NCBI GenBank assembly: GCA_038396605.1
Contig: CP121690.1
Location: 310,001 to 374,000, forward strand
Length of the DNA: 64,000 nucleotides
Reading direction: 5' to 3'
From: Eubacteriales bacterium mix99
GTDB taxonomy: Bacteria; Bacillota; Clostridia; Caldicoprobacterales; DTU083
Part shown: one piece after another, positions 1-64,000 of the stretch
Layout of the letters: each line of letters begins with the position of its first letter
Numbering within the stretch: the first letter of the stretch is position 1
Notes under the pieces: model-generated
What the model was told of the DNA's origin: nothing
What the model saw: the letters and a program-made list of their open reading frames with translations, nothing else
Database searches by the model: none
Program-made: the position numbers and the translations under genes

Positions 1-55
1 GATGGTGACAGGCTGATCCTTTGAAAACAGCAAATTTATGGTTAATTGAAATAGC

Positions 56-74
56 CCCTTGCCTCCTCCAAGGG
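56..74 (-). terminator. Weak stem-loop downstream of the TetR gene
   Basis: A 6-bp inverted repeat (CCCTTG / CAAGGG, 7-nt loop) lies about 50 nt beyond the TetR stop codon on the minus strand and is followed by a short T-rich stretch (CTATTTC). It may be the terminator of that gene. The stem is short, so this is tentative. Confidence 0.3.
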
Positions 75-125
75 TGAAGTACAATGAAAACTGCAAACTT
101 ATTGCCCCGCTCAAAGAGACAGCCT

Positions 126-710
126 TTATATTCTTACGATATCCAAAATGGCTTCGATATCAGGCCTCTCGTTGATATCAGGATGCTGATACATGATCTG
201 CACAGTATATCCGATCAAGGTGTGCCAGAATATATCTCCCATCTCCTCTGGATTTCCCGGCCGGAACTCTCCTGCATCCTGTCCTTTTTTTATCAAAGGG
301 CCAAAAAACTTCTGGCCATACTGGTTCAGAAAATAATTCTCCTCCTCATCCATGCCCAGATCCCCATTGATATATCCCATTATCAGAACACGTAACGGGG
401 GTTGATAACCCGTCACTTCATACTCCAAAAGTAGCCTGGCAGCAAATAAGCGCAAAGATTCGACAGCTGTCGGCATTGTATAGACTTCTTTCTCACATTG
501 ATGAACAATATCCCGGTAAGCAAGCAGGAGATCTTTTTTTGTATCAAAATATTTATACACCAATCCCTTGCTGATCCCCGCAAGATCAGCAATCTCAGCA
601 ATTGTGGTATTGGCATAGCCTTTTTTGTCAAACAGCTTCAGAGAGGCATCCAAGATCTGCTTCTTTCGTAGTCGCGCAATTTTTTCTCTTTTTTCAATAG
701 ACATGGTCAT
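126..710 (-). CDS. TetR/AcrR family transcriptional regulator
   Basis: 194-residue TetR-type repressor. Residues 18-60 form the DNA-binding domain, with the helix-turn-helix around residues 36-55 (TTIAEIADLAGISKGLVYKY), ending in the usual Y-K-Y-F. The rest is a helical ligand-binding/dimerisation domain that cannot be assigned a ligand. The start is placed at the ATG at 710, because GAGG lies 8 nt upstream; the in-frame ATG at 744-746 lacks a ribosome site. The gene is divergent from the flavoenzyme at 986, so it most likely controls that gene and itself (inference from arrangement). A partly symmetric sequence at 791-815 (CCCTTGT...ACAGGG) is a possible operator. Confidence 0.85.
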   Translation of the reverse strand: MTMSIEKREKIARLRKKQILDASLKLFDKKGYANTTIAEIADLAGISKGLVYKYFDTKKDLLLAYRDIVHQCEKEVYTMPTAVESLRLFAARLLLEYEVTGYQPPLRVLIMGYINGDLGMDEEENYFLNQYGQKFFGPLIKKGQDAGEFRPGNPEEMGDIFWHTLIGYTVQIMYQHPDINERPDIEAILDIVRI

Positions 711-869
711 AGCCGATACCTCATTCCGTTTATTTGCTATCAACATTATTTCATAAATATACCGAAAAGTAAATCAACGACGAAAACAGTCCCTTGTCAG
801 GCCTTGATCACAGGGTAAATTCCAACAGCTGGCGAAGGATATAAGGCATAAATAACCAGCGATTCATCA

Positions 870-898
870 TTGACTTGCCGGTCACCTTTTGATATAAT
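870..898 (+). promoter_or_regulatory. Sigma-A promoter of the flavin oxidoreductase gene
   Basis: TTGACT (870-875), a 17-nt spacer, then TATAAT (893-898): a near-consensus housekeeping promoter about 90 nt before the start codon at 986. It sits in the divergent region shared with the TetR gene, so repressor binding near it is expected. Confidence 0.75.
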
Positions 899-985
899 TG
901 TTATAAATTTGACAAGCATAAATACATGCTTTCCCTGCTGTGCCTTTGTCAAATGAAAGCAATCAAATTGAAGGAGGAAGTGTCT

Positions 986-2911
986 ATGCCATTCAAAACC
1001 TTATTGTCCCCAATCAGGATTGGCAGTATGGAGGTAAAGAACCGCTTTGTCGTTCCGCCCATGGGTACCTGCTTTGCCAACCAGGATGCTACGGTATCCC
1101 AGCGAATGATCGACTATTATTCCGCACGCGCCAAAGGCGGCTTCGGACTGATTACCATTGAGGTCACCGCCGTCGCTCCGGAAGGAGAAGCAATTAAAAC
1201 AGAACCTGGTTTATGGGATGATAAATTTATTCCTCAATACAGGAAACTGATTGATGCCTGTCACAAATATGGAGCAAAGGTTTCCGTCCAGCTGCATCAT
1301 GCAGGAAGACAAACGAATACAGGAATCATGGGCGAACAGCCTGTTTCTTCCTCGCCGTTGCCCTGCCCGATCTGTGCAGAAATCCCCCGGGAATTAACGA
1401 CGGAGGAAGTTTATACACAGATACAAAACTTCATTGATGCTGCGCAAAGGGCCCGTGAGGCGGGCGCAGATGCCGTTGAAATTCACGGTGCCCACGGCTA
1501 TCTGGTTGCTCAGTTTATGTCTCCCTATTCCAACAAGCGCACCGATGAGTTTGGCGGCACCTTTATCAACCGAATGCGCTTCCCCACTCTGATCATCAAA
1601 GGCATCCGGGAACAGGTGGATGCAAACTTCCCCATTATCTTCCGTATCAGCGGTGATGAAAAAATCACCGGAGGAAGAACCATAGCCGAAACCCGGGCCA
1701 TTGCTAGGTTGTTTGAGGAGTTGGGCGTAAATGCCATGCACGTCACAGCCAGCGTATACGGCAGCAGTCAATGGCTTTGGGCTCCAACCGAAATCAAAGC
1801 CGGTTACATTGCGGAACTTGCCGGAGAAGTGAAAAAGTCCGTATCCATACCGGTCATTACCGTAGGGCGTTATACGGATCCTTTTATTGCCGAAGATGTA
1901 TTGCTGACAGGAAAAGCCGACATGGTCTCCTTTGGAAGACAGTCCATCGCCGATCCTGAGATGCCCAACAAAGTAGCCGGAGGCAACCTGGAGGAAATCG
2001 CTCCCTGCATTGCCTGTCATCAGGGCTGTGCAGGAAACATCTTTGATGGCAAGCCTTTGACCTGCCTGGTCAATCCCCTTGCCGGCAAGGAAGGTACGCG
2101 CAAGGTGAAACCGGTATCCAGGTCCAAACGAGTCATGGTGGTCGGCGGCGGACCCGGCGGTCTGGAAGCAGCGTGGATTATGGCGAAGCGCGGACATCAG
2201 GTAAGCCTGTACGAAAAGCAAAGTGTATTGGGAGGACAGTTCCGCATTGGTGCAATTGCTCCCGGAAAGGGCGAGCTGACTGCACCGATAGCATACTACC
2301 GGCACATGTGTGAGAAATACGGCGTAGTAATTCACTTGAATACGGAAGTTACCGCAGAAATGGTCAAAGCTGAAAAACCCGATGCTGTGGTCCTGGCTAC
2401 AGGCGGTAAACCTCTGGTTCCCAATATACCCGGTATCGACAATCCAAGGTATGCTCATGCGGTGGATGTTCTCCAGGGTAAAGTTGAAATGGGCAAAAAA
2501 GTCCTGATTGTCGGAGGCGGCAGTGTTGGCGTAGAGGTAGCTGATTTCCTGGGCCAGTATGGACGGCATATGACCATTGTCGAAATGAAGGACGAAATTA
2601 TGGAAGATATGCATTATGTTCATAAAGTCGGAATAAGGGAACGTCTGGATAAGAACAAGGTGGAAATCATTACCGCTGCCAAAGTACGTAAGTTCTCAGA
2701 TAACACGGTTCTGATTGAAAAGGATGGAAAGCAAACCGAATTAACGGGCTTTGACAACATCATTTTAGCTATGGGCGTTGTTCCCTATAATCCTCTTGAA
2801 GAACAGCTCCATGGCATGGTTCCGGAGATTTACACCATCGGCGACGCCAGCAAAGCACGGGATGCGCTGGCTGCTACAGAAGAAGCTTCGAGCCTTGCAG
2901 TTAGAATTTAA
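986..2911 (+). CDS. NADH:flavin oxidoreductase / 2-enoate reductase family (FMN, FAD, 4Fe-4S)
   Basis: 641-residue enzyme of the old-yellow-enzyme/2,4-dienoyl-CoA reductase/2-enoate reductase family, which reduces activated C=C bonds with NAD(P)H. The N-terminal half is the FMN TIM barrel (starts MPFKTLLSPIRIGS; HHAGRQ and HGAHGYL motifs). A four-cysteine iron-sulfur cluster follows (C341, C344, C348, C360), then two nucleotide-binding folds (VVGGGPGG near 385, LIVGGGSVG near 507) for FAD and NAD. The start is at 986, where AAGGAGGAAGTGTCT precedes the ATG; the upstream in-frame ATG at 926 has no ribosome site. In clostridia, relatives act on bile acids, cinnamates or other enoates. The substrate here is unknown; the adjacent TetR regulator suggests an inducible, xenobiotic-type role. 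Confidence 0.88.
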   Translation: MPFKTLLSPIRIGSMEVKNRFVVPPMGTCFANQDATVSQRMIDYYSARAKGGFGLITIEVTAVAPEGEAIKTEPGLWDDKFIPQYRKLIDACHKYGAKVSVQLHHAGRQTNTGIMGEQPVSSSPLPCPICAEIPRELTTEEVYTQIQNFIDAAQRAREAGADAVEIHGAHGYLVAQFMSPYSNKRTDEFGGTFINRMRFPTLIIKGIREQVDANFPIIFRISGDEKITGGRTIAETRAIARLFEELGVNAMHVTASVYGSSQWLWAPTEIKAGYIAELAGEVKKSVSIPVITVGRYTDPFIAEDVLLTGKADMVSFGRQSIADPEMPNKVAGGNLEEIAPCIACHQGCAGNIFDGKPLTCLVNPLAGKEGTRKVKPVSRSKRVMVVGGGPGGLEAAWIMAKRGHQVSLYEKQSVLGGQFRIGAIAPGKGELTAPIAYYRHMCEKYGVVIHLNTEVTAEMVKAEKPDAVVLATGGKPLVPNIPGIDNPRYAHAVDVLQGKVEMGKKVLIVGGGSVGVEVADFLGQYGRHMTIVEMKDEIMEDMHYVHKVGIRERLDKNKVEIITAAKVRKFSDNTVLIEKDGKQTELTGFDNIILAMGVVPYNPLEEQLHGMVPEIYTIGDASKARDALAATEEASSLAVRI

Positions 2912-2970
2912 TTGTTGATTTCACGTCCACACCTGTTTTACGGTATGTGATCACAGCACAATAAAGCCAT

Positions 2971-3004
2971 AAAAATCTCCTTCCATTCCGGGAAGGAGAT
3001 TTTT
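2971..3004 (+). terminator. Rho-independent terminator after the flavin oxidoreductase gene
   Basis: A perfect 14-bp inverted repeat (AAAAATCTCCTTCC / GGAAGGAGATTTTT, 6-nt loop), with its T run as the end of the stem, lies 60 nt after the stop codon at 2911. Because the stem begins with A5 and ends with T5, it could work on both strands. Confidence 0.85.
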
Positions 3005-3302
3005 ATAGTTAAGATCTTTATGATTCATAGGTCTGAATGGCCTTGAGAAAGGACTCATAAGGATTGCGGTAACTTATATCCCTGTATACCGGGCGGGAGA
3101 TAAACGGTTTCACACAGGGACGGCATAATATATACCAGTTCTACCAGTGCATTCCTGCGAGAGGAGTGACCACTTCCCGTGCGATCAACGAAATATCCTA
3201 CGATGTGGGGATCGGCAGCGTTCTTTTTTGAAATTATCTGATTCTCAAGTCACTGATTGTCAAGTCCGGCACAAAGTCCCGCGTCAGCATATAATTTTCT
3301 TT
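3005..3302. other. Gene-free stretch, possible decayed coding sequence
   Basis: No intact gene is visible. On the plus strand, codons 3157-3231 read ...TTSRAINEISYDVGIGSVLF then stop. This loosely recalls the second helix-turn-helix of AraC-type regulators, but it is too short to claim. Confidence 0.3.
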
Positions 3303-3333
3303 AGACTTTTTCCCGTAAATTAGGGGGAAACAA
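3303..3333. repeat. 31-bp imperfect palindrome, copy 1
   Basis: The sequence around TTTTTCCCGTAAATTAGGGG is a palindrome-like element with TTTCCC/GGGAAA arms. A second copy with the same flanking AGAC...CAA is at 4779-4809, so the two lie on either side of the exonuclease gene as direct repeats. Function unknown. Confidence 0.5.
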
Positions 3334-3393
3334 CTGGCTTAGCTTACGGCGATCTGTGTCATCAAATCATCCTCACTGATAATCTGGATGTTC

Positions 3394-4668
3394 TTACCCT
3401 TCCTGCGCCTTAGCAATTTTACCACCGACATTGCCATACTTCCATGCTTCGCAGCCAAGGCTCCCGACAAACAGATAGTCCACCTTCGCGGATACTCCCG
3501 ATTTCTTGATGCTGCCCTTTTCTGTCAGAAGTTTTTCCATCTCTGCTCTCGATCCGGTCTTGAAATCCCCCGTAAGACAGAATGATTTTCCTTCCAGATT
3601 GAAACTGCTGCTTTCCTTAACCGGATTCAGAACTTCATCAATCTCAGACATGAGCTCAACATTTTCTTCGTCACTGAGCTTTCCGTCTTCCAGGATTCTC
3701 GTTACAACGCTGAGAATCTTGTCATAAGGATAAACGCCTGCAAGATAATCATTGGATCTCAGCCATTGTTGCAGATCATCAGCCTCTGCCTGATTAATCA
3801 CCTGATTGGCTGTTATTCCCTTAAGGATGCCATCGAGAACCTGAATTCCAAGCGTGGTTTCATTATACATTTTGGAATGATCTATGCATTCGGCAATCGT
3901 CATAAGCTCTCTACTCTCATAATCCGTTACAAGACCGTCTTCCAGAATAACGTTCAATTCAGTGATAATGTGATCAAACAGAGCATACCCCCTATATTTG
4001 GAATTCTCATCGATCCATTTCTGTAAAAAGCCGATTTCTTTTTCATCAACAACTCCATCAGCAGTAATACCCTCGATGATTCCGTGAAGGTCGTTAATGT
4101 TCGATGCTAACTTCAGATCAGGATTTTTCCTCACCCTGTGCTTATATTGGAACGTCTTCGGTTGAACGTTATCCAGGCCATACGTTTCAATCAAGTAACG
4201 GAATAATTGATCTGCTGCTTCTGCATCCTCCAGCGCATGATGCTGTTGATATTCATACCCGATTTTTTCTGCAAGTGAGCCGAGTTTATAAGAAGGCTCG
4301 CACATTAGCTTCTGACTCAGCCGTAATGTGCAGATATATTGAAACTCCGGAACCGGAATTTCATACCTATCAAGTGCCTTTGAAATGACGTTTAAGTCAT
4401 ACTGGATATTATGTCCAACAATTGGAACTCTGGTAACAATATCCCTGATCTGCTCCCAATACACCGGAAAGGTAGGGGAATAGAGCACCATACTCTCCGT
4501 GATTCCAGTTATCGCAGAATTATTCCTGTCAAACCTGTCTTCCGGGTTTATCAAAGAATACCTGCGATCTGCAATCTCTCCATTTCTGATAGTGAGCAGC
4601 CCAATAGCGCAGATGGAATTACCTCTGCTGTTCGGACTTTCAATATCAAGGACTATATAATCCATCAT
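3394..4668 (-). CDS. DnaQ-like 3'-5' exonuclease with C-terminal BRCT domain, frameshifted near its end
   Basis: 424-residue reading frame. Residues 1-165 are a DEDDh exonuclease domain (D-x-E in VLDIES, GHNIQYDLN, and HHALEDAEAAD at the catalytic end). Residues 185-335 hold two similar helical repeats, each with GITADG/ITANQ and LEDG cores. Residues 345 onward are a BRCT domain (FNLEGKSFCLTGDF). The frame stops at 3394-3396 after KIAKAQEG. One extra base there (T in GGGTAAG, + strand position 3396) displaces the normal BRCT ending: the shifted frame continues with NIQIISEDDLMTQIAVS to a stop at 3339-3341. GGAGGTAAAGTC precedes the ATG at 4668. A role in DNA processing or repair is likely from the domains. 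The frameshift may be real or a sequencing error. Confidence 0.8.
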   Translation of the reverse strand: MMDYIVLDIESPNSRGNSICAIGLLTIRNGEIADRRYSLINPEDRFDRNNSAITGITESMVLYSPTFPVYWEQIRDIVTRVPIVGHNIQYDLNVISKALDRYEIPVPEFQYICTLRLSQKLMCEPSYKLGSLAEKIGYEYQQHHALEDAEAADQLFRYLIETYGLDNVQPKTFQYKHRVRKNPDLKLASNINDLHGIIEGITADGVVDEKEIGFLQKWIDENSKYRGYALFDHIITELNVILEDGLVTDYESRELMTIAECIDHSKMYNETTLGIQVLDGILKGITANQVINQAEADDLQQWLRSNDYLAGVYPYDKILSVVTRILEDGKLSDEENVELMSEIDEVLNPVKESSSFNLEGKSFCLTGDFKTGSRAEMEKLLTEKGSIKKSGVSAKVDYLFVGSLGCEAWKYGNVGGKIAKAQEG

Positions 4669-4778
4669 GACTTTACCTCCATTCCAAGCATCTGAAATGA
4701 TGCTTTTTTTGTTTATTTTCGCATAGGCAAAGGTTGCTTTATAGAGTTCGCACTTTCCATTATAAAGGAGATCCGATA

Positions 4779-4809
4779 GACTTTTTCCCTTAAATTACGG
4801 GAAAACAAG
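4779..4809. repeat. 31-bp imperfect palindrome, copy 2
   Basis: Second copy of the element at 3303-3333 (AGACTTTTTCCC...GGGAAAACAA). It lies downstream of the small gene at 4846-5118 and upstream of the exonuclease gene, both on the minus strand. Confidence 0.5.
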
Positions 4810-4845
4810 ATTCGCAAATTATTTCAGCCCGGTCTTCATTCAGCA

Positions 4846-5118
4846 TCAGGATTCATTCTTAAACTCATGCTCTTCCAGGTACTCCCAAAGTTTCCCTCTC
4901 TGTTTATATGCCGGGATGTCCGTGTCAAAATCCGGAGAAATCACTTTGAATGTATTGTCCTGGCGCTGCAGCTCATATTCCTTCTGCTGAAACTCACGCA
5001 GTGCATTGATATCAAGATCATCAATCAGGACTGCACTGTTCTGTCGGCCTTTCGTTTTGATGATATCCCATTTTTCTGTACGGGAAGGGGACAACACGTG
5101 AACCAGACATTTCTCCAA
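4846..5118 (-). CDS. Hypothetical protein, possibly a fragment
   Basis: 90-codon frame with no recognised family; it is charged and predicted soluble (LIDDLDINALREFQQKEYEL; ends WEYLEEHEFKNES). The only available start in frame is a TTG at 5118, after an in-frame TGA 24 nt upstream, and there is only a weak AAGGA about 20 nt before it. It could therefore be a real small gene with a TTG start or the 3' end of a decayed longer gene. It lies beside a decayed copy of the RHH/DUF6809 operon, which favours decay. Confidence 0.35.
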   Translation of the reverse strand: MEKCLVHVLSPSRTEKWDIIKTKGRQNSAVLIDDLDINALREFQQKEYELQRQDNTFKVISPDFDTDIPAYKQRGKLWEYLEEHEFKNES

Positions 5119-5210
5119 TAAAACAAATGATAAGAATTTCCTTCACTGAGAGCAAATTGATATCCTGCTATTGCCCGTTTTTCTTCCGGAGACTAGTTCA
5201 CTTTCTGATG

Positions 5211-5229
5211 ATATGCAACATGTGCATAT
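5211..5229. repeat. 7-bp inverted repeat upstream of the decayed RHH gene
   Basis: ATATGCA-ACATG-TGCATAT precedes the RHH pseudogene in the position where the intact copy (13506-13542) has its inverted repeat. The sequence differs from the intact operator, so equivalence is only positional. Confidence 0.3.
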
Positions 5230-5240
5230 TTATAGTTTTC

Positions 5241-5383
5241 CTGACAGAAAGGTGTGCCAGCCAACTGATATTCCAAAGCGTGTAAAAGCCTGTATCAATG
5301 ATGATGCTTACCATATTTTTAACTGCTGTGGAATTTTAACCACTGTAGGACAAACGGAAAGTCCAGATAAGAGGCATACGTAA
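5241..5383 (+). pseudogene. Decayed copy of the ribbon-helix-helix gene
   Basis: Nucleotide-level match to the intact RHH gene at 13562-13744 (shared stretches include CAACTGATA, CCAAAGCGT, TACCATATTTT and GGACAAACGGAAAGTCCA). It lacks the initial SD/CTG context, has lost two codons after PKR, carries a 14-nt insertion around 5335 (ATTTTAACCACTGT) and reads to an early stop. The predicted remnant (PTDIPKRVKACINDDAYHIF) aligns with PTDNPKRHNVKARIDDETYHIL of the intact protein. It is the first gene of a decayed duplicate of the operon at 13.5-14.5 kb. Confidence 0.8.
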
Positions 5384-5423
5384 TGAAATCCGAAGGTTGG
5401 ATATGGACCATCCAAGTCAAGCA

Positions 5424-5577
5424 AAAGGAAGCGGCGGACTCTCCGGAAAAGAACACGCCACTTCCTTCAGGCGACAATTGCCGTTTGGCACTTGCAGCGT
5501 AAATACACTATATCATGCGCGGGCAACTCCATTCAAGGCATCGGATAGACAGACAATGACAAGGAGGAGAAGATTTC
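5424..5577 (+). repeat. Conserved leader between RHH and DUF6809 genes, copy 1
   Basis: About 150 nt closely matching 13744-13905. Both contain GGAAGCGGCGG-CTCTCCGG, the hairpin TGCC-GTTT-GGCA, CTTGCAGCGTAAATA, ATCATGCGCGGGCA and ACAATGACAAGGAGGAGAAG. Its conservation is higher than that of the neighbouring RHH pseudogene. Several small indels break the 48-codon frame present in copy 2. Confidence 0.75.
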
Positions 5578-6163
5578 ATGTCGATTATCGAAGAATTATA
5601 CTACAACAATCTCGAGGACGCCATAAAATGTGGTGAGGATTCTCAATCTACCCGGGCAGACCAGCTGGAAAGCAGATGCTCGAAAAACCTAGAGGCAACT
5701 CTGAACGATTCCGAAAAGGAACTATTCGTAAAATACTGTGACGCCCATGCAGACACGGAAGAAATCACCCGTAACCATGCCTTCACTTACGCCCTGAAGT
5801 TCGGCATTCTTCTTATGGCAAAGGCCTTTACAGGCAGAAAGGATATTACCGGGGAAAGGAGTGATCCGGAGAAATCCATTCTGCGCAGACTCTTTAATGA
5901 GGACGCCAATCCAGCCGAGGACATTATGTCGGAGGATCCCCGCTATCGTAAAGTCTACCGCGAAATTGGCGAAAAAAAAAAGCCAATTGGAAGAGAAACT
6001 CCCTCCCGAGGAGCAAAAGCAACTTAAGAGCCTAGCGAGCCTCTATCTGGAGGCGTTACATCTGGATGGCTCTGCATGTTTCTCCCATGGGTTCAGCCTG
6101 GGTGCCTCTCTGGTCTCCGAAGCTTTGGCCGAAGCAGACAAACTGATGCGCAAAAATTATTAA
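5578..6163 (+). pseudogene. Double DUF6809-like protein gene, frameshifted at an A10 tract
   Basis: Paralogue of the intact 194-residue gene at 13906-14490. The first frame runs from ATG 5578 (AAGGAGGAGAAGATTTC upstream) to a stop at 6025-6027. After residue 132 it leaves the family sequence at a run of ten A (5972-5981). With nine A the frame would continue through SQLEEKLPPEEQKQL to LMRKNY at 6163, collinear with the intact copy. The break is therefore a single-base slippage in a homopolymer: a mutation, a phase-variable switch, ribosomal slippage or an assembly error. N- and C-terminal halves are both related to DUF6809. Confidence 0.8.
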
Positions 6164-6175
6164 CCCACAGTCCCT

Positions 6176-6205
6176 GCGGATACCGGCCTTTTCGGCGGTA
6201 TCCGC
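6176..6205 (+). terminator. Stem-loop after the DUF6809 pseudogene
   Basis: GCGGATACCG / CGGTATCCGC, a perfect 10-bp stem with a 10-nt loop, 10 nt after the stop codon. The T tract is weak (TCTTATC). The intact copy has the same stem at 14531-14556 with a better T tract, so this is a decayed version of the module's own terminator. Confidence 0.65.
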
Positions 6206-6336
6206 TCTTATCTGCCGGTCGGCCGAATGCCAATAAATCTGTCCGACCTTTGTCCGCTTTCAAACCGCCAAATGTTTTTCAGAAGTCTGCAAACAAGTCT
6301 GCGGACGCAGGCCCGCCTGCTTCTGCAGATCCGCCT

Positions 6337-6669
6337 TCAAAAGCTTGTCCGATACAGCGGGATCACATTGATTACCGGTTCTTCATAGGGATGTACTTTT
6401 TTTATGGCATCCACGGTACGGTCGATATCTTCATACCGGCAGGTAACTTCCACCTTTATCTCAGGCTCAGAGCTCAATGTCTGCTCCTCCCCGATGTAGG
6501 GACTGCTTCCCGGAAGCGGCCGCCAGCATCCAATGACCCTGCTGTATGACAAACAGCTGTCATAATTCCCTATATGCCCGGCATCCACGCTCCGCAGCGC
6601 CTCCTGCAGCTGTGTCAGATGGGTCCCCGGAATAAAGATTTCAATTTTGCAGTACTTAAAACGTTCCAT
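6337..6669 (-). CDS. YqfO/NIF3-insert-like (CutA-fold) small protein
   Basis: 110-residue stand-alone protein resembling the PII/CutA-like domain inserted in NIF3/YqfO proteins: KIEIFIPGTHLTQLQEAL at the N-terminus, GHIGNYDSCLSY in the middle and VHPYEEPVINVIPL at the C-terminus. Stand-alone members are widespread and their biochemical role is unknown; metal or small-molecule binding has been suggested for the fold. The start is placed at the ATG at 6669, 8 nt after GGGGAG; an earlier in-frame ATG at 6690 lacks a site. The gene follows the LCP gene by about 35 nt on the same strand and may be co-transcribed. Confidence 0.75.
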   Translation of the reverse strand: MERFKYCKIEIFIPGTHLTQLQEALRSVDAGHIGNYDSCLSYSRVIGCWRPLPGSSPYIGEEQTLSSEPEIKVEVTCRYEDIDRTVDAIKKVHPYEEPVINVIPLYRTSF

Positions 6670-6704
6670 GCATGTCTCTCCCCGTTTCATGATTTTACAG
6701 ACGT

Positions 6705-7730
6705 TTATTTGGCCTTGCTGCTGTCTTCAAAGATAATGGCCTGCAGCGCCTCCCTGTTCTTTGGAAGATCCGGAACCATTACCAGCATCTTACGAATCCA
6801 CGCGGATTCATAGGTGCCGTCCAGGGGAATCCGATTCTCTTCAATCTTCTCAGGATGGAACCGGAAAACATTATATACCAGGCTGATCATTTCATTGTTG
6901 GTAAGGTCCGTTGAAATATAGGGGAACAGGGCATCCACCATGTTCGTGAGCTCCGGCAGTCCCAGAGTCTTTACCTTTTGAAACGCAGAAAGCATAACGT
7001 TTCGCTGCCGCTGTGTCCGCTCAAAGTCATTGTTCCCGACCTTGCGGATCCGCGAATAAGCCAATGCCAGCTTCCCGTCCATATGTACCTTTCCCTCGGA
7101 CAGGCCCGAAAACCCCTGCTCCTTCAGGTGAGCTGCTTCCTTCGCATTGATGTCGATATCCACTCCTCCGATCTTGTCAATCACTTTCTGAAAGCCGTCA
7201 AAATCCACTTCAACATTGCCGTCTATTTTCATAAGAAAGTTCTTTTCCACCGTGGCATCCAGCAGTTTCATTCCTCCGAAGGCATAAGCTGCATTGATCC
7301 GGTTGTCGCTGTATCCCGGTATCTGCAGATACATATCCCTCATAAGGGATGTGATCTTCACTTTCTGATTCCGTTTGTTGACCGTGAGAATCATCATGGA
7401 ATCCGAACGGGCTCTGTCCTCCCCGGGCCTCTTGTCCTGCCCGATCAGCATGATGTTCATAATATCCTTGTCCTTCATAATGTCCCCGCCTTCGGGCCAC
7501 TTCAGATCCTCCGGATTCATTGTTGCATGAGGATCGTCCCCTTCCTCCTCATTCGTCTCAAAATATTCGTCCTCCGGCTTGATCGTTTCCTTTGCCTCCT
7601 TGCGCGAGATCTTGTTCAGCTCGGATTGCGCAAAAAAATAGACCCCGGAACAACCACCGATCAGAACTACCAAAATAACAATGACAACAATCGGCCATTT
7701 TTTTCTCTTGCCTTTTTTGCCTTTTCCCAT
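6705..7730 (-). CDS. LytR-CpsA-Psr (LCP) family cell-wall polymer ligase
   Basis: 341 residues: a basic N-terminus, one membrane helix (about 13-33), an acidic linker, then an extracytoplasmic LCP domain (about 88-300). Family landmarks are NIMLIGQDKRPGEDRARSDS, TSLMRDMYLQIPG, INAAYAFGG, IGGVDIDI and the arginine-rich AYSRIRKVGNNDFERTQRQR. LCP enzymes transfer undecaprenyl-linked anionic polymers or capsule to peptidoglycan outside the membrane. The gene has a leader of about 500 nt whose promoter and structured RNA closely match those of the polysaccharide operon at 15.5-36 kb. It is therefore probably the ligase for that polymer (inference). Confidence 0.9.
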   Translation of the reverse strand: MGKGKKGKRKKWPIVVIVILVVLIGGCSGVYFFAQSELNKISRKEAKETIKPEDEYFETNEEEGDDPHATMNPEDLKWPEGGDIMKDKDIMNIMLIGQDKRPGEDRARSDSMMILTVNKRNQKVKITSLMRDMYLQIPGYSDNRINAAYAFGGMKLLDATVEKNFLMKIDGNVEVDFDGFQKVIDKIGGVDIDINAKEAAHLKEQGFSGLSEGKVHMDGKLALAYSRIRKVGNNDFERTQRQRNVMLSAFQKVKTLGLPELTNMVDALFPYISTDLTNNEMISLVYNVFRFHPEKIEENRIPLDGTYESAWIRKMLVMVPDLPKNREALQAIIFEDSSKAK

Positions 7731-8040
7731 GTTGATTCCCTCCCTCTCAACCCCAATACACCGTTTCCGGCATAACAGTAATTAATCAGATTGTAGCACC
7801 ATTGCCACCTGCTTGTCCATACTTTCCATATTTCTTCCAATCCATGCTCCCACAAGGGGGCGGCGTCCTCCTGCAATTCTCCAGAACCTCCGCAAGCTCT
7901 TTTCTGCATTTCCCAATGATATCCGGTAAATCCTGTTGGAAGACATACTCGCACACTCCTGCAAATGCCGGCTGGCAGACTGCATTCTTCCATCTTTTGC
8001 GATCCTGGAGATATACATAGGATCATCTCCTATCCTATAC
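7731..8040 (-). other. Lower part of the long LCP leader / decayed sequence
   Basis: No convincing gene. A minus-strand frame at 7782-8018 begins MYISRIAKDGRMQSASRHLQ, reminiscent of the first residues of type I-C Cas3 proteins, but it loses any similarity after about 25 residues. As DNA it forms the transcribed leader between the RNA element at 8041-8170 and the LCP start codon. Confidence 0.35.
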
Positions 8041-8170
8041 GAAACAGACTTCAGGGTATTCAGGGCATAGCCTCGCCCCTGCTGCTTTTCAGCAGCAAAA
8101 AGGATGGATGCTGTGTCCTCATTTCAGGCGGCCCTGCGCCGAAACAGCTAAGGCTTTCCTCATGATTTTT
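8041..8170 (-). ncRNA. Structured leader RNA shared with the polysaccharide operon (copy A)
   Basis: On the minus strand this reads AAAAAATCATGA, then a stem (GCCTT...AGGGC) capped by GCTGTTTCGGCGC, then TGAGGACACAGC, then the hairpin GCTGCT-GAAA-AGCAGC, then GGGGCGAGGCTATGCC, whose GCTATG pairs imperfectly with the CACAGC segment. The same order of blocks, with compensating changes in stems, occurs at 33128-33245 between loaP and the glycosyltransferase genes. I cannot match it to a riboswitch family. The best reading is a LoaP loading site or similar antitermination element in the LCP leader (inference). Confidence 0.6.
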
Positions 8171-8233
8171 TAGTTCGGGTTCAGTCTTTGTCCTATTATA
8201 CGTTGATAGCTATTTAAAACATTTGATATGAAA

Positions 8234-8262
8234 ATCATAGCACAATTACTATGATAATACAA
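8234..8262 (-). promoter_or_regulatory. Promoter of the LCP gene, twin of the polysaccharide operon promoter
   Basis: On the minus strand TTGTAT (8262-8257), 17-nt spacer, TATGAT (8239-8234). The spacer contains a palindrome-like ATAGTA-ATTG-TGCTAT. About 45 nt around it closely match 36070-36125, the promoter ahead of cpsC, including the downstream AAAACATTT block, so a common regulator is likely. Confidence 0.75.
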
Positions 8263-8498
8263 CAAAAATGGAAAATTAATGGAAAATTTATGATGAATCA
8301 GGCTGGAATATGTTGATATATGTCATTTCTAACATACGATATGCTGCATGGTTCTGAAACGAATCAGCGCAACGGGAGCAGGATCCCGATATGGTAAGCA
8401 ATCCCGCCCATGAGCATTTCCTGGCACCATCATCAGGAAAATAAGTCTCCGGTTATACTGCCATTCTCATAATACGGCAATCCATCATTCCATCATTC
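8263..8498. other. Intergenic, with a block repeated near 11.1 kb
   Basis: No gene seen. The block TTGATATATGTCATTTCTAA followed by CATACGATATGCTGCATG (8315-8352) recurs at 11118-11157 beside the truncated copy of the next gene. The whole 3' flank was thus duplicated together with the gene tail. Confidence 0.5.
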
Positions 8499-9311
8499 TC
8501 AGGCTGTCGCTCCTTGCCGGAAAGCTTCAGATATAGCCGGCCCCGGATCTTTGGAGGATTCAGGTGGCTCTGACGTTCCTGGAGGCTGACCCGGCGTTGG
8601 CGTCTCCGGAGACGGATCCGGCGTTGATGTTGGCCCTGGAGTCGGAGTGGGCTTTGGTGTTGGAGTGGGCGAGGGCTTTGGAGTCGGCGTGGATGTCGGC
8701 CTTGGAGTGGGTTTGGGAAACGGCTTTGGCGTCCCCGGAGACGGTGTGGGTCTTGGTGTCGGAGTCGACGTGGACGTCCCTGGAGACGAGGAAGGATCTG
8801 GCTTTGAGGTCTTGGGTGGCTTTGACTTCCGGGGTTTCTTAGATGGCTTCGGTCTCCCGGCAGAAGGATGATGCGATGTACCCGGTTTATTGGTGTTGGC
8901 AGTCGGAGGCGTCTGCCTGGACGACTGTGACTGATTATGCTGCCGATTATCGGTCGCAGCGGTCCTGGATTGCTGCTCCCTGGCTTCCACTGCTTCTGCT
9001 GCTGTCTGCCACTGTTCCTTATTGGCATTCCCCTCAGGTTCCGCACCCCGAGCATCATTTGCTTCCTCATTCCCTTTATCTTCCTCAATGGATTCCGTAG
9101 CATCTTCCTCATCAATCATTTCTCCATCGTTGACCTCGTCCTCATTCTCTCCCATTTCATCATCCTGCACCTCATCTTCCGCCACAGGATCATCATTCAT
9201 GTTTCTATACCTGTCGTTCCCTCTGCTTTTACCAGCAACGGATACGATCACCACAGTAGATATGACTAAAACCGCTGTAACACCAATGATAATTTTGTCC
9301 CGCATGCCCAC
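8499..9311 (-). CDS. Membrane-anchored protein with acidic segment and Pro/Thr/Ser-rich tail
   Basis: 270 residues starting at GTG 9311 (GAGG 8 nt upstream; ATG 9305 is an alternative). A single membrane helix spans residues 8-27. A very acidic segment (about 40-90, many D/E) is followed by a Gln/Ala-rich part. A long low-complexity tail (about 140-260) is dominated by TPTPKPTP-type motifs, as in wall-spanning stalks. The C-terminus is not an LPXTG anchor. Function is unknown; the architecture suggests an extracellular spacer or wall-associated protein. A partial copy of its tail and 3' flank lies at 11.1-11.35 kb. Confidence 0.6.
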   Translation of the reverse strand: MGMRDKIIIGVTAVLVISTVVIVSVAGKSRGNDRYRNMNDDPVAEDEVQDDEMGENEDEVNDGEMIDEEDATESIEEDKGNEEANDARGAEPEGNANKEQWQTAAEAVEAREQQSRTAATDNRQHNQSQSSRQTPPTANTNKPGTSHHPSAGRPKPSKKPRKSKPPKTSKPDPSSSPGTSTSTPTPRPTPSPGTPKPFPKPTPRPTSTPTPKPSPTPTPKPTPTPGPTSTPDPSPETPTPGQPPGTSEPPESSKDPGPAISEAFRQGATA

Positions 9312-9698
9312 TTGATTCGCCTCGTTCCTGTTTTCTCCATCTTTTCATCTATCGGTTTATCATCCCGGACATCCTATCCAATCCCTTTGCAGATGCACCG
9401 TCATGCTTCTCATTCATTTGTTTCAATGCCTGCCATGTGGTTTGATCTCCTGCACTCAGGCAATCCTCTTATAATAACCTATCGGATTTTTCAACAATTT
9501 ATTTAACTTTTGATGTGTTTGTGTTTCCATGTATCCGCGGAGTGGCGATCACAAAGGGGCTGCCGCACAAAGCGAATAAAAATCGCTTATGCAGCAGCCC
9601 CTTTCAATTGAACAATATTGCCTAAAAAGGCACAAATTCATCCATCCATTCTCTTTTGAGCCAATTGCAGCTACTGTTTTCAGGAAATAAAGTGAACT
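9312..9698. other. Intergenic region with one large stem-loop
   Basis: Apart from the stem-loop at 9553-9604 nothing recognisable is present; short frames here lack ribosome sites. Confidence 0.4.
9553..9604 (-). terminator. Large stem-loop downstream of the 9699-10805 gene
   Basis: AAAGGGGCTGC / GCAGCCCCTTT perfect 11-bp outer stem, with an inner AAGCGA / TCGCTT stem. It lies about 95 nt after the stop of the minus-strand gene. There is no clear T tract on either strand, so it may be an RNA-stabilising or weak terminating hairpin. Confidence 0.5.
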
Positions 9699-10805
9699 TC
9701 AAAGTTTCTTGAAACCCTGCTTTTCAATATTCTCTTTCTCTGGAACCGGACGATATTTTTCCGGCGTTTCATATTTTGGAGTGTCAGCTTTGGCAGCTTC
9801 CAACTCTTTCTCCGCTTCTGTTATTTGTGCATCTAAATCCAGGATGGAAGACTCTTCCTCCACTTTCGGGAACGTCTCAGGAACTGGAGTTTGAGCAAGC
9901 AGGCGAAGCTTGGTTATGATTTCCTGTGCATCACGCTGTGCGCTTGCATATGTAATACTGGATTGATCGACGGTATGGGAAATCAAAAGAATTTCAGACA
10001 TAAAACCATTGATATTAACCATAACGCCAAGATGATTGCAAGTCGGAATAGAATTTGAAGTACTTATTGAGTTTGTCTTTGTCTTTCCTAATCCAATACC
10101 TCCTGCCACCGCACCTACCCTGCCCAAAAGTAACCCTCCCGCTACAGCACCACCCAAAGATGCATGTTTCCTGGCTTTTCCGCTTTCATGGGTTTCGATC
10201 CGATAGGAATTTTCAACATTTAACTCTGCTCCTTTGATACTTGAAAAAACAGTCTCAGATTGATTGATCCGCACTTTCCCTTCAACCGGGCTATACATCA
10301 ACTTTCCACCGCAGATATTTTCCCATCGTGCATTGGAAATGCTTTGTATTTTGGAAATCCGCCCTTTTATAAGCTTTTGCTTTTTTGCTTCAATCCGGTG
10401 AATACGCGCATCATATTTTGCATCTTCATTCTTATGCACGCTGTTCATAACTTTGTCATGGAACAAAGGATCCTCTTCGAAACGCATACGGTTTTTTTCT
10501 TCTTTGGAAGTATAAATACCATTCTTTTTCTGCACTTTAACGGACTGTTTATAGAGCCTGGAAATGATGTAATCCCGTTGCTTTTCTTTTTTCCAGAACA
10601 GCTTTTTTACACCCAAAAAGATAAGTAATAATGCCGGAATAATCAGCACAAGGCACGAAATTCCTGCACCTCCTGCAAGGGCCAATAAACCCATTAACAA
10701 TAGAAGTCCGCCAAGAATATCAAAAATGATACCACCACCAGATAAAAGAATTTTTCTTTTATCTTTATCAGACAGAGAATCAAAAGATCTTTCCTTAAGC
10801 TCCAT
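9699..10805 (-). CDS. Membrane protein of unknown function with glycine-zipper segment
   Basis: 368 residues. Two adjacent membrane helices lie at about 22-70 (ILGGLLLLMGLLALAGGAG and LVLIIPALLLIFLGVKKLFW). A cytoplasmic-looking, lysine-rich region follows. A glycine-rich hydrophobic stretch near 215-240 (GGAVAGGLLLGRVGAVAGG) looks like a glycine zipper, and the C-terminus is charged with a coiled-coil-like stretch (LDAQITEAEKELEAAKA). No named family is recognised. It starts with MELKERSFDS at 10805, after GAGAGGAAGCC. It sits in the accessory region and seems to be transcribed alone. Confidence 0.6.
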   Translation of the reverse strand: MELKERSFDSLSDKDKRKILLSGGGIIFDILGGLLLLMGLLALAGGAGISCLVLIIPALLLIFLGVKKLFWKKEKQRDYIISRLYKQSVKVQKKNGIYTSKEEKNRMRFEEDPLFHDKVMNSVHKNEDAKYDARIHRIEAKKQKLIKGRISKIQSISNARWENICGGKLMYSPVEGKVRINQSETVFSSIKGAELNVENSYRIETHESGKARKHASLGGAVAGGLLLGRVGAVAGGIGLGKTKTNSISTSNSIPTCNHLGVMVNINGFMSEILLISHTVDQSSITYASAQRDAQEIITKLRLLAQTPVPETFPKVEEESSILDLDAQITEAEKELEAAKADTPKYETPEKYRPVPEKENIEKQGFKKL

Positions 10806-11174
10806 GATAAAAGGCTTCCTCTCTCAAAAATAAATGTTTACGCAAGCTTCGGCGCCTGTGAAGGAAATAAAAATGTCCGCTCCAGATCATTCTGACAAAA
10901 TAAAGTTATCCAGAAAAATAAGCCATCAAGCCAAAGAAATTCCGTGCATAATGAAAGTATATCAGGAAAATAAGAGATCCGTCAATAAAAGCATCTCCTT
11001 TTGCTCTCCTTTTTCCAGGCAAAATTCAACATACTCCCATAAATAGAAAGAGAGCCAGACTTCTCCGACTCCCTCAGGTATGCGTCCGCAAACACATACC
11101 CCAACTACTGAAATAAGTTGATATATATCATTTCTTAACATACGATAGGCTGCATGAATTCCATCATTCACTCG
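10806..11174. other. Intergenic and decayed sequence
   Basis: No supported gene. The right part (11114-11174) repeats the 3' flank of the Pro/Thr-rich protein gene (8311-8350). Confidence 0.4.
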
Positions 11175-11345
11175 GATGCCTGTTCCCTGCCGGGAAGCCT
11201 CAGATATAACAGGTCCCGGATCTTTGAACGGCTCAGGCGGTTCTGACGTTCCTGGAGTCTGCCTCGGTTTTGGCGTCTCCGGAGGCGGACCCGGCGTTGA
11301 TGCCGGCCTTGGTGTCGGAGTCGGCGCAGGCTTCCTGGGGAACCA
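11175..11345 (-). pseudogene. Truncated copy of the tail of the Pro/Thr-rich membrane protein
   Basis: On the minus strand this encodes PTPTPRPASTPGPPPETP...QTPGTSEPPEPFKDPGPVISEASRQG, nearly the same as the C-terminus of the protein at 8499-9311 (PGQPPGTSEPPESSKDPGPAISEAFRQG). The N-terminal, membrane and acidic parts are missing. The stop codon of the parent is lost, so the frame runs on to 10962. It is a partial duplication, not a functional gene. Confidence 0.75.
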
Positions 11346-11489
11346 ACGCTTGCCAATGTCCCTTCTTACCACTCTCTTTGGGAAAGAGTCACCGGTAAGG
11401 ATAAACGGATGAAGCTCTGCCTTGACTTTACTTTTTCATTAATCTTTTCAAGTTCTCATTGAACTTATAGCCTATAAGGAAGAAATATT

Positions 11490-11540
11490 CAGTATCCGTT
11501 TTCTTGCCGGCGGAAGCCCCGATCCTGAGATGAAAGGGGA
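11490..11540 (+). repeat. Fragment of the 3' flank of the RHH/DUF6809 operon (third trace)
   Basis: GTATCCGTTTTCTTG followed by CGGAAGC, GATCCTGAGATGAAAGG matches the sequence just after the terminator of the intact operon (14552-14598: GTATCCGTTTTCTTGAC, CGGAAGCTCTGAGCC, AGGATGAAAGG). Only the right half of the terminator stem remains. It suggests that a further copy of the operon once stood here. Confidence 0.55.
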
Positions 11541-11566
11541 GGAGCATTATGGTAAGGAGAGGACTG

Positions 11567-13351
11567 TTATGATAAAGATACCACTGCATTGTCGGAATGG
11601 GACAAATCCAGGGATGGAATCGATTTTCCCATAGAGGCGCTGATCAAATCCAGCAATGCATTGGCGCGTTTCTGGAAAAACCCGTTGAATTCATCCTCCT
11701 GAAGATCTGCCATGGAAATGTGATGCGTTTCCACATATTTGGTCAAGTCATCTTTGCTGACATGACCTGCATTTTCAAGTGCCTTAAGATAAACACTCGG
11801 TTTATTTCCGCCGATAATGCGATTGGAATGCGCGGTAAGAGGCGTTTTGTTTACAATGGAGTTCCACTTGCTTTTCTCATAGCCTTCCTTCATACAGTAA
11901 GATTTTGGGAAAATGTGATGGATATCAATGTTTTCCTCCAGAAAAGTTGAAAAGTCCATGGGCCTTCCACTGACAAAATCAACTGCCCCTGACTGCAGAA
12001 TTAATGCCATAACTCCTTTGTATGCAGCACTGAGACGATTCTGCATGGACAGCAGCCGCTCAGGATCAAAGCCGGCGCGGGATACGGTATTTGGTTCCAG
12101 CCCTCCGTCCAGCCACTCCATCACACCCGTTACATCATTTGCAAAGCGCGTTTCATTGGCACTGCCATACATTTCGCCAAATACCCCGCACCAATACCAT
12201 CTGACGAGCTTTCGTCTTACTGTACTGTCCAGCGTCCTGTTTTTAAGGACAGCAAACAAAACGGATAAAGGAATCAGCTGCGTGGTATATGGCAGATCAC
12301 GCTTACAGAAGATACGCTGCTCTCTCAGAAAATTACCGGTCTGGATGAAACCATGCATGAGGTCATCCGCATATTTCCGATAATCCCGGAGCTTTAAATC
12401 CAGGACATCACGTTTTTTACAGCTGACAGCCATACCGCCGCTTTTGTAATTATAATAACGGCTCACCAACGTAACTGCTGTCAGAAAGTCCGTATTGGAG
12501 ACAGTGGAAAGCAGATTCACCTGTTCGCACATGTTCTCACAGCGATGTTCCCAGTCTTTGCGCAAATCAAAATTATCCACTGCAAAAGAGGCTGTGACCA
12601 GTTCGAACACAGTCAGCGATACCCCTCCGGTGTTTACATTTTCAAAAACCTGACAAACGGCCTCTTTGGGTATATTCTTCCGTAAGGTTATGACGGGCAC
12701 CTTATAGCTCTGCATAGGTATCAGGACCGCTGCATTGAACTGTGCGTATCTTTCCAATATGTCCCTGTCATAGTGATAATATCTCTGGTAATCATTCATC
12801 CACATACTGCAGGCATAGTTATCAAATACAATATTGAGAGGGAACATGTGACTTTCAAACTCCTTCTCCCGGGTGCTGAGATCCAAAACTATCCTGCGCC
12901 CAAAATCCTCTTTTATGATTTTGTCTTCCGGCACAGAAATAATGGAATCGATGCGATCGATGCCGGACAGGCATTTCTCTATATCCATATAGTAAAATCG
13001 TTTCACGTCTTTATGTTTCTGCGTCTGAGTAGGAACCGCTTCCCTGCAGTACATGGCACAATAAATGGAAGTAAGCCGCTGCTGCCCGTCCAGAACCAAA
13101 GTATCCGGACTGCAGTCCACATTAGAGCCTGTAAAAGGACGATGCTTGAAGCGAATGGAACTGCCGTTGTACTCCAGGAACATCAAAGCCCCAATCGGAT
13201 AGGAGTTGGAAATACTGGCAATCAAAGCCCGGATTCGATCCGTATCCCAGACCCATCCTCTTTGAAAATCGGGAAGCTGGATATTCCCCTGATCGATATC
13301 CCTTAAAATGTCTGCCATTGATATATCGTTTGATTTATAGGTACTTGTCAT
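11567..13351 (-). CDS. Single-chain GmrSD-type (DUF262 + DUF1524) type IV restriction endonuclease
   Basis: 594 residues. The N-terminal DUF262/GmrS domain has the ParB/Srx-like signature D88-G-Q-Q-R-L-T and QLPDFQRGWVWD upstream of it, associated with nucleotide use. The C-terminal DUF1524/GmrD region has the HNH-type motif HHIFPKSY (H478-H479...P482), then NSIVNKTPLT and SNRIIGGNKP. Family members cut modified (for example glucosylated hydroxymethyl-cytosine) phage DNA; other DUF262 proteins have other defence roles. AAAGGATTGAGAA precedes ATG 13351. The gene is divergent from the RHH/DUF6809 operon, 210 nt away, so that operon's DNA-binding protein could also influence it. Confidence 0.85.
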   Translation of the reverse strand: MTSTYKSNDISMADILRDIDQGNIQLPDFQRGWVWDTDRIRALIASISNSYPIGALMFLEYNGSSIRFKHRPFTGSNVDCSPDTLVLDGQQRLTSIYCAMYCREAVPTQTQKHKDVKRFYYMDIEKCLSGIDRIDSIISVPEDKIIKEDFGRRIVLDLSTREKEFESHMFPLNIVFDNYACSMWMNDYQRYYHYDRDILERYAQFNAAVLIPMQSYKVPVITLRKNIPKEAVCQVFENVNTGGVSLTVFELVTASFAVDNFDLRKDWEHRCENMCEQVNLLSTVSNTDFLTAVTLVSRYYNYKSGGMAVSCKKRDVLDLKLRDYRKYADDLMHGFIQTGNFLREQRIFCKRDLPYTTQLIPLSVLFAVLKNRTLDSTVRRKLVRWYWCGVFGEMYGSANETRFANDVTGVMEWLDGGLEPNTVSRAGFDPERLLSMQNRLSAAYKGVMALILQSGAVDFVSGRPMDFSTFLEENIDIHHIFPKSYCMKEGYEKSKWNSIVNKTPLTAHSNRIIGGNKPSVYLKALENAGHVSKDDLTKYVETHHISMADLQEDEFNGFFQKRANALLDLISASMGKSIPSLDLSHSDNAVVSLS

Positions 13352-13498
13352 TTCTCAATCCTTTCGTATGACCATGCTCCCGCAAAGGTGAGGAGAATAC
13401 AGATCCATTCATAATTCTCTCTTTCTGGTTACAGTTTACAGAAACTCGATATCCTCCAAATATTGAGCATGATGATAAATAATATTTTCAATTATCTC

Positions 13499-13527
13499 TT
13501 GACACATGTGCCACAATATTATATGAT
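13499..13527 (+). promoter_or_regulatory. Promoter of the RHH/DUF6809 operon
   Basis: TTGACA (13499-13504), 17-nt spacer, TATGAT (13522-13527). Transcription should begin near 13534, just before the ribosome site AAAGGAGG at 13546. In-frame ATGs upstream (from 13463) would therefore not be in the message. Confidence 0.85.
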
Positions 13528-13542
13528 AAATTTGTGGCACAT
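13506..13542. promoter_or_regulatory. Perfect 11-bp inverted-repeat operator over the promoter
   Basis: ATGTGCCACAA (13506-13516) and TTGTGGCACAT (13532-13542), with 15 nt between. The arms bracket the -10 box and start point, the classic place for autorepression by the ribbon-helix-helix protein encoded directly downstream. Confidence 0.8.
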
Positions 13543-13561
13543 AATAAAGGAGGTGTTATCA

Positions 13562-13744
13562 CTGCCGCCCAACAAAAAGGTGGGCCGTCCAACTGATAAT
13601 CCAAAGCGTCATAACGTAAAAGCCCGTATCGATGACGAAACCTACCATATTTTAGACAACTATTGCAGGACAAACGGAAAGTCCAAATCAGAGGGCATCC
13701 GCGACGGAATCAGAAAGTTGGATCCGAACACCAAAAAAGTATGA
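13562..13744 (+). CDS. Ribbon-helix-helix (CopG/Arc-type) DNA-binding protein, probable autorepressor
   Basis: 60-residue protein. The basic N-terminus NKKVGRPTDNPK is followed by the beta strand HNVKARIDD and two helices (ETYHILDNYCRTNG, SKSEGIRDGIRKL), the pattern of clostridial RHH proteins. The best start is a CTG at 13562, 8 nt after AAAGGAGG; the only other in-frame option is a GTG at 13553 that overlaps the ribosome site. A CTG start is rare. The stop overlaps an ATG (GTATGA), coupling it to a 48-codon frame. It is the first gene of an operon with the DUF6809 gene; an antitoxin- or regulator-like role is inferred. Confidence 0.75.
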   Translation: MPPNKKVGRPTDNPKRHNVKARIDDETYHILDNYCRTNGKSKSEGIRDGIRKLDPNTKKV

Positions 13745-13887
13745 AAGGAAGCGGCGGGCTCTCCGGAAAAGAACACACGCCACTTCCCCGGCCGACAACT
13801 GCCGTTTGGCACTTGCAGCGTAAATATTATATCATGCGCGGGCAGCTCCATTCAAGGCATTGTCGGAAAGATCGAAAAAGACAATGA
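13741..13887 (+). CDS. Possible 48-residue small protein, translationally coupled to the RHH gene
   Basis: The ATG overlaps the RHH stop as ATGA and the frame runs to 13887, 18 nt before the DUF6809 start. The product is basic (many R, K, H: SRHCRKDRKRQ at the end). In the decayed copy at 5.4 kb the DNA is strongly conserved but the frame is broken by indels, so this stretch may act as RNA rather than as a gene. Low confidence. Confidence 0.3.
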   Translation: MKGSGGLSGKEHTPLPRPTTAVWHLQRKYYIMRGQLHSRHCRKDRKRQ

Positions 13888-13905
13888 CAAGGAGGAGAAG
13901 ATTTC
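13744..13905 (+). repeat. Conserved leader between RHH and DUF6809 genes, copy 2
   Basis: Repeats 5424-5577. It can fold: GGAAG-C-GGC at its start pairs with GCC-A-CTTCC, and TGCC-GTTT-GGCA is a compact hairpin. It ends with the strong ribosome site AAGGAGGAG for the next gene. It may tune expression of the second gene. Confidence 0.65.
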
Positions 13906-14490
13906 ATGTCCATTATTGAGGAAGTATACTATAACAATCTCGTGTACGCCATAGAAAATGGTGAGGATTCTCAGTCTGCCCATGCAGAGCAACTGCAGGA
14001 TAAATGTTTGAAGAATCTGAAGGCAGTATTGAATGACTCCGAAAAGGAGTTGTTCGAAAGGTACTGTGATGCTCAGGAAAGTGTGGAAGAATTCACCCAT
14101 TATCACATTTTTGCTTACGCATTGAAGCTTGGTATTCTTCTTATGGCGGAAGCCTTTGCAGGCAGAAAAGATATCACCGGAGAAAGGAATCATCCGGAGA
14201 CATCGATCCTTCACAAGCTTTTTGGCGGGGGACTCAATCCTGCCGAGAACATCGTACCGAAGGATCCAAGATATCGCAACGTATTTCAGGTAATTGACGA
14301 AAAGGAGAGTCATCTAACGGAGAAGCTTCCTCCCGAGGAGCAAAAACAGCTTGAAAACCTGACCATCCTTTATCTGGAGGCATCTTATCTGGATAGTTCT
14401 GCATGCTTCTCCCACGGGTTCAGCCTGGGCGCCTCCATAACCTCCGAAGCCTTCGCAGACGCAGACAAGCTGATGCACAAAGATTATTGA
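13906..14490 (+). CDS. Tandem DUF6809-like protein (function unknown)
   Basis: 194 residues, soluble and mostly helical. The two halves look related. Residues 1-90 begin IIEEVYYNNL and end in FAYALKLGILLMAEAFAGR; residues 105-190 begin ILHKLFGGGLNPAENIVPKD and end in FSHGFSLGASITSEAFADA. Each half alone resembles the roughly 90-residue DUF6809 proteins common in clostridia (start ILEELYxGxI, end FxxGFRLG). It is therefore an internal duplication of an uncharacterised domain. AGGAGGAGAAGATTTC precedes the ATG. It follows the RHH gene in one transcription unit with its own promoter, operator and terminator, an arrangement like that of a toxin-antitoxin or a small regulated accessory module. Confidence 0.75.
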   Translation: MSIIEEVYYNNLVYAIENGEDSQSAHAEQLQDKCLKNLKAVLNDSEKELFERYCDAQESVEEFTHYHIFAYALKLGILLMAEAFAGRKDITGERNHPETSILHKLFGGGLNPAENIVPKDPRYRNVFQVIDEKESHLTEKLPPEEQKQLENLTILYLEASYLDSSACFSHGFSLGASITSEAFADADKLMHKDY

Positions 14491-14530
14491 TATTGATACA
14501 GCACTGACCTAATGTACCCCAGGTTCCTGC

Positions 14531-14564
14531 GGATACCGTCTCTTCTGACGGTATCCGTTTTCTT
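14531..14564 (+). terminator. Terminator of the RHH/DUF6809 operon
   Basis: GGATACCGTC / GACGGTATCC perfect 10-bp stem with a 6-nt loop, followed by GTTTTCTT. The same stem follows the decayed copy at 6176-6205, and a half-stem survives at 11490. Confidence 0.85.
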
Positions 14565-14787
14565 GACAACCGGAAGCTCTGAGCCTAGGATGAAAGGAAC
14601 GGTGAAGGATTGAAGTTATTAGAGCTTTTCAAGCTTGATTGAAAAACTTCAAAAATGCCAGGGGAAGCATGTATGAAGCCACTACCATCATTATGCTTGG
14701 CCTGATTACAGAATCCTCTTTATTAGTAAAATTCGATGACTACATTTTTCACATTTCTTGCTATTTTCATATCCCAATGCCTCTGTA

Positions 14788-15426
14788 TTAAATCTCATCC
14801 AAAGCTGTCTGTAATGCTTTCTGATACGACTCATCCGATAAAGAAATGACATCTGCCGGAGCAGAACCACTTATGTGGTATACTCCATTTTCGGGTGAAA
14901 GTTCGATATAGAAAAACAAATCTCCATCAAAATCTCGCACATTAAAATGCAACACCACTTTATTATAATCTGCCTTTTTAAAGGCTCCTCCACACTTATC
15001 TCTCATATCCAGAACGATATCCAGATACTTTCGTGCATTATCCAAAGGAGTTTTTTCACTCACATAAATATTAACTCTGGCTAGCGTAGTACCCACTTTA
15101 TTATCATATACTTCGGTTATATCAAAATCTTCCCAAACACTCTTCATGCTATCGAATACTTCTCCGCTCGATACTTTTTTTTCAGTCTTTGAATCATCTT
15201 TTGAATCAGATGTAGCTTCTGGCGAAACTGTTGGTTCCGTTTTCACCGTAGTCTCTGGATCGACTGCAGGTGTGTTCATGGCCTGGACCATACCGACAAT
15301 ACCGAGAGCAAAAAATACCGCCGTCAAAATGCCAAGCACTTTTTTAGGCTTCTTACGCACCACTTTAACAATCAGAATGACCAAACATACCAAGAATCCA
15401 ATTAAGCCAACAAAAAACAAAAACAT
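14788..15426 (-). CDS. Membrane-anchored protein of unknown function
   Basis: 212 residues with two N-terminal membrane helices (about 2-22 and 31-49), a Thr/Glu/Ser-rich linker (55-85), and a globular domain from about 90 (FDSMKSVWEDFDITEVYDNK...; ends SDESYQKALQTALDEI) predicted outside the membrane. No family is recognised. AAGAGGCGTCTGTAAA precedes the ATG. It lies just beyond the last gene of the polysaccharide operon on the same strand, about 90 nt after its stop, so read-through is possible. Confidence 0.55.
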   Translation of the reverse strand: MFLFFVGLIGFLVCLVILIVKVVRKKPKKVLGILTAVFFALGIVGMVQAMNTPAVDPETTVKTEPTVSPEATSDSKDDSKTEKKVSSGEVFDSMKSVWEDFDITEVYDNKVGTTLARVNIYVSEKTPLDNARKYLDIVLDMRDKCGGAFKKADYNKVVLHFNVRDFDGDLFFYIELSPENGVYHISGSAPADVISLSDESYQKALQTALDEI

Positions 15427-15518
15427 TTTACAGACGCCTCTTGGAATTATTTTCTTTTTTTGAAAAAAGACTCAGTTCTGTATTGCTTTAACCTATAAAT
15501 AACAGACCAGAAGCAATT

Positions 15519-16661
15519 TTAATATTTTCTCCAGACCATCTTATTAACTACACCCGTATAGCTCTGTATAATCTTTACCACTTTGGAAGATATGTTTTCA
15601 TCGGCATAAGCCGGCACAGATGTTCCATAGTCCCTGTTTTTGCTCATCTCGACAGCAGTATCCACTGCCTGCAGTACCTGCTCCGTGGTAATGCCAGCAA
15701 GTATAAAATTTCCTTTATCCAGTGCTTCAGGACGCTCCGTGGAAGTTCGGATGGAAACTGCTGGAAATGGTAATCCCACTGATACGAAATAGCTGCTTTC
15801 CTCCGGTAATGTACCACTATCGGAAACAACTGCAAAAGCATTTGCCTGCAGTTTGCAGTAATCATGAAATCCAATGGGCTTGTTCTTTATTACCCGCCTA
15901 TCAAACTCAAAGCCCCGTTCGCTAATATATTTGGCACTTCTTGGGTGACAGGAATAGAGAACTGGCATATCATATTTCTCAGCCATCGCATTGACCGCGT
16001 TCATTAAACTGAAAAAATTCTCCTCGGTGTCAATGTTCTCCTCACGGTGCGCAGAAAGCAGAATATACTTTCCCTTTATAAGCCTAAGCTTTTCAAGGAC
16101 ATTGCTTGCCTTGATCTGATTCAAGTTCGCATGCAGGACTTCTGCCATAGGCGAACCGACAACGTAGGTTCGCTCCTGCACTGTTCCTTCACAATTCAGA
16201 TACCTTCTTGCGTGCTCGCTGTAGCATAGGTTTACATCGGCAATATGGTCTACAATCCTGCGATTGGTTTCTTCCGGCAGACATTCGTCAAAACAGCGAT
16301 TTCCCGCCTCCATGTGAAAAATCGGAATATGCAGTCTCTTGGCAGAAATAGCTGACAAGCAGGAATTTGTGTCTCCCAGTATCAACAATGCATCCGGCTT
16401 CTGCTCTGCCATTAGTTTGTAGGATTTTGCAATAATATTTCCTATGGTTTCTCCCAGATCTTTTCCTACAGCGTCAAGGTAATAATCCGGAGCACGAAGC
16501 CCTAAGTCCTCAAAAAATACCTGATTCAGCTCATAATCATAGTTTTGGCCAGTATGTACTAAAATATGATCAAAGTATTGATCACACTTTTTAATAATAG
16601 CTGACATCTTTATGATCTCAGGACGGGTACCAACAATAGTTAATAATTTTAGTTTGCTCAT
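15519..16661 (-). CDS. fnlC: UDP-N-acetylglucosamine 2-epimerase type enzyme (FnlC/WbjD/CapG-like)
   Basis: 380-residue non-hydrolysing 2-epimerase. Family residues are GTRPEIIK at the N-terminus, D97 in GDTNS, E118 in HMEAG, E131 in PEETNRR and H205 in SAHREEN. Because it directly follows FnlA- and FnlB-like genes, it most likely performs the last step to UDP-N-acetyl-L-fucosamine (C2 epimerisation of UDP-6-deoxy-L-talose-type intermediate) rather than making UDP-ManNAc. Acts in the cytosol. Last gene of the operon. Confidence 0.87.
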   Translation of the reverse strand: MSKLKLLTIVGTRPEIIKMSAIIKKCDQYFDHILVHTGQNYDYELNQVFFEDLGLRAPDYYLDAVGKDLGETIGNIIAKSYKLMAEQKPDALLILGDTNSCLSAISAKRLHIPIFHMEAGNRCFDECLPEETNRRIVDHIADVNLCYSEHARRYLNCEGTVQERTYVVGSPMAEVLHANLNQIKASNVLEKLRLIKGKYILLSAHREENIDTEENFFSLMNAVNAMAEKYDMPVLYSCHPRSAKYISERGFEFDRRVIKNKPIGFHDYCKLQANAFAVVSDSGTLPEESSYFVSVGLPFPAVSIRTSTERPEALDKGNFILAGITTEQVLQAVDTAVEMSKNRDYGTSVPAYADENISSKVVKIIQSYTGVVNKMVWRKY

Positions 16662-16689
16662 TTCATTACCTCATGTCACTAAATTTTCT

Positions 16690-17544
16690 TCAGAGTCTGT
16701 AATGCGGATACATCTTTTTATGCTTCAGAGTCCATTGAGCCAGTTCAGATATCATTGTTTCGTAATCCGGAATCAAATAGCTGAATTCATATCTGGTTCG
16801 CTTGAGGGACTTGTCAGCAACGACTCCATCAACAGGGTTGATTTTAATGAAATCATCCTTAAAATAATGATTAAACAATCGGAGCAGATCACATTTGGAA
16901 ATTGCATGATCCGGTACAGTGTTATACAACCCACATACTTTTTCTTTTGCCGCAGCTTCCATTGTTTTAGCAAGCTGCAGTGTCGTTTGACCCGTCCACA
17001 TTGCTTTTGTGTACCCACTGACTTCTCCGGATTGTTTTAAAAACCAGTTTAGAAGTCCGATCCCATTCCGATTGATATCAGGACCAACAATTGAGTTCCG
17101 CAAAGTTACATTCTTGTCATCATTCAACTCGCCCAGGGCTTTTGACCGATCATAAAATGATTCTCCATCTTTAAAATCATCTTCTGTATATTCACCCCGT
17201 TTACCCGAAAAAACACAGTCTGTACTCATATGAATAACCTGGGTATTTGACCCACTGGTTGCTTCAGCCAAAAAATGAGGGAAGTAGGCATTTAGGAAAA
17301 CTGCCAGAGGTTTATCCTGTTCAGCAGATTGATTTAAAATGCCGATGCAGTTTATAACAGTATCAAATTTACCTGCCTCAATAACACCGCGCAGGAACTC
17401 TGTATTCCTTGCATCTCCGGTAATACATTTAATGTAAGCCGATTTACTTCGATCAAATCCCAACACATCATGCCCTTGTTCTTTCAAATACAAGGAAATA
17501 GTATGTCCCGCCATACCATTGCATCCAAGCACTAAAAATTTCAT
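16690..17544 (-). CDS. fnlB: UDP-FucNAc pathway reductase (FnlB/WbjC, CapF-type without cupin)
   Basis: 284-residue short-chain dehydrogenase of the RmlD-like group: LVLGCNGMAGHTI nucleotide site, HMSTDCVFSG, and the catalytic Y-x-x-x-K in SFYDRSKALGEL. It reduces and epimerises the 4-keto intermediate made by FnlA. The start is the ATG at 17544, six bases after GGAGG; a TTG 12 nt further up overlaps that ribosome site. It lacks the C-terminal cupin domain found in CapF. Placed between fnlA and fnlC. Confidence 0.82.
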   Translation of the reverse strand: MKFLVLGCNGMAGHTISLYLKEQGHDVLGFDRSKSAYIKCITGDARNTEFLRGVIEAGKFDTVINCIGILNQSAEQDKPLAVFLNAYFPHFLAEATSGSNTQVIHMSTDCVFSGKRGEYTEDDFKDGESFYDRSKALGELNDDKNVTLRNSIVGPDINRNGIGLLNWFLKQSGEVSGYTKAMWTGQTTLQLAKTMEAAAKEKVCGLYNTVPDHAISKCDLLRLFNHYFKDDFIKINPVDGVVADKSLKRTRYEFSYLIPDYETMISELAQWTLKHKKMYPHYRL

Positions 17545-17635
17545 GGTATCCTCCAATCATATTCCTAAATTATGCATAACAATGAACCGATTTTCTCTTT
17601 AGCTGAGAGACACAAGTCGTTCCTGAACAAAGAAC

Positions 17636-18733
17636 TCACTCAACATTATCTTTGGAGGTTGCAGCTTCCTGCTTTGAGCTTTCAATCTCCCATTCATCAA
17701 TTTCATTTCTAATGTACTCAAGAGACAAAAGCTTTTCTTTGACCTGTTTCAGGTTAAAAAGTTGCGTATTATTGGAATTGAACTCTGTAAGAATGTTCCG
17801 CCGAGTATCTCCTTTAATAAAATACTTATCATAATTCAAATTCCGCTTATCACAGGGAACCTGATAAAAATTCCCCAGATCAATGGCATGTGCGCATTCT
17901 TCATTCGTCAGCAGTGTTTCATACATCTTTTCCCCGTGACGAATTCCAATAATCTTTATCTCATCATTTGAATGAAACAACTCCTTTACTGCCTGCGCAA
18001 GAACACCAATTGTGCATGCTGGCGCTTTCTGTACAAGGATATCTCCCGAAACGCCATGTTCAAAAGCAAACAGTACCAAGTTCACAGCTTCATCCAGTGA
18101 CATAATAAACCTTGTCATTTTAGGCTCGGTAATAGTGATTGGTTTTCCTGCCTTGATCTGTTCGATCCAAAGTGGAATAACGGACCCGCGGGAACACATA
18201 ACATTGCCATATCTTGTACAACAGATTTTCGTTCTTTCTGGTTGAACAGTACGCGATTTTGCAACGATAACCTTTTCCATCATGGCTTTAGAGGTGCCCA
18301 TTGCATTAACCGGATAAGCAGCCTTATCGGTAGAAAGGCAAATAACTGTCTTTACTCCGGCTTCAATCGCTGCTGTCAATACATTGTCCGTGCCAAGTAC
18401 ATTTGTCTTAACAGCTTCCAGTGGAAAAAATTCACAGGACGGAACTTGCTTTAACGCAGCCGCATGGAATATATAATCCACTGCATGCATAGCATTTTTA
18501 ACGGATGCCAAGTCCCGAACGTCTCCAATAAAGAACTTGATCTTGTCAGATACTTCCGGCATGTTCGCCTGAAACTCATGACGCATATCGTCCTGTTTCT
18601 TTTCATCACGTGAAAAAATGCGAATCTCACCAATATCTGTTTTTAAGAAACGATTTAATACAGCGTTACCAAAAGATCCGGTACCGCCGGTAATCATCAG
18701 TACTTTGTCTTTAAAAAACTTTGATGCATTCAT
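17636..18733 (-). CDS. fnlA: UDP-GlcNAc 4,6-dehydratase/5-epimerase (FnlA/WbjB/CapE-like)
   Basis: 365 residues from ATG 18733 (AAAGGAGACATAGTG before it; the longer frame to 18805 has no ribosome site and overlaps the upstream gene). TGGTGSFG binds NADP. HAAALKQVP and the M-x-x-x-K catalytic motif (NAMGTSKAMME) replace the usual Y-x-x-x-K, as in CapE/FlaA1 relatives. First step from UDP-GlcNAc to UDP-L-FucNAc. The ending SSKQEAATSKDNVE is low complexity and probably dispensable. Confidence 0.87.
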   Translation of the reverse strand: MNASKFFKDKVLMITGGTGSFGNAVLNRFLKTDIGEIRIFSRDEKKQDDMRHEFQANMPEVSDKIKFFIGDVRDLASVKNAMHAVDYIFHAAALKQVPSCEFFPLEAVKTNVLGTDNVLTAAIEAGVKTVICLSTDKAAYPVNAMGTSKAMMEKVIVAKSRTVQPERTKICCTRYGNVMCSRGSVIPLWIEQIKAGKPITITEPKMTRFIMSLDEAVNLVLFAFEHGVSGDILVQKAPACTIGVLAQAVKELFHSNDEIKIIGIRHGEKMYETLLTNEECAHAIDLGNFYQVPCDKRNLNYDKYFIKGDTRRNILTEFNSNNTQLFNLKQVKEKLLSLEYIRNEIDEWEIESSKQEAATSKDNVE

Positions 18734-18805
18734 CACTATGTCTCCTTTATAAACATACCCTATAAATTCTGCATTTGTTGCCCTGCGGATCTCATCATTT
18801 TTCAC

Positions 18806-20038
18806 TCAATCTCTGCCGAATAAATCTCTCGTATATACTTTCTCCTTCACGTCACTCAGACACTTGTCATACCTGTTGGCGACGATGACATGACTTATCG
18901 CTTTAAATCTTTTTAAATCATTTACCACTTTACTGCCAAAAAATGTGCTGCCATTCTCCAATGTTGGTTCGTATACAACAACAATCGCCCCTTTAGCCTT
19001 AATACGTTTCATGATACCTTGAATGCTACTCTGTCGGAAGTTATCGGAGTTTTTCTTCATGGTTAGCCTATACACACCGATGATTACTTCTTTCTCCTTG
19101 CTTTTGTCAAATTCGCTATCTGCTCCATAAGCTCCGGAAATCTCCAATACACGATCGGCGATATAGTCCTTTCTTGTACGGTTGCTTTCCACGATTGCCT
19201 CAATCAGATTCTCAGGAACATCTGCATAATTAGCTAAAAGCTGCTTCGTATCTTTTGGCAGACAATATCCACCATATCCAAAACTCGGGTTGTTGTAATG
19301 GCTCCCAATTCGTGGATCCAGGCATACGCCATCTATAATCTGGTGCGTATCCAATCCTTTCATTTCCGCATATGTATCCAGTTCATTAAAATAGGACACA
19401 CGCAGCGCAAGATATGTATTGGCAAACAATTTAACCGACTCTGCTTCTGTATATCCCATAATCAGCGTGTCAACGTTCTCTTTGATCGCGCCTTCCTGCA
19501 AAAGCCCGGCAAAAATATTCGCTGCTTTCACCAATCTTGGGCTCTGCGTATCCGTTCCCACTATGATACGGGACGGATAAAGGTTATCATAAAGAGCCTT
19601 GGATTCACGAAGAAATTCCGGATTAAAGATAATATTGTCACAATGGTATTTCTCCCGTACAGACGATGTGTAACCTACTGGAACGGTAGACTTGACGACC
19701 ATAATCGCATCCGGATTATACTGGATGACCAGTTTAATAACCGCCTCTACAGCAGATGTATCGAAGAAATTTTTCTTGCTGTCATAATTGGTCGGTGTTG
19801 CAATGACTACAAAATCAGCGTCTACATATGCTGCCTTCGCATCCAATGTAGCTGTAAGATTCAAATCCTTCTCAGACAAATATTCTTCTATGTAATCATC
19901 CTGGATAGGGCTCTTTCTATGATTAATAAGTCCCACTTTTTCCGGAACGATATCTACAGCCATTACCTCATGATACTGGGATAAAAGCGTAGCAATCGAC
20001 AACCCAACGTATCCTGTCCCTGCTACTGCAATCTTCAA
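18806..20038 (-). CDS. ugd: UDP-glucose 6-dehydrogenase
   Basis: 410 residues. [10 protein letters not shown] at the N-terminus binds NAD. Catalytic Cys259 lies in [13 protein letters not shown], with [10 protein letters not shown] for the substrate and KSTVPVGYT. It oxidises UDP-glucose to UDP-glucuronate in the cytosol, feeding the epimerase encoded next to it (20064-21152). Together they supply uronic acids, giving the polymer carboxyl groups. The first residue follows AGGAACGTGAGGTATTTTG. Confidence 0.92.
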
Positions 20039-20063
20039 AATACCTCACGTTCCTTTCTCTTAC

Positions 20064-21152
20064 TCAATCCATATAAAACTCTTTATACCATTGGGCAAAC
20101 TTGCGAAGCCCATCCCTTAAACCAGTACTTGGTTTAAACCCAAAGTCCTGTTCCAGTGCACTTGTATCGGCATAGGTAACAGGCACGTCCCCTGGCTGCA
20201 TGGGAACCAGCTTTTCATGTGCTTCAAAATCGTAATCCTTGTCCAATACTCCTGCTCGCACCAATTCCTGTTGAAGAATGTCCACAAAATCAAGCAAATT
20301 CTCCGGATGATTGTTTCCGATATTGTAAATCGCAGCAGGAGGAATGGGAAGACCATCCTCCCCGGTAACTCGTTTCGGAGCACCACACATCACGCGTTTT
20401 ATGCCTTCAACGATATCGTCAATATAAGTAAAATCCCTCTTACAATTGCCGTAATTGAAAATCTGAATGGTTTCATTGTTTCGCAGCTTGTTTGTAAAAC
20501 TAAAATAAGCCATATCCGGTCTCCCTGCAGGCCCATAAACCGTAAAGAACCGCAGCCCGGTTGATGGGATATTATACAGTTTACTGTAAGCATGAGCCAT
20601 AAGTTCATTGCTCCTCTTTGTCGCAGCATAAAGACTGACCGGGTTGTCCACCATATCTTTGGTAGAATATGGAACCTTCTTATTATAACCATAAACAGAT
20701 GAGGAAGAAGCATATACAAGATGTTTTACACCTACAGAGTCTCCGTCATAGGAATGTCGGCATGCCTCCAGGATGTTATAAAATCCAATAATGTTTGATT
20801 CTATATATACATCAGGGTTTGTAATGGAATAACGGACACCTGCCTGGGCAGCCAGATTGACTACAATGGATGGCTTATAATGTTTAAATATGTTATCAAT
20901 AATGCCTCTATCCGCAATAGAGCCTTTTAGGAACGTCCAAACGGATCCTAAACATTCGTCTGCACACTTTTTAATCTGCTCAAGCCGATATTTCTTGATG
21001 CCCACATCATAGTAATCACTCATATTGTCTATCCCAATAATATGCACATGGGATGTTGTGCGTAGCAGCTCCAGCACTAAATTAGATCCGATAAAGCCAG
21101 CTGCTCCTGTGATAAGATAAGTTTCCTCACAATGTACTTCTCCGCTTTGCAA
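20064..21152 (-). CDS. UDP-glucuronate 4-epimerase (CapI/LspL-like)
   Basis: 362-residue extended SDR enzyme: TGAAGFIGSNL, LAAQAGVRYSI, SSSSVYG, Y-x-x-x-K in LYAATKRSNE, and GLRFFTVYGPAGRPDMA, a signature of UDP-glucuronate epimerases. It interconverts UDP-GlcA and UDP-GalA. The short N-terminal extension (MQSGEVHCEE) before the Rossmann fold is slightly longer than usual. Next to ugd in the operon. Confidence 0.88.
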   Translation of the reverse strand: MQSGEVHCEETYLITGAAGFIGSNLVLELLRTTSHVHIIGIDNMSDYYDVGIKKYRLEQIKKCADECLGSVWTFLKGSIADRGIIDNIFKHYKPSIVVNLAAQAGVRYSITNPDVYIESNIIGFYNILEACRHSYDGDSVGVKHLVYASSSSVYGYNKKVPYSTKDMVDNPVSLYAATKRSNELMAHAYSKLYNIPSTGLRFFTVYGPAGRPDMAYFSFTNKLRNNETIQIFNYGNCKRDFTYIDDIVEGIKRVMCGAPKRVTGEDGLPIPPAAIYNIGNNHPENLLDFVDILQQELVRAGVLDKDYDFEAHEKLVPMQPGDVPVTYADTSALEQDFGFKPSTGLRDGLRKFAQWYKEFYMD

Positions 21153-21211
21153 TTCTAATTCTCCTTTGCCTTTTGGAAGTCCCTCTGCTATTTACTTCAT
21201 TATCTTTAAAT

Positions 21212-22702
21212 TCATCGGTGCAAGCTGTATTGTATCTTCTTCGCTTTACTTCTAAATTTTCTAACGAATCCAAAGTTTAGAAGTTCTTCTTTCATTTGCG
21301 GAAACAGTAATAAGACAGCAAAATAGATAATAACACAAATCAAAATGGAAACAAAAGACCAAACGACATTTTGGCTTATTTGCTGAAGAGCGAAACCCAC
21401 AACTCCCATAACAATTGAAGAAACGATAGCAGGATATACATTTTTCATAATCGAGTAAGTCGAAATCCCAAAACAATACCACAATATTATCAACCCAGTT
21501 ATTACGCCCTGTATTCGGACTAATGAACGCCCTATATACAATGCCCTAAAACCTATCGGAGTTAAAATCATCAATATAATAACGAGAAACACCAAATGGA
21601 TACACTGCGATAACAAAGAAAGTTTTGGCTTTCCTTTGCTCCTATAAACCTCACTGTTGTAATGCCCAAAAATAATTGTAAACGCACTGGTAAGTGACCA
21701 CAGCCCTATAAATTCCGAAGCCTCCATCCATTGACTCCCAAGCAGAATTTGGGTGGCCAAGTCTCGATATAGGAACAGTCCTATGCCCATCGGCATAACC
21801 AGAACTGCTACATATCTTTGAAATTTAAAAAAAGTATTCCGAAATGCCGATTCATCATTTTGATACCTGGAAAGAGCGGAAAACAAAACCGGGGTTGTAG
21901 CGCCAGTTATAATCGCCATATAGGCGTTGACTGTCGTCATGGATGTTTTGTACAGGCCAAGATAATGCTCATTTAAAAACCTTCCAACTATAAAAATATC
22001 AACATTTGATGTTAGCCATATTGATATCTGCTCGAAAAGAGACCAAAGGCTAAAAGATAACATTTCTTTTAGTTTATCAAAGCTATAAAATAATTGAGGC
22101 TTCCAAGGCGACTTTACAGTCAATATAACAGCATTAGCTATCTCTTTGAGTAAATTACCAAATATGATTGCCCAGTAACTTTTAAGCAATATAGCCAGAG
22201 GTACGGTAATAACTAACGGAATAAGCGATGTAACCAATCGTGCTTTGAACAGTGTTTTAAAATCAAAGTTACGCCTATATAATGCCGTTTGTATACTGGA
22301 AAAAGATAATATAGGGATAGCCAACCCAGCTACAACGATCGCTTTCTCTTTCCCCTCATTCCCTACAAGCTTTGCGATCGGATCGGCAAAGACAAAAATA
22401 GTGAACCAGATTATCAACGAAAAGATAAAGTTTGTCCAAAACGCAACGTTCGTACTGTCAGCCAGATCCTTTTTATCCTTAAACTCATGCTGTACAATAT
22501 ATTTTTGGAATCCAGCATCCGTAAACATATCAGAAAAACTGATGACCATCGTTATTGTCGCAACCACTCCAAAAACTTCCGGAGCAAGAACTCTCGCCAA
22601 TATCATATTGGTAATAGGCGAAATTAGCTTGCTTACTATTTCAGTAATGGATGACCACTTAGTCGATGACGATATCTTCTTATTTAGATTGTTTTGTTTC
22701 AT
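21212..22702 (-). CDS. Wzx-type polysaccharide flippase (MOP superfamily)
   Basis: 496 residues with about 12-14 predicted membrane helices and the family start KISSSTKWSSITEIVSKLISPITNMILARVL...FGVVA. It moves undecaprenyl-diphosphate-linked repeat units across the membrane. The start overlaps the 3' end of the CapA-like gene by 23 nt (start 22702; AAGGAATGCAAA ahead), implying translational coupling. It pairs with the EpsG-like polymerase in the same operon as a Wzx/Wzy system. Confidence 0.85.
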   Translation of the reverse strand: MKQNNLNKKISSSTKWSSITEIVSKLISPITNMILARVLAPEVFGVVATITMVISFSDMFTDAGFQKYIVQHEFKDKKDLADSTNVAFWTNFIFSLIIWFTIFVFADPIAKLVGNEGKEKAIVVAGLAIPILSFSSIQTALYRRNFDFKTLFKARLVTSLIPLVITVPLAILLKSYWAIIFGNLLKEIANAVILTVKSPWKPQLFYSFDKLKEMLSFSLWSLFEQISIWLTSNVDIFIVGRFLNEHYLGLYKTSMTTVNAYMAIITGATTPVLFSALSRYQNDESAFRNTFFKFQRYVAVLVMPMGIGLFLYRDLATQILLGSQWMEASEFIGLWSLTSAFTIIFGHYNSEVYRSKGKPKLSLLSQCIHLVFLVIILMILTPIGFRALYIGRSLVRIQGVITGLIILWYCFGISTYSIMKNVYPAIVSSIVMGVVGFALQQISQNVVWSFVSILICVIIYFAVLLLFPQMKEELLNFGFVRKFRSKAKKIQYSLHR

Positions 22703-23837
22703 TTTGCATTCCTTGCCTTATTAATTCGTTATGAGCTTCACATACAAAATAATTCCACAGCTTGAGAAACTCCTTTTCTCTGTAATTCCGACGAATAGAT
22801 TTATCAACAAATTTTTTTCCTAAAAATTTGCTAAGTACTCTGAACCACAGAGAAGATATATGCTTCCCTTGTAAAGCACGTAAATAGACAGGCAACATTT
22901 CAGTTGCAAACTCATCATATTTTTCTTGAACTATTTTATCAGACTTTATCTCATCAGATCGTTTCCAGAATTCTTTGAAAATATCTTTTTGCTCATTCTC
23001 GTTTGCAAGCCTCACAGCATTCCCATTTTTTATAATCGGATGATAAATGATTGAAACATTGGCTTTAGGTGATACATTCAATTCAATTAAAAGAGCTGTT
23101 TTCCAGTATTTGCTATCTGAGCCATCAAATAAAAAATTTCCTTGACCATACACTATATTCCCATCACCATATTTCTCCTCACATCCAATACAATGGGAAT
23201 GTTGACATACAACAAGATTTGCACCCTTATCAACCATTTTCCTGCAAACTCTTTGTAGGTAAGGAGAAGGATACCTATAATGTTCCTTTCCTCCATGATA
23301 TAAGACAATAACATAATCAACTTTACTCTTAAGATCAAAAATATGATCCAAACTTACAAGTGGATCAAACGGGTTCGCACCACCATGATTTCCACCTGCA
23401 ATAGAAAATTCATGCTCAGCACAGCAATAAATTCCTATTTTTAAATTCTCATATTTGCATATATAAGGACGTTCAGCCTTGAATAGACTTCTCCCGGCAC
23501 CTGCATATTTAATGCCAGCTTTATCAAGTGCTTTAATTGTAGATAAAAGTCCTTGCTCACCCTGATCAAGAATGTGATTATTGGCCAGTGTAAAAAAATC
23601 AACATTAAGTTTGTTCATCCCATTAATCATAATTTCCGGAGCAATTAAGTTAGGACCACACTTTTTTATCGGAGACCGTACATCCGTTAACGGAGTTTCA
23701 AGATTGAAAATCCGAAAATCTGCCTGTTCTAAAATTAGTCCTAACTTATCATCCATCAATTTTCCCATTTGGCCCGTTGAAAATTGCTTATAATTGCTCT
23801 CTGTTGGAACTAAATCAGCACCGATTAATAATCTCAT
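22680..23837 (-). CDS. CapA-like metallophosphatase (PGA_cap family), cytosolic form
   Basis: 385 residues with family motifs LIGADLVP, FNLETPLTD, LANNHILDQGEQG, LYHGGKEHY and CQHSHCIGCEEKYGDGNIVYGQGNFLFD. Unlike CapA of the poly-gamma-glutamate capsule, it has no N-terminal membrane helix or signal. Family members with this fold occur in poly-glutamate synthesis and in many polysaccharide clusters, with unclear roles. Its partners here are an opine-synthase-like and a TupA-like gene, so a role in adding amino-acid groups to the glycan is plausible (inference). Confidence 0.78.
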   Translation of the reverse strand: MRLLIGADLVPTESNYKQFSTGQMGKLMDDKLGLILEQADFRIFNLETPLTDVRSPIKKCGPNLIAPEIMINGMNKLNVDFFTLANNHILDQGEQGLLSTIKALDKAGIKYAGAGRSLFKAERPYICKYENLKIGIYCCAEHEFSIAGGNHGGANPFDPLVSLDHIFDLKSKVDYVIVLYHGGKEHYRYPSPYLQRVCRKMVDKGANLVVCQHSHCIGCEEKYGDGNIVYGQGNFLFDGSDSKYWKTALLIELNVSPKANVSIIYHPIIKNGNAVRLANENEQKDIFKEFWKRSDEIKSDKIVQEKYDEFATEMLPVYLRALQGKHISSLWFRVLSKFLGKKFVDKSIRRNYREKEFLKLWNYFVCEAHNELIRQGMQNETKQSK

Positions 23838-23884
23838 ACTTCTCCTTAAAATACCATAAAGTTTTTATTTGGAAACTCTTCTTT

Positions 23885-24832
23885 TTACTTTATTGTTCTG
23901 TTATTTAATACAACACCATTTTTAGCGTATAATGCATTTCTTAAGACATCATTAATGTCTCCTTCAATCAGTCTATCGATATAACTATAGACCGCAGAGG
24001 AAATATTGGCAGAAGCTGTTTTGTAAAATAAAGAAGGTGTGTGATCAACAACATAATGCAATATACCGCCTTCAGAATAGACAGGATCTTGAATCGTTGT
24101 TGGTATACTCGATTCTATTCCTCCATTCCGATCACAACTAATATCAATGATCATAGCCCCTTTCTTCATTCTTTTTAAATCTTCATGATATATAATATGA
24201 TCATTTCTTGAAGAATCCCATAATATTGCATTCACTATTACATCATAATTCGGAAGTTCTCTACGCAATAGCACATCCATTTTTCTGCTATATACTGTAA
24301 CATTTGCTCCCAGTAACGTTAAGATTTTCAAAGCTCCGCTACCTACATTTCCTCTGCCGATAAGTGCGACTTTGGCATCATATGGCATCTGGCCATAACA
24401 TTGAAATGCATGCATTATTGCTGCTTCTCCAGCTATCTCATTATTACGCCAAAAAACATGTCGACCACCTTCAAACATATCTTCCCATGCAAATGCTGTC
24501 AAACCACCTCTAATGATTGCATTCCTGATAGGCTTATTTTGGACTGCATGCAGCCAACCAAATATAGTCTGATTATGTAAACCTGTTAGGTATTCAGCAT
24601 CCCCGATCTTAGGATCGCAGATAATGTCTTTCTTCAGTGCCTCTTCTCGATCAACCATATGCACACCATGTATGGCAGCATAATCATCATCAGAGTATCC
24701 AAGAACGTTCCCGTATCCATGCTGAAAATAAAGATGATCCCGATTTTTTATCTTAGATAAATCTGGCGGAACTATAGCCCGACGCCTTTCGTTTTCCTTT
24801 TTATTAATTGGGAAACCTATGGTCCTTTTCAT
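23885..24832 (-). CDS. N5-(carboxyethyl)ornithine synthase-like dehydrogenase
   Basis: 315 residues, the usual length of this family, related to alanine dehydrogenase. Landmarks are IGFPINKKENERRRAIVPPD at the N-terminus, FGWLHAVQNK, AWEDMFEGGRHVFWRNNEIAGEAA, the NAD(P) site ALIGRGNVGSGA, IDISCDRNGGIESS and HYVVDHTPSLFYKTAS. Characterised members reductively join pyruvate to the side-chain amine of ornithine (or lysine). Placed between a CapA-like and a TupA-like ATP-grasp gene inside a polysaccharide operon, it probably makes a carboxyethyl amino acid for attachment to the glycan (inference). Confidence 0.82.
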   Translation of the reverse strand: MKRTIGFPINKKENERRRAIVPPDLSKIKNRDHLYFQHGYGNVLGYSDDDYAAIHGVHMVDREEALKKDIICDPKIGDAEYLTGLHNQTIFGWLHAVQNKPIRNAIIRGGLTAFAWEDMFEGGRHVFWRNNEIAGEAAIMHAFQCYGQMPYDAKVALIGRGNVGSGALKILTLLGANVTVYSRKMDVLLRRELPNYDVIVNAILWDSSRNDHIIYHEDLKRMKKGAMIIDISCDRNGGIESSIPTTIQDPVYSEGGILHYVVDHTPSLFYKTASANISSAVYSYIDRLIEGDINDVLRNALYAKNGVVLNNRTIK

Positions 24833-24850
24833 AATAATTGGCCTTCCTTC

Positions 24851-25750
24851 CTAATCAATATGAATTAAATCTCCAAAGTACAAGTCGGTTTCAGGCAACA
24901 AATTTAAATCGAATCCGCTTTGCGGATATAGTGTTAGCTCACCAAAATAAATCTTATGATTGCACTCATATAGATCGACACGAATAAAGGGTATCCCCAT
25001 AGAAAGTTTTCCTGCTATCGCAAACATCTTATCAATCTCATCCGGCCTTTTCAAAGAAAAACCGGCAGGTGCTTCCTTTCCGCTTTTGTTGATTCTCAAA
25101 AGCTCCCAATCCTTATTAAAGAAGTAGAACTTTGTATTACCTGTTTGTCTGCCAATACAAACCATAACACAATCTACATTGCCATTAAAGCAAAAGAATT
25201 TATAATCTGCCAATCCCTCATTACTTAATTGATCTTGCAGGTATTCTTCTGCAATAATTCTTCTGGGTACGTCTTTATAGGGCCATTCACGACCAATTAA
25301 ATAATAATTCTGCTTCAGTCCTTTTCTGAGCCTTCTTTTTATCGCCTGAACATCCAATGCTGACTTATCTTCGCAAAGACACATACCTAATCCGGAATTG
25401 TGAGTACACTTCAAGACAAACTGATTTGGCAGTGCATTAAAATCAATTTCATCCGGATCCTCCCATACTCCAAGTAAAGGAATTAAGAACTCTTCTCCAA
25501 CGGTATCTGCAATATATTTTCGAACTTCATATTTATCTACCATCATCGTATATTTAGGATGTCGGTCATACAACTTTAACCATTGTATCTTTTCGTTAAA
25601 CGTCTGAGGCGAATTCAACCTCAATTCTCTGTCCATTTTTGCTCTATACTTTATCCTGAGATATTTTTCATCCGGTAAGAAGTTCAATATTCCGTAGTTC
25701 AATAAACAAATTGTCCACATTTTCTTTGAGACTAAATTCTTAAAATACAT
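24851..25750 (-). CDS. TupA-like ATP-grasp ligase
   Basis: 299 residues from ATG 25750 (AAAGGA 11 nt upstream; a longer frame to 25828 would overlap the upstream gene). Typical TupA-like sequence: FLPDEKYLRIKYRAKMDREL, PQTFNEKIQWLKLYDRHPKY, MVDKYEVRKYI, FVLKCTHNSGLG, RRIIAEEYL, YKFFCFNGNVDCVMV and a C-terminal metal/ATP region RVDLYECNHKIYFGELTLYP. TupA of alkaliphilic Bacillus is linked to amide bonding of glutamate to glucuronate in teichuronopeptide. The neighbouring opine-synthase-like gene and ugd suggest it ligates the opine to a uronic-acid carboxyl (inference). Confidence 0.82.
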   Translation of the reverse strand: MYFKNLVSKKMWTICLLNYGILNFLPDEKYLRIKYRAKMDRELRLNSPQTFNEKIQWLKLYDRHPKYTMMVDKYEVRKYIADTVGEEFLIPLLGVWEDPDEIDFNALPNQFVLKCTHNSGLGMCLCEDKSALDVQAIKRRLRKGLKQNYYLIGREWPYKDVPRRIIAEEYLQDQLSNEGLADYKFFCFNGNVDCVMVCIGRQTGNTKFYFFNKDWELLRINKSGKEAPAGFSLKRPDEIDKMFAIAGKLSMGIPFIRVDLYECNHKIYFGELTLYPQSGFDLNLLPETDLYFGDLIHID

Positions 25751-25793
25751 ATATTTTGCATCCTTTCGACTTATGTAGAAATAGTCCGGCCTT

Positions 25794-26930
25794 TTAATCC
25801 CAAAATAATATATATTCATCCAAACCATTTGAAACTAATATATTATCATAATGAATATTGAAAAAAAGTCTTACAATAAGATATACAATCATGAAGAGTG
25901 TTAGAAAGCTAACCTTTTTGCTTCCATATACAAGTTGAACAGATCGGGGCTTTAGTTGTAAAGAAGCACAATACATAACAAAGAAAAAATAAAAATAATA
26001 AGCGCTCCGACTAAATACAGGTGCGAAATAGCCTAGACTTCCACAATAAAAAGTAAAAATACCACATACAACACTCAAAACGTAAAATTTATCAAATCGT
26101 TCGGTGTGATACATTCGCATAATGATATATAGTATTGGTAATAGCCAAATGATCTGCATAATGCCACTACCAGAGCCCCCTTCAAGTTTGAGATAAGCGT
26201 CATACTTGGAGAAAATAGAGAATTTTGTAATGGCATATTCAGCAAACTTATTGAAGCTAAACAATGCAATCGAACCTACTACTAACAAGGATATTATCTT
26301 TAAGATTGTAAGGTTGCTATTTATAAATTTATAGATTAAGTATGCTCCTAATGCAAAAATAGCGCTATAATGAAAAAGCAATGCTATACATAATAATAAA
26401 AAACAACGCTTCTCCTTTCCCATTGATTCATAAGAATAAGCGAGAAAGACTATACTAAGAGCCAACATCATTCTTAATAGATGAAACGAATAAATATATA
26501 ATAGAGTAACATAGGCAAAAACGGAAAAACCAACATTTATTCTATCCCTTAAAAGATAAATAGCTCTGTAAACCAAAAATAAAGAGAAAAATTTTATTAT
26601 TCCTATACCAATATAAGGATTACTTATGAAAGAATTCAAAAAAATACATAATAGCTTGTACCCCGGCTCAAAATCAAGAGACTTTAGGTCATTAAGGCTC
26701 CACAATTTATAGTATTGAACATACGTAGGAATGTCTTCTCCGCTTTTTGTAATGAAGACAATCAAAAAGAGAATAACGAACGATAGGCTATAAGTATTTA
26801 ATGAAAATTTATTATAAATATATTGTGTTACAGCTCCATCTTTTACAATAGGTACACGTTCCTTCTGAGCCATCGCTGCCATCGCCGGAGCAACAATAAG
26901 GACTAATATTAATAATAGCAATTTTGTCAT
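25794..26930 (-). CDS. EpsG-family polysaccharide polymerase (Wzy-like)
   Basis: 378-residue polytopic membrane protein with about 10 helices. The YVQYYKLWSLNDLKSLDFEPGYKLL segment in the first large loop and RMMLALSIVFLAYSY are typical of EpsG/Wzy proteins. It polymerises lipid-linked repeat units at the outer face of the membrane. Base composition is A+T-richer than in the flanking regulatory genes, common for Wzy. Starts at ATG 26930 right before the GT4 gene's stop on the same strand. Confidence 0.82.
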   Translation of the reverse strand: MTKLLLLILVLIVAPAMAAMAQKERVPIVKDGAVTQYIYNKFSLNTYSLSFVILFLIVFITKSGEDIPTYVQYYKLWSLNDLKSLDFEPGYKLLCIFLNSFISNPYIGIGIIKFFSLFLVYRAIYLLRDRINVGFSVFAYVTLLYIYSFHLLRMMLALSIVFLAYSYESMGKEKRCFLLLCIALLFHYSAIFALGAYLIYKFINSNLTILKIISLLVVGSIALFSFNKFAEYAITKFSIFSKYDAYLKLEGGSGSGIMQIIWLLPILYIIMRMYHTERFDKFYVLSVVCGIFTFYCGSLGYFAPVFSRSAYYFYFFFVMYCASLQLKPRSVQLVYGSKKVSFLTLFMIVYLIVRLFFNIHYDNILVSNGLDEYILFWD

Positions 26931-26931
26931 C

Positions 26932-28008
26932 TCAAGCTCCCTCTATTGTGTTTTGCAAAAAAGAAGTCCATTGGCTTGTGATTCTGCTTATCGACAGGCA
27001 ACTTCTTATATCTTGCGCTTCCTTGGCGATACTCCGAGCAAACGGGGAGTCTGATAAAATCAGCTTCATAGCATCCGACATTGCGTTTCTATCGCCAACA
27101 GGTACTAAAATGCCATTAGACCCTGACTTTATAACTTCTCGAGCCCCACCAATTGGATGATCTGTCGAAATTACCGGTAAGCCCATTGCCATTGCTTCTA
27201 TCAAAGCATTGGACAGTCCTTCATAATCTGAGGGAAGCACAAACAATGTTGCTTTTTGTATCTTATCAAGCACCTGCCTATTGTAGCCTTTTAAAATAAC
27301 CCTTCCCTCCAAATGTAATTCTGAAATCTGTAATTCAAGTGAAGATCGAAGAGATCCTTCTCCATATATCTCCAGAACATATTCCGGGAACAATGCAGCG
27401 ATATCTGCAAAAGCATTAATTAATAATCTGTGATTTTTCTGCTTCTCCAACCTACCCACGGAAACGATCCTTTTCTCCCGTTCTTCTATCCAAGGAGAAG
27501 GAATTGAATCATCCAAAGGATTCAAAATAATAGCGCTGCGTCTGCGGATCTCTGGCTTAAAGTAATTACAGGCATCCTGAGTCTGAAAAACAAACCCATC
27601 TGCTCTTTTATATAACATATCCCTTTTATTTCTCAATTGCCGACTGTCCGGATCAACGTAAGGATTGTTACGTTCACTCAAAACCACTTTTATTCTCGTC
27701 TTATGCAATGAATTTAAAACAAAAAGATTCACAGCTGCTGTAAAGGAAACCACAATATCGGGCTGACAGGATAATACCTGCTTTTTGTATTCATGACATC
27801 GGGATAGATAACGTAATCCACGAATATTAATTTTGCTTCGAACCTCGGAAACCTCTATTTTTTCATCTATTGGATACTCAATTTGACTATTAGCAATCAT
27901 TTTTATGTATACTTCATGACCTTCACGGCTCACTTCATTTGCAAGGCGTGCAACAACTCTCTCTGCCCCTCCGCCAGCCAATGAGCCAATTGTAAATAAA
28001 ATTCTCAT
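26932..28008 (-). CDS. Glycosyltransferase family 4
   Basis: 358-residue GT-B enzyme. N-terminal GSLAGGGAERVVARLANEV is the acceptor-side loop. The C-terminal donor site has VSVGRLEKQKNH, EIYGEGSLR and the E-x7-E motif in SDYEGLSNALIEAMAMGLPVI. Cytosolic, adds one sugar to the lipid-linked repeat; donor sugar not assignable. Directly abuts the next GT gene (stop and start adjacent at 28008/28009). Confidence 0.88.
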   Translation of the reverse strand: MRILFTIGSLAGGGAERVVARLANEVSREGHEVYIKMIANSQIEYPIDEKIEVSEVRSKINIRGLRYLSRCHEYKKQVLSCQPDIVVSFTAAVNLFVLNSLHKTRIKVVLSERNNPYVDPDSRQLRNKRDMLYKRADGFVFQTQDACNYFKPEIRRRSAIILNPLDDSIPSPWIEEREKRIVSVGRLEKQKNHRLLINAFADIAALFPEYVLEIYGEGSLRSSLELQISELHLEGRVILKGYNRQVLDKIQKATLFVLPSDYEGLSNALIEAMAMGLPVISTDHPIGGAREVIKSGSNGILVPVGDRNAMSDAMKLILSDSPFARSIAKEAQDIRSCLSISRITSQWTSFLQNTIEGA

Positions 28009-29172
28009 TTATTCCCTTTCGTTATTCCTGATTATTTTTTTCAGGCAATTACAATAAGTTTGCCCGGCTGATCCAGCGGTAAAACCGTTTTTCTCAATTA
28101 TAGAAAGATACTTTTCAGGCACTGGATGTTCCTTTCTTATCCCACTGATTATTGCTTCTGCCCAAATGGAGACGCTGGTTATCGGAAGAAACTTGACAAG
28201 CCCTAAATGCATATCGCATTCTCTTGTTATAGAATCTGATAATATGATTGGAGTACCTGCAGCCTGGCTTTCTATAGCTACAGTTGGTAGTCCTTCTTTA
28301 ATGGAAGGCAGGATAAGCATATCCGCATACTTCAATAAATGAGGAATATCATTTCTATGCCCAATAAAACGAATACTATCCAATATTTTCATTCTGGAAG
28401 CTTTGTCATAAACCTCACTATACAATTCACCGTCACCAGCAAACAAAAATACAAATGACCTGCACTTCACCTTTAATTGAACAATCAGCTGCAATATAAA
28501 ATCATGATTCTTCAATGCAGTAAAACGACCCACATGCATAAAAACAAGAGCATCCTCTTCTACACTAAACTCCTGATTATATGCTTGTCGCTGTTTAACA
28601 GATAATGTATTCTGATAAGCTTTAATATTGACGCCATTGGGAATAAATGTAACATCTCTCTTTAAAAGATACTTTGAGCCAAAAATAAAATCAGCGGCTA
28701 ATTTACTACAGGTCATATAATCCGTAGCGATTCCATAATTGGTTCTTTGATTCATATATCGCACAAACGGTAACATATCAAAGTGTCTCTCATATTGTGT
28801 CTTGTGAGCATGGAGAATAAACGTATGGATATGATGCCGTACAGCAGCTCTTTGAAAAGGTACTGCTCTTAATCCGTCAATATGACAGTGAACTGCATCA
28901 TAGGCATGCGCAACCATAACCTGATTAATAAAATCCCAGAATTTTTTCCAACCTTCCAATCTTGGCCTTGGCATTAAATAAGATTCTGTTCCTATCGCGT
29001 GAACCCGTTTCAAGAACCTTTCTCCACCCTTATAGCTGAATGCCATGATATCAAAGGTAAAATCTTTGCTCTTATTTTCTAAAAGATTCAGAATCAACGA
29101 GGATATACCCCCACCATAGCCAGAAAAAATATGGAGTACACGATATTCAGATTTCTGATTACTCGTTTCCAT
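28009..29172 (-). CDS. Glycosyltransferase family 4 (EpsF-like)
   Basis: 387 residues. HIFSGYGGGISSLILNLL at the N-terminus; HVGRFTALKNHDFILQ, FLFAGDGELY and LPSIKEGLPTVAIESQAAGTP in the donor domain. Similar to EpsF-type transferases of Gram-positive exopolysaccharide operons. Its start overlaps the upstream GT gene by 14 nt, indicating coupled translation. Confidence 0.87.
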   Translation of the reverse strand: METSNQKSEYRVLHIFSGYGGGISSLILNLLENKSKDFTFDIMAFSYKGGERFLKRVHAIGTESYLMPRPRLEGWKKFWDFINQVMVAHAYDAVHCHIDGLRAVPFQRAAVRHHIHTFILHAHKTQYERHFDMLPFVRYMNQRTNYGIATDYMTCSKLAADFIFGSKYLLKRDVTFIPNGVNIKAYQNTLSVKQRQAYNQEFSVEEDALVFMHVGRFTALKNHDFILQLIVQLKVKCRSFVFLFAGDGELYSEVYDKASRMKILDSIRFIGHRNDIPHLLKYADMLILPSIKEGLPTVAIESQAAGTPIILSDSITRECDMHLGLVKFLPITSVSIWAEAIISGIRKEHPVPEKYLSIIEKNGFTAGSAGQTYCNCLKKIIRNNERE

Positions 29173-30289
29173 GTAAAACTCCCAGATATTCCTCTCGAAT
29201 TCTTTTCACGTCGACACGGCTCTTTACAAACTCAATAGCATTCCTTGATATCCTCTGGAATTCAACACCATTCATATCCACAAGTTTCTGCAGATTATCT
29301 ATAAATTCTTTCTGATTGTTCAAAGATATCGCCCAGCCAGCTTCCGCTTTGTTTACATCGTTCCATGGAGTCTGGTCACTGATCATTACGGGAAGACCGG
29401 CCAATAAGGCTTCTGCGATAACATGTCCATAATTTTCACTTAATGTAGGCAGAAAAAATACCTGATACCCACTTAAAACATTGTAAACCTCAGCATGTTT
29501 CACTACTCCCTGATACGACACCTGCACGTTACCAGGCATATTCGCAATAATCTGAAGACAATCATTCCAGTAATCCGGATTCTCCAAGGGGCCATAAATA
29601 GCCATCCTGATATCCCCATGCAATTGTCTTATACAATTTAATGCAAATATCAAATTCTTCTTTGGATGAATCCGGGACAAAAACACCAAGAATAGTTCGC
29701 CAGATCTTTTATCATTACAAATATGTAAAAAATCTGGAATCGTCGGGATATTATCCAATAATAAAATCCTATCGGGGGATATATGCAGTATCTTTTTTAT
29801 GGCTTCGGTTTCTTCCTCACTGGTAGATTGAAAACTTATCAACCTGCTTTTCCAATATTTTTTCAAAGCCCATAAATACGGCATCTTCTTATATTTCTTC
29901 TTAAAAGCATTTTTACATAATTCACCACGTGGAGCTATTAATGCACGTATATTTTTTTGCTCTGCTAAACTTAGAAAAGGATACGTGCGCTTCATGTCAA
30001 ATATACTATTTAGATAAATCCAATCCGGCTTTACTTCATCTAAAATTTTCTGAAAGTATGGAACCCTCATTTCACTTTCTTTTAGATATCTGACATGTGC
30101 ATTACCTTGTAGCTGCCATCCTTCTCCGATCCCTTTCAGTTCTGCCTTTGAACCATATTCATGATTGCTCGTTACTATATAACAATCTATATCATGGCTC
30201 ATTAACCGACAAAAATTTAAGATACTGACAGGAGGGCCACCGTAATTTTGAGCTGGAAAATAGCCTGATACAACTATTAATATCCGCAT
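29159..30289 (-). CDS. Glycosyltransferase family 4
   Basis: 376 residues. VVSGYFPAQNYGGPPVSILNF at the acceptor side; VFLSRIHPKKNL, IYGPLENPDY and LPTLSENYGHVIAEALLAGLPVMIS with the E-x7-E donor motif. Donor and linkage unknown. Part of the four-GT block of the operon, suggesting a repeat unit of about five sugars including the priming sugar. Confidence 0.87.
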   Translation of the reverse strand: MRILIVVSGYFPAQNYGGPPVSILNFCRLMSHDIDCYIVTSNHEYGSKAELKGIGEGWQLQGNAHVRYLKESEMRVPYFQKILDEVKPDWIYLNSIFDMKRTYPFLSLAEQKNIRALIAPRGELCKNAFKKKYKKMPYLWALKKYWKSRLISFQSTSEEETEAIKKILHISPDRILLLDNIPTIPDFLHICNDKRSGELFLVFLSRIHPKKNLIFALNCIRQLHGDIRMAIYGPLENPDYWNDCLQIIANMPGNVQVSYQGVVKHAEVYNVLSGYQVFFLPTLSENYGHVIAEALLAGLPVMISDQTPWNDVNKAEAGWAISLNNQKEFIDNLQKLVDMNGVEFQRISRNAIEFVKSRVDVKRIREEYLGVLHGNE

Positions 30290-30341
30290 ATAAGTGATCT
30301 CTCTTTTATATTAAAAGCAAATCTTATATAGCAATGATTCA

Positions 30342-31547
30342 TCATATTAGAAAACCATCCATCCTGGATAACAAACTCTCCTTATCATAGTTTTGTTTAC
30401 TGTACTGATAGGCATTATTCGCCATCCTTTTTAACTCATCGTCTGATTTGGATACGAAATTTTTTATTTTAAGAGCCAACATTTCAGCATTACCTGCATT
30501 ACTATAAGTTCCCGCTTTAGCCTCTCTTATAACATCCTGAACTTCACCATCTGCTGATACTATTATTGGTATTCCGCAAGCTAAACATGACTGCATTTTG
30601 GCTGGCAGTGTCATAGAGAATACTTTGCTTCTTGACAAACAAATCAAAGCTGCATCACATACGGACATAAACTCTGGTATTCTAATTGCCGGCTGTCTGG
30701 AAATAAAATTAAACATCTCAGATAAATTATGCTTATATACCAAATCTATCAATGTATCCTTAAAACGTCCATCCCCTACAATATTAAATCGGACATTGAC
30801 TTTTTCCTTCTTTAAAATATTCGCTGCTTTGGGCAATACTTCTAACCCTTGTGCCACACCAATATTTCCTGCAAATACAATATTAAATCCGTCCTCTTTA
30901 ATCTCTGGCACCTGAACAGTCCCACGTTTTACTGGCTTATAAAACTCTTCTGCATACTGCGGCCAAAACTCCAGTTTCCCAATATCGACACCGCGTTTAT
31001 TTATAGATGCTATAAAGCTTTTTGAGGAAGTAAATATTCTATTGCATCGCTTGTATATATAATCAACCATACTGCCAATTGCTTTCAAAATACCTTTGCT
31101 TTTTATACCAGCAACTATTTCTACATTTTCTGGCCATAGGTCTGTTACATATAAATAGCACGGAATCTTTTTTTTTCTGGCATACCAAACTCCAGGCAAT
31201 GCCTGCGTCATGGGAGAAACTTCATAGATAAAAACATAATCAGCATTTATTTTGGTAAATAATTTCCATAAAAATCCTGTCACAACAAAAGATAAGTAAT
31301 TCAGTACTAACATCAATGCATTGTGTCCTCTTGGTATCACAGGGATTCTTATAATATTTATACCTTTATAGGATTCCTTCCTTCTCTTACAGATCCCATA
31401 TCCTTTATAATACTTACCCTGTGGGTAATTAGGAATGCCTGTGATAACTGTTACCTTATTGCCTCTTTTTACCCATTCCGCGCAAATATCATTTATTCGA
31501 AATTGCTCAGGATAAAAGTACTGTGAGATAACCAAAATATGACTCAT
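30342..31547 (-). CDS. WbuB-like glycosyltransferase (GT4, probable FucNAc transferase)
   Basis: 401 residues starting MSHILVISQYFYPEQFRIND, then VITGIPNYPQGKYYKGYG, YEVSPMTQALPG and VTDLWPENVEIVAGIK, a pattern typical of WbuB-type transferases, with FAGNIGVAQGLEVLPKAA in the donor domain. In other bacteria WbuB genes follow fnlABC and add L-FucNAc. The same operon carries fnlABC here, so FucNAc is the likely donor sugar. Confidence 0.85.
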   Translation of the reverse strand: MSHILVISQYFYPEQFRINDICAEWVKRGNKVTVITGIPNYPQGKYYKGYGICKRRKESYKGINIIRIPVIPRGHNALMLVLNYLSFVVTGFLWKLFTKINADYVFIYEVSPMTQALPGVWYARKKKIPCYLYVTDLWPENVEIVAGIKSKGILKAIGSMVDYIYKRCNRIFTSSKSFIASINKRGVDIGKLEFWPQYAEEFYKPVKRGTVQVPEIKEDGFNIVFAGNIGVAQGLEVLPKAANILKKEKVNVRFNIVGDGRFKDTLIDLVYKHNLSEMFNFISRQPAIRIPEFMSVCDAALICLSRSKVFSMTLPAKMQSCLACGIPIIVSADGEVQDVIREAKAGTYSNAGNAEMLALKIKNFVSKSDDELKRMANNAYQYSKQNYDKESLLSRMDGFLI

Positions 31548-31565
31548 TATCTTTAACCTATTCTA

Positions 31566-32423
31566 TTACCTTTCAGTTTCGTTAACTGAATCATAAAAGT
31601 CCCTCACCCGATACTCCTCTTTATATTCACTCATAGTTTTCTGGTAGACCAGGTTGCCAAACACCTTTTTCACTATCCCCACTCTCCCAAGCATCCCCCT
31701 TATAATCGGATTGAAAGCTTTCACAAGCTTTATTTTCTTTCCGTGTGCTTCTGCAACGAGCCGGACCATTTCGCTCGTTTTCACATATTCTCTGTTCTGT
31801 GGGAAAAACAGTCCGCTTTCCTCATTCTCGACCATCAATCGAATAAACTCACACAGATTGTCTATATGCAGCATGCTGCGCTGATTATCAAAATCGGGAA
31901 ATATGGGAAGCCTTTGTGCTGCCTTTGCCAGCTTCGGATAGTTGCCTTTCGAGCCCTTTCCATAAATCATGGGAGGTCTCAGTATTACCACCCGAAAGCT
32001 GTCACCTTGCAGTGCCCGGAGACCCTTTTCCGCCTGAAGTTTACTGTCCCCGTAAAAATTGCCGGGGCTGGGAGCTGTATTTTGATCTATTATGCTCTGT
32101 CCGGCAGTACTGTCCCCATAGACAATAATACTGCTCATAAAAATAAACTGTCTTACGCCATCCTTCTTTGCCTTTTCAGCAGTTTCCACAGCCAAATTCC
32201 GATTTACCCGGAAATAAAGATCTTCTTGTTTTGAATCCGTCGATACATGTGCTATCCCTGCCACATGAAAGACAACATCGTATGGAGAGAAGTCCTTCTC
32301 CTTCCAGGAGTCCGTCCGCATATCCACAGTATCCACCTGATACTTTTCCGGATCCTTCCCCAGCCACTTTTCCACACTGGTCCCGATATAACTGTCTGCG
32401 CCCGTTATCAGAATCTTCTTCAT
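31566..32423 (-). CDS. NAD-dependent epimerase/dehydratase (WbpV-like)
   Basis: 285-residue SDR: ILITGADSYIGTSV nucleotide site, HVAGIAHVS, FMSSIIVYGD and catalytic Y-x-x-x-K in NFYGDSKLQAEK; ILRPPMIYGKGSKGNYPKL resembles enzymes coupled to priming transferases. Likely reduces or epimerises a UDP-4-keto or UDP-HexNAc sugar to supply the priming transferase (inference). Its start overlaps the stop of the priming transferase as ATGA. Confidence 0.8.
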   Translation of the reverse strand: MKKILITGADSYIGTSVEKWLGKDPEKYQVDTVDMRTDSWKEKDFSPYDVVFHVAGIAHVSTDSKQEDLYFRVNRNLAVETAEKAKKDGVRQFIFMSSIIVYGDSTAGQSIIDQNTAPSPGNFYGDSKLQAEKGLRALQGDSFRVVILRPPMIYGKGSKGNYPKLAKAAQRLPIFPDFDNQRSMLHIDNLCEFIRLMVENEESGLFFPQNREYVKTSEMVRLVAEAHGKKIKLVKAFNPIIRGMLGRVGIVKKVFGNLVYQKTMSEYKEEYRVRDFYDSVNETER

Positions 32424-33070
32424 CCCGAAATCGTCCTTTTCCCGGCGGTTTTATCAACTTCCATGACTCCCGTTCCGCCTTCCACAATGCCGTCATGCCG
32501 AAAAACAGATGTGACCGTTCCCAGGAAGCATTTCACATCAAACCAAAAGCTGATCTTTTTTATGTATTCGCCGTCCAGGCCGGCTTTCACTTTTATTGGC
32601 AGCTCATCACGGCCGTTGATCTGTGCCCATCCGGTCAGTCCGGGCCGGATCTGGTTTGCCGTCAGTCCATACCGTCCTTTGTATTCGTCACGCTCCCGTA
32701 TCAGATCCTCCTGGTTCCAGAGAGCTGGTCTTGGCCCGATAACCGACATCTGTCCGATAAAGATATTCCATATCTGTGGCAGTTCATCCAGACTTGTTTT
32801 TCTCAGAAATCTGCCAGCCTTCGTAATCCATTGCTCCGGATTTTTAAGCATATGCGTCGGGACATTATCCGGGGTATTCACCCGCATGGTTCGGAATTTA
32901 AGAATAGAAAAATAGCTCTTGTCCTTCCCGAACCGCTTTTGCCGAAACAGCACCGGGCCCCTGGAGTCCAGTTTGATTGCAAGGATGATGATCAAATAAA
33001 AGGGAGACAATAAGATCAGCCCCAGGAAAGAAATAATGATGTCCAATATTCTTTTTCCCTTCAAATACAT
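32420..33070 (-). CDS. Undecaprenyl-phosphate sugar-1-phosphate transferase (priming, PglC-like)
   Basis: 216 residues. One N-terminal re-entrant membrane helix (RILDIIISFLGLILLSPFYL), then the bacterial sugar transferase core: GPVLFRQKRFGKD, LKFRTMR, KTSLDELPQIWN, MSVIGPRPAL and RPGLTGWAQINGR. It starts repeat-unit assembly by moving a sugar-phosphate onto undecaprenyl phosphate at the inner membrane face. First gene downstream of the RNA element that follows loaP. Confidence 0.92.
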   Translation of the reverse strand: MYLKGKRILDIIISFLGLILLSPFYLIIILAIKLDSRGPVLFRQKRFGKDKSYFSILKFRTMRVNTPDNVPTHMLKNPEQWITKAGRFLRKTSLDELPQIWNIFIGQMSVIGPRPALWNQEDLIRERDEYKGRYGLTANQIRPGLTGWAQINGRDELPIKVKAGLDGEYIKKISFWFDVKCFLGTVTSVFRHDGIVEGGTGVMEVDKTAGKRTISG

Positions 33071-33127
33071 GCAGAAAAGCCCCCATGCCTGTATCCATTA
33101 ATTTACGAACAATTCATTCGATCCCAA

Positions 33128-33245
33128 AACCAACTTCGGGCCATAGCTTCGCCATTGCTCCCTTTCAGCAGCATTACAGGTGGTGCTATGACCTCAATCC
33201 AGACTGCCTTGCGCCGAAACAGCAAAGGCAGTCTTCATGATTTTT
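33128..33245 (-). ncRNA. Structured RNA between loaP and the biosynthesis genes (copy B)
   Basis: Minus-strand order: AAAAAATCATGA, a perfect 10-bp stem AGACTGCCTT / AAGGCAGTCT capped by a loop with GCTGTTTCGGCGC, then GAGGTCATAGC, a hairpin GCTGCT-GAAA-GGGAGC, then GGCGAAGCTATGGCC, which pairs with GGTCATAGC. Its 5' end overlaps the last codons of loaP. The same element stands ahead of the LCP gene (8041-8170). It sits where a LoaP- or EAR-type processive antitermination signal would be expected: before about 17.5 kb of biosynthesis genes. Confidence 0.7.
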
Positions 33246-33771
33246 TCGGTGCCGGAGGGGTCCCCACATCCTTTTGGACCCACTCTGCGCCCAGATCCAC
33301 CCGCTTTGTCTGTCCTCCCAGCTCAAAGCATACCTTGACCCGCTTCTTGCGGTAGTCAAAGGCCTCAATGATCCCTTCCAGATCCTTCAGGGGACCGCTG
33401 ACGACATGGATCTCATCGCCTTTTTTGTAAAGCTCCGAGAATCCGATGACATCCTCCCCGCCGGTCAGGGCAAGGATCACGGCGATTTCACTTTCCTTTA
33501 TGTACAGAAAGTCCTGCTCTCCTTTCAGGATGCGGAGCAGGCCTGGTACTTTTTTCAGTTCATAGTAGTAATGGACATCCATCTCTGTCCGGAACAGAAC
33601 GTACCCCGGCAGCAAAGGCCGCATGCACTCCACGGCTTTGCCCTGCCGCCGCTCGATCAGCCTGCGTTTTGGAATCAGGATTTTCCGGTTGGCATCCGGA
33701 AGCAGCTTATCCAGATAAAAATGCACCCGCTCTTCTTCCCCTGTTTTCACAAACAATGCATACCACTCCAA
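33235..33771 (-). CDS. loaP: LoaP-type NusG paralogue (processive antiterminator)
   Basis: 178 residues from a TTG start at 33771, preceded by TTTGGAGGGATTCCC. The in-frame codons further up (to 33924) lie inside the cpsB gene and are not used. The NGN domain (WYALFVKTGEEERVHFYL...RPLLPGYVLFRTE) is followed by a linker and a C-terminal KOW domain (FSELYKKGDEIHVVSGPLKDLEGII). LoaP proteins ride with RNA polymerase and suppress terminators in long polysaccharide or polyketide operons. Its location directly before the RNA element and the biosynthesis genes fits exactly. Confidence 0.88.
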   Translation of the reverse strand: MEWYALFVKTGEEERVHFYLDKLLPDANRKILIPKRRLIERRQGKAVECMRPLLPGYVLFRTEMDVHYYYELKKVPGLLRILKGEQDFLYIKESEIAVILALTGGEDVIGFSELYKKGDEIHVVSGPLKDLEGIIEAFDYRKKRVKVCFELGGQTKRVDLGAEWVQKDVGTPPAPKKS

Positions 33772-33794
33772 GGGAATCCCTCCAAATACACATT

Positions 33795-34568
33795 TCAGGT
33801 GAACAGAAAATGAAACAGCCTCTGCCGGTACCGGATCGGAGGATCCGGCTCCAGAAATACATTGTTCATAATGGCCTGAGGGGTATTGTTCAGGACGACA
33901 TCTGCCGCCTCCGACCCCATCCATTTCTGAAGCTTTTCAGACGCTTCCTTTACCCGGGGAGCCCGTCTTCCGGAAGAATGGGCATCGGTACCGACCAGAT
34001 GAGCCATTTTATGGTCAAACAGAATCCTGGCGCACTTCCGGGCCCGGTCCCCGAAGAACCCGTTGATGCTCCCGGCATTGACCTGCCCCATGGCTCCCAG
34101 CTCAATCAGCGGCAGGAACAGATTCGGATCATCCTGAATCCTGTGGTTCCGCTCCGGATGAGCGATAATCGGCTGAATCCCCTTCAGCCGGAGGTTGTAT
34201 ATCACATCCTCCGTATACTGGGGAATATCCAGCATGGGAAGCTCCATCAGCAGATACCGGCTGTAAGCCAGGCAGAGCCGCTCCACCCCGTCCAGCCGGG
34301 AAATTTCGGGGCTGATATAGACCTCCGCGCCCTTTACAATCCGGATCCCCTTATCCGGTTCATCTGCATAGCGCTGGACCTTTTTGATGCCCTCCTTCAG
34401 CCGCTCCAGATAAGCATCGACGGAAGTCTGATCCTCGATAAAATGCTGTGTCGCTGCGATCACCCGAATGCCTTCCGCTGCTGCAATGGCCAGCATTTCC
34501 CTGCTTTCTTCCATGGACCTTGACCCATCGTCCATCTCCGGCAATATGTGACAATGCAGATCAATCAT
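33795..34568 (-). CDS. cpsB: CpsB/YwqE-type protein-tyrosine phosphatase (PHP domain)
   Basis: 257 residues. The metal-binding PHP motifs are HCHILPEMDDGS at the start, GAEVYIS, IIAHPERN and LVGTDAHSSGRR. It dephosphorylates the tyrosine cluster of the CpsD kinase, controlling polymer length and export. The start codon overlaps the stop of cpsD by four nucleotides, so the pair is translationally coupled. Confidence 0.92.
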   Translation of the reverse strand: MIDLHCHILPEMDDGSRSMEESREMLAIAAAEGIRVIAATQHFIEDQTSVDAYLERLKEGIKKVQRYADEPDKGIRIVKGAEVYISPEISRLDGVERLCLAYSRYLLMELPMLDIPQYTEDVIYNLRLKGIQPIIAHPERNHRIQDDPNLFLPLIELGAMGQVNAGSINGFFGDRARKCARILFDHKMAHLVGTDAHSSGRRAPRVKEASEKLQKWMGSEAADVVLNNTPQAIMNNVFLEPDPPIRYRQRLFHFLFT

Positions 34569-35314
34569 AAGCTTCTTCTACCTGCCTTCTCCCGCACTCC
34601 CATCAGCCTGGGCTTTCTCCTCTTGCTCCTGCTGTCCTCAGCATAGCCGTAATAATACCCGTGACCGTTGTGGCTGTGCTCCCTCTCCGGGATGTTGTTG
34701 ATGACCGCTCCAAGAATGTTCGCACCGACCTTCTTCAGACTCTCCTTTGCCTGAAGCGCCATTTCATTGGTTGTCTTTCCATAGCTGAGGACAATGACAA
34801 TGCCGTCCACCAGTTGGGAAAGCACCACGGAATCAGTGACCGGAAGCACCGGAGGCGCATCCAGAATCACCATGTCGCATTCTGCGGAAGCCTTTTGGAT
34901 AAACTCCTCCATCCTCTTTGAACCCAGCAGTTCTGATGGGTCCGGCGGCTTGGGACCGCAGGTCAGGATCTCCAGATCCGATCCGCTGATATATTTGCAG
35001 ACTTCATGATAGTCCAGCGCGTCCGCCAGGACATTGGTCAGGCCCTCCCCGTTGGGCAGATTAAACGCCTTGTTGACGGAAGGTTTCCTCAGGTCACAGT
35101 CCACCAGGAGAACCTTTTTCCCGGTCTGCGCCATGGTAATGGCCAGATTGGAAGCTGTTGTGCTTTTGCCTTCCGCAGCGGCTGCACTGGTGACCAGCAG
35201 GACCTTCAGGTCCTTGTCCAGAGAACTGAACTTCAGATTGGTCCGCAGGGTTTTGTACGCTTCCGCAATCGGGGTTTTGGATGAAGCATTAAACAGTAAT
35301 TTTGACGATTGAAT
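34565..35314 (-). CDS. cpsD: CpsD-type bacterial tyrosine kinase, probable ATT start
   Basis: 249 residues if started at ATT 35314, five bases after the strong site GGGGGAGG. The first ATG in frame (35134) would remove the P-loop. The ATP site reads TSAAAAEGKSTTASN, with alanines where relatives have P-G. Walker A' is LLVDCDLRKP and Walker B is VILDAPPVLPVTDS. The C-terminal tyrosine cluster GYYYGYAED is the autophosphorylation tail. It works with the membrane adaptor CpsC, encoded 14 nt upstream, and is reversed by CpsB. The unusual initiation codon and altered P-loop deserve confirmation. Confidence 0.82.
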   Translation of the reverse strand: MQSSKLLFNASSKTPIAEAYKTLRTNLKFSSLDKDLKVLLVTSAAAAEGKSTTASNLAITMAQTGKKVLLVDCDLRKPSVNKAFNLPNGEGLTNVLADALDYHEVCKYISGSDLEILTCGPKPPDPSELLGSKRMEEFIQKASAECDMVILDAPPVLPVTDSVVLSQLVDGIVIVLSYGKTTNEMALQAKESLKKVGANILGAVINNIPEREHSHNGHGYYYGYAEDSRSKRRKPRLMGVREKAGRRSL

Positions 35315-35328
35315 ATTGACCTCCCCCT

Positions 35329-36012
35329 TTACTTCCCAAAGTTCGGGATATTCCCAAGCACTGGAATCCCCATAATCTTCTCCACGTCTTCCGGCGTCTT
35401 GATGGTATGATCCAGGGTTTCCGCCAGGAAAGCAATCCCGAAGCCAAGTACCAGGCCGAGCACCGCCGCCAGTGCCGTATTCCTTGCCACTTTGGGCCGG
35501 ACCGGATCCAGAGGAGCCTTTGCAACATCAATGGTCTGGACATTGTTCAGTTTCAGCAGAGATGTTACTTCATCCATAAACACATCCGCCAGGGAATTTG
35601 CAACATCCATCGCACGCTGTGAATCCGTATCCTCCACGGTAATGCGGATAATCTCCGTATCGTTTTCCGAATTCACGGATATTTTGGAGCGGAGATCCTC
35701 CAGCGGCATGTCCAGATTCTCTTCATCCTCCACTTTTTCCAGAACACTGTCACTTTTGATAATAACACTGTAAGTGTTGACCAGATCCCTTGCCAGACTG
35801 ACATCACTCTGCTGCAGGTCGTTTGCATTGGTTCTGCTTTTTTGCCCGCTGACAATCAAGGTCGTCGAGGAAGAGTAAATCTTATCCAAAAAGAAGGCGC
35901 TTATCATGCTGGCTAAGAACGCAGCCAGTGCTGCCACCGTAATGATGAGCCAAAAACGCTTGCCGATGATATGCAGAATGTCCCGTAAATCCAGTTCCTC
36001 CATGTCCCCCAT
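35329..36012 (-). CDS. cpsC: CpsC/Wzz-type chain-length and kinase-adaptor protein
   Basis: 227 residues from ATG 36012 (GGAGGGAAAG upstream). Two membrane helices (about 19-40 and 172-192) bracket an external domain. N-terminal LDLRDILHIIGKRFWLI and C-terminal P-x2-P-x4-P-like stretch before helix 2 (APLDPVRPKVARNTA) are typical. It activates CpsD and sets polymer length. First gene of the operon, 75 nt from the promoter. Confidence 0.9.
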   Translation of the reverse strand: MGDMEELDLRDILHIIGKRFWLIITVAALAAFLASMISAFFLDKIYSSSTTLIVSGQKSRTNANDLQQSDVSLARDLVNTYSVIIKSDSVLEKVEDEENLDMPLEDLRSKISVNSENDTEIIRITVEDTDSQRAMDVANSLADVFMDEVTSLLKLNNVQTIDVAKAPLDPVRPKVARNTALAAVLGLVLGFGIAFLAETLDHTIKTPEDVEKIMGIPVLGNIPNFGK

Positions 36013-36085
36013 GTGATACTTTCCCTCCAAGCCCGGATAACTTCAATAATAATCGAATAAATGATATAAAACATTTAACGTGAAA

Positions 36086-36114
36086 ATTATAGCACAATTG
36101 CTATGATAATACAA
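36086..36114 (-). promoter_or_regulatory. Promoter of the polysaccharide operon with palindrome in the spacer
   Basis: On the minus strand TTGTAT (36114-36109), 17 nt, TATAAT (36091-36086). ATAGCA-CAAT-TGCTAT (36089-36104) is a perfect palindrome across spacer and -10, a likely operator. The same promoter, with one palindrome mismatch, drives the LCP gene (8234-8262). Confidence 0.82.
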
Positions 36115-36197
36115 CGATACTGGAAAAATTATGGCGAAACGCGATGCAATACGTGAAATGCAGGGGAAAAATGCCTTATCGTATCCGGCAAAATGAT

Positions 36198-36956
36198 TCA
36201 GATTACCACAATATGTCCGGATTCCAGATCATGACGCGCCTGCTTACTGAGGTCATCGTCACTGACAAGGATGTCAACGGACTCCGGAGTCGCAAAGGTG
36301 TAGGTGCTGGTTTTCCCGACCTTGCTGGAATCCATCAGCAGGATCACCTTGCCGGAGCGTTCCATGACGGTACGCTTCAGGATGCTTTCATTCTCAGAGC
36401 CGCACATAAAGCCGTATTCCGGGGAGTAGGAAGTGACACCCAGAAAGGCGGTATGGAAGTTTACACTTTGAAGCTCGGTAACACTTTTTTCTCCAAAAGT
36501 ACTCAGGCTGAACCGATTCAGCTCTCCTCCCACCACATGGACAGAGGGCTGGGAAAGCCGCGCCATTTCAATGGCGCTGTTCAATCCGCTGGTAAGAATC
36601 AGGTATCGTTCATCCGGTATGCATTTTGCAAACTCCATCGATGTCGTCCCGGAATCAAGATAAATGCTGTCGTTGGGACGCAGCAGAGAAACAGCCTTTT
36701 GGGCAATCAGCTGTTTTTTGGCAACATTTCGCTGGGATCGAAGAGAATAGTAATCGTCTGTACCGATCACCTGCTGTACGGATTTCGCCCCGCCAAATAC
36801 CCTTACAATTTTATTTCTCTCATCCATTACTTTCAGGTCATTTCGAAGGGTTGCCTCGGAAAAGGAAGGAAAACTTGCCTTCAGGGTGCCAAAGCTGACA
36901 GAGCCTTCCGAATCAATCAGATCCATGATTGCTTTCCTTCTTGCTGCTGTTTTCAT
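36198..36956 (-). CDS. DeoR-family transcriptional regulator
   Basis: 252 residues from ATG 36956 (AAAGGAGG about 10 nt upstream). N-terminal HTH (RRKAIMDLIDSEGSVSFGTL...SEATLRNDLKVMDE) and a C-terminal sugar-phosphate-sensing domain (FGGAKSV, LDSGTTSMEFAKC, LTSGLNSAIEMA). Such regulators respond to a phosphorylated sugar. As the last gene of the uptake operon at 36.2-44.6 kb it most likely controls that operon through the direct repeats at 44614-44660. Confidence 0.87.
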   Translation of the reverse strand: MKTAARRKAIMDLIDSEGSVSFGTLKASFPSFSEATLRNDLKVMDERNKIVRVFGGAKSVQQVIGTDDYYSLRSQRNVAKKQLIAQKAVSLLRPNDSIYLDSGTTSMEFAKCIPDERYLILTSGLNSAIEMARLSQPSVHVVGGELNRFSLSTFGEKSVTELQSVNFHTAFLGVTSYSPEYGFMCGSENESILKRTVMERSGKVILLMDSSKVGKTSTYTFATPESVDILVSDDDLSKQARHDLESGHIVVI

Positions 36957-37004
36957 GTGTAAACAACCTCCTTTTACCAAAAGCGCTCTTGCTACTGTGG
37001 AATA

Positions 37005-37616
37005 TTATATCACGCACTGCGGATCCGTTGTGTACTTTTCGAAGATGCCGTGCAGAATTCTGCAGCTGATATTTGCTCCAAGCCCTACCCCTGCCAGAAG
37101 AAAGGGTGGAAATACATATCTGCTGAAAAGAAGTATCGCCGCCCAAAGTACGGCCAATTTCAATGTGCCGCCAAAATGTCGGAAAGACAGCCCGAGGCCG
37201 TTGACAAAAGTCTGTACAACGGTGTTTTTGAAATATACCTGCAGTCCAAACAGATAAAGGGACATGGCCGTCAGGACAACAGCACATGCTGTAAGCACCA
37301 TCCTGAGTACCTGGCTGCCGGCAAAGAGATATCGATATAAGATCCAGCCATCCAGTACAAGAAATACCAGAAAAAGAAAGATGCCGGTTGCCTGTCTGAA
37401 ATTCTTTTTAAAGGCAGTAAAATAGCTTCTGATCAACTCTCCCTCCTGCATTTTCAGTTTGGAAAAGTTTACACTCAGCAGCGCAGTCGTGGATGCTCCT
37501 ATAGTAACCAGTGGAAGGGATGAAAACAGCCACAGGAGATTCAAAAGTATCATGTCGGCCAACTCTGTGCCGAACTTGTTGTAATACTTTTTTACCTTTT
37601 CAATATTAAGCTGCAT
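37005..37616 (-). CDS. DUF624/YesL-family membrane protein
   Basis: 203 residues from ATG 37616 (AAGGAGACAACCGAT ahead), with about five membrane helices. N-terminal YYNKFGTELADMILLNLLWLFSSLPLVTIGASTTAL is the family signature. YesL-like proteins are usual companions of carbohydrate ABC transporters in Bacillota; their function is not established. Located between the solute-binding protein and the DeoR gene. Confidence 0.85.
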   Translation of the reverse strand: MQLNIEKVKKYYNKFGTELADMILLNLLWLFSSLPLVTIGASTTALLSVNFSKLKMQEGELIRSYFTAFKKNFRQATGIFLFLVFLVLDGWILYRYLFAGSQVLRMVLTACAVVLTAMSLYLFGLQVYFKNTVVQTFVNGLGLSFRHFGGTLKLAVLWAAILLFSRYVFPPFLLAGVGLGANISCRILHGIFEKYTTDPQCVI

Positions 37617-37684
37617 ATCGGTTGTCTCCTTGGTAAGTCGTTTCGGAAAGAGAACAAAAAATCGGAAACAGGATTCCCTGTTGA

Positions 37685-37722
37685 CAGGGATTATCCCTGT
37701 ATGCATTCGGGGATAATCCCTG
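37685..37722 (-). terminator. Stem-loop between the solute-binding protein and DUF624 genes
   Basis: CAGGGATTATCCC / GGGATAATCCCTG, a perfect 13-bp stem with a 12-nt loop, without a T tract. In the middle of an operon just after the binding-protein gene it probably stabilises the upstream mRNA or partly terminates, giving excess binding protein. The half-element also occurs near 46413 and 46473. Confidence 0.65.
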
Positions 37723-37766
37723 CGGTTTCAGGGAAAAGTTGATCCAATCACTTTATGGATTGCCGC

Positions 37767-39098
37767 TTAGTCTTCCTTCAAAGCTTCCTCCACTTTGGGC
37801 GCCAGAATATCAATCTGTTTCTGGACATCGTCATTATCATACATAATTGCATCCACTGTTTCAAGAATATCATTGAGCATACTGCCGATCTGCGGTACGC
37901 GGTGTCCTTTGTCCGACGCAAACTGCAGCTGATCAATCCCCTTCTGATAGTTGGGATTCTTTTTGAGCAGGGCCTGTACCGGTTCCGATTCCACCATCTG
38001 CTTTGTATAAGGCAGATATCCAACATTACTTACAAAATAGGCGCTGCCCTTTGGATCTTCAATCAGCCACTGCATGAAATCCCAGGCCTCATCCTTCCGT
38101 TCCGAAGATTCCAGAATAACCAGGGATGCGCCGCCTGTGGGAACAACCCGTTTCTTGCCTTCCGGTACCATTTCGACGGAGTAATTAAAGTCCGCGCCTT
38201 CATCCACAGCCGCAAGACCTGCAATACTGTTGATAAATAACGGAAACTTCTGTTCAAGGAACATCTGCTGTACAACGGTGCCGGACTCCGTAACAGGCCC
38301 GAAAAACATAGCACCGGAATTGTGAAGATCCTGCAGATATTTGAATCCTTCATACATGGTACCGTCTTCCAGGCAGCCAAGCCCTGTTCTCTCATCATTT
38401 ATAAACTGGCCTCCGGCCTGTGCCACGATCATAAACCAATACCAGGTATCCGCACCCGGAATTCCCACGCCATACTGCTTATCCGGAATGGCGAATGCCT
38501 CTGCCGTGCTTTTCAGCTCATCCCAGTTTGTAGGCGCTTTCAGGCCTTTTTCTGCCAGCATGTCATTATTCACATACATGACCGGAGTGGAACGTCCAAA
38601 TGGGATGGCAATCACGGAGCCATCGTCCATATAATAATCCCATATAAACGCATCCACAAAATCTTCCTTTTTCAGTCCTGCCTTATCCATATAAGGCTTT
38701 AAATCAGCAAGCACACCATCTTCTTTGGCAAAAATGCTTACATGATCTGCTCCCATCATCAAAAGATCGGGACTTTCACCAACACTGGCAGCGGACTGCG
38801 CCTTGGAGGCCGACTCCCAGTAATTCCCCTGAAAAGTTGCGACGATTTCCACATCATCCTGCTGAGAATTATAATTTTTCACCATTTCATCCACCAGCTC
38901 TCCATTTTTCCCTGCCATGGAGTGCCAGAATTCCACCGTTTTCCTGCCGCCGGATCCGGATTTTGCCTTATCCTCCGTTTTGGTTCCGTTGGTTCCGCCG
39001 GTGCCTTTCCCTGAAGACTTTTCTCCCCCATTGCTGCATCCAGCCGCCATACCCAGCATCAGCATCATGCAAAGCAGGATTGATAAAATCTTTTTCAT
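37767..39098 (-). CDS. ABC transporter substrate-binding lipoprotein (carbohydrate type)
   Basis: 443 residues. Lipoprotein signal with lipobox MAAGC (Cys21), a Gly/Thr/Lys-rich linker to about 48, then a family-1 extracellular binding fold (VEFWHSMAGKNGELVDEMVKNYN; ASLVILESSERKDEAWDFMQWL). It captures the substrate outside the membrane for the permeases encoded next. GAGGGGATTACA precedes the ATG. The substrate is probably a sugar or sugar-polyol derivative. Confidence 0.9.
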   Translation of the reverse strand: MKKILSILLCMMLMLGMAAGCSNGGEKSSGKGTGGTNGTKTEDKAKSGSGGRKTVEFWHSMAGKNGELVDEMVKNYNSQQDDVEIVATFQGNYWESASKAQSAASVGESPDLLMMGADHVSIFAKEDGVLADLKPYMDKAGLKKEDFVDAFIWDYYMDDGSVIAIPFGRSTPVMYVNNDMLAEKGLKAPTNWDELKSTAEAFAIPDKQYGVGIPGADTWYWFMIVAQAGGQFINDERTGLGCLEDGTMYEGFKYLQDLHNSGAMFFGPVTESGTVVQQMFLEQKFPLFINSIAGLAAVDEGADFNYSVEMVPEGKKRVVPTGGASLVILESSERKDEAWDFMQWLIEDPKGSAYFVSNVGYLPYTKQMVESEPVQALLKKNPNYQKGIDQLQFASDKGHRVPQIGSMLNDILETVDAIMYDNDDVQKQIDILAPKVEEALKED

Positions 39099-39187
39099 TG
39101 TAATCCCCTCTTTCTTTAAATAATGTTTGGGCTATATAATTGTAGCATCTACAATTATCGAAGATTGGAGTGCCTGCACTCCTTTGC

Positions 39188-40012
39188 CTACTTGATCCCA
39201 CTGTAGGCAAAGGCCTTGATAATATAGCGGGACGCAAAAACATAGATGAGCAGAATGGGTAAAACCAGCAACATGTTTCCTGCCATCACAACGTTCCAGT
39301 TTACAATCCCTTCTGTATCCTTCAGGGCAGCAATTCCCATGGTAAGCGGACGAAAGTCCTCAACTGTCGTCATCATCAGGGGCCAGAAGTAATCATTCCA
39401 ATGGTCCACGAAACCGAACAGCAAAATTGTGGAAATAGCAGGCTTGCAGAGCGGGAGCATCACCTTATAGACAATTTTTAGCTCCCCCGCATTGTCCAGC
39501 TTCGCCGCCTCAATCAGCTCATCCGGTATCTGCATGAAGTACTGCCGCAGCAGAAAGATGCCAAACGCGTTGGACAAAAAAGGAATTATCTGCGGCCACA
39601 GGGACCGGAGCAGGTTCCAATCGCCCATCATATAGTATACGGGCAGAAAAGTAATCTGCGTTGGCGTCATGAAGGCGACCAGCACCAGAGTAAACAAAAT
39701 GTTTTTGCCCTTGAAATCATATTTGGCAAAAGCATACGCTGCAGGAACCATAATGACCATCTGAACAACCATAATGGTCAGAACAATGACAACCGAATTG
39801 CGAAGATACAGGGCAAAAGGCCCTGAACTCCAGGCAGTTACAAAGTTCTGGAACTGCGGCACCTTCGGCAAAAAAGTCGTTACAAGTGTTTCCTTTTGCG
39901 TCTGTAAGGAAAGAGATGCCATCCATAAAAAAGGAAACATAAAAACAAGGATTACAAATAACTTTATGATTACGCCTATCGTCCTGGGGACAATGTTTTT
40001 CGCTTTTGCCAT
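39188..40012 (-). CDS. ABC transporter permease, MalG type
   Basis: 274 residues, six membrane helices, start at ATG 40012 after GGAAGGTGAGACAT. The cytoplasmic EAA loop is DELIEAAKLDNAGELKIVYKVMLPLCKP. It pairs with the MalF-type permease encoded 14 nt upstream. Confidence 0.9.
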   Translation of the reverse strand: MAKAKNIVPRTIGVIIKLFVILVFMFPFLWMASLSLQTQKETLVTTFLPKVPQFQNFVTAWSSGPFALYLRNSVVIVLTIMVVQMVIMVPAAYAFAKYDFKGKNILFTLVLVAFMTPTQITFLPVYYMMGDWNLLRSLWPQIIPFLSNAFGIFLLRQYFMQIPDELIEAAKLDNAGELKIVYKVMLPLCKPAISTILLFGFVDHWNDYFWPLMMTTVEDFRPLTMGIAALKDTEGIVNWNVVMAGNMLLVLPILLIYVFASRYIIKAFAYSGIK

Positions 40013-40026
40013 ATGTCTCACCTTCC

Positions 40027-40917
40027 TTACTGATAATGTACCTTTTTGGCCAGCCCGTAAAAATAAATCGCAGTCAGGACAGCAACAATAGCCACCAATA
40101 CCACACCTACAGCCGCACCATGGCCTACCCTCGCATTCTGAAACACTTCTTCATAAATCATGAACACCAGCGTGTTGGTGGAATTGTTCGGACCACCGTT
40201 TGTCATCACCCGAACGGTTTCAAACACTTTGAAGGAGCCGATGGTCATAACTATCAGGCTGAAGAAAATCTGAGGCGAAATCATGGGAAAAGTAATTTTC
40301 CTGAGTGTAGTAAATTTTCCGGCATTATCCAAGTCTGCTGCTTCGTAGATTTCTGCCGGTATGTTCTGAAGTGCTGCAATAAGCAATATCGTATAATACC
40401 CCACGCTTTTCCATATCGAGACGAGGGTAATGGACATAAGGGACGTGTCCGAACTTTGCAGCCACTTAAGCGGTTTCAGACCCAGAGCCTTTAAGATTAC
40501 ATTCAGCAGGCCATAGTTTGGATCCATCAGCCATATCCAGATCAGTGCAATGGAAATCATGGATATGATATGGGGTGTAAATATCGCAGTTTGTGTAATG
40601 CTGTTCATCTTGCTGGATTTTCTTCCCAGCCACACTGCCATCAACACTGCAAGAGACAGAATAAAGATAACAGAGAAAAGGGTATAGACAGCAGTATTGC
40701 TCAGCGCTTTATGAAACGATTCCAGCGCAAATACTTTTTTATAGTTATCCAGGCCCACAAACCTTGTCCTGGACGGATTCAGCTGATTGATGTTGTAAAA
40801 GCTCATAGAGACAAGTTTAAATATGGGATAAATGCTGAATAGAAAAATGCCGATCATCGCAGGCGCTATCAGAAGATAAGGCTTTAAGACTTTGAGAACT
40901 TTATTTTCCTTCTTCAA
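40027..40917 (-). CDS. ABC transporter permease, MalF type
   Basis: 296 residues, six membrane helices. The EAA loop reads AEIYEAADLDNAGKFTTLRKITFPMISP. Its start overlaps the 3' end of the ATPase gene by 17 nt, indicating coupling. Confidence 0.9.
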   Translation of the reverse strand: MKKENKVLKVLKPYLLIAPAMIGIFLFSIYPIFKLVSMSFYNINQLNPSRTRFVGLDNYKKVFALESFHKALSNTAVYTLFSVIFILSLAVLMAVWLGRKSSKMNSITQTAIFTPHIISMISIALIWIWLMDPNYGLLNVILKALGLKPLKWLQSSDTSLMSITLVSIWKSVGYYTILLIAALQNIPAEIYEAADLDNAGKFTTLRKITFPMISPQIFFSLIVMTIGSFKVFETVRVMTNGGPNNSTNTLVFMIYEEVFQNARVGHGAAVGVVLVAIVAVLTAIYFYGLAKKVHYQ

Positions 40918-41962
40918 TCATCTCACCCACCATCTCAACGCATTTTTTATAGTCTGCATCATGATTTCTCACGCGGCTTCCCTTGCTGTCGAAAAAATAA
41001 AGATGATTCAATGGCACATTAAAATATACTTCATCATTTGTATTGGCGGTATAATCCGATTCTTCCTTTATCCGGTACAGGTCCTGCTTTGCATCCCGCA
41101 GGCCGAAAATAGTTTCACTTCCCAGTAATTCCTTTGTAACAATCCTGCCTTTCACAGAAAGAAATTCTTCCGTTTTTGATGTGCTCAGATGAGCATGCTC
41201 CGGACGAAATCCCATTTTATGACCCTCCGGACATTCCACAATATTCATGGAAGGAGACCCCATAAACCTGGCGGTAAACAGGTTGTCCGGGTCATGATAA
41301 ATCTCATAGGGGGATCCTTTCTGCATAATCTTACCTTTATTCATTAAAATAATGGTATCCGCCATGGACATTGCTTCCACCTGATCATGGGTTACATAGA
41401 CAAATGTCGTCTTCAGATTATTATGAAGCTCGATTAACTCAACCCGCATCTGAACCCTGAGCATCGCATCCAGGTTGGAAAGCGGTTCGTCCATCAGGAA
41501 AACCTGCGGGTTTTTAACCATTGCCCTGGCTAAAGCAACACGCTGGCGCTGGCCGCCGGAAAGGGTACCTGGCCTGCGGTCCAGATATTCCGTGAGCCCT
41601 ACCGTTTTACTGACTGTGCTTACCAGCTTCTCCCGTGTTTCCCTGGGCACCTTATTGTTCTTCAGCCCAAATTCGATATTCTCGCGGATACTCATTGTGG
41701 GGTATATCGCATAGTTCTGGAAAACCATCGCTACACCCCGCTCTCCCGGAGCCACATCCGAAACATTCGAATCACCAATATAAACCTCGCCGGAAGTCTG
41801 GGGCCCAATCCCTGCTATCATCCGCAGAAGAGTTGTTTTGCCGCAGCCGGACGGCCCCACCAGTACGGTAAAGGATCCATCCTTTATATCCAGATCCATT
41901 CCATCAAGGACCACGTTATTGCCAAAGCTTTTTGTGACATTTTTCAATTTTATTGATGCCAA
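40901..41962 (-). CDS. ABC transporter ATP-binding protein, MalK/UgpC type
   Basis: 353 residues. Walker A GPSGCGKTT (about 38-46), signature LSGGQRQRVALARA, Walker B VFLMDEPLSNLD, H-loop YVTHDQVEAM, and a C-terminal OB-like regulatory domain (GFRPEHAHLS, GSETIFGLR). It powers the two permeases. In many clostridia one such ATPase serves several transporters, but this one lies in a dedicated operon. Confidence 0.92.
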   Translation of the reverse strand: MASIKLKNVTKSFGNNVVLDGMDLDIKDGSFTVLVGPSGCGKTTLLRMIAGIGPQTSGEVYIGDSNVSDVAPGERGVAMVFQNYAIYPTMSIRENIEFGLKNNKVPRETREKLVSTVSKTVGLTEYLDRRPGTLSGGQRQRVALARAMVKNPQVFLMDEPLSNLDAMLRVQMRVELIELHNNLKTTFVYVTHDQVEAMSMADTIILMNKGKIMQKGSPYEIYHDPDNLFTARFMGSPSMNIVECPEGHKMGFRPEHAHLSTSKTEEFLSVKGRIVTKELLGSETIFGLRDAKQDLYRIKEESDYTANTNDEVYFNVPLNHLYFFDSKGSRVRNHDADYKKCVEMVGEMIEEGK

Positions 41963-42025
41963 TGTTCATCCCCCCTATAACTCATTGTGTTTTTTCAGCA
42001 GCTGACAATATGATGACAGGTACCC

Positions 42026-43309
42026 TTACCTGAGAATCCGTTGAATGGGACGGCCGTCCGTGTCAGGCAGGCTCAGGCCAAGCAACTTTGCATAAGTTGG
42101 TGCTTCATCCACCAGGCCGGCATTTCGAATGCTCACATTATTTTTAAATCCAGGGCCGACCGCCGTTAAAATCGGCTGGGGACCTTTTTCGGGCAGATGT
42201 CCATGGGTGGCTTTGCCATATCGATAATCACCTCCTGTGCTGGAAGAGCTCAGCGGTAGCTTCCATGAACTTCCAAATGATGAATAGCCATCTGTTTCAA
42301 GGACAAACGAGAAGTCCCCTTCCAGGTGATAGTCCTTCTTTGCCCGGGCCGCGTCAAAAACTTCACTGATGCCATAAAGATTTGATTCCTTCAAAGATAA
42401 CAAAAGATCCTGAACTTCATGATACAGACATTTGTCCGATCTATTCTTCAGGTAAACATGAGCGGATGTACCCACTCCCAGGCAAAAAGCTTCCCAGTCC
42501 ACCAGATTGTTGTCTGCATCAGTTTTTATATAGCCCTTATCCAGCAGAAGCCGATTCAGGTTAATTGTCCGGACGATCTGGATCTGTCCGTGATCGCTGG
42601 TAAGGACAAAATTAAAGTCCTCCAGAATATCCGCCTCTTCTGCCGCCTCAAAAATCTGACCGATCCAGGCATCCGTCTCCCGGATGCCCTGGTCCACTTT
42701 ATCATTGAAAACCCCATACTGATGACGATATGCATCAATATTGGCAGGATGGATCATCATCAGATCCGGCCTGTATTTCTTTAAGATATCCACGCTGCAG
42801 TCGATGACAAACTGATCACACATGGGATGGGTTCGTTCCGCCATAACATCTTTGTGCCGGCGGATGACCTCCAGCATCTCCGGGCTGGAACCGGCTCCGG
42901 CAAAGGCATCCTCCAGAGACTCCTTCTTTGTCTGTGTCCAGTACTCGGGGATGAGGTAGTCAATATCCGGATGGCGTCCGGTTGTCGGCCAGAACACACT
43001 GCATGTGGAGAGTCCTTTTTCTTTTGCTGCGGTAAAAATATCCTTCGCTTTCACACAATCATGAAACCAGCACCACTTCATAGGATCCACAGCAGGGGAA
43101 AAATCAAAATTGCTGGTTACACCGTGCCGATCCGGGTAGGTCCCGGTCGACATAGTGACATGACAGGGGTAAGTGATACTTGGATAAATGGAGCGAACCT
43201 TCTCCACAGCCGAAGCTTCCGATAGATATTTCCTGTAGTTGGGCAGAGTTTTTAATAATTTCAGGTCCTCCGAGACCATTGCGTCTGCCGAGAAAACAAA
43301 CAGTTTCAT
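42026..43309 (-). CDS. Alkaline-phosphatase-superfamily phosphodiesterase/phosphatase, cytosolic
   Basis: 427 residues without signal peptide. It belongs to the nucleotide pyrophosphatase/phosphodiesterase-like group: metal ligand in FSADAM near residue 8, nucleophile region YPSITYPCHVTMSTGTYPDRHG, and TSDHGQI further on. The C-terminal part (GDYRYGKATHGHLPEKGPQPILTAVG) is typical. Encoded between the transporter and a polyol-type dehydrogenase, it may hydrolyse an imported phosphodiester or phosphate ester. The substrate is not evident from sequence. Confidence 0.8.
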   Translation of the reverse strand: MKLFVFSADAMVSEDLKLLKTLPNYRKYLSEASAVEKVRSIYPSITYPCHVTMSTGTYPDRHGVTSNFDFSPAVDPMKWCWFHDCVKAKDIFTAAKEKGLSTCSVFWPTTGRHPDIDYLIPEYWTQTKKESLEDAFAGAGSSPEMLEVIRRHKDVMAERTHPMCDQFVIDCSVDILKKYRPDLMMIHPANIDAYRHQYGVFNDKVDQGIRETDAWIGQIFEAAEEADILEDFNFVLTSDHGQIQIVRTINLNRLLLDKGYIKTDADNNLVDWEAFCLGVGTSAHVYLKNRSDKCLYHEVQDLLLSLKESNLYGISEVFDAARAKKDYHLEGDFSFVLETDGYSSFGSSWKLPLSSSSTGGDYRYGKATHGHLPEKGPQPILTAVGPGFKNNVSIRNAGLVDEAPTYAKLLGLSLPDTDGRPIQRILR

Positions 43310-43321
43310 TTTTACCCTCCC

Positions 43322-44578
43322 CTACTTCCAATGGTTCAGAAGATAGTCTTCTGCTTCCTTGTTCCAGAGTCCGTCATGGTGATCCACAATGTCCGCCAGA
43401 TCCGCAAACCGTTTATCGGTTTTCCCTTTTTCCCGTAAATCTTCCAGAGCCGTCAGTTCCATGTCAATCTGATTATAAATGAGCTTCTTGCCGCCGGACA
43501 TCTCCGGCAGATGGAGCACCGTTTCCGCGGCGCTGTTCAGGCCTCCCACATGGGTAATCATAATCGCGGGATGGATCCGCTTCTCCTGAGTGAGACGCAG
43601 GGCTTCCTTCATATCCTCCAGATTTCCGCCGGTACTTCCCAGCACATGGGTCCGGTTGTAATGTACATCATATAAATTGACCTGCCCTGAAAATCCCGGA
43701 TCCGTCGGCCCGGCAAAAAAGTTCATGCATCCGTCCCTGCCCAGAATGTCCGATGCGACCCGGACCAGCCCCTGTACCGGAGCATAAACGAAAACGTCAT
43801 CATAGCCTTCCGGCGATAGTTCCATCAGCTGTTTTACGGCATCCCCATCTTTCCCCGTCTGAAGGAAAACAACCTGTATGCCCCGGGCGGCATATTTTTC
43901 TTTGGGGAACAGTTTGCCGAGCCGTTCAATGCGGCTGGCATCCAGATCCGTAACCACCAGAAGCGAAGGAGGATTGTCACAGTTGAGCGCATAATCCACT
44001 GCTCCGAGACCCATAGGCCCTCCGCCGGCGAGAAGGGCAAGCTTTCCCCCCTGTTTCGTGCCCATCACATGATCATAGGTGTTCGCTATGGTATGGTAGC
44101 ACGAATGGAAGGCTCCGATGGAACAGGAAATCGGCTCTGCCAGAGAGGCTTCAAAAAAGGAATCGCCGTTGTATTCCAGCAGACAGCCAAGTTCCATCAC
44201 CTCAGGGGGAATGATGGTATAGGTTGCATTTCCTCCGAAGTATTCGTAGGAATATCCGGGGGACCACATGGTGCCCTTGTAGTTCAGAGCAGGCTGCAGG
44301 GCAAACTTCATGCCGGGAGCAAACTTAATCCGATGATTTTTGCCCACCTGGACAATTTCCCCTGCAAATTCATGGCCCATGATGACCGGATGGGTGGCGA
44401 CATTCTCCGGTACCCGTTTATGCCTGCTTCCCAGGATTGCACATTTATAGGTAGACATGCATACACTGTCGCTGATAACCTTCACAAGGATCTCATCATC
44501 GGTGATTTCAGGCAGTTCAAATTCTTCCACCCTCAAATCCTTTGCACCATACATTCTAAGCGCTCTTGTCTCCATCAT
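43322..44578 (-). CDS. Zinc-type medium-chain dehydrogenase, sorbose-1-phosphate reductase-like
   Basis: 418 residues, longer than ordinary MDR alcohol dehydrogenases and like the SorE group. The catalytic region includes VCMSTYK and GHEFAGE; LLAGGGPMGLGAVDYAL binds NAD(P); VYAPVQGLVRVASDILGRDGCMNFFAG is in the cofactor domain. No structural-zinc four-cysteine loop is seen. It probably interconverts a polyol (phosphate) and ketose (phosphate). First gene of the operon, after GGAAAGGGGAAAGA, so it may define the substrate chemistry. Confidence 0.82.
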   Translation of the reverse strand: MMETRALRMYGAKDLRVEEFELPEITDDEILVKVISDSVCMSTYKCAILGSRHKRVPENVATHPVIMGHEFAGEIVQVGKNHRIKFAPGMKFALQPALNYKGTMWSPGYSYEYFGGNATYTIIPPEVMELGCLLEYNGDSFFEASLAEPISCSIGAFHSCYHTIANTYDHVMGTKQGGKLALLAGGGPMGLGAVDYALNCDNPPSLLVVTDLDASRIERLGKLFPKEKYAARGIQVVFLQTGKDGDAVKQLMELSPEGYDDVFVYAPVQGLVRVASDILGRDGCMNFFAGPTDPGFSGQVNLYDVHYNRTHVLGSTGGNLEDMKEALRLTQEKRIHPAIMITHVGGLNSAAETVLHLPEMSGGKKLIYNQIDMELTALEDLREKGKTDKRFADLADIVDHHDGLWNKEAEDYLLNHWK

Positions 44579-44613
44579 TCTTTCCCCTTTCCGTCCATAT
44601 AAAATCCTGCGTT

Positions 44614-44660
44614 CTATTTTTCAAAAACTGTTGTTTCAATAAGTATAACTATTGTTTGAA
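44614..44660 (-). promoter_or_regulatory. Three DeoR-type direct repeats downstream of the promoter
   Basis: Minus-strand TTCAAACAATAG (44660-44649), TTGAAACAACAG (44639-44628) and TTGAAAAATAG (44624-44614); the first two start 21 nt apart, two helical turns. They lie between the transcription start and the first gene, a plausible operator for the DeoR regulator of this operon. Confidence 0.6.
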
Positions 44661-44673
44661 TAGCTTTATGACA

Positions 44674-44702
44674 AGAATAGCATCATTTTCGATAGATGTC
44701 AA
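44674..44702 (-). promoter_or_regulatory. Promoter of the DeoR-controlled uptake operon
   Basis: Minus strand TTGACA (44702-44697), 17-nt spacer, TATTCT (44679-44674), about 95 nt ahead of the first start codon. A further A+T-rich stretch lies upstream (44703-44740). Confidence 0.8.
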
Positions 44703-44827
44703 TCATTTTTATAGCAATTTTCGACAAAATTTTAACAGCTTGTCGTGAAACTTTTCGGGATAAAAAACAGATTATGGAACCTTTCCATTATAATTTCCCA
44801 TAAAAAGAATGTCGGGAAATATCCTCC

Positions 44828-44871
44828 AAAAAAAGCAGCGACAGGAACAAGATGCCCTGCCACTGCTTTTT
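44828..44871 (-). terminator. Terminator downstream of the serpin gene
   Basis: On the minus strand AAAAAGCAG-T-G-GCAGG ... CCTG-T-C-GCTGCTTTTTTT: a stem of about 13 bp with mismatches, ending in seven T. It lies 100 nt after the serpin stop; on the plus strand it ends in T5. Confidence 0.75.
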
Positions 44872-44971
44872 ATCCACTTGTCATTTCAATTGTTCAGCTG
44901 CCCAATTTCAATTGTTCCGTTGTCTGATTCAAATTGTCTGGTTGCCCGATACCGTCCCCGTTAATCGGTCC

Positions 44972-46237
44972 TTATTTGCCGATATCCGTCACTGCCCCGA
45001 TAAACAGAGGCAGATTCGTCTCACAGTCCAGAAGCAGATAAACAAAGGGACGGTCCAGACAAACGGTCTTTTCGTCCTGCATGGCGGATTCGGTTGTCAT
45101 CTCCACTGCCGTTGCAGCACCGGCCCTGGTGCCTTTCTCGTTTACAGAGATATAGGTTTTATGAATCACGCGGCTGATAAAGATGTTTTCGTTGCCGTTG
45201 TCGTACCGGCCCAGCCGGGTAAAGTCCGCAAGGCCTGCGTCGAACGCATCGCTCATTCCCATGCCGGACAGCACATCCTGCATTTCAAAGGCACTCCTGC
45301 TTTCAAATTTGGGGATTGCTGCGTTCACCACTGCTTCCTGCGCATCCCGAAGAGTGTTTTGAAGCTCACTGCCGGTAAGACCTGCAATGGCATCCTGAAT
45401 TGAAATCCCCTCATCAGGCAGCAGAGCAGCTAAGGCATATTTGCGATCCGCATAGTATTTCATAAAGCCCGTGGCACTGCCGCTGTCAAGATACATGTGT
45501 TCACCGCCGTACATCATTTTCACGCTTTTTTTCTTTCCGGATACCGTGGTAAATGTGCCGTCCCGTACCTCGCCCTTCCTATAAATGTCCTCCCACTCAG
45601 CATCAAAGGCCAGGGCATTGACAAGGTACATCACAGCCTTTTCCGGAATTTTGTCCAGGATATCCGGGATCATGCCATCCGTGTTCCTGCCGACCCAGTG
45701 ATTGATGTCCTTCCGTGTGGCATCGTCAAAAGCTGCCTTGTAGACAGATGCTCCATAGCAGTCCGCATTGATCTGAAGGAAATCCTTCTCCACCTTCAGC
45801 CTGTCGTCATCCCTGAACCAGATGGAATTGGCCAGGTGGACCTTGTATTTGTCGCCGGAAGAAAGATGATCCATATAGATGTGCAGATATTCATTCAGAC
45901 TTGATACCGGAAGGCCGAAAACTTTCTCCATCTGTGCAAGGGTCTCGCCCTGCGCTCCATTGGCTGTCATGGCAAGGGCACACAGCACAGAGACAGGTGA
46001 AATCAATGGATTCTTAGCGCCGGTTGCAGTGTTTTGAAACAATTTCACAGAAAAATCAGCTATTGCATCCGTTTGTTCGTCAGTCAGGTAAGCGTCAATC
46101 ATCTGATTGGGTTTTATGCCGTCCATGAGATCCGCTGCATGCACTTTATCCGTATCCGTACTGCAGCCGGTGAGGGAAAACATCATGGAAAAGAGGAACA
46201 GGAAATCAAGGACTCCTGCCGTTATCTGTCTTTTCAT
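44972..46237 (-). CDS. Serpin-family protease inhibitor, lipoprotein
   Basis: 421 residues. Signal peptide with lipobox LTGC (Cys25), a linker to about 50, and a full serpin fold: NPLISPVSVLCALAMTANGAQGET, NSIWFRDD, YLVNALAFDAEWE, ALLPDEG. The reactive-centre region is SVNEKGTRAGAATAVEM followed by TTESAMQDEKTVCLDRPFVYLL. The hinge GTRAGAATA has the small residues needed for loop insertion, so it is probably inhibitory. As a surface lipoprotein it could block external proteases. AAGGAGCAGAACTAT precedes the ATG. Confidence 0.92.
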   Translation of the reverse strand: MKRQITAGVLDFLFLFSMMFSLTGCSTDTDKVHAADLMDGIKPNQMIDAYLTDEQTDAIADFSVKLFQNTATGAKNPLISPVSVLCALAMTANGAQGETLAQMEKVFGLPVSSLNEYLHIYMDHLSSGDKYKVHLANSIWFRDDDRLKVEKDFLQINADCYGASVYKAAFDDATRKDINHWVGRNTDGMIPDILDKIPEKAVMYLVNALAFDAEWEDIYRKGEVRDGTFTTVSGKKKSVKMMYGGEHMYLDSGSATGFMKYYADRKYALAALLPDEGISIQDAIAGLTGSELQNTLRDAQEAVVNAAIPKFESRSAFEMQDVLSGMGMSDAFDAGLADFTRLGRYDNGNENIFISRVIHKTYISVNEKGTRAGAATAVEMTTESAMQDEKTVCLDRPFVYLLLDCETNLPLFIGAVTDIGK

Positions 46238-46412
46238 ATAGTTCTGCTCCTTTCAATGGTTTTGAGTTTGTACGAGCCATCTTTCAAACAGTACTATTAT
46301 TCTGCATACATCAGCTGTATGATACAAATACATCCCCACTGACTGACTTTATGCTGCAGGACACGGCAACATGACACAGATGCTTTGTCCAGCAAAGAGA
46401 TAACCAGAGTTC

Positions 46413-46488
46413 CAGGGATTTATCCCTGAAGGGTCGGACTCGTTAAGAGCATAGAGAAGGCTGTCCAAAATGCCGGGATTTATCCCTG
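46413..46488. repeat. Two copies of a CAGGGATTTATCCCTG element
   Basis: CAGGGATTTATCCCTG (46413-46428) and CGGGATTTATCCCTG (46474-46488), the latter overlapping the stop codon of the lipid kinase gene. Related halves form the hairpin at 37685-37722. They look like a small dispersed palindromic repeat. Confidence 0.5.
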
Positions 46489-47400
46489 CGGAATCAGGAA
46501 CCGCACCGCAGACGGCACCACCTCAAAGGAAGTCCGCTCCACCATACTGCATTCTCCGTCCAGGTTCTGCGCCACCGGCTGAGCTGTCATGATCTCCATC
46601 CGTTTCCCGCGATGAAACGTCAGAATCCCGTCAAATTCCTTCGACTTCAAATGCTTGCCTGCCTTATAAAGGGAGATCAGCTTCGGAAGACGATGAAAAG
46701 CAGGCTTGCGGATCAGGATGAAGTCCAGAAGACCGTCGTCCGGAACCGCTTCCGGTGCAGCATGGTATCCGCCTCCGTAATAGCGTCCGCATGCGGCCAC
46801 TGCCATCAGAAAACAGTCTTCATATCTCCTGCTTCCGTCGATGGTAATCAGCATCTCGTCTCCGATCCGGCCAAGAATCGTCCTGATCAGCCCCAGGTTA
46901 TAGGCAGCCGGCCCGCTGAGAAAACGGAAACGTTTCAGCTTTTCCACCTCCAGGGGGATCTTAGCGTCCATGCCCACTGTGCAGAGATTCATGGCATACT
47001 GATCTCCCGAACGGATCATATCCACAACCCCGGGCTGCGCGTGAAGCTGCTTTTCCGGAGACAGAAAGTCCTCCATCGAACCAAATGTTTTGATGTAGTC
47101 ATTTCCGGAACCGCATGGAAAAATGCCAACCGCTGCATTCTCTTTGCCGATCAGCCCCGAAGCGATTTCGCTCAGCGTTCCGTCGCCGCCAAAACCGTAA
47201 ATTGCCACAGTGTCTCCCCTGGCTGCCTCCCTTTCGGCAATCTCCGTGGCATGACCCGGATATTTTGTTTCATACCAGGTGAAATCCACCTTTCGATCAC
47301 AAAAAGCCGCCCGAACGGAGGGAAAAACCGTCTCCAGCGGGTTTCGGGTGCCCGCCTTTGGATTCACAATAAGAACACAGCGCAAAACTTCATCCCCCAT
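46480..47400 (-). CDS. Diacylglycerol kinase-family lipid kinase
   Basis: 306 residues of the DAGK catalytic family: LIVNPKAGTRN at the N-terminus, GFGGDGTLSEIASGL nucleotide motif and FPCGSGNDYIKTFG; the C-terminal beta domain ends near the stop. Phosphorylates a membrane lipid such as diacylglycerol, recycling the lipid left by membrane-derived polymer synthesis. It is transcribed in the same direction as gnd but is separated from it by a terminator. Confidence 0.88.
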   Translation of the reverse strand: MGDEVLRCVLIVNPKAGTRNPLETVFPSVRAAFCDRKVDFTWYETKYPGHATEIAEREAARGDTVAIYGFGGDGTLSEIASGLIGKENAAVGIFPCGSGNDYIKTFGSMEDFLSPEKQLHAQPGVVDMIRSGDQYAMNLCTVGMDAKIPLEVEKLKRFRFLSGPAAYNLGLIRTILGRIGDEMLITIDGSRRYEDCFLMAVAACGRYYGGGYHAAPEAVPDDGLLDFILIRKPAFHRLPKLISLYKAGKHLKSKEFDGILTFHRGKRMEIMTAQPVAQNLDGECSMVERTSFEVVPSAVRFLIPQG

Positions 47401-47600
47401 CGCAATACTTTAACCCAATGGAACACGGAACAAACTGAAAATGCAAACAAAAGTGTAAAAGCAGATACCCTATCGGAAAACCGAGCCAATATCGAAGCAA
47501 TACACAAATACAAATATAAATCACAGTTATTATACCATTTTATATGAAGACGAGCCATAAAAAATTTTAAAGGTAATGCGAAGAAACATTTCCTGTTACA
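47401..47600. other. Upstream region of the lipid kinase gene
   Basis: A+T-rich, no gene seen; must hold the promoter of the lipid kinase gene, but no near-consensus pair can be picked with confidence. Confidence 0.35.
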
Positions 47601-47646
47601 GGGAATAAAAAAGAGCCATGGAATTCCATGACCCTTTTTTGTTCCC
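47601..47646 (-). terminator. Terminator of the gnd gene
   Basis: Minus strand GGGAACAAAAAAGGG-TCATGG-AATT-CCATGG-CTCTTTTTTATTCCC: a long hairpin around the palindrome CATGGAATTCCATG with A6/T6 flanks. Located about 95 nt after the gnd stop. Confidence 0.8.
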
Positions 47647-47668
47647 TCTTTTGTCTTGCTCTGTTCCC

Positions 47669-47722
47669 CTGTCTTTCCCTGCTCTCCTGTCTTTCCCTGC
47701 TCTCCTGTCTTTCCCTGCTCTC
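47669..47722. repeat. Three perfect tandem 18-bp repeats between gnd and its terminator
   Basis: Unit CTGTCTTTCCCTGCTCTC three times without a mismatch (47669-47686, 47687-47704, 47705-47722), plus a degenerate partial unit to the left. It lies in the 3' untranslated region of gnd. Perfect identity suggests recent expansion by slippage. Confidence 0.85.
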
Positions 47723-47738
47723 CTCATCCATTTCCGGT

Positions 47739-49181
47739 TTATACCGGATCGCTGGTGACTTCATCCGACGGATTCAGCCACTGGGTATGAAATACACCGG
47801 GTTTGTCCAGCCGCCGATAGGTATGAGCGCCAAAGTAATCCCGTTGGGCCTGAATCATATTGGCCGGCAGGGTTTCCCTCCGGTAGCTGTCAAAATAGGA
47901 CAGAGCGGAACTGAAGGCCGGTACCGGAATCCCCAGATTGACAGCTTTGCTGACCACCAGACGCCATCCGGACTGGGCTTTCTCCACGGCATCCCGGAAG
48001 TACGGAGCCAGGAGCAGATTGGTCAGATTGGGCTGCTCGTCAAAGGCGTCCTTGATGGTCTGCAGGAACTGTGCCCGAATAATGCACCCTCCCCGCCACA
48101 TCAGGGCGATGTCGCCAAAATTCAGATCCCATCCATATACCTTCGAAGCTTCCCGCATCATGGCAAAGCCCTGGGCATAGGAACAGATCTTGGATGCGAA
48201 CAATGCCTGCCGGATGGCCTCGACAAACTCCTCCTGGACCCCGTCAAATTTGCCTGCCGGTCCGACCAGTATTCTGGATGCCTCTTTGCGCTCTTCCTTC
48301 ACGGCAGAAGCACAGCGGGCATATACCGCTTCTGTAATGGTGGGAGCGGAAATTCCCAGATCCAGAGCCGCCTGGCTGGTCCATTTGCCGGTTCCCTTCT
48401 GGCCGGCCGTATCCTGAATCACATCCACCATGGGCTTTCCGGTTTCCTTGTCCACTTTGGACAGAATATCCCGGGTAATCTCTATCAGATAGCTGTTCAG
48501 TTCCCCCTTGTTCCACTCGTCAAATACATCATGCATTTCCTTTGCGGACATCCCCAGGGCGTGCTTCATGATATAGTAGGCTTCGCTGATGAGCTGCATA
48601 TCACCGTATTCAATGCCGTTATGAACCATTTTTACAAAATGGCCGGCGCCGTCGTTTCCCAGCCACTCACAGCAGGGAGTACCGTCTTCCACCTTCGCGG
48701 AAATCTTCTGAAGAATGGGAGCCACATGGAGCCACGCTTCTTTCGAACCTCCGGGCATAATGCTGGGGCCTTTCAAAGCGCCTTCCTCACCGCCGGAAAC
48801 ACCAGTTCCAACATAGAGAAGTCCTTTTGCCTCCACTTCCCTTGTCCGGCGTATGGTGTCCGGGAAGTGGGAATTTCCGCCGTCAATGATGATGTCCCCC
48901 GGCTCCAGACAAGGAATCAGTTTTTCAATGAAGTCATCCACCGGTTTGCCGGCCTTGACCATCAGCATGACCTTGCGGGGTTTCTTCAGGGAACTTACCA
49001 GTTCCTCAATGGAATAAGCGCCGATGATGTTCCTGTCCTTCCCCCTGCCTTCCACAAAACGGGTGACCTTTTCCACAGTCCGGTTGAATACTGCCACGGT
49101 AAAACCCTTGCCTTCCATGTTCAGCACCAGGTTTTCCCCCATAACTGCCAGACCAATCAAGCCGATATCTGCTTTTTTCAT
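47739..49181 (-). CDS. gnd: 6-phosphogluconate dehydrogenase, decarboxylating
   Basis: 480 residues from ATG 49181 (GGAGGAGGATACAAGGT ahead; the frame to 49307 has no such site). IGLIGLAVMGENLVLN binds NADP. DGGNSHFPDT, GTGVSGGEEGALKGPSIMPGG and HFVKMVHNGIEYGDMQ are the catalytic landmarks; C-terminal RDYFGAHTYRRLDKPGVFHTQW is typical. Oxidative pentose-phosphate enzyme giving ribulose-5-phosphate, CO2 and NADPH. No zwf gene is in the window. Confidence 0.95.
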   Translation of the reverse strand: MKKADIGLIGLAVMGENLVLNMEGKGFTVAVFNRTVEKVTRFVEGRGKDRNIIGAYSIEELVSSLKKPRKVMLMVKAGKPVDDFIEKLIPCLEPGDIIIDGGNSHFPDTIRRTREVEAKGLLYVGTGVSGGEEGALKGPSIMPGGSKEAWLHVAPILQKISAKVEDGTPCCEWLGNDGAGHFVKMVHNGIEYGDMQLISEAYYIMKHALGMSAKEMHDVFDEWNKGELNSYLIEITRDILSKVDKETGKPMVDVIQDTAGQKGTGKWTSQAALDLGISAPTITEAVYARCASAVKEERKEASRILVGPAGKFDGVQEEFVEAIRQALFASKICSYAQGFAMMREASKVYGWDLNFGDIALMWRGGCIIRAQFLQTIKDAFDEQPNLTNLLLAPYFRDAVEKAQSGWRLVVSKAVNLGIPVPAFSSALSYFDSYRRETLPANMIQAQRDYFGAHTYRRLDKPGVFHTQWLNPSDEVTSDPV

Positions 49182-49313
49182 ACCTTGTATCCTCCTCCGT
49201 TGCGTCCTTTTCGTTTTTGTCCATCGTCTTTTGTCAGTTTTCGGCATTCCTTCTGATTCGAATTTTACGGACTCAATCGAATGCCTTTCCTGCCTTCCTG
49301 CCTGCAACCCTGC

Positions 49314-50234
49314 TTACCGGTTTTCCCGGATTGTGATCCGAATGTTCCCCGCTGCTTCCTCTCCCGGCCTCAGGCAGATTGTCCCGGTATCGTCCACGCC
49401 CGACTCTGCCATATTGAACCCGTTGTTGCAGTTGGTAACCGGCTCAATGGCGAAAAACGGCTTGCCTGGCGGAGCATACAGAATGAGATTCTCAAAGACC
49501 GGATCCGCTTCCATGGTCATGGCAACGCCGCTGCCCGGCCATTGGACCATCACGCTGCCTTCCCCGGCACGAAAGCAGTTATCCACAAGCCGATCCTCTC
49601 TCAGAATCCTTTCTTCGGAAAAGTCCAGTTCCCGGGGTACCGGAATCCACTTCCCGGTGGGAATGGGCGTATTTCCCGGGTAAAGCCCCTTCACCGGCAA
49701 TTTCACCAGAACCCTGTCATCCTGCCCTGTCAGCTTCCTGGAGAAATAGGGGTGGGTGCCAAAGCCAACAGGCATCACTTCTGATCCTTCGTTCCGGATA
49801 CAAAAGCGAATGGTAAACACATTGCCGCTCAGGCGAAACATCATTCTACAGGAAAACGGCCAGGGCCAGTTGACATTCTCCTGCTCTCTGCTGTCCAGAC
49901 CTACCTCCAGCTGCTGCCCGTCCTCCGACCGGACTTTCCACGGCATATCCCGGACGACTCCATGAATGGCATGACCATCCGCATCGTTCCGGAAAAGCGA
50001 AAGGGTTTTTCCCCTGAAATGCAGGATCCCATTCTCAATCCGATTCGAATAGGGCATCAGGTGAAAGGAAGAAAAGGCACCGGGATCCTTTGCCTCCATT
50101 GCCCCCTGCGGGGTGGGACGCATGATGTCCACCCACTTTCCGTTTAAAAGAAAGCGCATGGAGCAAATGGAAGATCCGACTTCCGGACAGACAGATACCG
50201 CTGTCTGATCGTTTCGGATTGTCCGTAAATTCAT
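49314..50234 (-). CDS. Aldose 1-epimerase (mutarotase family)
   Basis: 306-residue galactose-mutarotase-fold protein: FSSFHLMPYSNRIENGILHFRGK with the substrate Arg, GHAIHGVVRDMPW with the catalytic His, GFGTHPYFS with the second His, and a C-terminal Glu region IEPVTNCNNGFNM. Interconverts anomers of an aldose; substrate not evident. Between gnd and the LarA-like gene on the same strand. Confidence 0.87.
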   Translation of the reverse strand: MNLRTIRNDQTAVSVCPEVGSSICSMRFLLNGKWVDIMRPTPQGAMEAKDPGAFSSFHLMPYSNRIENGILHFRGKTLSLFRNDADGHAIHGVVRDMPWKVRSEDGQQLEVGLDSREQENVNWPWPFSCRMMFRLSGNVFTIRFCIRNEGSEVMPVGFGTHPYFSRKLTGQDDRVLVKLPVKGLYPGNTPIPTGKWIPVPRELDFSEERILREDRLVDNCFRAGEGSVMVQWPGSGVAMTMEADPVFENLILYAPPGKPFFAIEPVTNCNNGFNMAESGVDDTGTICLRPGEEAAGNIRITIRENR

Positions 50235-50288
50235 TGCTGCTCATCCTCCTGAATGATTACTGAATAATAATTACTGAATCATTATATC

Positions 50289-51626
50289 CTACTCTTGTTT
50301 CTCCTTTTTATCCTGCTGTTCTTTGGGCTTGTGATCCGGGAAGAAATGCTCCCTCAGTGCCCAGAGTCCCACTGCCGGATTACTGATGTAGTAAATGGTC
50401 CCGCCGTCCTCCAGCGTATGGAACCCATCCGTCAAAGTTTCAGGATTGTACTTTTTGACTGCCTCGCGGTAGGGCATATAATGAAAGTTGACGCCTTCCA
50501 CTTCCTCCCGGGTCAGCTTTTCCACCGCGTAGGTAATACGGAACCTGCCGTCGGAAGAGCCATGAATCAAATGGGCGGCCACGGAAAGATTGCTCTTCAG
50601 TCCCTCATCATTTTTTTGATAGAGATCCAGGATCCTTTTCCTGCCCACATAGCCATATTTACGGATGAACCGGTCGTTGTCGGGATCCTCCCCGAACTGC
50701 CGGACCCCCGGTGCCAGTATGATCAGATCCCCGTCGTCCGCAATGGCCATCCTTGTGCGATAAATGGCCTTGTTGCCCAGCCAGGTGCTTTTGAATTCGG
50801 AAGGATCCAGATAAACGACGACTTTCTGAAAAGGCTGGTCCACAAAGGTCAGATTCTTCTCCTGACTCAAAGCCACCGCTTCCTCAAATATCCTGCGTCC
50901 CCGCCCGATAAAAAGTCCGTTCATCCGTTGACGACCTTCTGTCCTGGACGTTACGGTCAGCACATACAGCAGCGGGATATCCTTCAAAAACTTCTGCTCG
51001 GCATAATCAAAGACCCGGCGGACCGGGGTCTCATCCCGCCCCATCATCCGCTCCAGGCCATAGATGGCTCCCAGCATATGGCTTTTATTGATCATTTGAA
51101 AACCGCCGCAGCCCACCAGAATGTTCTTGGTATAGTTGGCCATCCCCACCACTTCGTGAGGAACGACCTGCCCCAGGGAAATGATCAGATCATAGGAAGG
51201 ATCCACCAGACGTTTGTTTACCTGAACATCAATGGAATAATCGATGAGTCCGTCGGAAACCTCCCGGACGAACGAACCGGGCACCTGCCCCAGAGTCACC
51301 ACATCAGTACGCCAGTTATGTACCAGGAATCGCTCCCTGGGAATGTCGGCCCCGAACATTTCGGTGATTTCCTCATTGGTCATGGGCATATGGGTGCCCA
51401 AAGCCGGCATGATATCCACATGACAGGCAGGAGAAAGCAATTTATAGTACAGATTTGTCAGCTTTCCCGTGCCGGAATGAAACCGGGTAAAATCGGGCGG
51501 CAGCAGCAGGACCTTTTGAAGCGGCCTCCCGTACTGTTCCCGGTATCGGACCAGGGATTCGGAAAGGGATTCCTTCAGGACACTGTCCGTCAGGCCCCCG
51601 TCATCCTTTCGGATTATTTCAACCAT
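50289..51626 (-). CDS. LarA-like nickel-pincer racemase family protein (DUF2088)
   Basis: 445 residues from ATG 51626 (AAAGGTGG 9 nt upstream). Family marks are PPDFTRFHSG (replacing the D-x-T-R of LarA), PALGTHMPMTNEEITEMFG, SLGQVVPHEVVGMANYTKNILVGCGG and INKSHMLGA. LarA itself racemises lactate with a nickel-pincer cofactor made by LarB/C/E, which are not in this window. Many LarA homologues act on other 2-hydroxyacids or sugar acids; with its neighbours this one may handle a sugar acid (inference). Confidence 0.8.
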   Translation of the reverse strand: MVEIIRKDDGGLTDSVLKESLSESLVRYREQYGRPLQKVLLLPPDFTRFHSGTGKLTNLYYKLLSPACHVDIMPALGTHMPMTNEEITEMFGADIPRERFLVHNWRTDVVTLGQVPGSFVREVSDGLIDYSIDVQVNKRLVDPSYDLIISLGQVVPHEVVGMANYTKNILVGCGGFQMINKSHMLGAIYGLERMMGRDETPVRRVFDYAEQKFLKDIPLLYVLTVTSRTEGRQRMNGLFIGRGRRIFEEAVALSQEKNLTFVDQPFQKVVVYLDPSEFKSTWLGNKAIYRTRMAIADDGDLIILAPGVRQFGEDPDNDRFIRKYGYVGRKRILDLYQKNDEGLKSNLSVAAHLIHGSSDGRFRITYAVEKLTREEVEGVNFHYMPYREAVKKYNPETLTDGFHTLEDGGTIYYISNPAVGLWALREHFFPDHKPKEQQDKKEKQE

Positions 51627-51811
51627 AATCAATGTACCACCTTTCCGGATGCAATATGGATTTCCGGTCCTCCGAAAAAACTCTTTGTCCGTATCTTGGA
51701 CTTGTTCTTTTTCAAGGCAGCCTGGCAGCTTTTCAGGCCGCCGATTGTTTCGGCCTGGTATGTAAGCGCTTACAAAGATTATAGCACAGATGGATATTAC
51801 GGTCAAAAATT

Positions 51812-52831
51812 TCATTCGTTCTCCTTCACGAAAACATTCATCACCGGCCAGGCAGGATCCGCATAAAAGCGATGACCGCCATTCCCTACTACAAGTCGGC
51901 AATGGTCTTCCACGCCTGCCACACGGAACAGGGACCGGGCCAGTTCATAGCTTTTTTTTGCTCCGGATAACGGAAAAATGGGATCGTCTTTTCCCGCAAC
52001 GATTTCCAGATAACGCGGCGCGATCAGGCCTGCCAGATCCCCCATTTCAAAATATCGGCGAATGCCGGGAATATAGTTGCAGGTACAATGATGTCTGGCG
52101 GCGATGGAATCCTCGTAGGTGCAGACTGCACTGCCTGACATGACATAGGAAATACGGGGCTCCAGGCATCCGGCGTAAAAAGCTGCCGTTCCTCCTCCCG
52201 AATTTCCCATGCAGATAATTTTATGGGCATCCACCATTGAAAAATGTTTCTCCAGTACATCAATCGCCCTCTGGATATCCCACACCCGTTCCCCCATCGT
52301 GGTCCTTCCGATCAAAAGAGCCGTCATGGTGGAATTCTGGCAGTCGGGCCCTTTTTCCGTCCCGCCGCACTCTCCAAAATTCCTTTGCTCCATCGCCAGG
52401 GCACAATAACCTTCCCTCACCGCGCGGATGGCAAAATCCTGGTCCTCTCCGACAGCGGATCCTTCCTCCCCCGGATCCGCATGCTTTGATCTGCCCAGGG
52501 AAAGATGCATCCCCGTGGTATGCCCCTGCAGACATATTACTACAGGCAGGGGCTCCGCTTTCCCCCTTGGCACCAGCAAATGGCAGGGAACAAAATATCC
52601 TTCCTCACTTTGAAATCGAAAACGGATCTCCCGGAATTTTTCTTTCTCCTCTGTGTATTCCACTGAAAGCTCATCGGCACATCTTTCAAAAGGCAGCCCC
52701 AGCAGCTCCGTAAGTTTTTGACGGGCCTTCCCCTGCCAGTTCTCAAAGGGCTCCTTCCCATCATAACGCATGGACGGCACCATTTTTGCCAACAGGGACT
52801 GGTTATGCTCATACGGTGTCACACACTTCAT
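51812..52831 (-). CDS. Alpha/beta hydrolase, acetyl-xylan-esterase-like
   Basis: 339 residues from ATG 52831 (GAGAGGGGTGCAAAA ahead). Lid-like N-terminus, LPVVICLQGHTTGMH oxyanion region, nucleophile in MGNSGGGTAAFYAG, and the catalytic acid/His near GKDDPIFPLSG and GGHRFY. Similar to cytosolic carbohydrate-esterase family members. No signal peptide. Neighbour of a sulfatase on one side and a LarA-like gene on the other, suggesting removal of an ester group from an imported modified sugar. Confidence 0.78.
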   Translation of the reverse strand: MKCVTPYEHNQSLLAKMVPSMRYDGKEPFENWQGKARQKLTELLGLPFERCADELSVEYTEEKEKFREIRFRFQSEEGYFVPCHLLVPRGKAEPLPVVICLQGHTTGMHLSLGRSKHADPGEEGSAVGEDQDFAIRAVREGYCALAMEQRNFGECGGTEKGPDCQNSTMTALLIGRTTMGERVWDIQRAIDVLEKHFSMVDAHKIICMGNSGGGTAAFYAGCLEPRISYVMSGSAVCTYEDSIAARHHCTCNYIPGIRRYFEMGDLAGLIAPRYLEIVAGKDDPIFPLSGAKKSYELARSLFRVAGVEDHCRLVVGNGGHRFYADPAWPVMNVFVKENE

Positions 52832-52896
52832 TTTTGCACCCCTCTCTCCCATAATTATATTACGGCAATACCCGGATTGGATCTCCTGCTTCCTGC

Positions 52897-54396
52897 TTAT
52901 CCCTTTTTCCGGGTTGCATTTTTCATGGGCAGGCCGGTACCGTAATCCAGCTGCCGGTCCTCAAAGTAAGGATCTTCCTCCCGCTGGCGCGTCATCAGCG
53001 TATAGTCCCAGGTTGCCGGGGAGGCATCCTCCCTCCAGGGACGCCTTTCCCAATAATATCCGCGAAACGGATCGCGGGTCTCGTTCATATGCTGCAAAAG
53101 AACATCATGAAGCTGATTGCGGATCTTCCTGTGCCGGGCAGATGAAATCAGATTTTTCATTTCCCCCGGATCCTCCTGCAAGTCATACAGTTCATCCCCG
53201 GATAACAGGTTGATTGTCAGTTTGTACCGTCCGTCAAATACGGTGCGCAGGGGCTGAAAGCCGCCAAATCCGTCATGATCCACTTCATATCGGCCAAACT
53301 CCATAAACACATAATCATTGACCCGTACGGCCGGGTCTTCGATTCCCCTGAGAAGGCTCTTTCCCTCCAGGACAGGGGGAATGGTGGCGTCCATCATTTC
53401 CAGAATGGTCGGCGTCAGATTGATATGGGAGACGGGATGAGGATCCACCTGTCCCCGGGGCACCCCTTTCCCCTTTATAATCAAAGGAATCCGGGTAATC
53501 TCATCATAAGCACAGGGACCTTTCCCCGTCAGATTATGAGAGCAGAGCATATCGCCGTGATCGGAGGTATAAATGACAATCGCATCCTGTGCGTACTGTT
53601 CCACCGCACCCATTACCAGGCCAATCTCATGGTCAATGTAGCTGTTGCACCCAAACAAGAACGGCGCGCGGATACGCAGATCCGACTTGTCCCTTTCCAT
53701 CTGTTCCCTGCCCCAGATCTTTTGGTGTTCGGGTTTCCCACGCATATCATCATATACATTATCGCTGATGGGGAAAGCAAAATCCTGATACATTTTGGAA
53801 TAAGGCATCGGGCAAATGGAAGGAGAGTGGGGTTCATCATAGGAAAGGACCAGAAAAAAATCCTCACTGTGACAGCGTTTCAGAAAGTCGATGGCCCGGT
53901 CGGTGCATCGGTGTCCAAAGGGAAAGGTCTCCGAAAAGTCCCGGCTCAGCATGAGATCTGCATTCCGGGAATCCAGCCGTTCCCGGTCTGTCAGTTCCTC
54001 CAGGTAGTTTCTCATATCGTACCAATATTCAGGGTCCCAGCCATCGGGACATTTCCCCAGACCGAAATAATCTCCTCCGTCCAGATGATATTTTCCGATA
54101 TATGCAGTATGGACTCCTTCCTTGGAAAGCCGCTGCCCAATGGTCCTCGCATTATTGGAAAGGCCGGAGCTGTTTGCCCAGCTGCCCACGGAATGCGGGT
54201 ATTGGCCGGTAAAAATGCCAGCGCGGGCAGGCTGGCATACCGGCTGTGTCGTATACGCCCGGTCATATCGGATCCCTTCCCCCGCCAGCCGGTCCAGATT
54301 GGGCGTTCTCAGCCCGGTATTCCGGTAGCACCCAAGCATATCCCAGCGCTGGGTGTCGGTCATGATGAAAACGATCTTCCGACTTTTTAGCATCAC
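52897..54396 (-). CDS. Cys-type sulfatase
   Basis: 499 residues. The formylglycine motif is C54-Q-P-A-R58-A-G-I-F-T-G, with metal ligand D14 in MTDTQRWD and a later YTSDHGDMLCSH. The C-terminus has the usual four-strand domain. Cys-type sulfatases need an activating enzyme (anSME in anaerobes), not found in the window. No signal peptide, so it acts in the cytosol on an imported sulfated compound. AGGAGGAAAAAGCGTG precedes ATG 54396. Probably first gene of a five-gene unit down to gnd. Confidence 0.9.
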   Translation of the reverse strand: MMLKSRKIVFIMTDTQRWDMLGCYRNTGLRTPNLDRLAGEGIRYDRAYTTQPVCQPARAGIFTGQYPHSVGSWANSSGLSNNARTIGQRLSKEGVHTAYIGKYHLDGGDYFGLGKCPDGWDPEYWYDMRNYLEELTDRERLDSRNADLMLSRDFSETFPFGHRCTDRAIDFLKRCHSEDFFLVLSYDEPHSPSICPMPYSKMYQDFAFPISDNVYDDMRGKPEHQKIWGREQMERDKSDLRIRAPFLFGCNSYIDHEIGLVMGAVEQYAQDAIVIYTSDHGDMLCSHNLTGKGPCAYDEITRIPLIIKGKGVPRGQVDPHPVSHINLTPTILEMMDATIPPVLEGKSLLRGIEDPAVRVNDYVFMEFGRYEVDHDGFGGFQPLRTVFDGRYKLTINLLSGDELYDLQEDPGEMKNLISSARHRKIRNQLHDVLLQHMNETRDPFRGYYWERRPWREDASPATWDYTLMTRQREEDPYFEDRQLDYGTGLPMKNATRKKG

Positions 54397-54662
54397 GCTT
54401 TTTCCTCCTGTTTAGTTTCTTATTTAAATCCTTATTTGATTTCTTCCGGATGTCTCTTCCGGAGGCATTCCGCCCGCCATGGTTGACCACTCCATTGTGT
54501 ATGCCAAACCGTTTCGCCTTTTCATTATATATCCAATTTCCGAGCTTGCCAAGAACACAGGCAATGAGTCCGGAAATTCCAGTTAAACCTCTCAGATCGT
54601 AAAAATAAATAAAAAAATGGAAGAGTATCTTCACTCTCCGCATACCTTACGATTCATGTTCA
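54397..54662. other. Intergenic region upstream of the sulfatase gene
   Basis: No gene supported. A minus-strand TATAAT at about 54524-54529 may belong to the sulfatase promoter, but no matching -35 box is clear. Confidence 0.3.
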
Positions 54663-54914
54663 ATCTGGTTCACAATCTGGCTTGGAGGTGCGATCAATGC
54701 AGCCACAGCTGCAGGCAAAGGCGCCGGTGGATGGGCTTCCGTTTATGACGCCATTGATGCAATGGCTGACCGTAGATTCATCCCGTATTTCCCCTGTGAA
54801 AAGAATCGCCAAACTTACCGAAAATTAATGAACGAATATGTCCTGCTGCATGATTATTTTGGCTGCCATGGCAACGATGTTATGAAACGACTACGATCCT
54901 TACAGAATATATAA
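54663..54914 (+). pseudogene. C-terminal remnant of an FGGY sugar kinase (ribulokinase-like)
   Basis: Plus-strand frame reading IWLGGAINAATAAGKGAGGW...DAMADRRFIPYFPCEKNRQTYRKLMNEYVLLHDYFG...GNDVMKRLRSLQNI, then stop. This matches the end of L-ribulokinase-type kinases (LHDYFG...NDVMKRL). The rest of the kinase, including the ATP and sugar sites, is missing and no start exists, so it is a fossil on the opposite strand to the sulfatase unit. Confidence 0.7.
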
Positions 54915-55220
54915 ATATATTATCAAGGCATTGATGGCCATGACCATACATAATCAAAAACTCACTTTTAGGAGAAGGAAGTACATAGATCATAAAAACG
55001 CCAAACAGTATTCGAGATCCTAAAAATTAAATACGAATTCATGAATATTCAGGCAAATGTGATAATTCAGCTTGTGAAGCCGCATTTGCCTGTGATATTC
55101 TTATAACAGGCTTCCGATTGGCCCTGCGGCTGTCAAACGCTCATCGTATCCGAGCACCTATCGTGTCCGTAAGGATCCAATATGGTGAAAATATTGAGAC
55201 CGCTGTGAAGGGGGATCCCG
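54915..55220. other. Gene-free stretch
   Basis: Nothing recognisable; the right end carries AAGGGGGATCCCG, the ribosome site of the next gene. Confidence 0.3.
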
Positions 55221-55685
55221 ATGAAAAGTAAACTGAATATCACCAAAACATTGAACCGTATAGCAGATCTTGTGGAATTGATCATTGCATTCATTATAAT
55301 TATCGCCGTTTTATGCCTTCTGGGACATGTGATCGCCGGCTTGTTCACCCGGCAATTTTTATTGGGCCAGTTTGATTTTCATGAGCTGCTGTCCGGACTG
55401 TTCAATATCATCATTGGCCTGGAGTTTACGCGGATGCTCTGCAAGCATACCCCTGAAACCATCGTTGAGGTACTCATGTTTGCCACAGCCAGGCAGATGA
55501 TTGTGGAGCACTCCGGCCCGTTGGATACGCTACTGGGCGTTATTGCCATCGGCCTGTTGTTTGCCATGCGGAAATATCTTCAGCCAGGGCTTTCCGAGGA
55601 GGACGGCAATATATACATCAAAAATCTTCGGCATACGATAAGAAAACGAAGAAACAAAAAGGAACTGCCGGAGGAAGACAGCTAA
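55221..55685 (+). CDS. PsiE-like small membrane protein
   Basis: 154 residues with about four membrane helices (21-41, 60-78, 84-102 and 103-115). The stretch GLEFTRMLCKHTPETIVEVLMFATARQMIVEH is characteristic of the phosphate-starvation-inducible E family, whose function is unknown. The C-terminus is very basic (TIRKRRNKKE). AAGGGGGATCCCG precedes the ATG. Confidence 0.7.
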   Translation: MKSKLNITKTLNRIADLVELIIAFIIIIAVLCLLGHVIAGLFTRQFLLGQFDFHELLSGLFNIIIGLEFTRMLCKHTPETIVEVLMFATARQMIVEHSGPLDTLLGVIAIGLLFAMRKYLQPGLSEEDGNIYIKNLRHTIRKRRNKKELPEEDS

Positions 55686-55919
55686 GACAGCAGCGAAGCT
55701 TAAAGTCCGAACCCCCCCTTTGACAGGGCCTATGGCATCTATCTGAAGTCTGGCGGCAAAGCAGGTACGGCCTATCAGAACGGAAAGGCCCTGCAATAAG
55801 CACTGCCGGATGGTCTCTCACGGGAGAGCCTGATATCGGATTCTCCTTTTCCTTTCTCATCATCTCGGGTGTCTACCGGACCGGGGTACGGAATAGATTA
55901 ATACAGGAGGTGCATTTTC
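55686..55919. other. Intergenic stretch with stem-loop and possible coding remnant
   Basis: A short frame ending at about 55798 reads YGIYLKSGGKAGTAYQNGK then stop, with no start; it follows a C7 run. GAGAGCC...GGATTCTCC at about 55823-55846 can form a small hairpin. No gene is claimed. Confidence 0.3.
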
Positions 55920-56645
55920 ATGAAACATCCGGTCCGGCATCCACGAAATAAAACAAGGAATGAAGCCATCAGGGAAAAGGTCAAGCCGCTGGTCTCCGTC
56001 CTCATTCTTGCGGTTATGCTGGTCTCCCTGTATGTCAGCAGCTACATTCCGTTTGACCGATATGTAAGCAAACAGATTGCGACATTCAACGCCATTGGAA
56101 CCGGCAGAGGCACCAACGGCACGAACGCAATTCCCAGTGAAGAAGGCAAAGGCAAAGCCATAGGGACAGGCAAAGTCATAAATACAGGCAGCTCCAAGGC
56201 AAACCAGGCCGTCCGTACAGACGATACCGATAAAGCCGGCACAAAAGGGGATCATTACGGATACCTCCAGCCGCAGGTGGTGGACGGCTTTTCAGAGGAG
56301 CCGATCCAGGGAGCCACTGTGGTGATTCCCGAGATCAACCAGAAGTTTGTGACCGCTGAGGATGGATACACAGCTGCGATCCGGATCCCGATACAGGAAG
56401 ACGCGCATTTTGAAAAGATCGAGCCAAAGCCATGGAGCGAGGTTACGATCCTGGTATATTGTCCGGACTACATTGAATATGCCCTTTTTCAGGCTCATGT
56501 GTGGGAAAGCCAGTCCAGAAAGGGACCAAAGATATTGCTGTTTCCAAAGGAAAAAGGCAAGGAAAATGAGCCTTTTGGCGTAGTGGAGGGTCCGCATCGG
56601 ATCTGGATCAAGGAGTTGGTGGAAAAATACCGGCCAAAGAAATAG
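55920..56645 (+). CDS. Membrane-anchored protein with carboxypeptidase-regulatory-like domain
   Basis: 241 residues: basic N-terminus, one membrane helix (24-43), a Gly/Thr/Lys-rich linker (55-110), and a small beta domain (about 115-200; PQVVDGFSEEPIQGATVVIP...TAEDGYTAAIRIPI) resembling transthyretin-like/CarboxypepD_reg folds. Predicted outside the membrane. No specific family or role. ACAGGAGGTGCATTTTC precedes the ATG. Same strand as the PsiE-like gene, 235 nt away. Confidence 0.6.
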   Translation: MKHPVRHPRNKTRNEAIREKVKPLVSVLILAVMLVSLYVSSYIPFDRYVSKQIATFNAIGTGRGTNGTNAIPSEEGKGKAIGTGKVINTGSSKANQAVRTDDTDKAGTKGDHYGYLQPQVVDGFSEEPIQGATVVIPEINQKFVTAEDGYTAAIRIPIQEDAHFEKIEPKPWSEVTILVYCPDYIEYALFQAHVWESQSRKGPKILLFPKEKGKENEPFGVVEGPHRIWIKELVEKYRPKK

Positions 56646-56741
56646 GGCTGAAGAGATAGGGTCAAAGAAATCAGATCAGGGAAATAGGGCACGGATAGAG
56701 AAACCCCTGAATCCGGAACCCGGGAAAGTACGACCGCGGCA

Positions 56742-57626
56742 TCAGCCGCTGAACCCCTCCCCCGTCACCTCCCTTACATCGGCTACCAGAATAAAGGCAG
56801 CGGAATCGATTTCATGGATCATGCCCTTCAATTCGGCTATCTGCGTCCGGTTGACCGCGCAGAGTATGACATCTTTTCCCTTGCCGGTATAGGCGCCTTT
56901 TCCGCTCAGCAAGGTAGCTCCCCGGTCCAGTTCCTTCAAAATCCATTGGGAGATTTCTTCGGAGTGATCCGATATGATGAAAACAGCCTTGGCCGAATTC
57001 AGACCTTCCTGCACCATATCCACCACTTTTGAGCTCAGGGCCAGCGCCACAACAGCGTACAGGCCCTGGCTGGGTCCCAGAAAAATAGCTGCCAGCAGCA
57101 CCACGGACAGATCCACCATAAACAGCACCAGACCGACGGAAATGGATGAGAAATGCTGATGGATCAGTCTGGCAAGGAGATCCGTCCCGCCGGTGGTGGC
57201 GTTCATGCGGAAAATAATGCCAAGCCCCAGTCCCATCAGAATTCCGCCGTAGATGGAGGCCAGGAGGCTGTCGTTGGTAAGCGCTGGTACCTTGACCAGG
57301 TCAATGAACACCGAAAGGAGAATGGTGGCAAGCAGTGTCCGGACGCCGAATGTTCCTCCCAACTGCCGAATGCCGGTTAAAAACAGAGGAATATTCAGAA
57401 CCAGGGTCGTAACGCCAACCGGGAAATCAAACAGAAAATAAAAAACGGAAGCAAGTCCGCTTAATCCGCCCGGTGCGATTTCATTGGGAATAAAGAAAAA
57501 ATTAAAGGAAAGAGCCGTCAGAAGGGAGCCCAATACGATTAGAAAATATTCCTTTATCACGCTTTTGTTCATTGTTTTGCTTTTGTTCATTGTTTTGCTT
57601 TTTTTCATTGTTTTGCTTTTTTTCAT
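56742..57626 (-). CDS. YitT-family membrane protein with N-terminal hexapeptide repeats
   Basis: 294 residues. After an unusual start of repeated M-(K/N)-K-S-K-T units (residues 1-22), the protein has the YitT pattern: KEYFLIVLGSLLTALSFNFFFIPNEIAPGGLSG, five to six helices, MNATTGGTDLLAR, and a C-terminal DUF2179 domain (SGKGAYTGKGKDVILCAVNRTQI). Function unknown; members are common in Bacillota. The repeats come from 18-nt tandem repeats, each with an ATG. The nearest ribosome site, AAAGGAG, is 16 nt from the first ATG. Confidence 0.85.
   Translation of the reverse strand: MKKSKTMKKSKTMNKSKTMNKSVIKEYFLIVLGSLLTALSFNFFFIPNEIAPGGLSGLASVFYFLFDFPVGVTTLVLNIPLFLTGIRQLGGTFGVRTLLATILLSVFIDLVKVPALTNDSLLASIYGGILMGLGLGIIFRMNATTGGTDLLARLIHQHFSSISVGLVLFMVDLSVVLLAAIFLGPSQGLYAVVALALSSKVVDMVQEGLNSAKAVFIISDHSEEISQWILKELDRGATLLSGKGAYTGKGKDVILCAVNRTQIAELKGMIHEIDSAAFILVADVREVTGEGFSG
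57562..57626 (-). repeat. 18-bp tandem repeat encoding the YitT N-terminus
   Basis: Minus-strand units ATGAA(A/C)AAAAGCAAAACA, three and a half copies: two with AAA and then AAC variants. Each unit brings an in-frame ATG, so repeat-number change would change only the length of the N-terminal tail. The preceding DNA (AAAGGAGTACTTCTTAATTA) also resembles the following codons for KEYFLI, as if duplicated. Confidence 0.75.
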
Positions 57627-57737
57627 ATGTAATTAAGAAGTACTCCTTTACTGCTAAATATCCTGTCCCTGTTATTATACCATTTTCAGCGTACAGTTTG
57701 AAGGATCCTCTCCCGGAAGCTTGTCCCAAATCAAAAA

Positions 57738-57766
57738 GGATTGTAAGTCAGGTTCCCTTACAATCC
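57738..57766 (-). terminator. Terminator of the mazEF operon
   Basis: Perfect 10-bp stem (GGATTGTAAG / CTTACAATCC, 9-nt loop) followed on the minus strand by TTTTTGATTT, six nucleotides past the toxin stop. Confidence 0.88.
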
Positions 57767-57770
57767 CTCA

Positions 57771-58124
57771 TCAGAGTTCTATCAAACCGAAGCTGATCTG
57801 AATGGCCTCATCCACGGTTTTCATGACTTCCGCAGACAGGAATCCGATCTTTTCCTTCAGCCTTTTCTTGTCTATGGTCCGAACCTGTTCCATCAGAATT
57901 ACCGAATCCTTTGGCAGGCCATAGTCCCTGGCACTGATTTCCACATGGGTTGGAAGCTTTCCTCTGTTGATCTGGGATGTGATGGCAGCAATAATCACGG
58001 TGGGACTGTACTTATTGCCGATATCATTCTGGACAACCAGCACCGGTCGGACACCACCCTGCTCGGAACCCACCACGGGGCTCAAATCGGCATAATAGAT
58101 TTCTCCTCTTCTTACCATGGTCAT
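57771..58124 (-). CDS. mazF: MazF/EndoA-type mRNA interferase toxin
   Basis: 117 residues. Nearly canonical Gram-positive Endo[50 protein letters not shown] and [13 protein letters not shown]. It cuts single-stranded RNA at short sequence sites when free of antitoxin. The ATG overlaps the antitoxin stop (ATGA). A second in-frame ATG two codons on is an equally good start. This housekeeping-type pair near acpS and nnr is the common clostridial/bacillar arrangement. Confidence 0.95.
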
Positions 58125-58405
58125 TCACACTCCGATAAAATGGCCTCATATTCCTCCAATGCCCGGACATCCGACTCCAGGCCGACTTCTGTCATCTCTG
58201 AGTTGATCCTGGCCATTTCTTCATAGCCTTTTTTCATCTTCTCCCTTATCTCTATCCTATGCCTTTCCCGTATATAAAGTTTCATCGCTTCACGAATAAA
58301 TTCGCTGCGATTCTTTTTCTCAATGGCTACGATCTCGTCCACTTCCTGAAGCAAACTGTCCGGCAGACTCACTAAAATCTTCTTCAACTCAGCCACAGAA
58401 GGCAC
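58121..58405 (-). CDS. mazE: MazE/EndoAI-type antitoxin (ribbon-helix-helix)
   Basis: 94 residues. N-terminal RHH domain ([40 protein letters not shown]) binds the operon's DNA. The C-terminal tail ([26 protein letters not shown]) neutralises MazF. Translationally coupled to the toxin. AGGAGGTGCCTTCTGTG lies upstream. Confidence 0.92.
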
Positions 58406-58573
58406 CTCCTAAATTGCTGCATCCCACTGAAAAATCCCTGCAGAAATTCTTACAACTTTGCATTTTGCATTATGCACTTAGTATATTCTACGATGGCAGA
58501 AATAATCCTGCTGGCAATATATTCCTTGCTATCTTGCCCCCTCCCATGAAGAAGAAACAGGGATCCGCTGCAT

Positions 58574-60187
58574 TCAGCCGGGTTCCTCCTGCTTCAACGC
58601 ATACAGTCTCTTCAGCGTGTGCGGAATGGCATTCATCAGATCCCCTGCCGTCATGCCCGCTTCGCCGATGCGGCAGGCAGCTTCATCCCCTGCCCGGCCA
58701 TGCAGGTAGCATCCCAGCACAGCGGCATCAAACGGGGAATATCCCTGTGCCACAAGGGAAGCGATCATCCCGGTGAGTACATCGCCGCTTCCGCCCGTAC
58801 CCATTCCCGGATTTCCCGATCGGTTCAGGTATACCCGGCTGTCGGGACCCGCCACAACAGAGGCCGCACCTTTCAGTAAAACGATCACATGGTACTTCCT
58901 GGCTGTCTCCAGTGCAGTCTCAACAGGCCGTTTCAGGATATCCTCCGTTGCGATTCCCGTCAACGTGGACATTTCCCCGGGGTGAGGCGTCAGAATAACC
59001 GGAGCCGGATACTCCCTCAGCAGGTCTTTATCCTTTGATATCTGATTCAAACCATCTGCGTCTATTACTATGGATATATGATATCGGCTGAAAATATTCC
59101 TGATTATTTCAAAAACACCGGGATCTTTTCCACAGCCTGGCCCCAGTGCCAGTACATCCTTGCCCTTCAGAAGCTCTTCCACGTCCGGAAAGCTTTCCGG
59201 AATCAGATGGCCCTGCCCTTCGTCCTCCAGCGGCATGGTCATAACCTCCGTCAGCTTCTCCGCCAGCACAGGCTGCAGTCCGGCAGGAATCCCCAGTGTC
59301 ACCAGCCCGGCTCCGGTCCGGAGTGCGGAGACCGATGTCATACAAGCCGCGCCGGTCAGCCCGGTGGAGCCTGCAAGGACGGCGACCCTGCCAAAGGTCC
59401 CCTTGTGTCCGTCCCTCGGCCGCTCCCGAAGCCTCCTTGCCGCTTCCCGGTCGTCCAGCGTGAACATGCCGGCACCAACGCTTTTTGCACTGTCCGGCGG
59501 AAACCCGATGGCACGCAGATGGACACGCCCGGAAAAATTCCTGCCCGGAAACAGAATGTGGCCTGGTTTCAGATAGCCAAAGGTAACGGTGTCATCGGCC
59601 CGCATCGCTGTTCCCTGTATTTGGGCCGTCTCCCCGTTGATACCGGAGGGAATGTCAATCGCCACGACAGAGCCTGCACTTTTATTGGCTTCCCCGATCA
59701 CAGCGGCATAGTTTCCTTCGATCGGCCGGTCCAGGCCGGTACCGAACAGGCTGTCGATGATCAGAAACGCCTCCCGGATCACTGCCAGGGCGCGTCCGGG
59801 ATCCTGCCCATCCTCCAGACGCAGAACGGTAAGGGATACGCCATCCGGACCCGAATTCTTTTCCTGCAGGGCCTTCAGGATTGCAAAATTGGTACCGGCA
59901 TCCCCCGAAGGATTTTTCCCGCTGCGGCCCAGGATCAGAACCGTCACCCGGTAGCCGGACAGGGCGAGATGCCTGGCTACCGCCAATCCGTCTCCTCCGT
60001 TGTTGCCGCAGCCGGCAAGAACCAGGACCCTGCCGGACCGGCCAAAAAAGGACAGCGGATAGCGTTCCCGGATGACGTCCGTTACCCGAATAGCCGCGTT
60101 CTCCATGAGAACCATACCGGGAATCTGAAATTCCGCATTTGCCCTATGATCGATTTTTTTACTCTGGGAAGGAGTCACCACATACAA
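58574..60187 (-). CDS. nnr: Bifunctional NAD(P)H-hydrate epimerase / ADP-dependent dehydratase
   Basis: 537 residues. The N-terminal YjeF_N epimerase domain (1-215) has VLAGCGNNGGDGLAVARHLA, DSLFGTGLDRPIEG and AIDIPSGINGE. The C-terminal ribokinase-like dehydratase (230-530) has GHKGTFGRVAVLAGSTGLTGAA, LGPGCGKD, VIDADGLNQ, LTPHPGEMSTL and GTGGSGDVLTGMIA. It repairs hydrated NADH/NADPH. Downstream of acpS in the same direction. Confidence 0.95.
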   Translation of the reverse strand: MYVVTPSQSKKIDHRANAEFQIPGMVLMENAAIRVTDVIRERYPLSFFGRSGRVLVLAGCGNNGGDGLAVARHLALSGYRVTVLILGRSGKNPSGDAGTNFAILKALQEKNSGPDGVSLTVLRLEDGQDPGRALAVIREAFLIIDSLFGTGLDRPIEGNYAAVIGEANKSAGSVVAIDIPSGINGETAQIQGTAMRADDTVTFGYLKPGHILFPGRNFSGRVHLRAIGFPPDSAKSVGAGMFTLDDREAARRLRERPRDGHKGTFGRVAVLAGSTGLTGAACMTSVSALRTGAGLVTLGIPAGLQPVLAEKLTEVMTMPLEDEGQGHLIPESFPDVEELLKGKDVLALGPGCGKDPGVFEIIRNIFSRYHISIVIDADGLNQISKDKDLLREYPAPVILTPHPGEMSTLTGIATEDILKRPVETALETARKYHVIVLLKGAASVVAGPDSRVYLNRSGNPGMGTGGSGDVLTGMIASLVAQGYSPFDAAVLGCYLHGRAGDEAACRIGEAGMTAGDLMNAIPHTLKRLYALKQEEPG

Positions 60188-60245
60188 AACCGTTCACCTC
60201 TCTGATAAAATCCATTCCGATTTTTCCCCGTGCACTGTCAGGATC

Positions 60246-60614
60246 TCAGCCGTCAATGACAGCCTGTGCTGCGGCAAGATCCCGGATATGGGTAATGGAA
60301 ATCAAAACATTCTTTCCCCCGATGGCATGCATCCGTTCCAGGGCGTTTCCGGTCAGCACCGCATAAGGCTTTCCCAGATCATCCTGAAGGATTTCCACAT
60401 CCAGCCAGCGGGCATATCCGAAACCGGTTCCAAGAGCCTTGGATACTGCTTCCTTTGCTGCAAATATCCCGGCAGCGGTCTGCGCACTCTGGTTCCGATC
60501 CGAAATATATTGCTGCTCCGAAGGGGTATAAACTTTCCTCAAAAAACCCGGGTGTTTGATGGAGCGTCCCACCCGGGCTGTTTCAATCAGATCCAATCCA
60601 ATTCCTGCAATCAT
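60246..60614 (-). CDS. acpS: Holo-[acyl-carrier-protein] synthase
   Basis: 122 residues from ATG 60614 (GCAGGAAT ahead). GIGLDLIETARVGR provides the metal-binding Asp, and AAGIFAAKEAVSKALGTGF is the second motif with the catalytic Glu/Lys. Attaches 4'-phosphopantetheine from CoA to ACP. Upstream of nnr, as in many Bacillota. The longer frame to 60704 has no supporting ribosome site. Confidence 0.93.
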   Translation of the reverse strand: MIAGIGLDLIETARVGRSIKHPGFLRKVYTPSEQQYISDRNQSAQTAAGIFAAKEAVSKALGTGFGYARWLDVEILQDDLGKPYAVLTGNALERMHAIGGKNVLISITHIRDLAAAQAVIDG

Positions 60615-60752
60615 ATTCCTGCAATCATCCTCTGACCATCCATTTCCGCTTTTCCATACTTTCTTCCTTATTAATATACCCCAAACCTGTGAAAAAAGCA
60701 ACAAACGTCAGATAAGCAAGGGAAAACGTCCTGTCCTGCACTTCCCTGTCTC

Positions 60753-63047
60753 TTATTCTGCCTTTTCGGCTGCTGTCAGGGCATCGTTGATGTTGTCGAC
60801 CAATTGCTGCAGCATGGCGTTGGTGATTTTCCCGCCGGCAAAGTTTCGGATTGCACGCAGGGGAGCATTGAAGAACATATTCCTTGCCATGCTATCCGCC
60901 CCTCCTCCCAGCTCTTCGTCCCCGGAACCGGATGATAAAGGCATGCCGGCCTGCTGTGCCGCTTTCTGAAGGGCGGCCGCCGACACCGGATTGGCCAGAA
61001 TATCCCCCAGAGTGGTATTCCGGGTGACACGCCATCCCGCCGCCGGCTGATCGGTTCGGACAACCTTGCCCGCCAGGCGGATATCCCGGCTGGACGCGCC
61101 GGCCAGAATTCCATATTCCCCGGCGGGAACCACCCAATCTGCGGTTTCCGCGCTGTAACAGGCAAAAGCGCGTTTGGTCAGGACCACCGATACCTCTTTT
61201 TCCTCCCCGGGCGCCAGGGATATCTTTGCAAAACCGCGAAGCTCCCTGTCCGGACGGACGGGGCCTTTTCCGGCAGGCCGCTGCACATAGATCTGCACCG
61301 TTTCCCTGCCGCTCCGCTTTCCGGTGTTTCTCACCTTCAGCGTCACCGTTAAGGATTCCTCGCCGGAAACTTTCTTCCGGTCCACATGCAGATCGCTGTA
61401 CTCAAAGGAAGTATAGGACAAACCGTGACCAAAGGGAAACAGCACTTCCCGGTCCACACTGTCGTACCAGCGATACCCTGTGAAAACCCCTTCCCGGTAT
61501 TCCACCCGGTCCCTGTCTCCCGGAAAATTCAAATAGGACGGGGAGTCCTGAAGCCGGAGGGGAAAGGTTTCCGCCAGCTTACCGCTGGGATTGGCCGATC
61601 CGTAAAGCAGATCCACCTGGGCTTCGCCGACCGCTTCTCCGCCCAGATAGCTTTCCAGTACAGCTTCCGCCTTATCAATCCATGGCATTTCCACCGGACT
61701 GCCATTTTGCAGCACCACCACACAATGCGGCTGAACCGCAGCCACCGCTTCTATGAGAGCATTGTGGCTTTCGGGCATGCGCATATGTATCCGGTCGTAC
61801 CCTTCCGATTCATAGCTTTCCGGCAAACCGACAAACACCACGGCCACATCAGCGCATTTGGCTGCTTCCACTGCCCCGGCAATCAATGCCTTATCCGGCA
61901 CATCGCTGTCCGGACGGTATCCGGGAGCATAGGAAACGGAAAACCCCTGCTGCTTCGCAGCTTCCAGGGCTCCTACCACCCTGTGGGCGTTGATGTGACT
62001 GCTGCCGCTGCCCTGATAGCGGGGCGTTTTGGCAAAAGCGCCGAGAAAAGCAACTTTCTGCCGGCCGTCCAGCGGCAGTACTTTCCTTTCGTTTTTCAGC
62101 AGTACCATGCTTTGGCAGGCAATATCAAAGGCCAGCTCATGATCCCTGTCCCGGTCAAACACCGCATGGGGATCCCGGTTTTCCAGAAAACGCTGACTGA
62201 TACGGAGAATCCGTTCCACGGCAGTATCCAGAACCGATTCCTTCAACCGGCCATCCCGAACGGCCTGTACAATCTCAGCGTCATTTACACCGCCGCTTCC
62301 GGGCATCTCCAGATCCTGACCGGCAATCAGCCCGGCCACCCGGTCATCGCAGGCGCCCCAGTCCGTCACCACATATCCGTCAAATCCCCATTCCTTCCGC
62401 AGGATTTCCGTCAGCAGCCGGGGACTCTGGGACACATATTCCCCGTTGATCCGATTGTAACTGCACATGACCGTCCATGGCTTTGCCTGGCGGACCACCT
62501 GTTCAAATGCTGCCAGATAAATTTCCCGCAGGGTTCGCTCATCGATTTCCGCGGAAACAGACATGCGCCGTTCTTCCTGATTGTTGGCGGCAAAGTGTTT
62601 TACGCTTACGCCCACATGCCGGCTCTGAACCCCTTCGGTAAAGGCAGCGCCCAGTTGTCCGGCCAGATATGGATCCTCGGAATAGTATTCAAAATTCCGG
62701 CCGCACAGGGGACTGCGCTTGATATTGATCCCCGGTCCAAGGAGCACGCCGACATCTTCGGCCTGACATTCGTTGCCCAGTGCCACGCCCATCTTCCGCA
62801 GCAGTTCCGGGTCAAAAGACGACGCCAGACCGCAGGCGGCAGGAAAACAAACCGCCTCAATGGAATCGTTGATGCCGAGATGGTCGCCTTTCTGATCCTG
62901 CTTTCTCAATCCGTGAGGTCCGTCCGACACCATTATGCTTTCCACGCCAAGCCGCTCAACCGGTTTTAAGTGCCAGAAATCGAGACCGCTGCACAGGGAT
63001 GCTTTCTCTTCCAGAGTCATCCGGGCAATTACATTTTTGATGTTCAT
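60753..63047 (-). CDS. GH3-family beta-glucosidase
   Basis: 764 residues, cytosolic. N-terminal GH3 barrel: MTLEEKASLCSGLDFWHLK, VSDGPHGLRKQ, GPGINIKRSPLCGRNFEYYSEDP, KHFAANNQE, and the nucleophile Asp near residue 228 in YVVTDWGA. Then the alpha/beta sandwich (QGSGSSHINAHRV) and a C-terminal fibronectin-III-like domain (TLKVRNTGKRSGRETVQIYV). Beyond that is an extra C-terminal segment of about 90 residues. Hydrolyses short beta-glucosides brought in from outside. Confidence 0.93.
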   Translation of the reverse strand: MNIKNVIARMTLEEKASLCSGLDFWHLKPVERLGVESIMVSDGPHGLRKQDQKGDHLGINDSIEAVCFPAACGLASSFDPELLRKMGVALGNECQAEDVGVLLGPGINIKRSPLCGRNFEYYSEDPYLAGQLGAAFTEGVQSRHVGVSVKHFAANNQEERRMSVSAEIDERTLREIYLAAFEQVVRQAKPWTVMCSYNRINGEYVSQSPRLLTEILRKEWGFDGYVVTDWGACDDRVAGLIAGQDLEMPGSGGVNDAEIVQAVRDGRLKESVLDTAVERILRISQRFLENRDPHAVFDRDRDHELAFDIACQSMVLLKNERKVLPLDGRQKVAFLGAFAKTPRYQGSGSSHINAHRVVGALEAAKQQGFSVSYAPGYRPDSDVPDKALIAGAVEAAKCADVAVVFVGLPESYESEGYDRIHMRMPESHNALIEAVAAVQPHCVVVLQNGSPVEMPWIDKAEAVLESYLGGEAVGEAQVDLLYGSANPSGKLAETFPLRLQDSPSYLNFPGDRDRVEYREGVFTGYRWYDSVDREVLFPFGHGLSYTSFEYSDLHVDRKKVSGEESLTVTLKVRNTGKRSGRETVQIYVQRPAGKGPVRPDRELRGFAKISLAPGEEKEVSVVLTKRAFACYSAETADWVVPAGEYGILAGASSRDIRLAGKVVRTDQPAAGWRVTRNTTLGDILANPVSAAALQKAAQQAGMPLSSGSGDEELGGGADSMARNMFFNAPLRAIRNFAGGKITNAMLQQLVDNINDALTAAEKAE

Positions 63048-63283
63048 GACTGCACCTCCATAGTTTAGGGAAACCCTTTACAAAAACTCTCCTGTCCTTC
63101 CATTGCATCCTATCACAAAATCCGCTATGGGTAAATCATGCTCCATTCCATACATATGTCTCACCTCTCCCGTTTCCCGTTCCACGGGGCCTGATTCCGG
63201 GCAAACCGGCTGTCCATTTTTTTCGCCCCAGCCCGGAATCCTTTTTTATATTTTATGACAATGAATAGGTTCTGTTACCCTGT
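63048..63283. other. Intergenic with a long-looped stem
   Basis: GATTCCGGGC (63193-63202) and GCCCGGAATC (63231-63240) form a perfect 10-bp stem with a 28-nt loop, followed on the plus strand by CTTTTTT. It can act as a terminator for plus-strand transcription; no plus-strand gene is close. Ahead of the GH3 start, no clear promoter was found. Confidence 0.45.
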
Positions 63284-64000
63284 TTATTCAAGGCTCAGAA
63301 TAAAATCGCATAAATCCATGGAAGAGTTGGGACGGGCCATGTAATTCATCCGGCTGATCATGGTATGAACCTTTTCCGTATTGGTCAGCAGCTGATAAAC
63401 CGCTTCATCGGCAGGAAAGGTTTTGCTTGCCTTCATTGCCAGGCCATTGTTCAGGAGAAACTCCACATTGCGGTCCTCCTGTCCGGGAATGGGATCAATC
63501 AGCAGCATGGGAAGCCCCTTAGCCAGGCTTTCCGATACGGTCAGTCCCCCTGGTTTGGTAAGGATGCAGTTGGATGCATCCATCATAACATCGACATTTT
63601 TTACAAAGCCATAGTTATATATGGATCTGGCAAGATCCAGTTCATCGAGTTTTGCCTTCAGACTGCGGTTGTTTCCGCAAACGGACAGAATCTGAAAGTC
63701 CAGATTCAGGCGATCGATCTGCTTCACTGCCTTCGCCACATCCCCATGGCCCATGCTGCCGCTCATTATCAGTACGGTGTCCTTGTCCTGGATGGAAAGA
63801 GCTGCACGGGCTTCTCCCACCGGCATTCTTTTTGCAAACTTTTTATTGATGGGGATCCCGAAGGATTTCAGACGGTCCTCCCTCAGTCCCTTTCTCACAG
63901 CCTGCCTGGAAAGCAGTTCATTGGCAATGATATAGAAGTCCAGGTCCGCCTCTTCCCAGAACGGATGGATGGTAAAATCGGTCACGATGCCGATTATCCT
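63284..64000 (-). CDS. MGDG-synthase/MurG-like glycosyltransferase, cut by the window edge
   Basis: The C-terminal 238 codons are visible; the frame continues beyond 64000 (...RIIGIVTDFTIHPFW). It resembles processive diacylglycerol glucosyltransferases (UgtP/YpfP) and MGDG synthases: TDFTIHPFWEEADLDFYIIA, GIPINKKFAKRM, VLIMSGSMGHGD, and the donor motif TKPGGLTVSESLAKGLPMLLIDPIPGQEDRN. Makes glycolipids, which can anchor lipoteichoic-type polymers. The start is not in the window. Confidence 0.88.
   Translation of the reverse strand, partial: RIIGIVTDFTIHPFWEEADLDFYIIANELLSRQAVRKGLREDRLKSFGIPINKKFAKRMPVGEARAALSIQDKDTVLIMSGSMGHGDVAKAVKQIDRLNLDFQILSVCGNNRSLKAKLDELDLARSIYNYGFVKNVDVMMDASNCILTKPGGLTVSESLAKGLPMLLIDPIPGQEDRNVEFLLNNGLAMKASKTFPADEAVYQLLTNTEKVHTMISRMNYMARPNSSMDLCDFILSLE

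Follow-up and report, generated by a model that had tools for sequence, protein, structure and literature searches.

A clostridial RHH-DUF6809 operon is probably a double-locked switch with the layout of arc-sar-ant in phage P22

The window analyzed in this work, a stretch of 64,000 nucleotides from Eubacteriales bacterium mix99, contains a short operon encoding an RHH protein and a double-DUF6809 protein that is quite probably a gene switch under two locks, organized like the immunity-I (arc-sar-ant) module of phage P22. The parts of this unit, the strand of the promoter between its genes, the base-pair covariation in the gap, the operator pattern, and the existence of phage counterparts were established computationally.

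The way in which these parts would work together is the following. The RHH protein would act as the first lock by binding to the palindrome on the -10 box of its own promoter and repressing the operon. The second lock would be a short antisense RNA transcribed from a near-consensus promoter in the RHH-DUF6809 gap and ending at hairpin P1 and the RHH stop codon. In free operon mRNA, hairpin P2 would fold and hold an anti-Shine-Dalgarno sequence in its 3' arm, so that the DUF6809 ribosome site is open; antisense RNA bound to the 5' arm of P2 would free the 3' arm, which would then mask this site. Given two locks, DUF6809 would be made only when both are absent or overwhelmed, for example, right after DNA entry into a naive cell, or, alternatively, under strong operon transcription that passes through the antisense promoter. 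DUF6809 occupies the position of the phage antirepressor and would most likely have a part in conflicts, or in communication, among mobile elements. The features of the window operon and its neighbor are as follows.

13499-13527, plus strand: operon promoter TTGACA-N17-TATGAT, matching the consensus at 11/12 positions
13506-13542: predicted RHH operator, an inverted repeat (ATGTGCCACAA/TTGTGGCACAT) with perfect 11-bp arms centered on the -10 box
13562-13744, plus strand: predicted RHH (Arc/CopG-like) autorepressor gene (PF01402; PHROG 876, transcriptional repressor)
13744-13867: structured gap element (R2 model, 83.8 bits, E = 1.3e-16 in its own genome)
About 13819 (5' end) to about 13737 (3' end), minus strand: predicted cis-antisense RNA of about 83 nt, with conserved minus-strand promoter and terminator
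13826-13855, minus strand: antisense promoter with -35 TTGAAT (13855-13850), an 18-nt spacer with TGA, and -10 TATAAT (13831-13826)
13747-13787, minus strand: hairpin P1, the putative antisense RNA terminator; an A-rich stretch of the plus strand is its U tail on the minus strand
13792-13866, plus strand: long hairpin P2 of the sense mRNA; the 5' arm is the predicted antisense target and the 3' arm the predicted anti-Shine-Dalgarno sequence
13846-13895, plus strand: alternative OFF helix (predicted), CTCC 13846-13849 with GGAG 13891-13894 and CATTGTC 13858-13864 with GACAATG 13880-13886
13906-14490, plus strand: gene for the double-DUF6809 small protein, the putative controlled product (PF20648, E = 5e-34, two stretches)
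14529-14558, plus strand: operon terminator
11567-13351, minus strand: GmrSD_N gene, divergent to the operon, a candidate-defense match in PADLOC

The original prediction had described a self-contained, autoregulated, multicopy RHH/DUF6809 operon, and this description is supported. The promoter with a perfect 11-bp inverted repeat over its -10 box, the dedicated terminator, and the divergent GmrSD restriction gene are all present, and the RHH partner recurs in relatives. The small RHH protein matched PF01402 with 24.5 bits (cutoff, 20.5), and the tandem DUF6809 protein reached 117.3 bits against a Pfam gathering threshold of 27. The best start of the RHH gene is CTG at 13562, 8 nt 3' of GGAGG, or GTG at 13553, and its stop codon is at 13742-13744.

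Putative RHH Repressors and Their Operators

A scan for the RHH signature, which is independent of the RNA model, returned 80 named loci in genomes and 15 in viruses. At least 10 of 12 consensus positions were matched by 71% of the promoters of homologous RHH genes and by 4% of shuffled sequences. Their operators are palindromes of about 40 bp located on the -10 box, with a dyad match of 12.4/17 among 73 homologues compared to a null value of 8.0, and they vary from unit to unit, even between adjacent units of one array. Covariation between operator and RHH sequence was weak but significant (Mantel rho of 0.17, reached in 2 of 1,000 permutations). Since the palindromes lie on the -10 box, differ between units, and covary with the protein, the RHH protein is likely to be the autorepressor of its own unit. 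The motif GRPTDNPK, or a close variant, is the signature of the RHH genes upstream of DUF6809 in seven loci.

The Gap Element: Predicted Antisense RNA Gene and mRNA Hairpin

The gap element was analyzed with a covariance model that was started from two sequences and iterated in two rounds (R2 being the model used); opposite-strand matches to some hairpins were excluded, and an apparent RNA copy at locus L044 was discarded as a false positive. In 55 of 95 RHH genes, the start of the element lies between -6 and +8 nt relative to the RHH stop codon. Compensatory changes were found in 32 of 32 base pairs across 78 distinct sequences, with 89% of cells paired, a count that was made on structure-fitted alignments and is inflated toward the structure; pairing also far exceeded slid and shuffled controls. 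When read on the minus strand, the best conserved blocks correspond to a sigma-A promoter, namely, TTGAAA or TTGACA, 17 to 18 nt, usually TGn, and TATAAT. A minus-strand promoter with at least 10/12 matches was present in 95% of the 83 elements found by the RNA model, compared to 2% of shuffled sequences and 0% of plus strands. As the model had been trained on promoter-bearing elements, the promoter test was repeated on the 31 RHH loci without a model match, of which 19 reached at least 10/12 and 12 at least 11/12 on the minus strand; the corresponding values were 4% and 0% for shuffles, and the plus strand scored in 1 of 31.

The distribution of G-U pairs permits the assignment of each hairpin to a strand. 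P1 has 59 G-U pairs that exist only on the minus strand, much of this number being due to one column, and 2 on the plus strand, whereas P2 has 226 on the plus strand and 72 on the minus strand. This asymmetry assigns P1 to the minus strand, as antisense terminator, and P2 to the mRNA. The A fraction in the stretch before P1 is 0.70 against a background of 0.37, and P1 with the resulting U tail thus reads as an intrinsic terminator of the minus strand. The U tail of the window's own antisense RNA is interrupted (TTTCATACTTTTTT), and its -35 box matches the consensus at only four of six positions. The gap is therefore predicted to encode mainly an antisense RNA of about 80 nt that is convergent on the RHH gene, with P2 as the predicted fold of the operon mRNA. 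The gap had initially been considered a conserved structured leader; the structure is real, as evidenced by the covarying pairs, but the element is probably for the most part an antisense RNA gene with a minus-strand promoter. In Rfam 15, no gathering-level match was found for the window and no relevant match at an E value of up to 1 for its relatives, so that this work describes a widespread structured, putative antisense RNA element missing from that database.

A Predicted Translational Switch

The predicted antisense RNA (13737-13819) ends short of the Shine-Dalgarno (SD) sequence of the DUF6809 gene, AGGAGG at 13890-13895, which is masked in the predicted OFF helix through pairing of the SD region with CTCC and CATTGTC from the freed 3' arm. 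Among 57 homologues, the predicted openness of the SD sequence was 0.48 for free mRNA, and antisense RNA covering the 5' arm lowered it to 0.25, compared to 0.47 when the 3' arm was shuffled as a control (Wilcoxon test, P of about 1e-7). At the level of individual loci, there was a clear drop in 27 of the 57, little change in many, and a change in the opposite direction in 2. These thermodynamic predictions support a translational switch in which the antisense RNA would close the ribosome site. In pT181/pSK41-type attenuation, antisense binding upstream frees an inhibitory downstream pairing; the unit would follow the same principle, but those systems lack an RHH repressor, and their sequences are unrelated.

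It is possible, if on balance unlikely, that the antisense RNA acts through transcription attenuation, transcription interference, or RNase III cleavage instead of SD masking. Similar plasmid control RNAs use these routes, and operon and antisense transcription share the same DNA and could interfere with each other. However, there is no U-run terminator behind P2, and the predicted SD sequestration exceeds that of the shuffled control.

Similarities to and Differences from Known Systems

In P22, arc is followed by a gap of 68 nt and then by ant; sar lies on the minus strand over the arc-ant gap (PMC13397905) and blocks the ant ribosome site (PMC7968456). Like immI, the unit combines an RHH repressor, a predicted opposite-strand RNA in the gap, and a controlled gene in one operon (PMC2629481, PMC7968456). 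In both cases, the RHH gene comes first and has an operator on its own promoter, and a promoter, with a predicted transcript in the unit, lies between the two genes on the opposite strand. Phage-derived members of the set also often control an antirepressor, as P22 does. A scan of P22 with the sigma-70 consensus recovered Psar weakly, with 8/12 matches, indicating that such a scan is not a universal detector.

There are also clear differences. The downstream gene of the window encodes DUF6809 and not an antirepressor (Ant), antirepressors being found only in phage-related relatives, and P22 sar covers the ant ribosome site, whereas the predicted RNA of the window stops before the SD sequence. 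Furthermore, the gap measures about 160 nt instead of 68 nt and contains a predicted anti-SD switch, there is no mnt gene, and the chromosomal members, with their diversified operators and tandem arrays, act on DUF6809 or a different small protein. Because its product is not an antirepressor and its RNA does not cover the ribosome site, the unit was not filed as an immI module. Another system with the same control logic is copG-rnaII-repB of pMV158, in which an RHH autorepressor and an antisense RNA directed against the operon mRNA are encoded in one operon (PMC5717011); unlike pMV158, the unit has no downstream replication initiator and does not control a replicon.

The literature search returned descriptions of P22 sar and CopG-RNAII but no RHH-antisense-RNA family, no prior link between DUF6809 and an RHH/antisense switch, and no paper mentioning DUF6809; most subscription papers were outside its scope, so that absence there is weak evidence. 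This work would extend the arc-sar-ant logic from one well-studied phage, P22, to clostridial chromosomes, phages, and satellites.

DUF6809 and the Other Downstream Genes

A Pfam search identified DUF6809 in 15 of 99 related genomes. The survey of DUF6809 genes for RHH neighbors that had been proposed covered about 17 other DUF6809 genes that exceed the Pfam cutoff in these 99 relatives; RHH and RNA lie upstream of 7 of them, and 2 more have RNA traces. In the seven RHH-DUF6809 loci, the conserved gap separates the two genes. About half of the DUF6809 genes are without RHH and control region. At L010, L013, and L015, DUF6809 genes directly follow the transposon gene tnpV with an overlap of a few bases, so DUF6809 is not bound to the RHH gene alone.

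BLAST linkage of some 60 downstream proteins assigned 33 to one DUF6809 superfamily and 9 to an unrelated MIIRQLK family, with the remainder being small families or singletons. At chromosomal loci, the downstream gene mostly belongs to the DUF6809 superfamily or to an unrelated small family, and at viral and prophage loci it frequently encodes an antirepressor (Rha, ORF6N, AntA, or Bro-N). The AF2 model of one DUF6809 domain is helical (pLDDT of 82), and structure searches with DUF6809 against the PDB and viral models gave no match; neither sequence nor structure searches revealed a homology or fold link between DUF6809 and antirepressors. No relative was found when genome contigs were searched with the window DUF6809 as a single protein. 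DUF6809, a family without known role, gains from this work a context ready for functional studies. Members of the MIIRQLK family (MIIRQLK...LITxxxLLSxLLEILxxQG), such as L078 4310-4588, L117 4320-4634, and L069 4699-5004, are found under the same predicted switch and had no Pfam, PHROG, or PADLOC match; the quality of their AF2 model was too poor for use.

Toxin-Antitoxin, Defense, and Leader Alternatives

The operon had been proposed as a possible toxin-antitoxin-like or defense module, and the evidence favors neither. With the gap as a predicted antisense RNA gene, the unit reads as a switch like arc-sar-ant of phages and not as a two-component toxin-antitoxin pair. A constant pairing of antitoxin and toxin genes was not seen at the loci analyzed, where some RHH-RNA units stand alone and the partners belong to several unrelated families. 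In a mixed type I/II system, the toxin DUF6809 would be opposed by two antitoxins, the RHH protein and the antisense RNA. Such an arrangement would be consistent with the tight double negative control, with the small, multicopy, and decaying nature of the operon, and with the toxicity reported for some phage Ant-type proteins (PMC2701414). It appears improbable, however, since arrays hold solitary RHH-RNA units without a partner of their own, about half of the DUF6809 genes lack RHH, and no toxin-family or PADLOC match was obtained for RHH or DUF6809. The partners, moreover, include antirepressors and unrelated families, which makes a direct neutralization between the RHH protein and its partner unlikely.

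As to membership in anti-phage defense, no PADLOC match for RHH or DUF6809 and no consistent defense-island context were found. The location beside defense genes did not prove to be a general feature: at the other loci, the neighbors are for the most part ordinary genes (SpoVAD, aldose epimerase, Ppx, MFS), with Fic, YhcG, or prophage genes at some loci only.

It is very improbable that the gap acts as a leader of the sense strand, riboswitch-like or protein binding, and that its minus-strand promoter is incidental. This reading would agree with P2, a true hairpin of the mRNA that has plus-strand G-U pairs and covaries strongly. Speaking against it are the findings that the conserved blocks are exactly a -35 and a -10 box at 17 to 18 nt, that divergent members change TTGAAA to TTGACA, i.e., toward the consensus, that P1 with its U tail is selected on the minus strand, and that the promoter is also present at RHH loci chosen without the RNA model.

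Copies, Arrays, and Distribution of the Probable Double-Locked Switch

The entire 3.13-Mb genome contains exactly two copies of the unit. The second, which had been anticipated as a decayed copy at 5.2 to 6.2 kb, was found together with its antisense element, as follows.

About 5244-6205, plus strand: decayed copy with frameshifted RHH and DUF6809 and lost promoter/operator (about 40% identity there)
5424-5549, minus strand: antisense RNA element kept in the decayed copy (R2 model, 55 bits, E = 1.1e-9)

Since this element has remained recognizable, a remaining effect in trans on the intact copy is conceivable. A third trace at 11.49 kb turned out not to be a copy, as only a 47-nt tail behind the terminator matches (81%, E = 1e-4). 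Between the two operon copies, the minus strand carries paralogous Pro/Thr-rich repeat ORFs (8499-9311 and 10962-11372) with similar flanks (8303-8350 and 11108-11156), which suggests a wider local duplication.

Beyond this genome, the gap element was detected in 13 of 391 sampled Clostridia genomes, with up to nine copies each, the number present in the culturable Acetivibrio sp. MSJd-27, and in a small number of further genomes from the phylum. Its sequence family is found repeatedly in Firmicutes chromosomes and phages, in many cases as tandem arrays. Fourteen loci have at least two consecutive RHH-RNA units, at a spacing of about 340 to 520 nt (wider at two loci), and up to five RNA copies were detected per array. 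The arrays consist of [RHH-antisense RNA]n followed by a small protein gene, usually only behind the last unit. Arrays of three to five, possibly six, units are found at L109 1145-3526, L112 1-1256, and L075 4165-5281, and the units within them differ in RHH protein and operator.

A tentative and rather unlikely extension of the double-locked switch is that cassettes with their own operator and RNA specificity, in chromosomal arrays of up to five or six, form an inherited immunity library, in which resident repressors and antisense RNAs would silence the matching switches of incoming phages and mobile elements and the DUF6809-superfamily proteins would be the released, antirepressor-like effectors. 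If arrays act in trans, they would provide superinfection immunity based on both repressor and RNA. The many apparently distinct sets of repressor, operator, and antisense RNA are also possible compact parts for gene control.

The same family of RHH genes is found in Streptococcus phages and satellites, and the gap behind these genes has promoter-like sites on the minus strand (9 to 11 of 12 matches). At L164 to L169, which comprise Streptococcus phages, satellite phages, and a Fusobacterium phage, the RHH family is present, most gaps are promoter-like on the minus strand, and the downstream genes mostly encode uncharacterized small proteins.

Follow-up and report, generated by a model that had tools for sequence, protein, structure and literature searches.

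A structured RNA next to loaP and ahead of an LCP gene is a predicted recruitment signal for the NusG paralog LoaP

Two copies of one element at a polysaccharide locus and an LCP gene

The window, by which we mean the whole 64,000-nt stretch of DNA that was analyzed, contains two copies (A and B) of an element of ~120 nt that lie ~25 kb apart (Table 1). Copy A separates the Wzz/kinase/CpsB/loaP genes from a 17.5-kb polysaccharide operon that encodes a sugar transferase, glycosyltransferases, EpsG, a flippase, PGA_cap, CapD and epimerases. Copy B lies ~330 nt ahead of a gene for an LCP-family glycopolymer transferase. A long biosynthetic operon follows copy A only, and none was recognized behind the LCP gene. 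The gene next to copy A is loaP, as the initial annotation had it: its product exceeds the curated cut-off of 125 bits for the NCBIfam family NF033641, and its best match in the PDB is 8f5g (E = 1e-31). For comparison, NF033641 gives the housekeeping NusG of this genome 82.5 bits, which is under the cut-off.

Two further minus-strand open reading frames lie nearby. One, just upstream of copy B (8499-9311), is of low complexity, rich in Pro, Thr and Ser and without a Pfam family, and is perhaps a surface or linker-like protein. The other, between the LCP gene and the polysaccharide operon (11567-13351), encodes a protein with a GmrSD-type restriction endonuclease N-terminal domain (PF03235).

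Table 1. Positions of the element copies, their parts and the neighboring genes in the window.
Feature	Position	Strand	Remarks
LCP-family glycopolymer transferase, predicted trans target	6705..7730	-	PF03816 and TIGR00350 above cut-off
Element copy B, full covariance-model match	8056..8176	-	leader of LCP gene
Copy B second domain	8063..8118	-	P2 with two A-C mismatches
Copy B second domain, further parts		-	P3 UGCUGCU-GAAA-AGCAGCA (8097-8080); GGCGAGGC (8077-8070)
Copy B P1, LoaP-type hairpin	8126..8160	-	UUCG loop 8143-8140
TATAAT, candidate -10	8195..8200	-	~25 nt upstream of copy B; not among consensus-scan results
17.5-kb polysaccharide operon	15519..33070	-	downstream of copy A
Element copy A, full covariance-model match	33132..33251	-	5' AAAAAATCATGA overlaps loaP stop codon (33237-33235)
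Copy A second domain	33139..33193	-	P2 GGUCAUAGC (33193-33185)/GCUAUGGCC (33147-33139)
Copy A second domain, further parts		-	P3 UGCU/AGCA; conserved GGCGAAGC 33153-33146
Copy A P1, LoaP-type hairpin	33201..33234	-	bulged U 33221; UUCG tetraloop 33218-33215
loaP, specialized NusG paralog	33235..33771	-	NF033641 178.9 bits; probable TTG start at 33771
Wzz / tyrosine autokinase / CpsB genes	33795..36030	-	upstream of loaP, same locus

The two blocks had been described as carrying the same ordered elements on the minus strand. We recovered every one of these, namely AAAAAATCATGA, a stem capped by GCTGTTTCGGCGC, TGAGGxCAxAGC, TGCTGCTGAAA and GGCGAxGCTATG, and refined the two spans to those in Table 1; the mean column identity of copies A and B in a MAFFT alignment is 84%. 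The loaP stop codon sits within TCATGA of the 5' block of copy A, which starts inside the end of loaP. The initial annotation had noticed neither this overlap nor that the published LoaP hairpin is smaller than the element. Across the 3.13-Mb genome, copies A and B are the only two sites found (model R1, E <= 0.01; model R3, E <= 0.5); the first covariance model scored them at 92.7 and 87.7 bits (E = 1.1e-17 and 1.4e-16 in this genome), and the later models agree. An apparent third copy, a pattern match inside rpoC, was rejected as a chance match.

Copy A folds strongly on its own (z = -3.74). We observed no unusual fold stability for copy B alone (z = -0.27), and its consensus fold lies ~4 kcal/mol above its minimum free energy structure. 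As energy alone gives copy B no strong fold, the case for this copy is comparative and not thermodynamic. No convincing -35 accompanies the candidate -10 ahead of copy B, and comparable TATAAT/TATAAA sites precede the element in relatives. Consensus scans of the region downstream of copy A and of the interval from copy B to the LCP gene revealed no clear terminator, and these scans performed no better than on shuffled sequences.

Covariation and architecture of the element

A pattern made from copies A and B identified relatives in 7 of 13 genomes of the family, the genome of the window included. A covariance model of eight sequences (R1) had matches in 14 of 30 genomes of the order. Two larger models followed, R2 (22 aligned sequences, trained without any LoaP-selected sequence) and R3 (51 sequences, none from Bacillus, with some LoaP-selected loci in training). 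The initial annotation held that the stems differ in sequence yet keep pairing, and the compensated pairs are real: 20 of 28 pairs are changed on both sides in the R2 alignment, and the covariation score is 0.475 for R2 (shuffled, 0.210 ± 0.017) and 0.534 for the 51 members of R3 (shuffled, 0.185 ± 0.010), scores that are favored by the fitting of both alignments to the model structure. Sliding the pair partners abolished the signal in each case.

The element begins with a 5' A-rich AAUC, followed by P1, GAGGxCAUA, P3, GGCGAAGC and a UAUG that closes P2. P1 is a hairpin of ~14 pairs whose apex has an invariant layout: a pair, a bulged U, a G-C pair, a U-G pair and a UNCG tetraloop. The tetraloop is UUCG in both window copies and UUCG, UCCG or UGCG among relatives, where the pair below the bulged U flips between C-G and G-C with both sides changed. 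In Bacilli, the apex reads UCG-N-U-GU-UNCG-GC-A-CG, and a lower stem (P1a) continues P1 below an internal loop, with variable sequence and conserved pairing. RNAalifold recovered only P1b and P3 from a MAFFT alignment of the Bacilli. As MAFFT misaligns P1a, we applied an arm-swap test, which is free of the bias of the fitted alignments: P1a arms paired with their own partners at -7.59 kcal/mol, compared with -5.07 ± 0.58 kcal/mol for permuted arms, and none of 5000 permutations was as good.

Within the second domain, GGCGAAGC is exact in 32 of the 67 members examined and present with at most one mismatch in 43 of 67, a count in which a few loci were entered twice with slightly different ends. 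GGCGAAGC and P2 are retained in leaders of, for example, Brevibacillus or Paenibacillus. Other members have a degenerate second domain or none, one of them being the leader of the second B. velezensis PKS operon. That leader retains the LoaP hairpin but lacks the GGCGAAGC domain, so certain leaders may be able to do without the second domain.

The loop of P1 also varies at seven loci from Lachnospiraceae, Blautia, Claveliimonas and other Clostridiales, at which the element is directly upstream of loaP and has a non-UNCG apical loop (e.g., UCGUCGCCUUGCCGCG). These are possibly the mark of a LoaP subgroup with different RNA recognition.

Association of the element with LoaP across genomes

Among 391 genomes of the class, 68 encode LoaP (E <= 1e-30), 34 have an R3 match (E <= 0.001) and 30 have both (Fisher p ~8e-22). 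Outside the order of the window's genome, LoaP is encoded by all 21 genomes with an R3 match (p ~1e-19) and by 13 of the 14 with an R2 match (p ~7e-11). All of these p values assume independent genomes, which related genomes are not. As the R3 training set included some LoaP-selected loci, R2 provides the cleaner test of co-occurrence. The initial annotation had named the presence of the element in genomes without loaP as evidence against its proposal. Of the 34 genomes with a match, 30 encode LoaP, and in the other four (G003, G009, G010 and G027) LoaP was not detected; all four belong to the window's own order and are 86-96% complete. Conversely, no element was found at this threshold in 38 of the 68 LoaP genomes, so that either our models miss divergent forms or some LoaP proteins use other signals. 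In G007, loaP lies within a polysaccharide locus from which the element is absent.

The element is often within ~200 nt of loaP, and it lies directly downstream of loaP in at least ten of the genomes. At 70 named LoaP loci that were chosen by the protein alone, R2 gave 25 matches, 22 at no more than 700 nt from loaP (counted by hand), and R3 gave 34, with 31 within this distance. The covariance search that had been proposed returned matches that adjoin loaP in many genomes, and it also placed the element ahead of an LCP gene in a second species (see below).

In one genome of the survey, the element is divergent from loaP and ahead of a gene for a thioesterase-like protein and one for a protein of 2221 aa that resembles an NRPS/PKS. 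This locus is a candidate LoaP-controlled natural-product cluster.

Recovery of the known LoaP targets of Bacillus velezensis

In B. velezensis, LoaP is reported to control exactly two PKS clusters, difficidin (dfn) and macrolactin (mln), each of which has a UNCG hairpin in its leader (PMC12691694). R3 returned exactly two matches at E <= 0.5 over this 4-Mb genome. The first is divergent from loaP and ahead of an AT-PfaD gene (E = 8.8e-5), and the second is ahead of another AT-PfaD gene and a giant PKS (E = 0.005). From this gene layout, we infer that the loaP-divergent leader is the difficidin target and that the other trans-AT PKS operon is that for macrolactin. As a model free of Bacillus sequences recovers both sites, the invariant tip of P1 (bulged U, G-C/U-G, UNCG) matches the published LoaP-binding hairpin. 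A direct pattern search for the clostridial-type hairpin found nothing in B. velezensis, since in Bacillus the hairpin carries an additional A across from the bulge; the covariance model found both leaders.

Removing the 10 nt that directly precede the dfn hairpin is reported to abolish activity, and mln is without a matching sequence (PMC12691694). In B. velezensis, this stretch would hold CCUAUU, the 5' strand of P1a, which pairs with AAUAGG; a covarying P1a would explain the loss of activity upon deletion despite the lack of a sequence common to mln. A dfn pause has been mapped between the hairpin and the terminator (PMC12691694), and the second domain occupies this interval. The authors of the 2025 LoaP paper describe what the dfn hairpin does as unknown and regard its general importance as not yet established (PMC12691694).

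Elements distant from loaP

The arrangement at copy B recurs in another species of the genus to which the window belongs, G010, with ~220 nt from the element to the LCP homologue; this assembly is 92% complete, and LoaP was not detected in it. The LCP enzyme of the window could attach the polymer made by the operon behind copy A. Copies in trans ahead of polysaccharide operons are common. In Caldicoprobacter, a second element precedes a polysaccharide cluster; C. oshimai has one element behind loaP and another 11.5 kb further on. In relatives with a solo loaP, elements precede CapD-like genes (gene names read from translations).

The protein in 8f5g matches Thermoanaerobacter LoaP at 91-99%, and the LoaP of T. 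wiegelii is 96% identical to it. The best R3 match in T. wiegelii is 90 kb from loaP and heads an operon for a UDP-sugar dehydrogenase, glycosyltransferases and EpsG, with a transposase-like open reading frame between the element and this operon. Its 13-nt apex, GCUGUUUCGGCGC, is identical to that of the window. As this element is far from loaP, action in trans appears to be common.

The solo loaP genes form a group of seven loci in relatives from one family of the order, in which loaP stands alone and the elements lie elsewhere, ahead of the CapD-like polysaccharide genes. The gene beside this loaP, convergent with it on the other strand, we take to be glyS. This arrangement suggests purely trans regulation.

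Proposed role of the element and alternative explanations

We consider it very probable that copies A and B are nascent-RNA recruitment signals for LoaP, with copy A serving the polysaccharide operon, copy B serving the LCP gene in trans, and the lower stem and second domain forming integral parts of the signal. LoaP would then probably activate the LCP gene as well as the polysaccharide operon. The LoaP regulon put forward in the initial annotation is well supported on comparative grounds, by the co-occurrence with LoaP, the proximity to loaP, the recovery of the B. velezensis sites and the recurrence ahead of LCP. Comparison establishes the homology, the structure, the link to loaP in occurrence and position, and the recovery of the known B. 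velezensis target; LoaP binding, read-through and a role for the second domain are predictions.

In the mechanism that we propose, the P1 hairpin with its bulged U, G-C/U-G pairs and UNCG loop would be bound by LoaP once it has been transcribed, and the bound LoaP would join the elongating polymerase and give it resistance to intrinsic terminators. At its position after loaP and before the sugar transferase gene, copy A would load LoaP for the 17.5-kb operon. Copy B would do so in trans, with the same LoaP, for the LCP enzyme, which would anchor the glycopolymer to peptidoglycan. The lower stem of P1 would hold the hairpin, and the second domain (P2/P3 and GGCGAAGC) would most likely aid the hand-over to the polymerase, for example at a pause.

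We also considered a self-contained attenuator, in which P2 is an intrinsic terminator, P1 is an anti-terminator or ligand sensor, and loaP is nearby only because both belong to polysaccharide operons. Several relatives have a U-tract right after P2 (CUAUGCCUUUUU); a simple test finds one in 15 of the 50 members with a recognizable GGCGAAGC-like motif, and some further members have one too. However, the U-tract is missing from both window copies and from most members, the co-occurrence with LoaP is far above background (including the 21 of 21 matches outside the order), the element also heads PKS-type operons in genomes with loaP, and the tip of P1 matches the LoaP-binding hairpin. We therefore regard an attenuator as unlikely. 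A plain terminator function for P2 was rejected, as no more than roughly one third of members have the U-tract and neither copy in the window does. In five members, P2 runs into the U-tract and resembles an intrinsic terminator fused to the LoaP hairpin.

Ordered conserved blocks and a multi-helix architecture give the element the look of a riboswitch, and the initial annotation had treated a match to an established riboswitch class as evidence against its proposal. Searches of Rfam 15 gave no match in the window at the gathering score and none to an element at 13 LoaP loci, where only rRNA and tRNA were found; relaxed E-values brought up nothing notable near copies A and B or in six relatives. 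As the gene context also tracks LoaP and not a metabolite, membership in a known riboswitch or other catalogued RNA class is highly improbable. That the copies stem from a recent duplication or are a functionless mobile repeat, as two similar copies about 25 kb apart in one genome might suggest, is equally hard to credit, since their flanks do not align, the genome has only these two, their stems differ by compensated changes, covarying homologues extend across Clostridia and Bacilli, and the placement before LCP is conserved in G010.

Beyond the window, we lean towards the reading that the published LoaP hairpin is the mere tip of a composite antitermination RNA family of Clostridia, Bacilli and possibly Erysipelotrichaceae, in which the lower stem and second domain (GGCGAAGC-UAUG) are functional, for example as another point of contact with polymerase, NusA or LoaP, or as a programmed pause. 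These two parts are absent from Rfam 15 and from the text of the 2025 LoaP paper (PMC12691694), and their novelty rests there. Our data indicate that structured RNA linked to LoaP is general in Bacillota, and they draw attention to a second domain, as yet unstudied, where the dfn pause was mapped. The covariance model predicts LoaP regulons of polysaccharide, LCP and polyketide operons from sequence.

Comparison with known systems

The UNCG hairpin of the B. velezensis dfn and mln leaders reportedly binds LoaP. Like this hairpin, the element has a UNCG tetraloop closed by U-G and G-C pairs with an unpaired U below, it is found in the leaders of long operons in genomes that have loaP, often adjacent, and a Bacillus-free model of it recovers the dfn/mln type. 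Unlike dfn and mln, the window lineage has a different pair below the bulge from the Bacillus UCG-N-U ... A-CG arrangement, its targets are polysaccharide and LCP genes, and the conserved RNA spans ~120 nt with a lower stem and second domain, in contrast to the hairpin described in PMC12691694.

The eps-associated RNA (EAR) of Bacillus eps/capsule operons is, like the element, a structured RNA of polysaccharide operons. EAR promotes terminator read-through in such operons, according to Irnov and Winkler 2010 as cited in PMC12691694. The window element differs from EAR in having no Rfam family match at the gathering score and in its link to the NusG paralog LoaP. Recruitment of a NusG paralog in the leaders of surface polysaccharide operons is also known for RfaH and ops. 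Whereas ops is recognized as non-template DNA (PMC7819879), the conserved features of the window element are covarying RNA base pairs.
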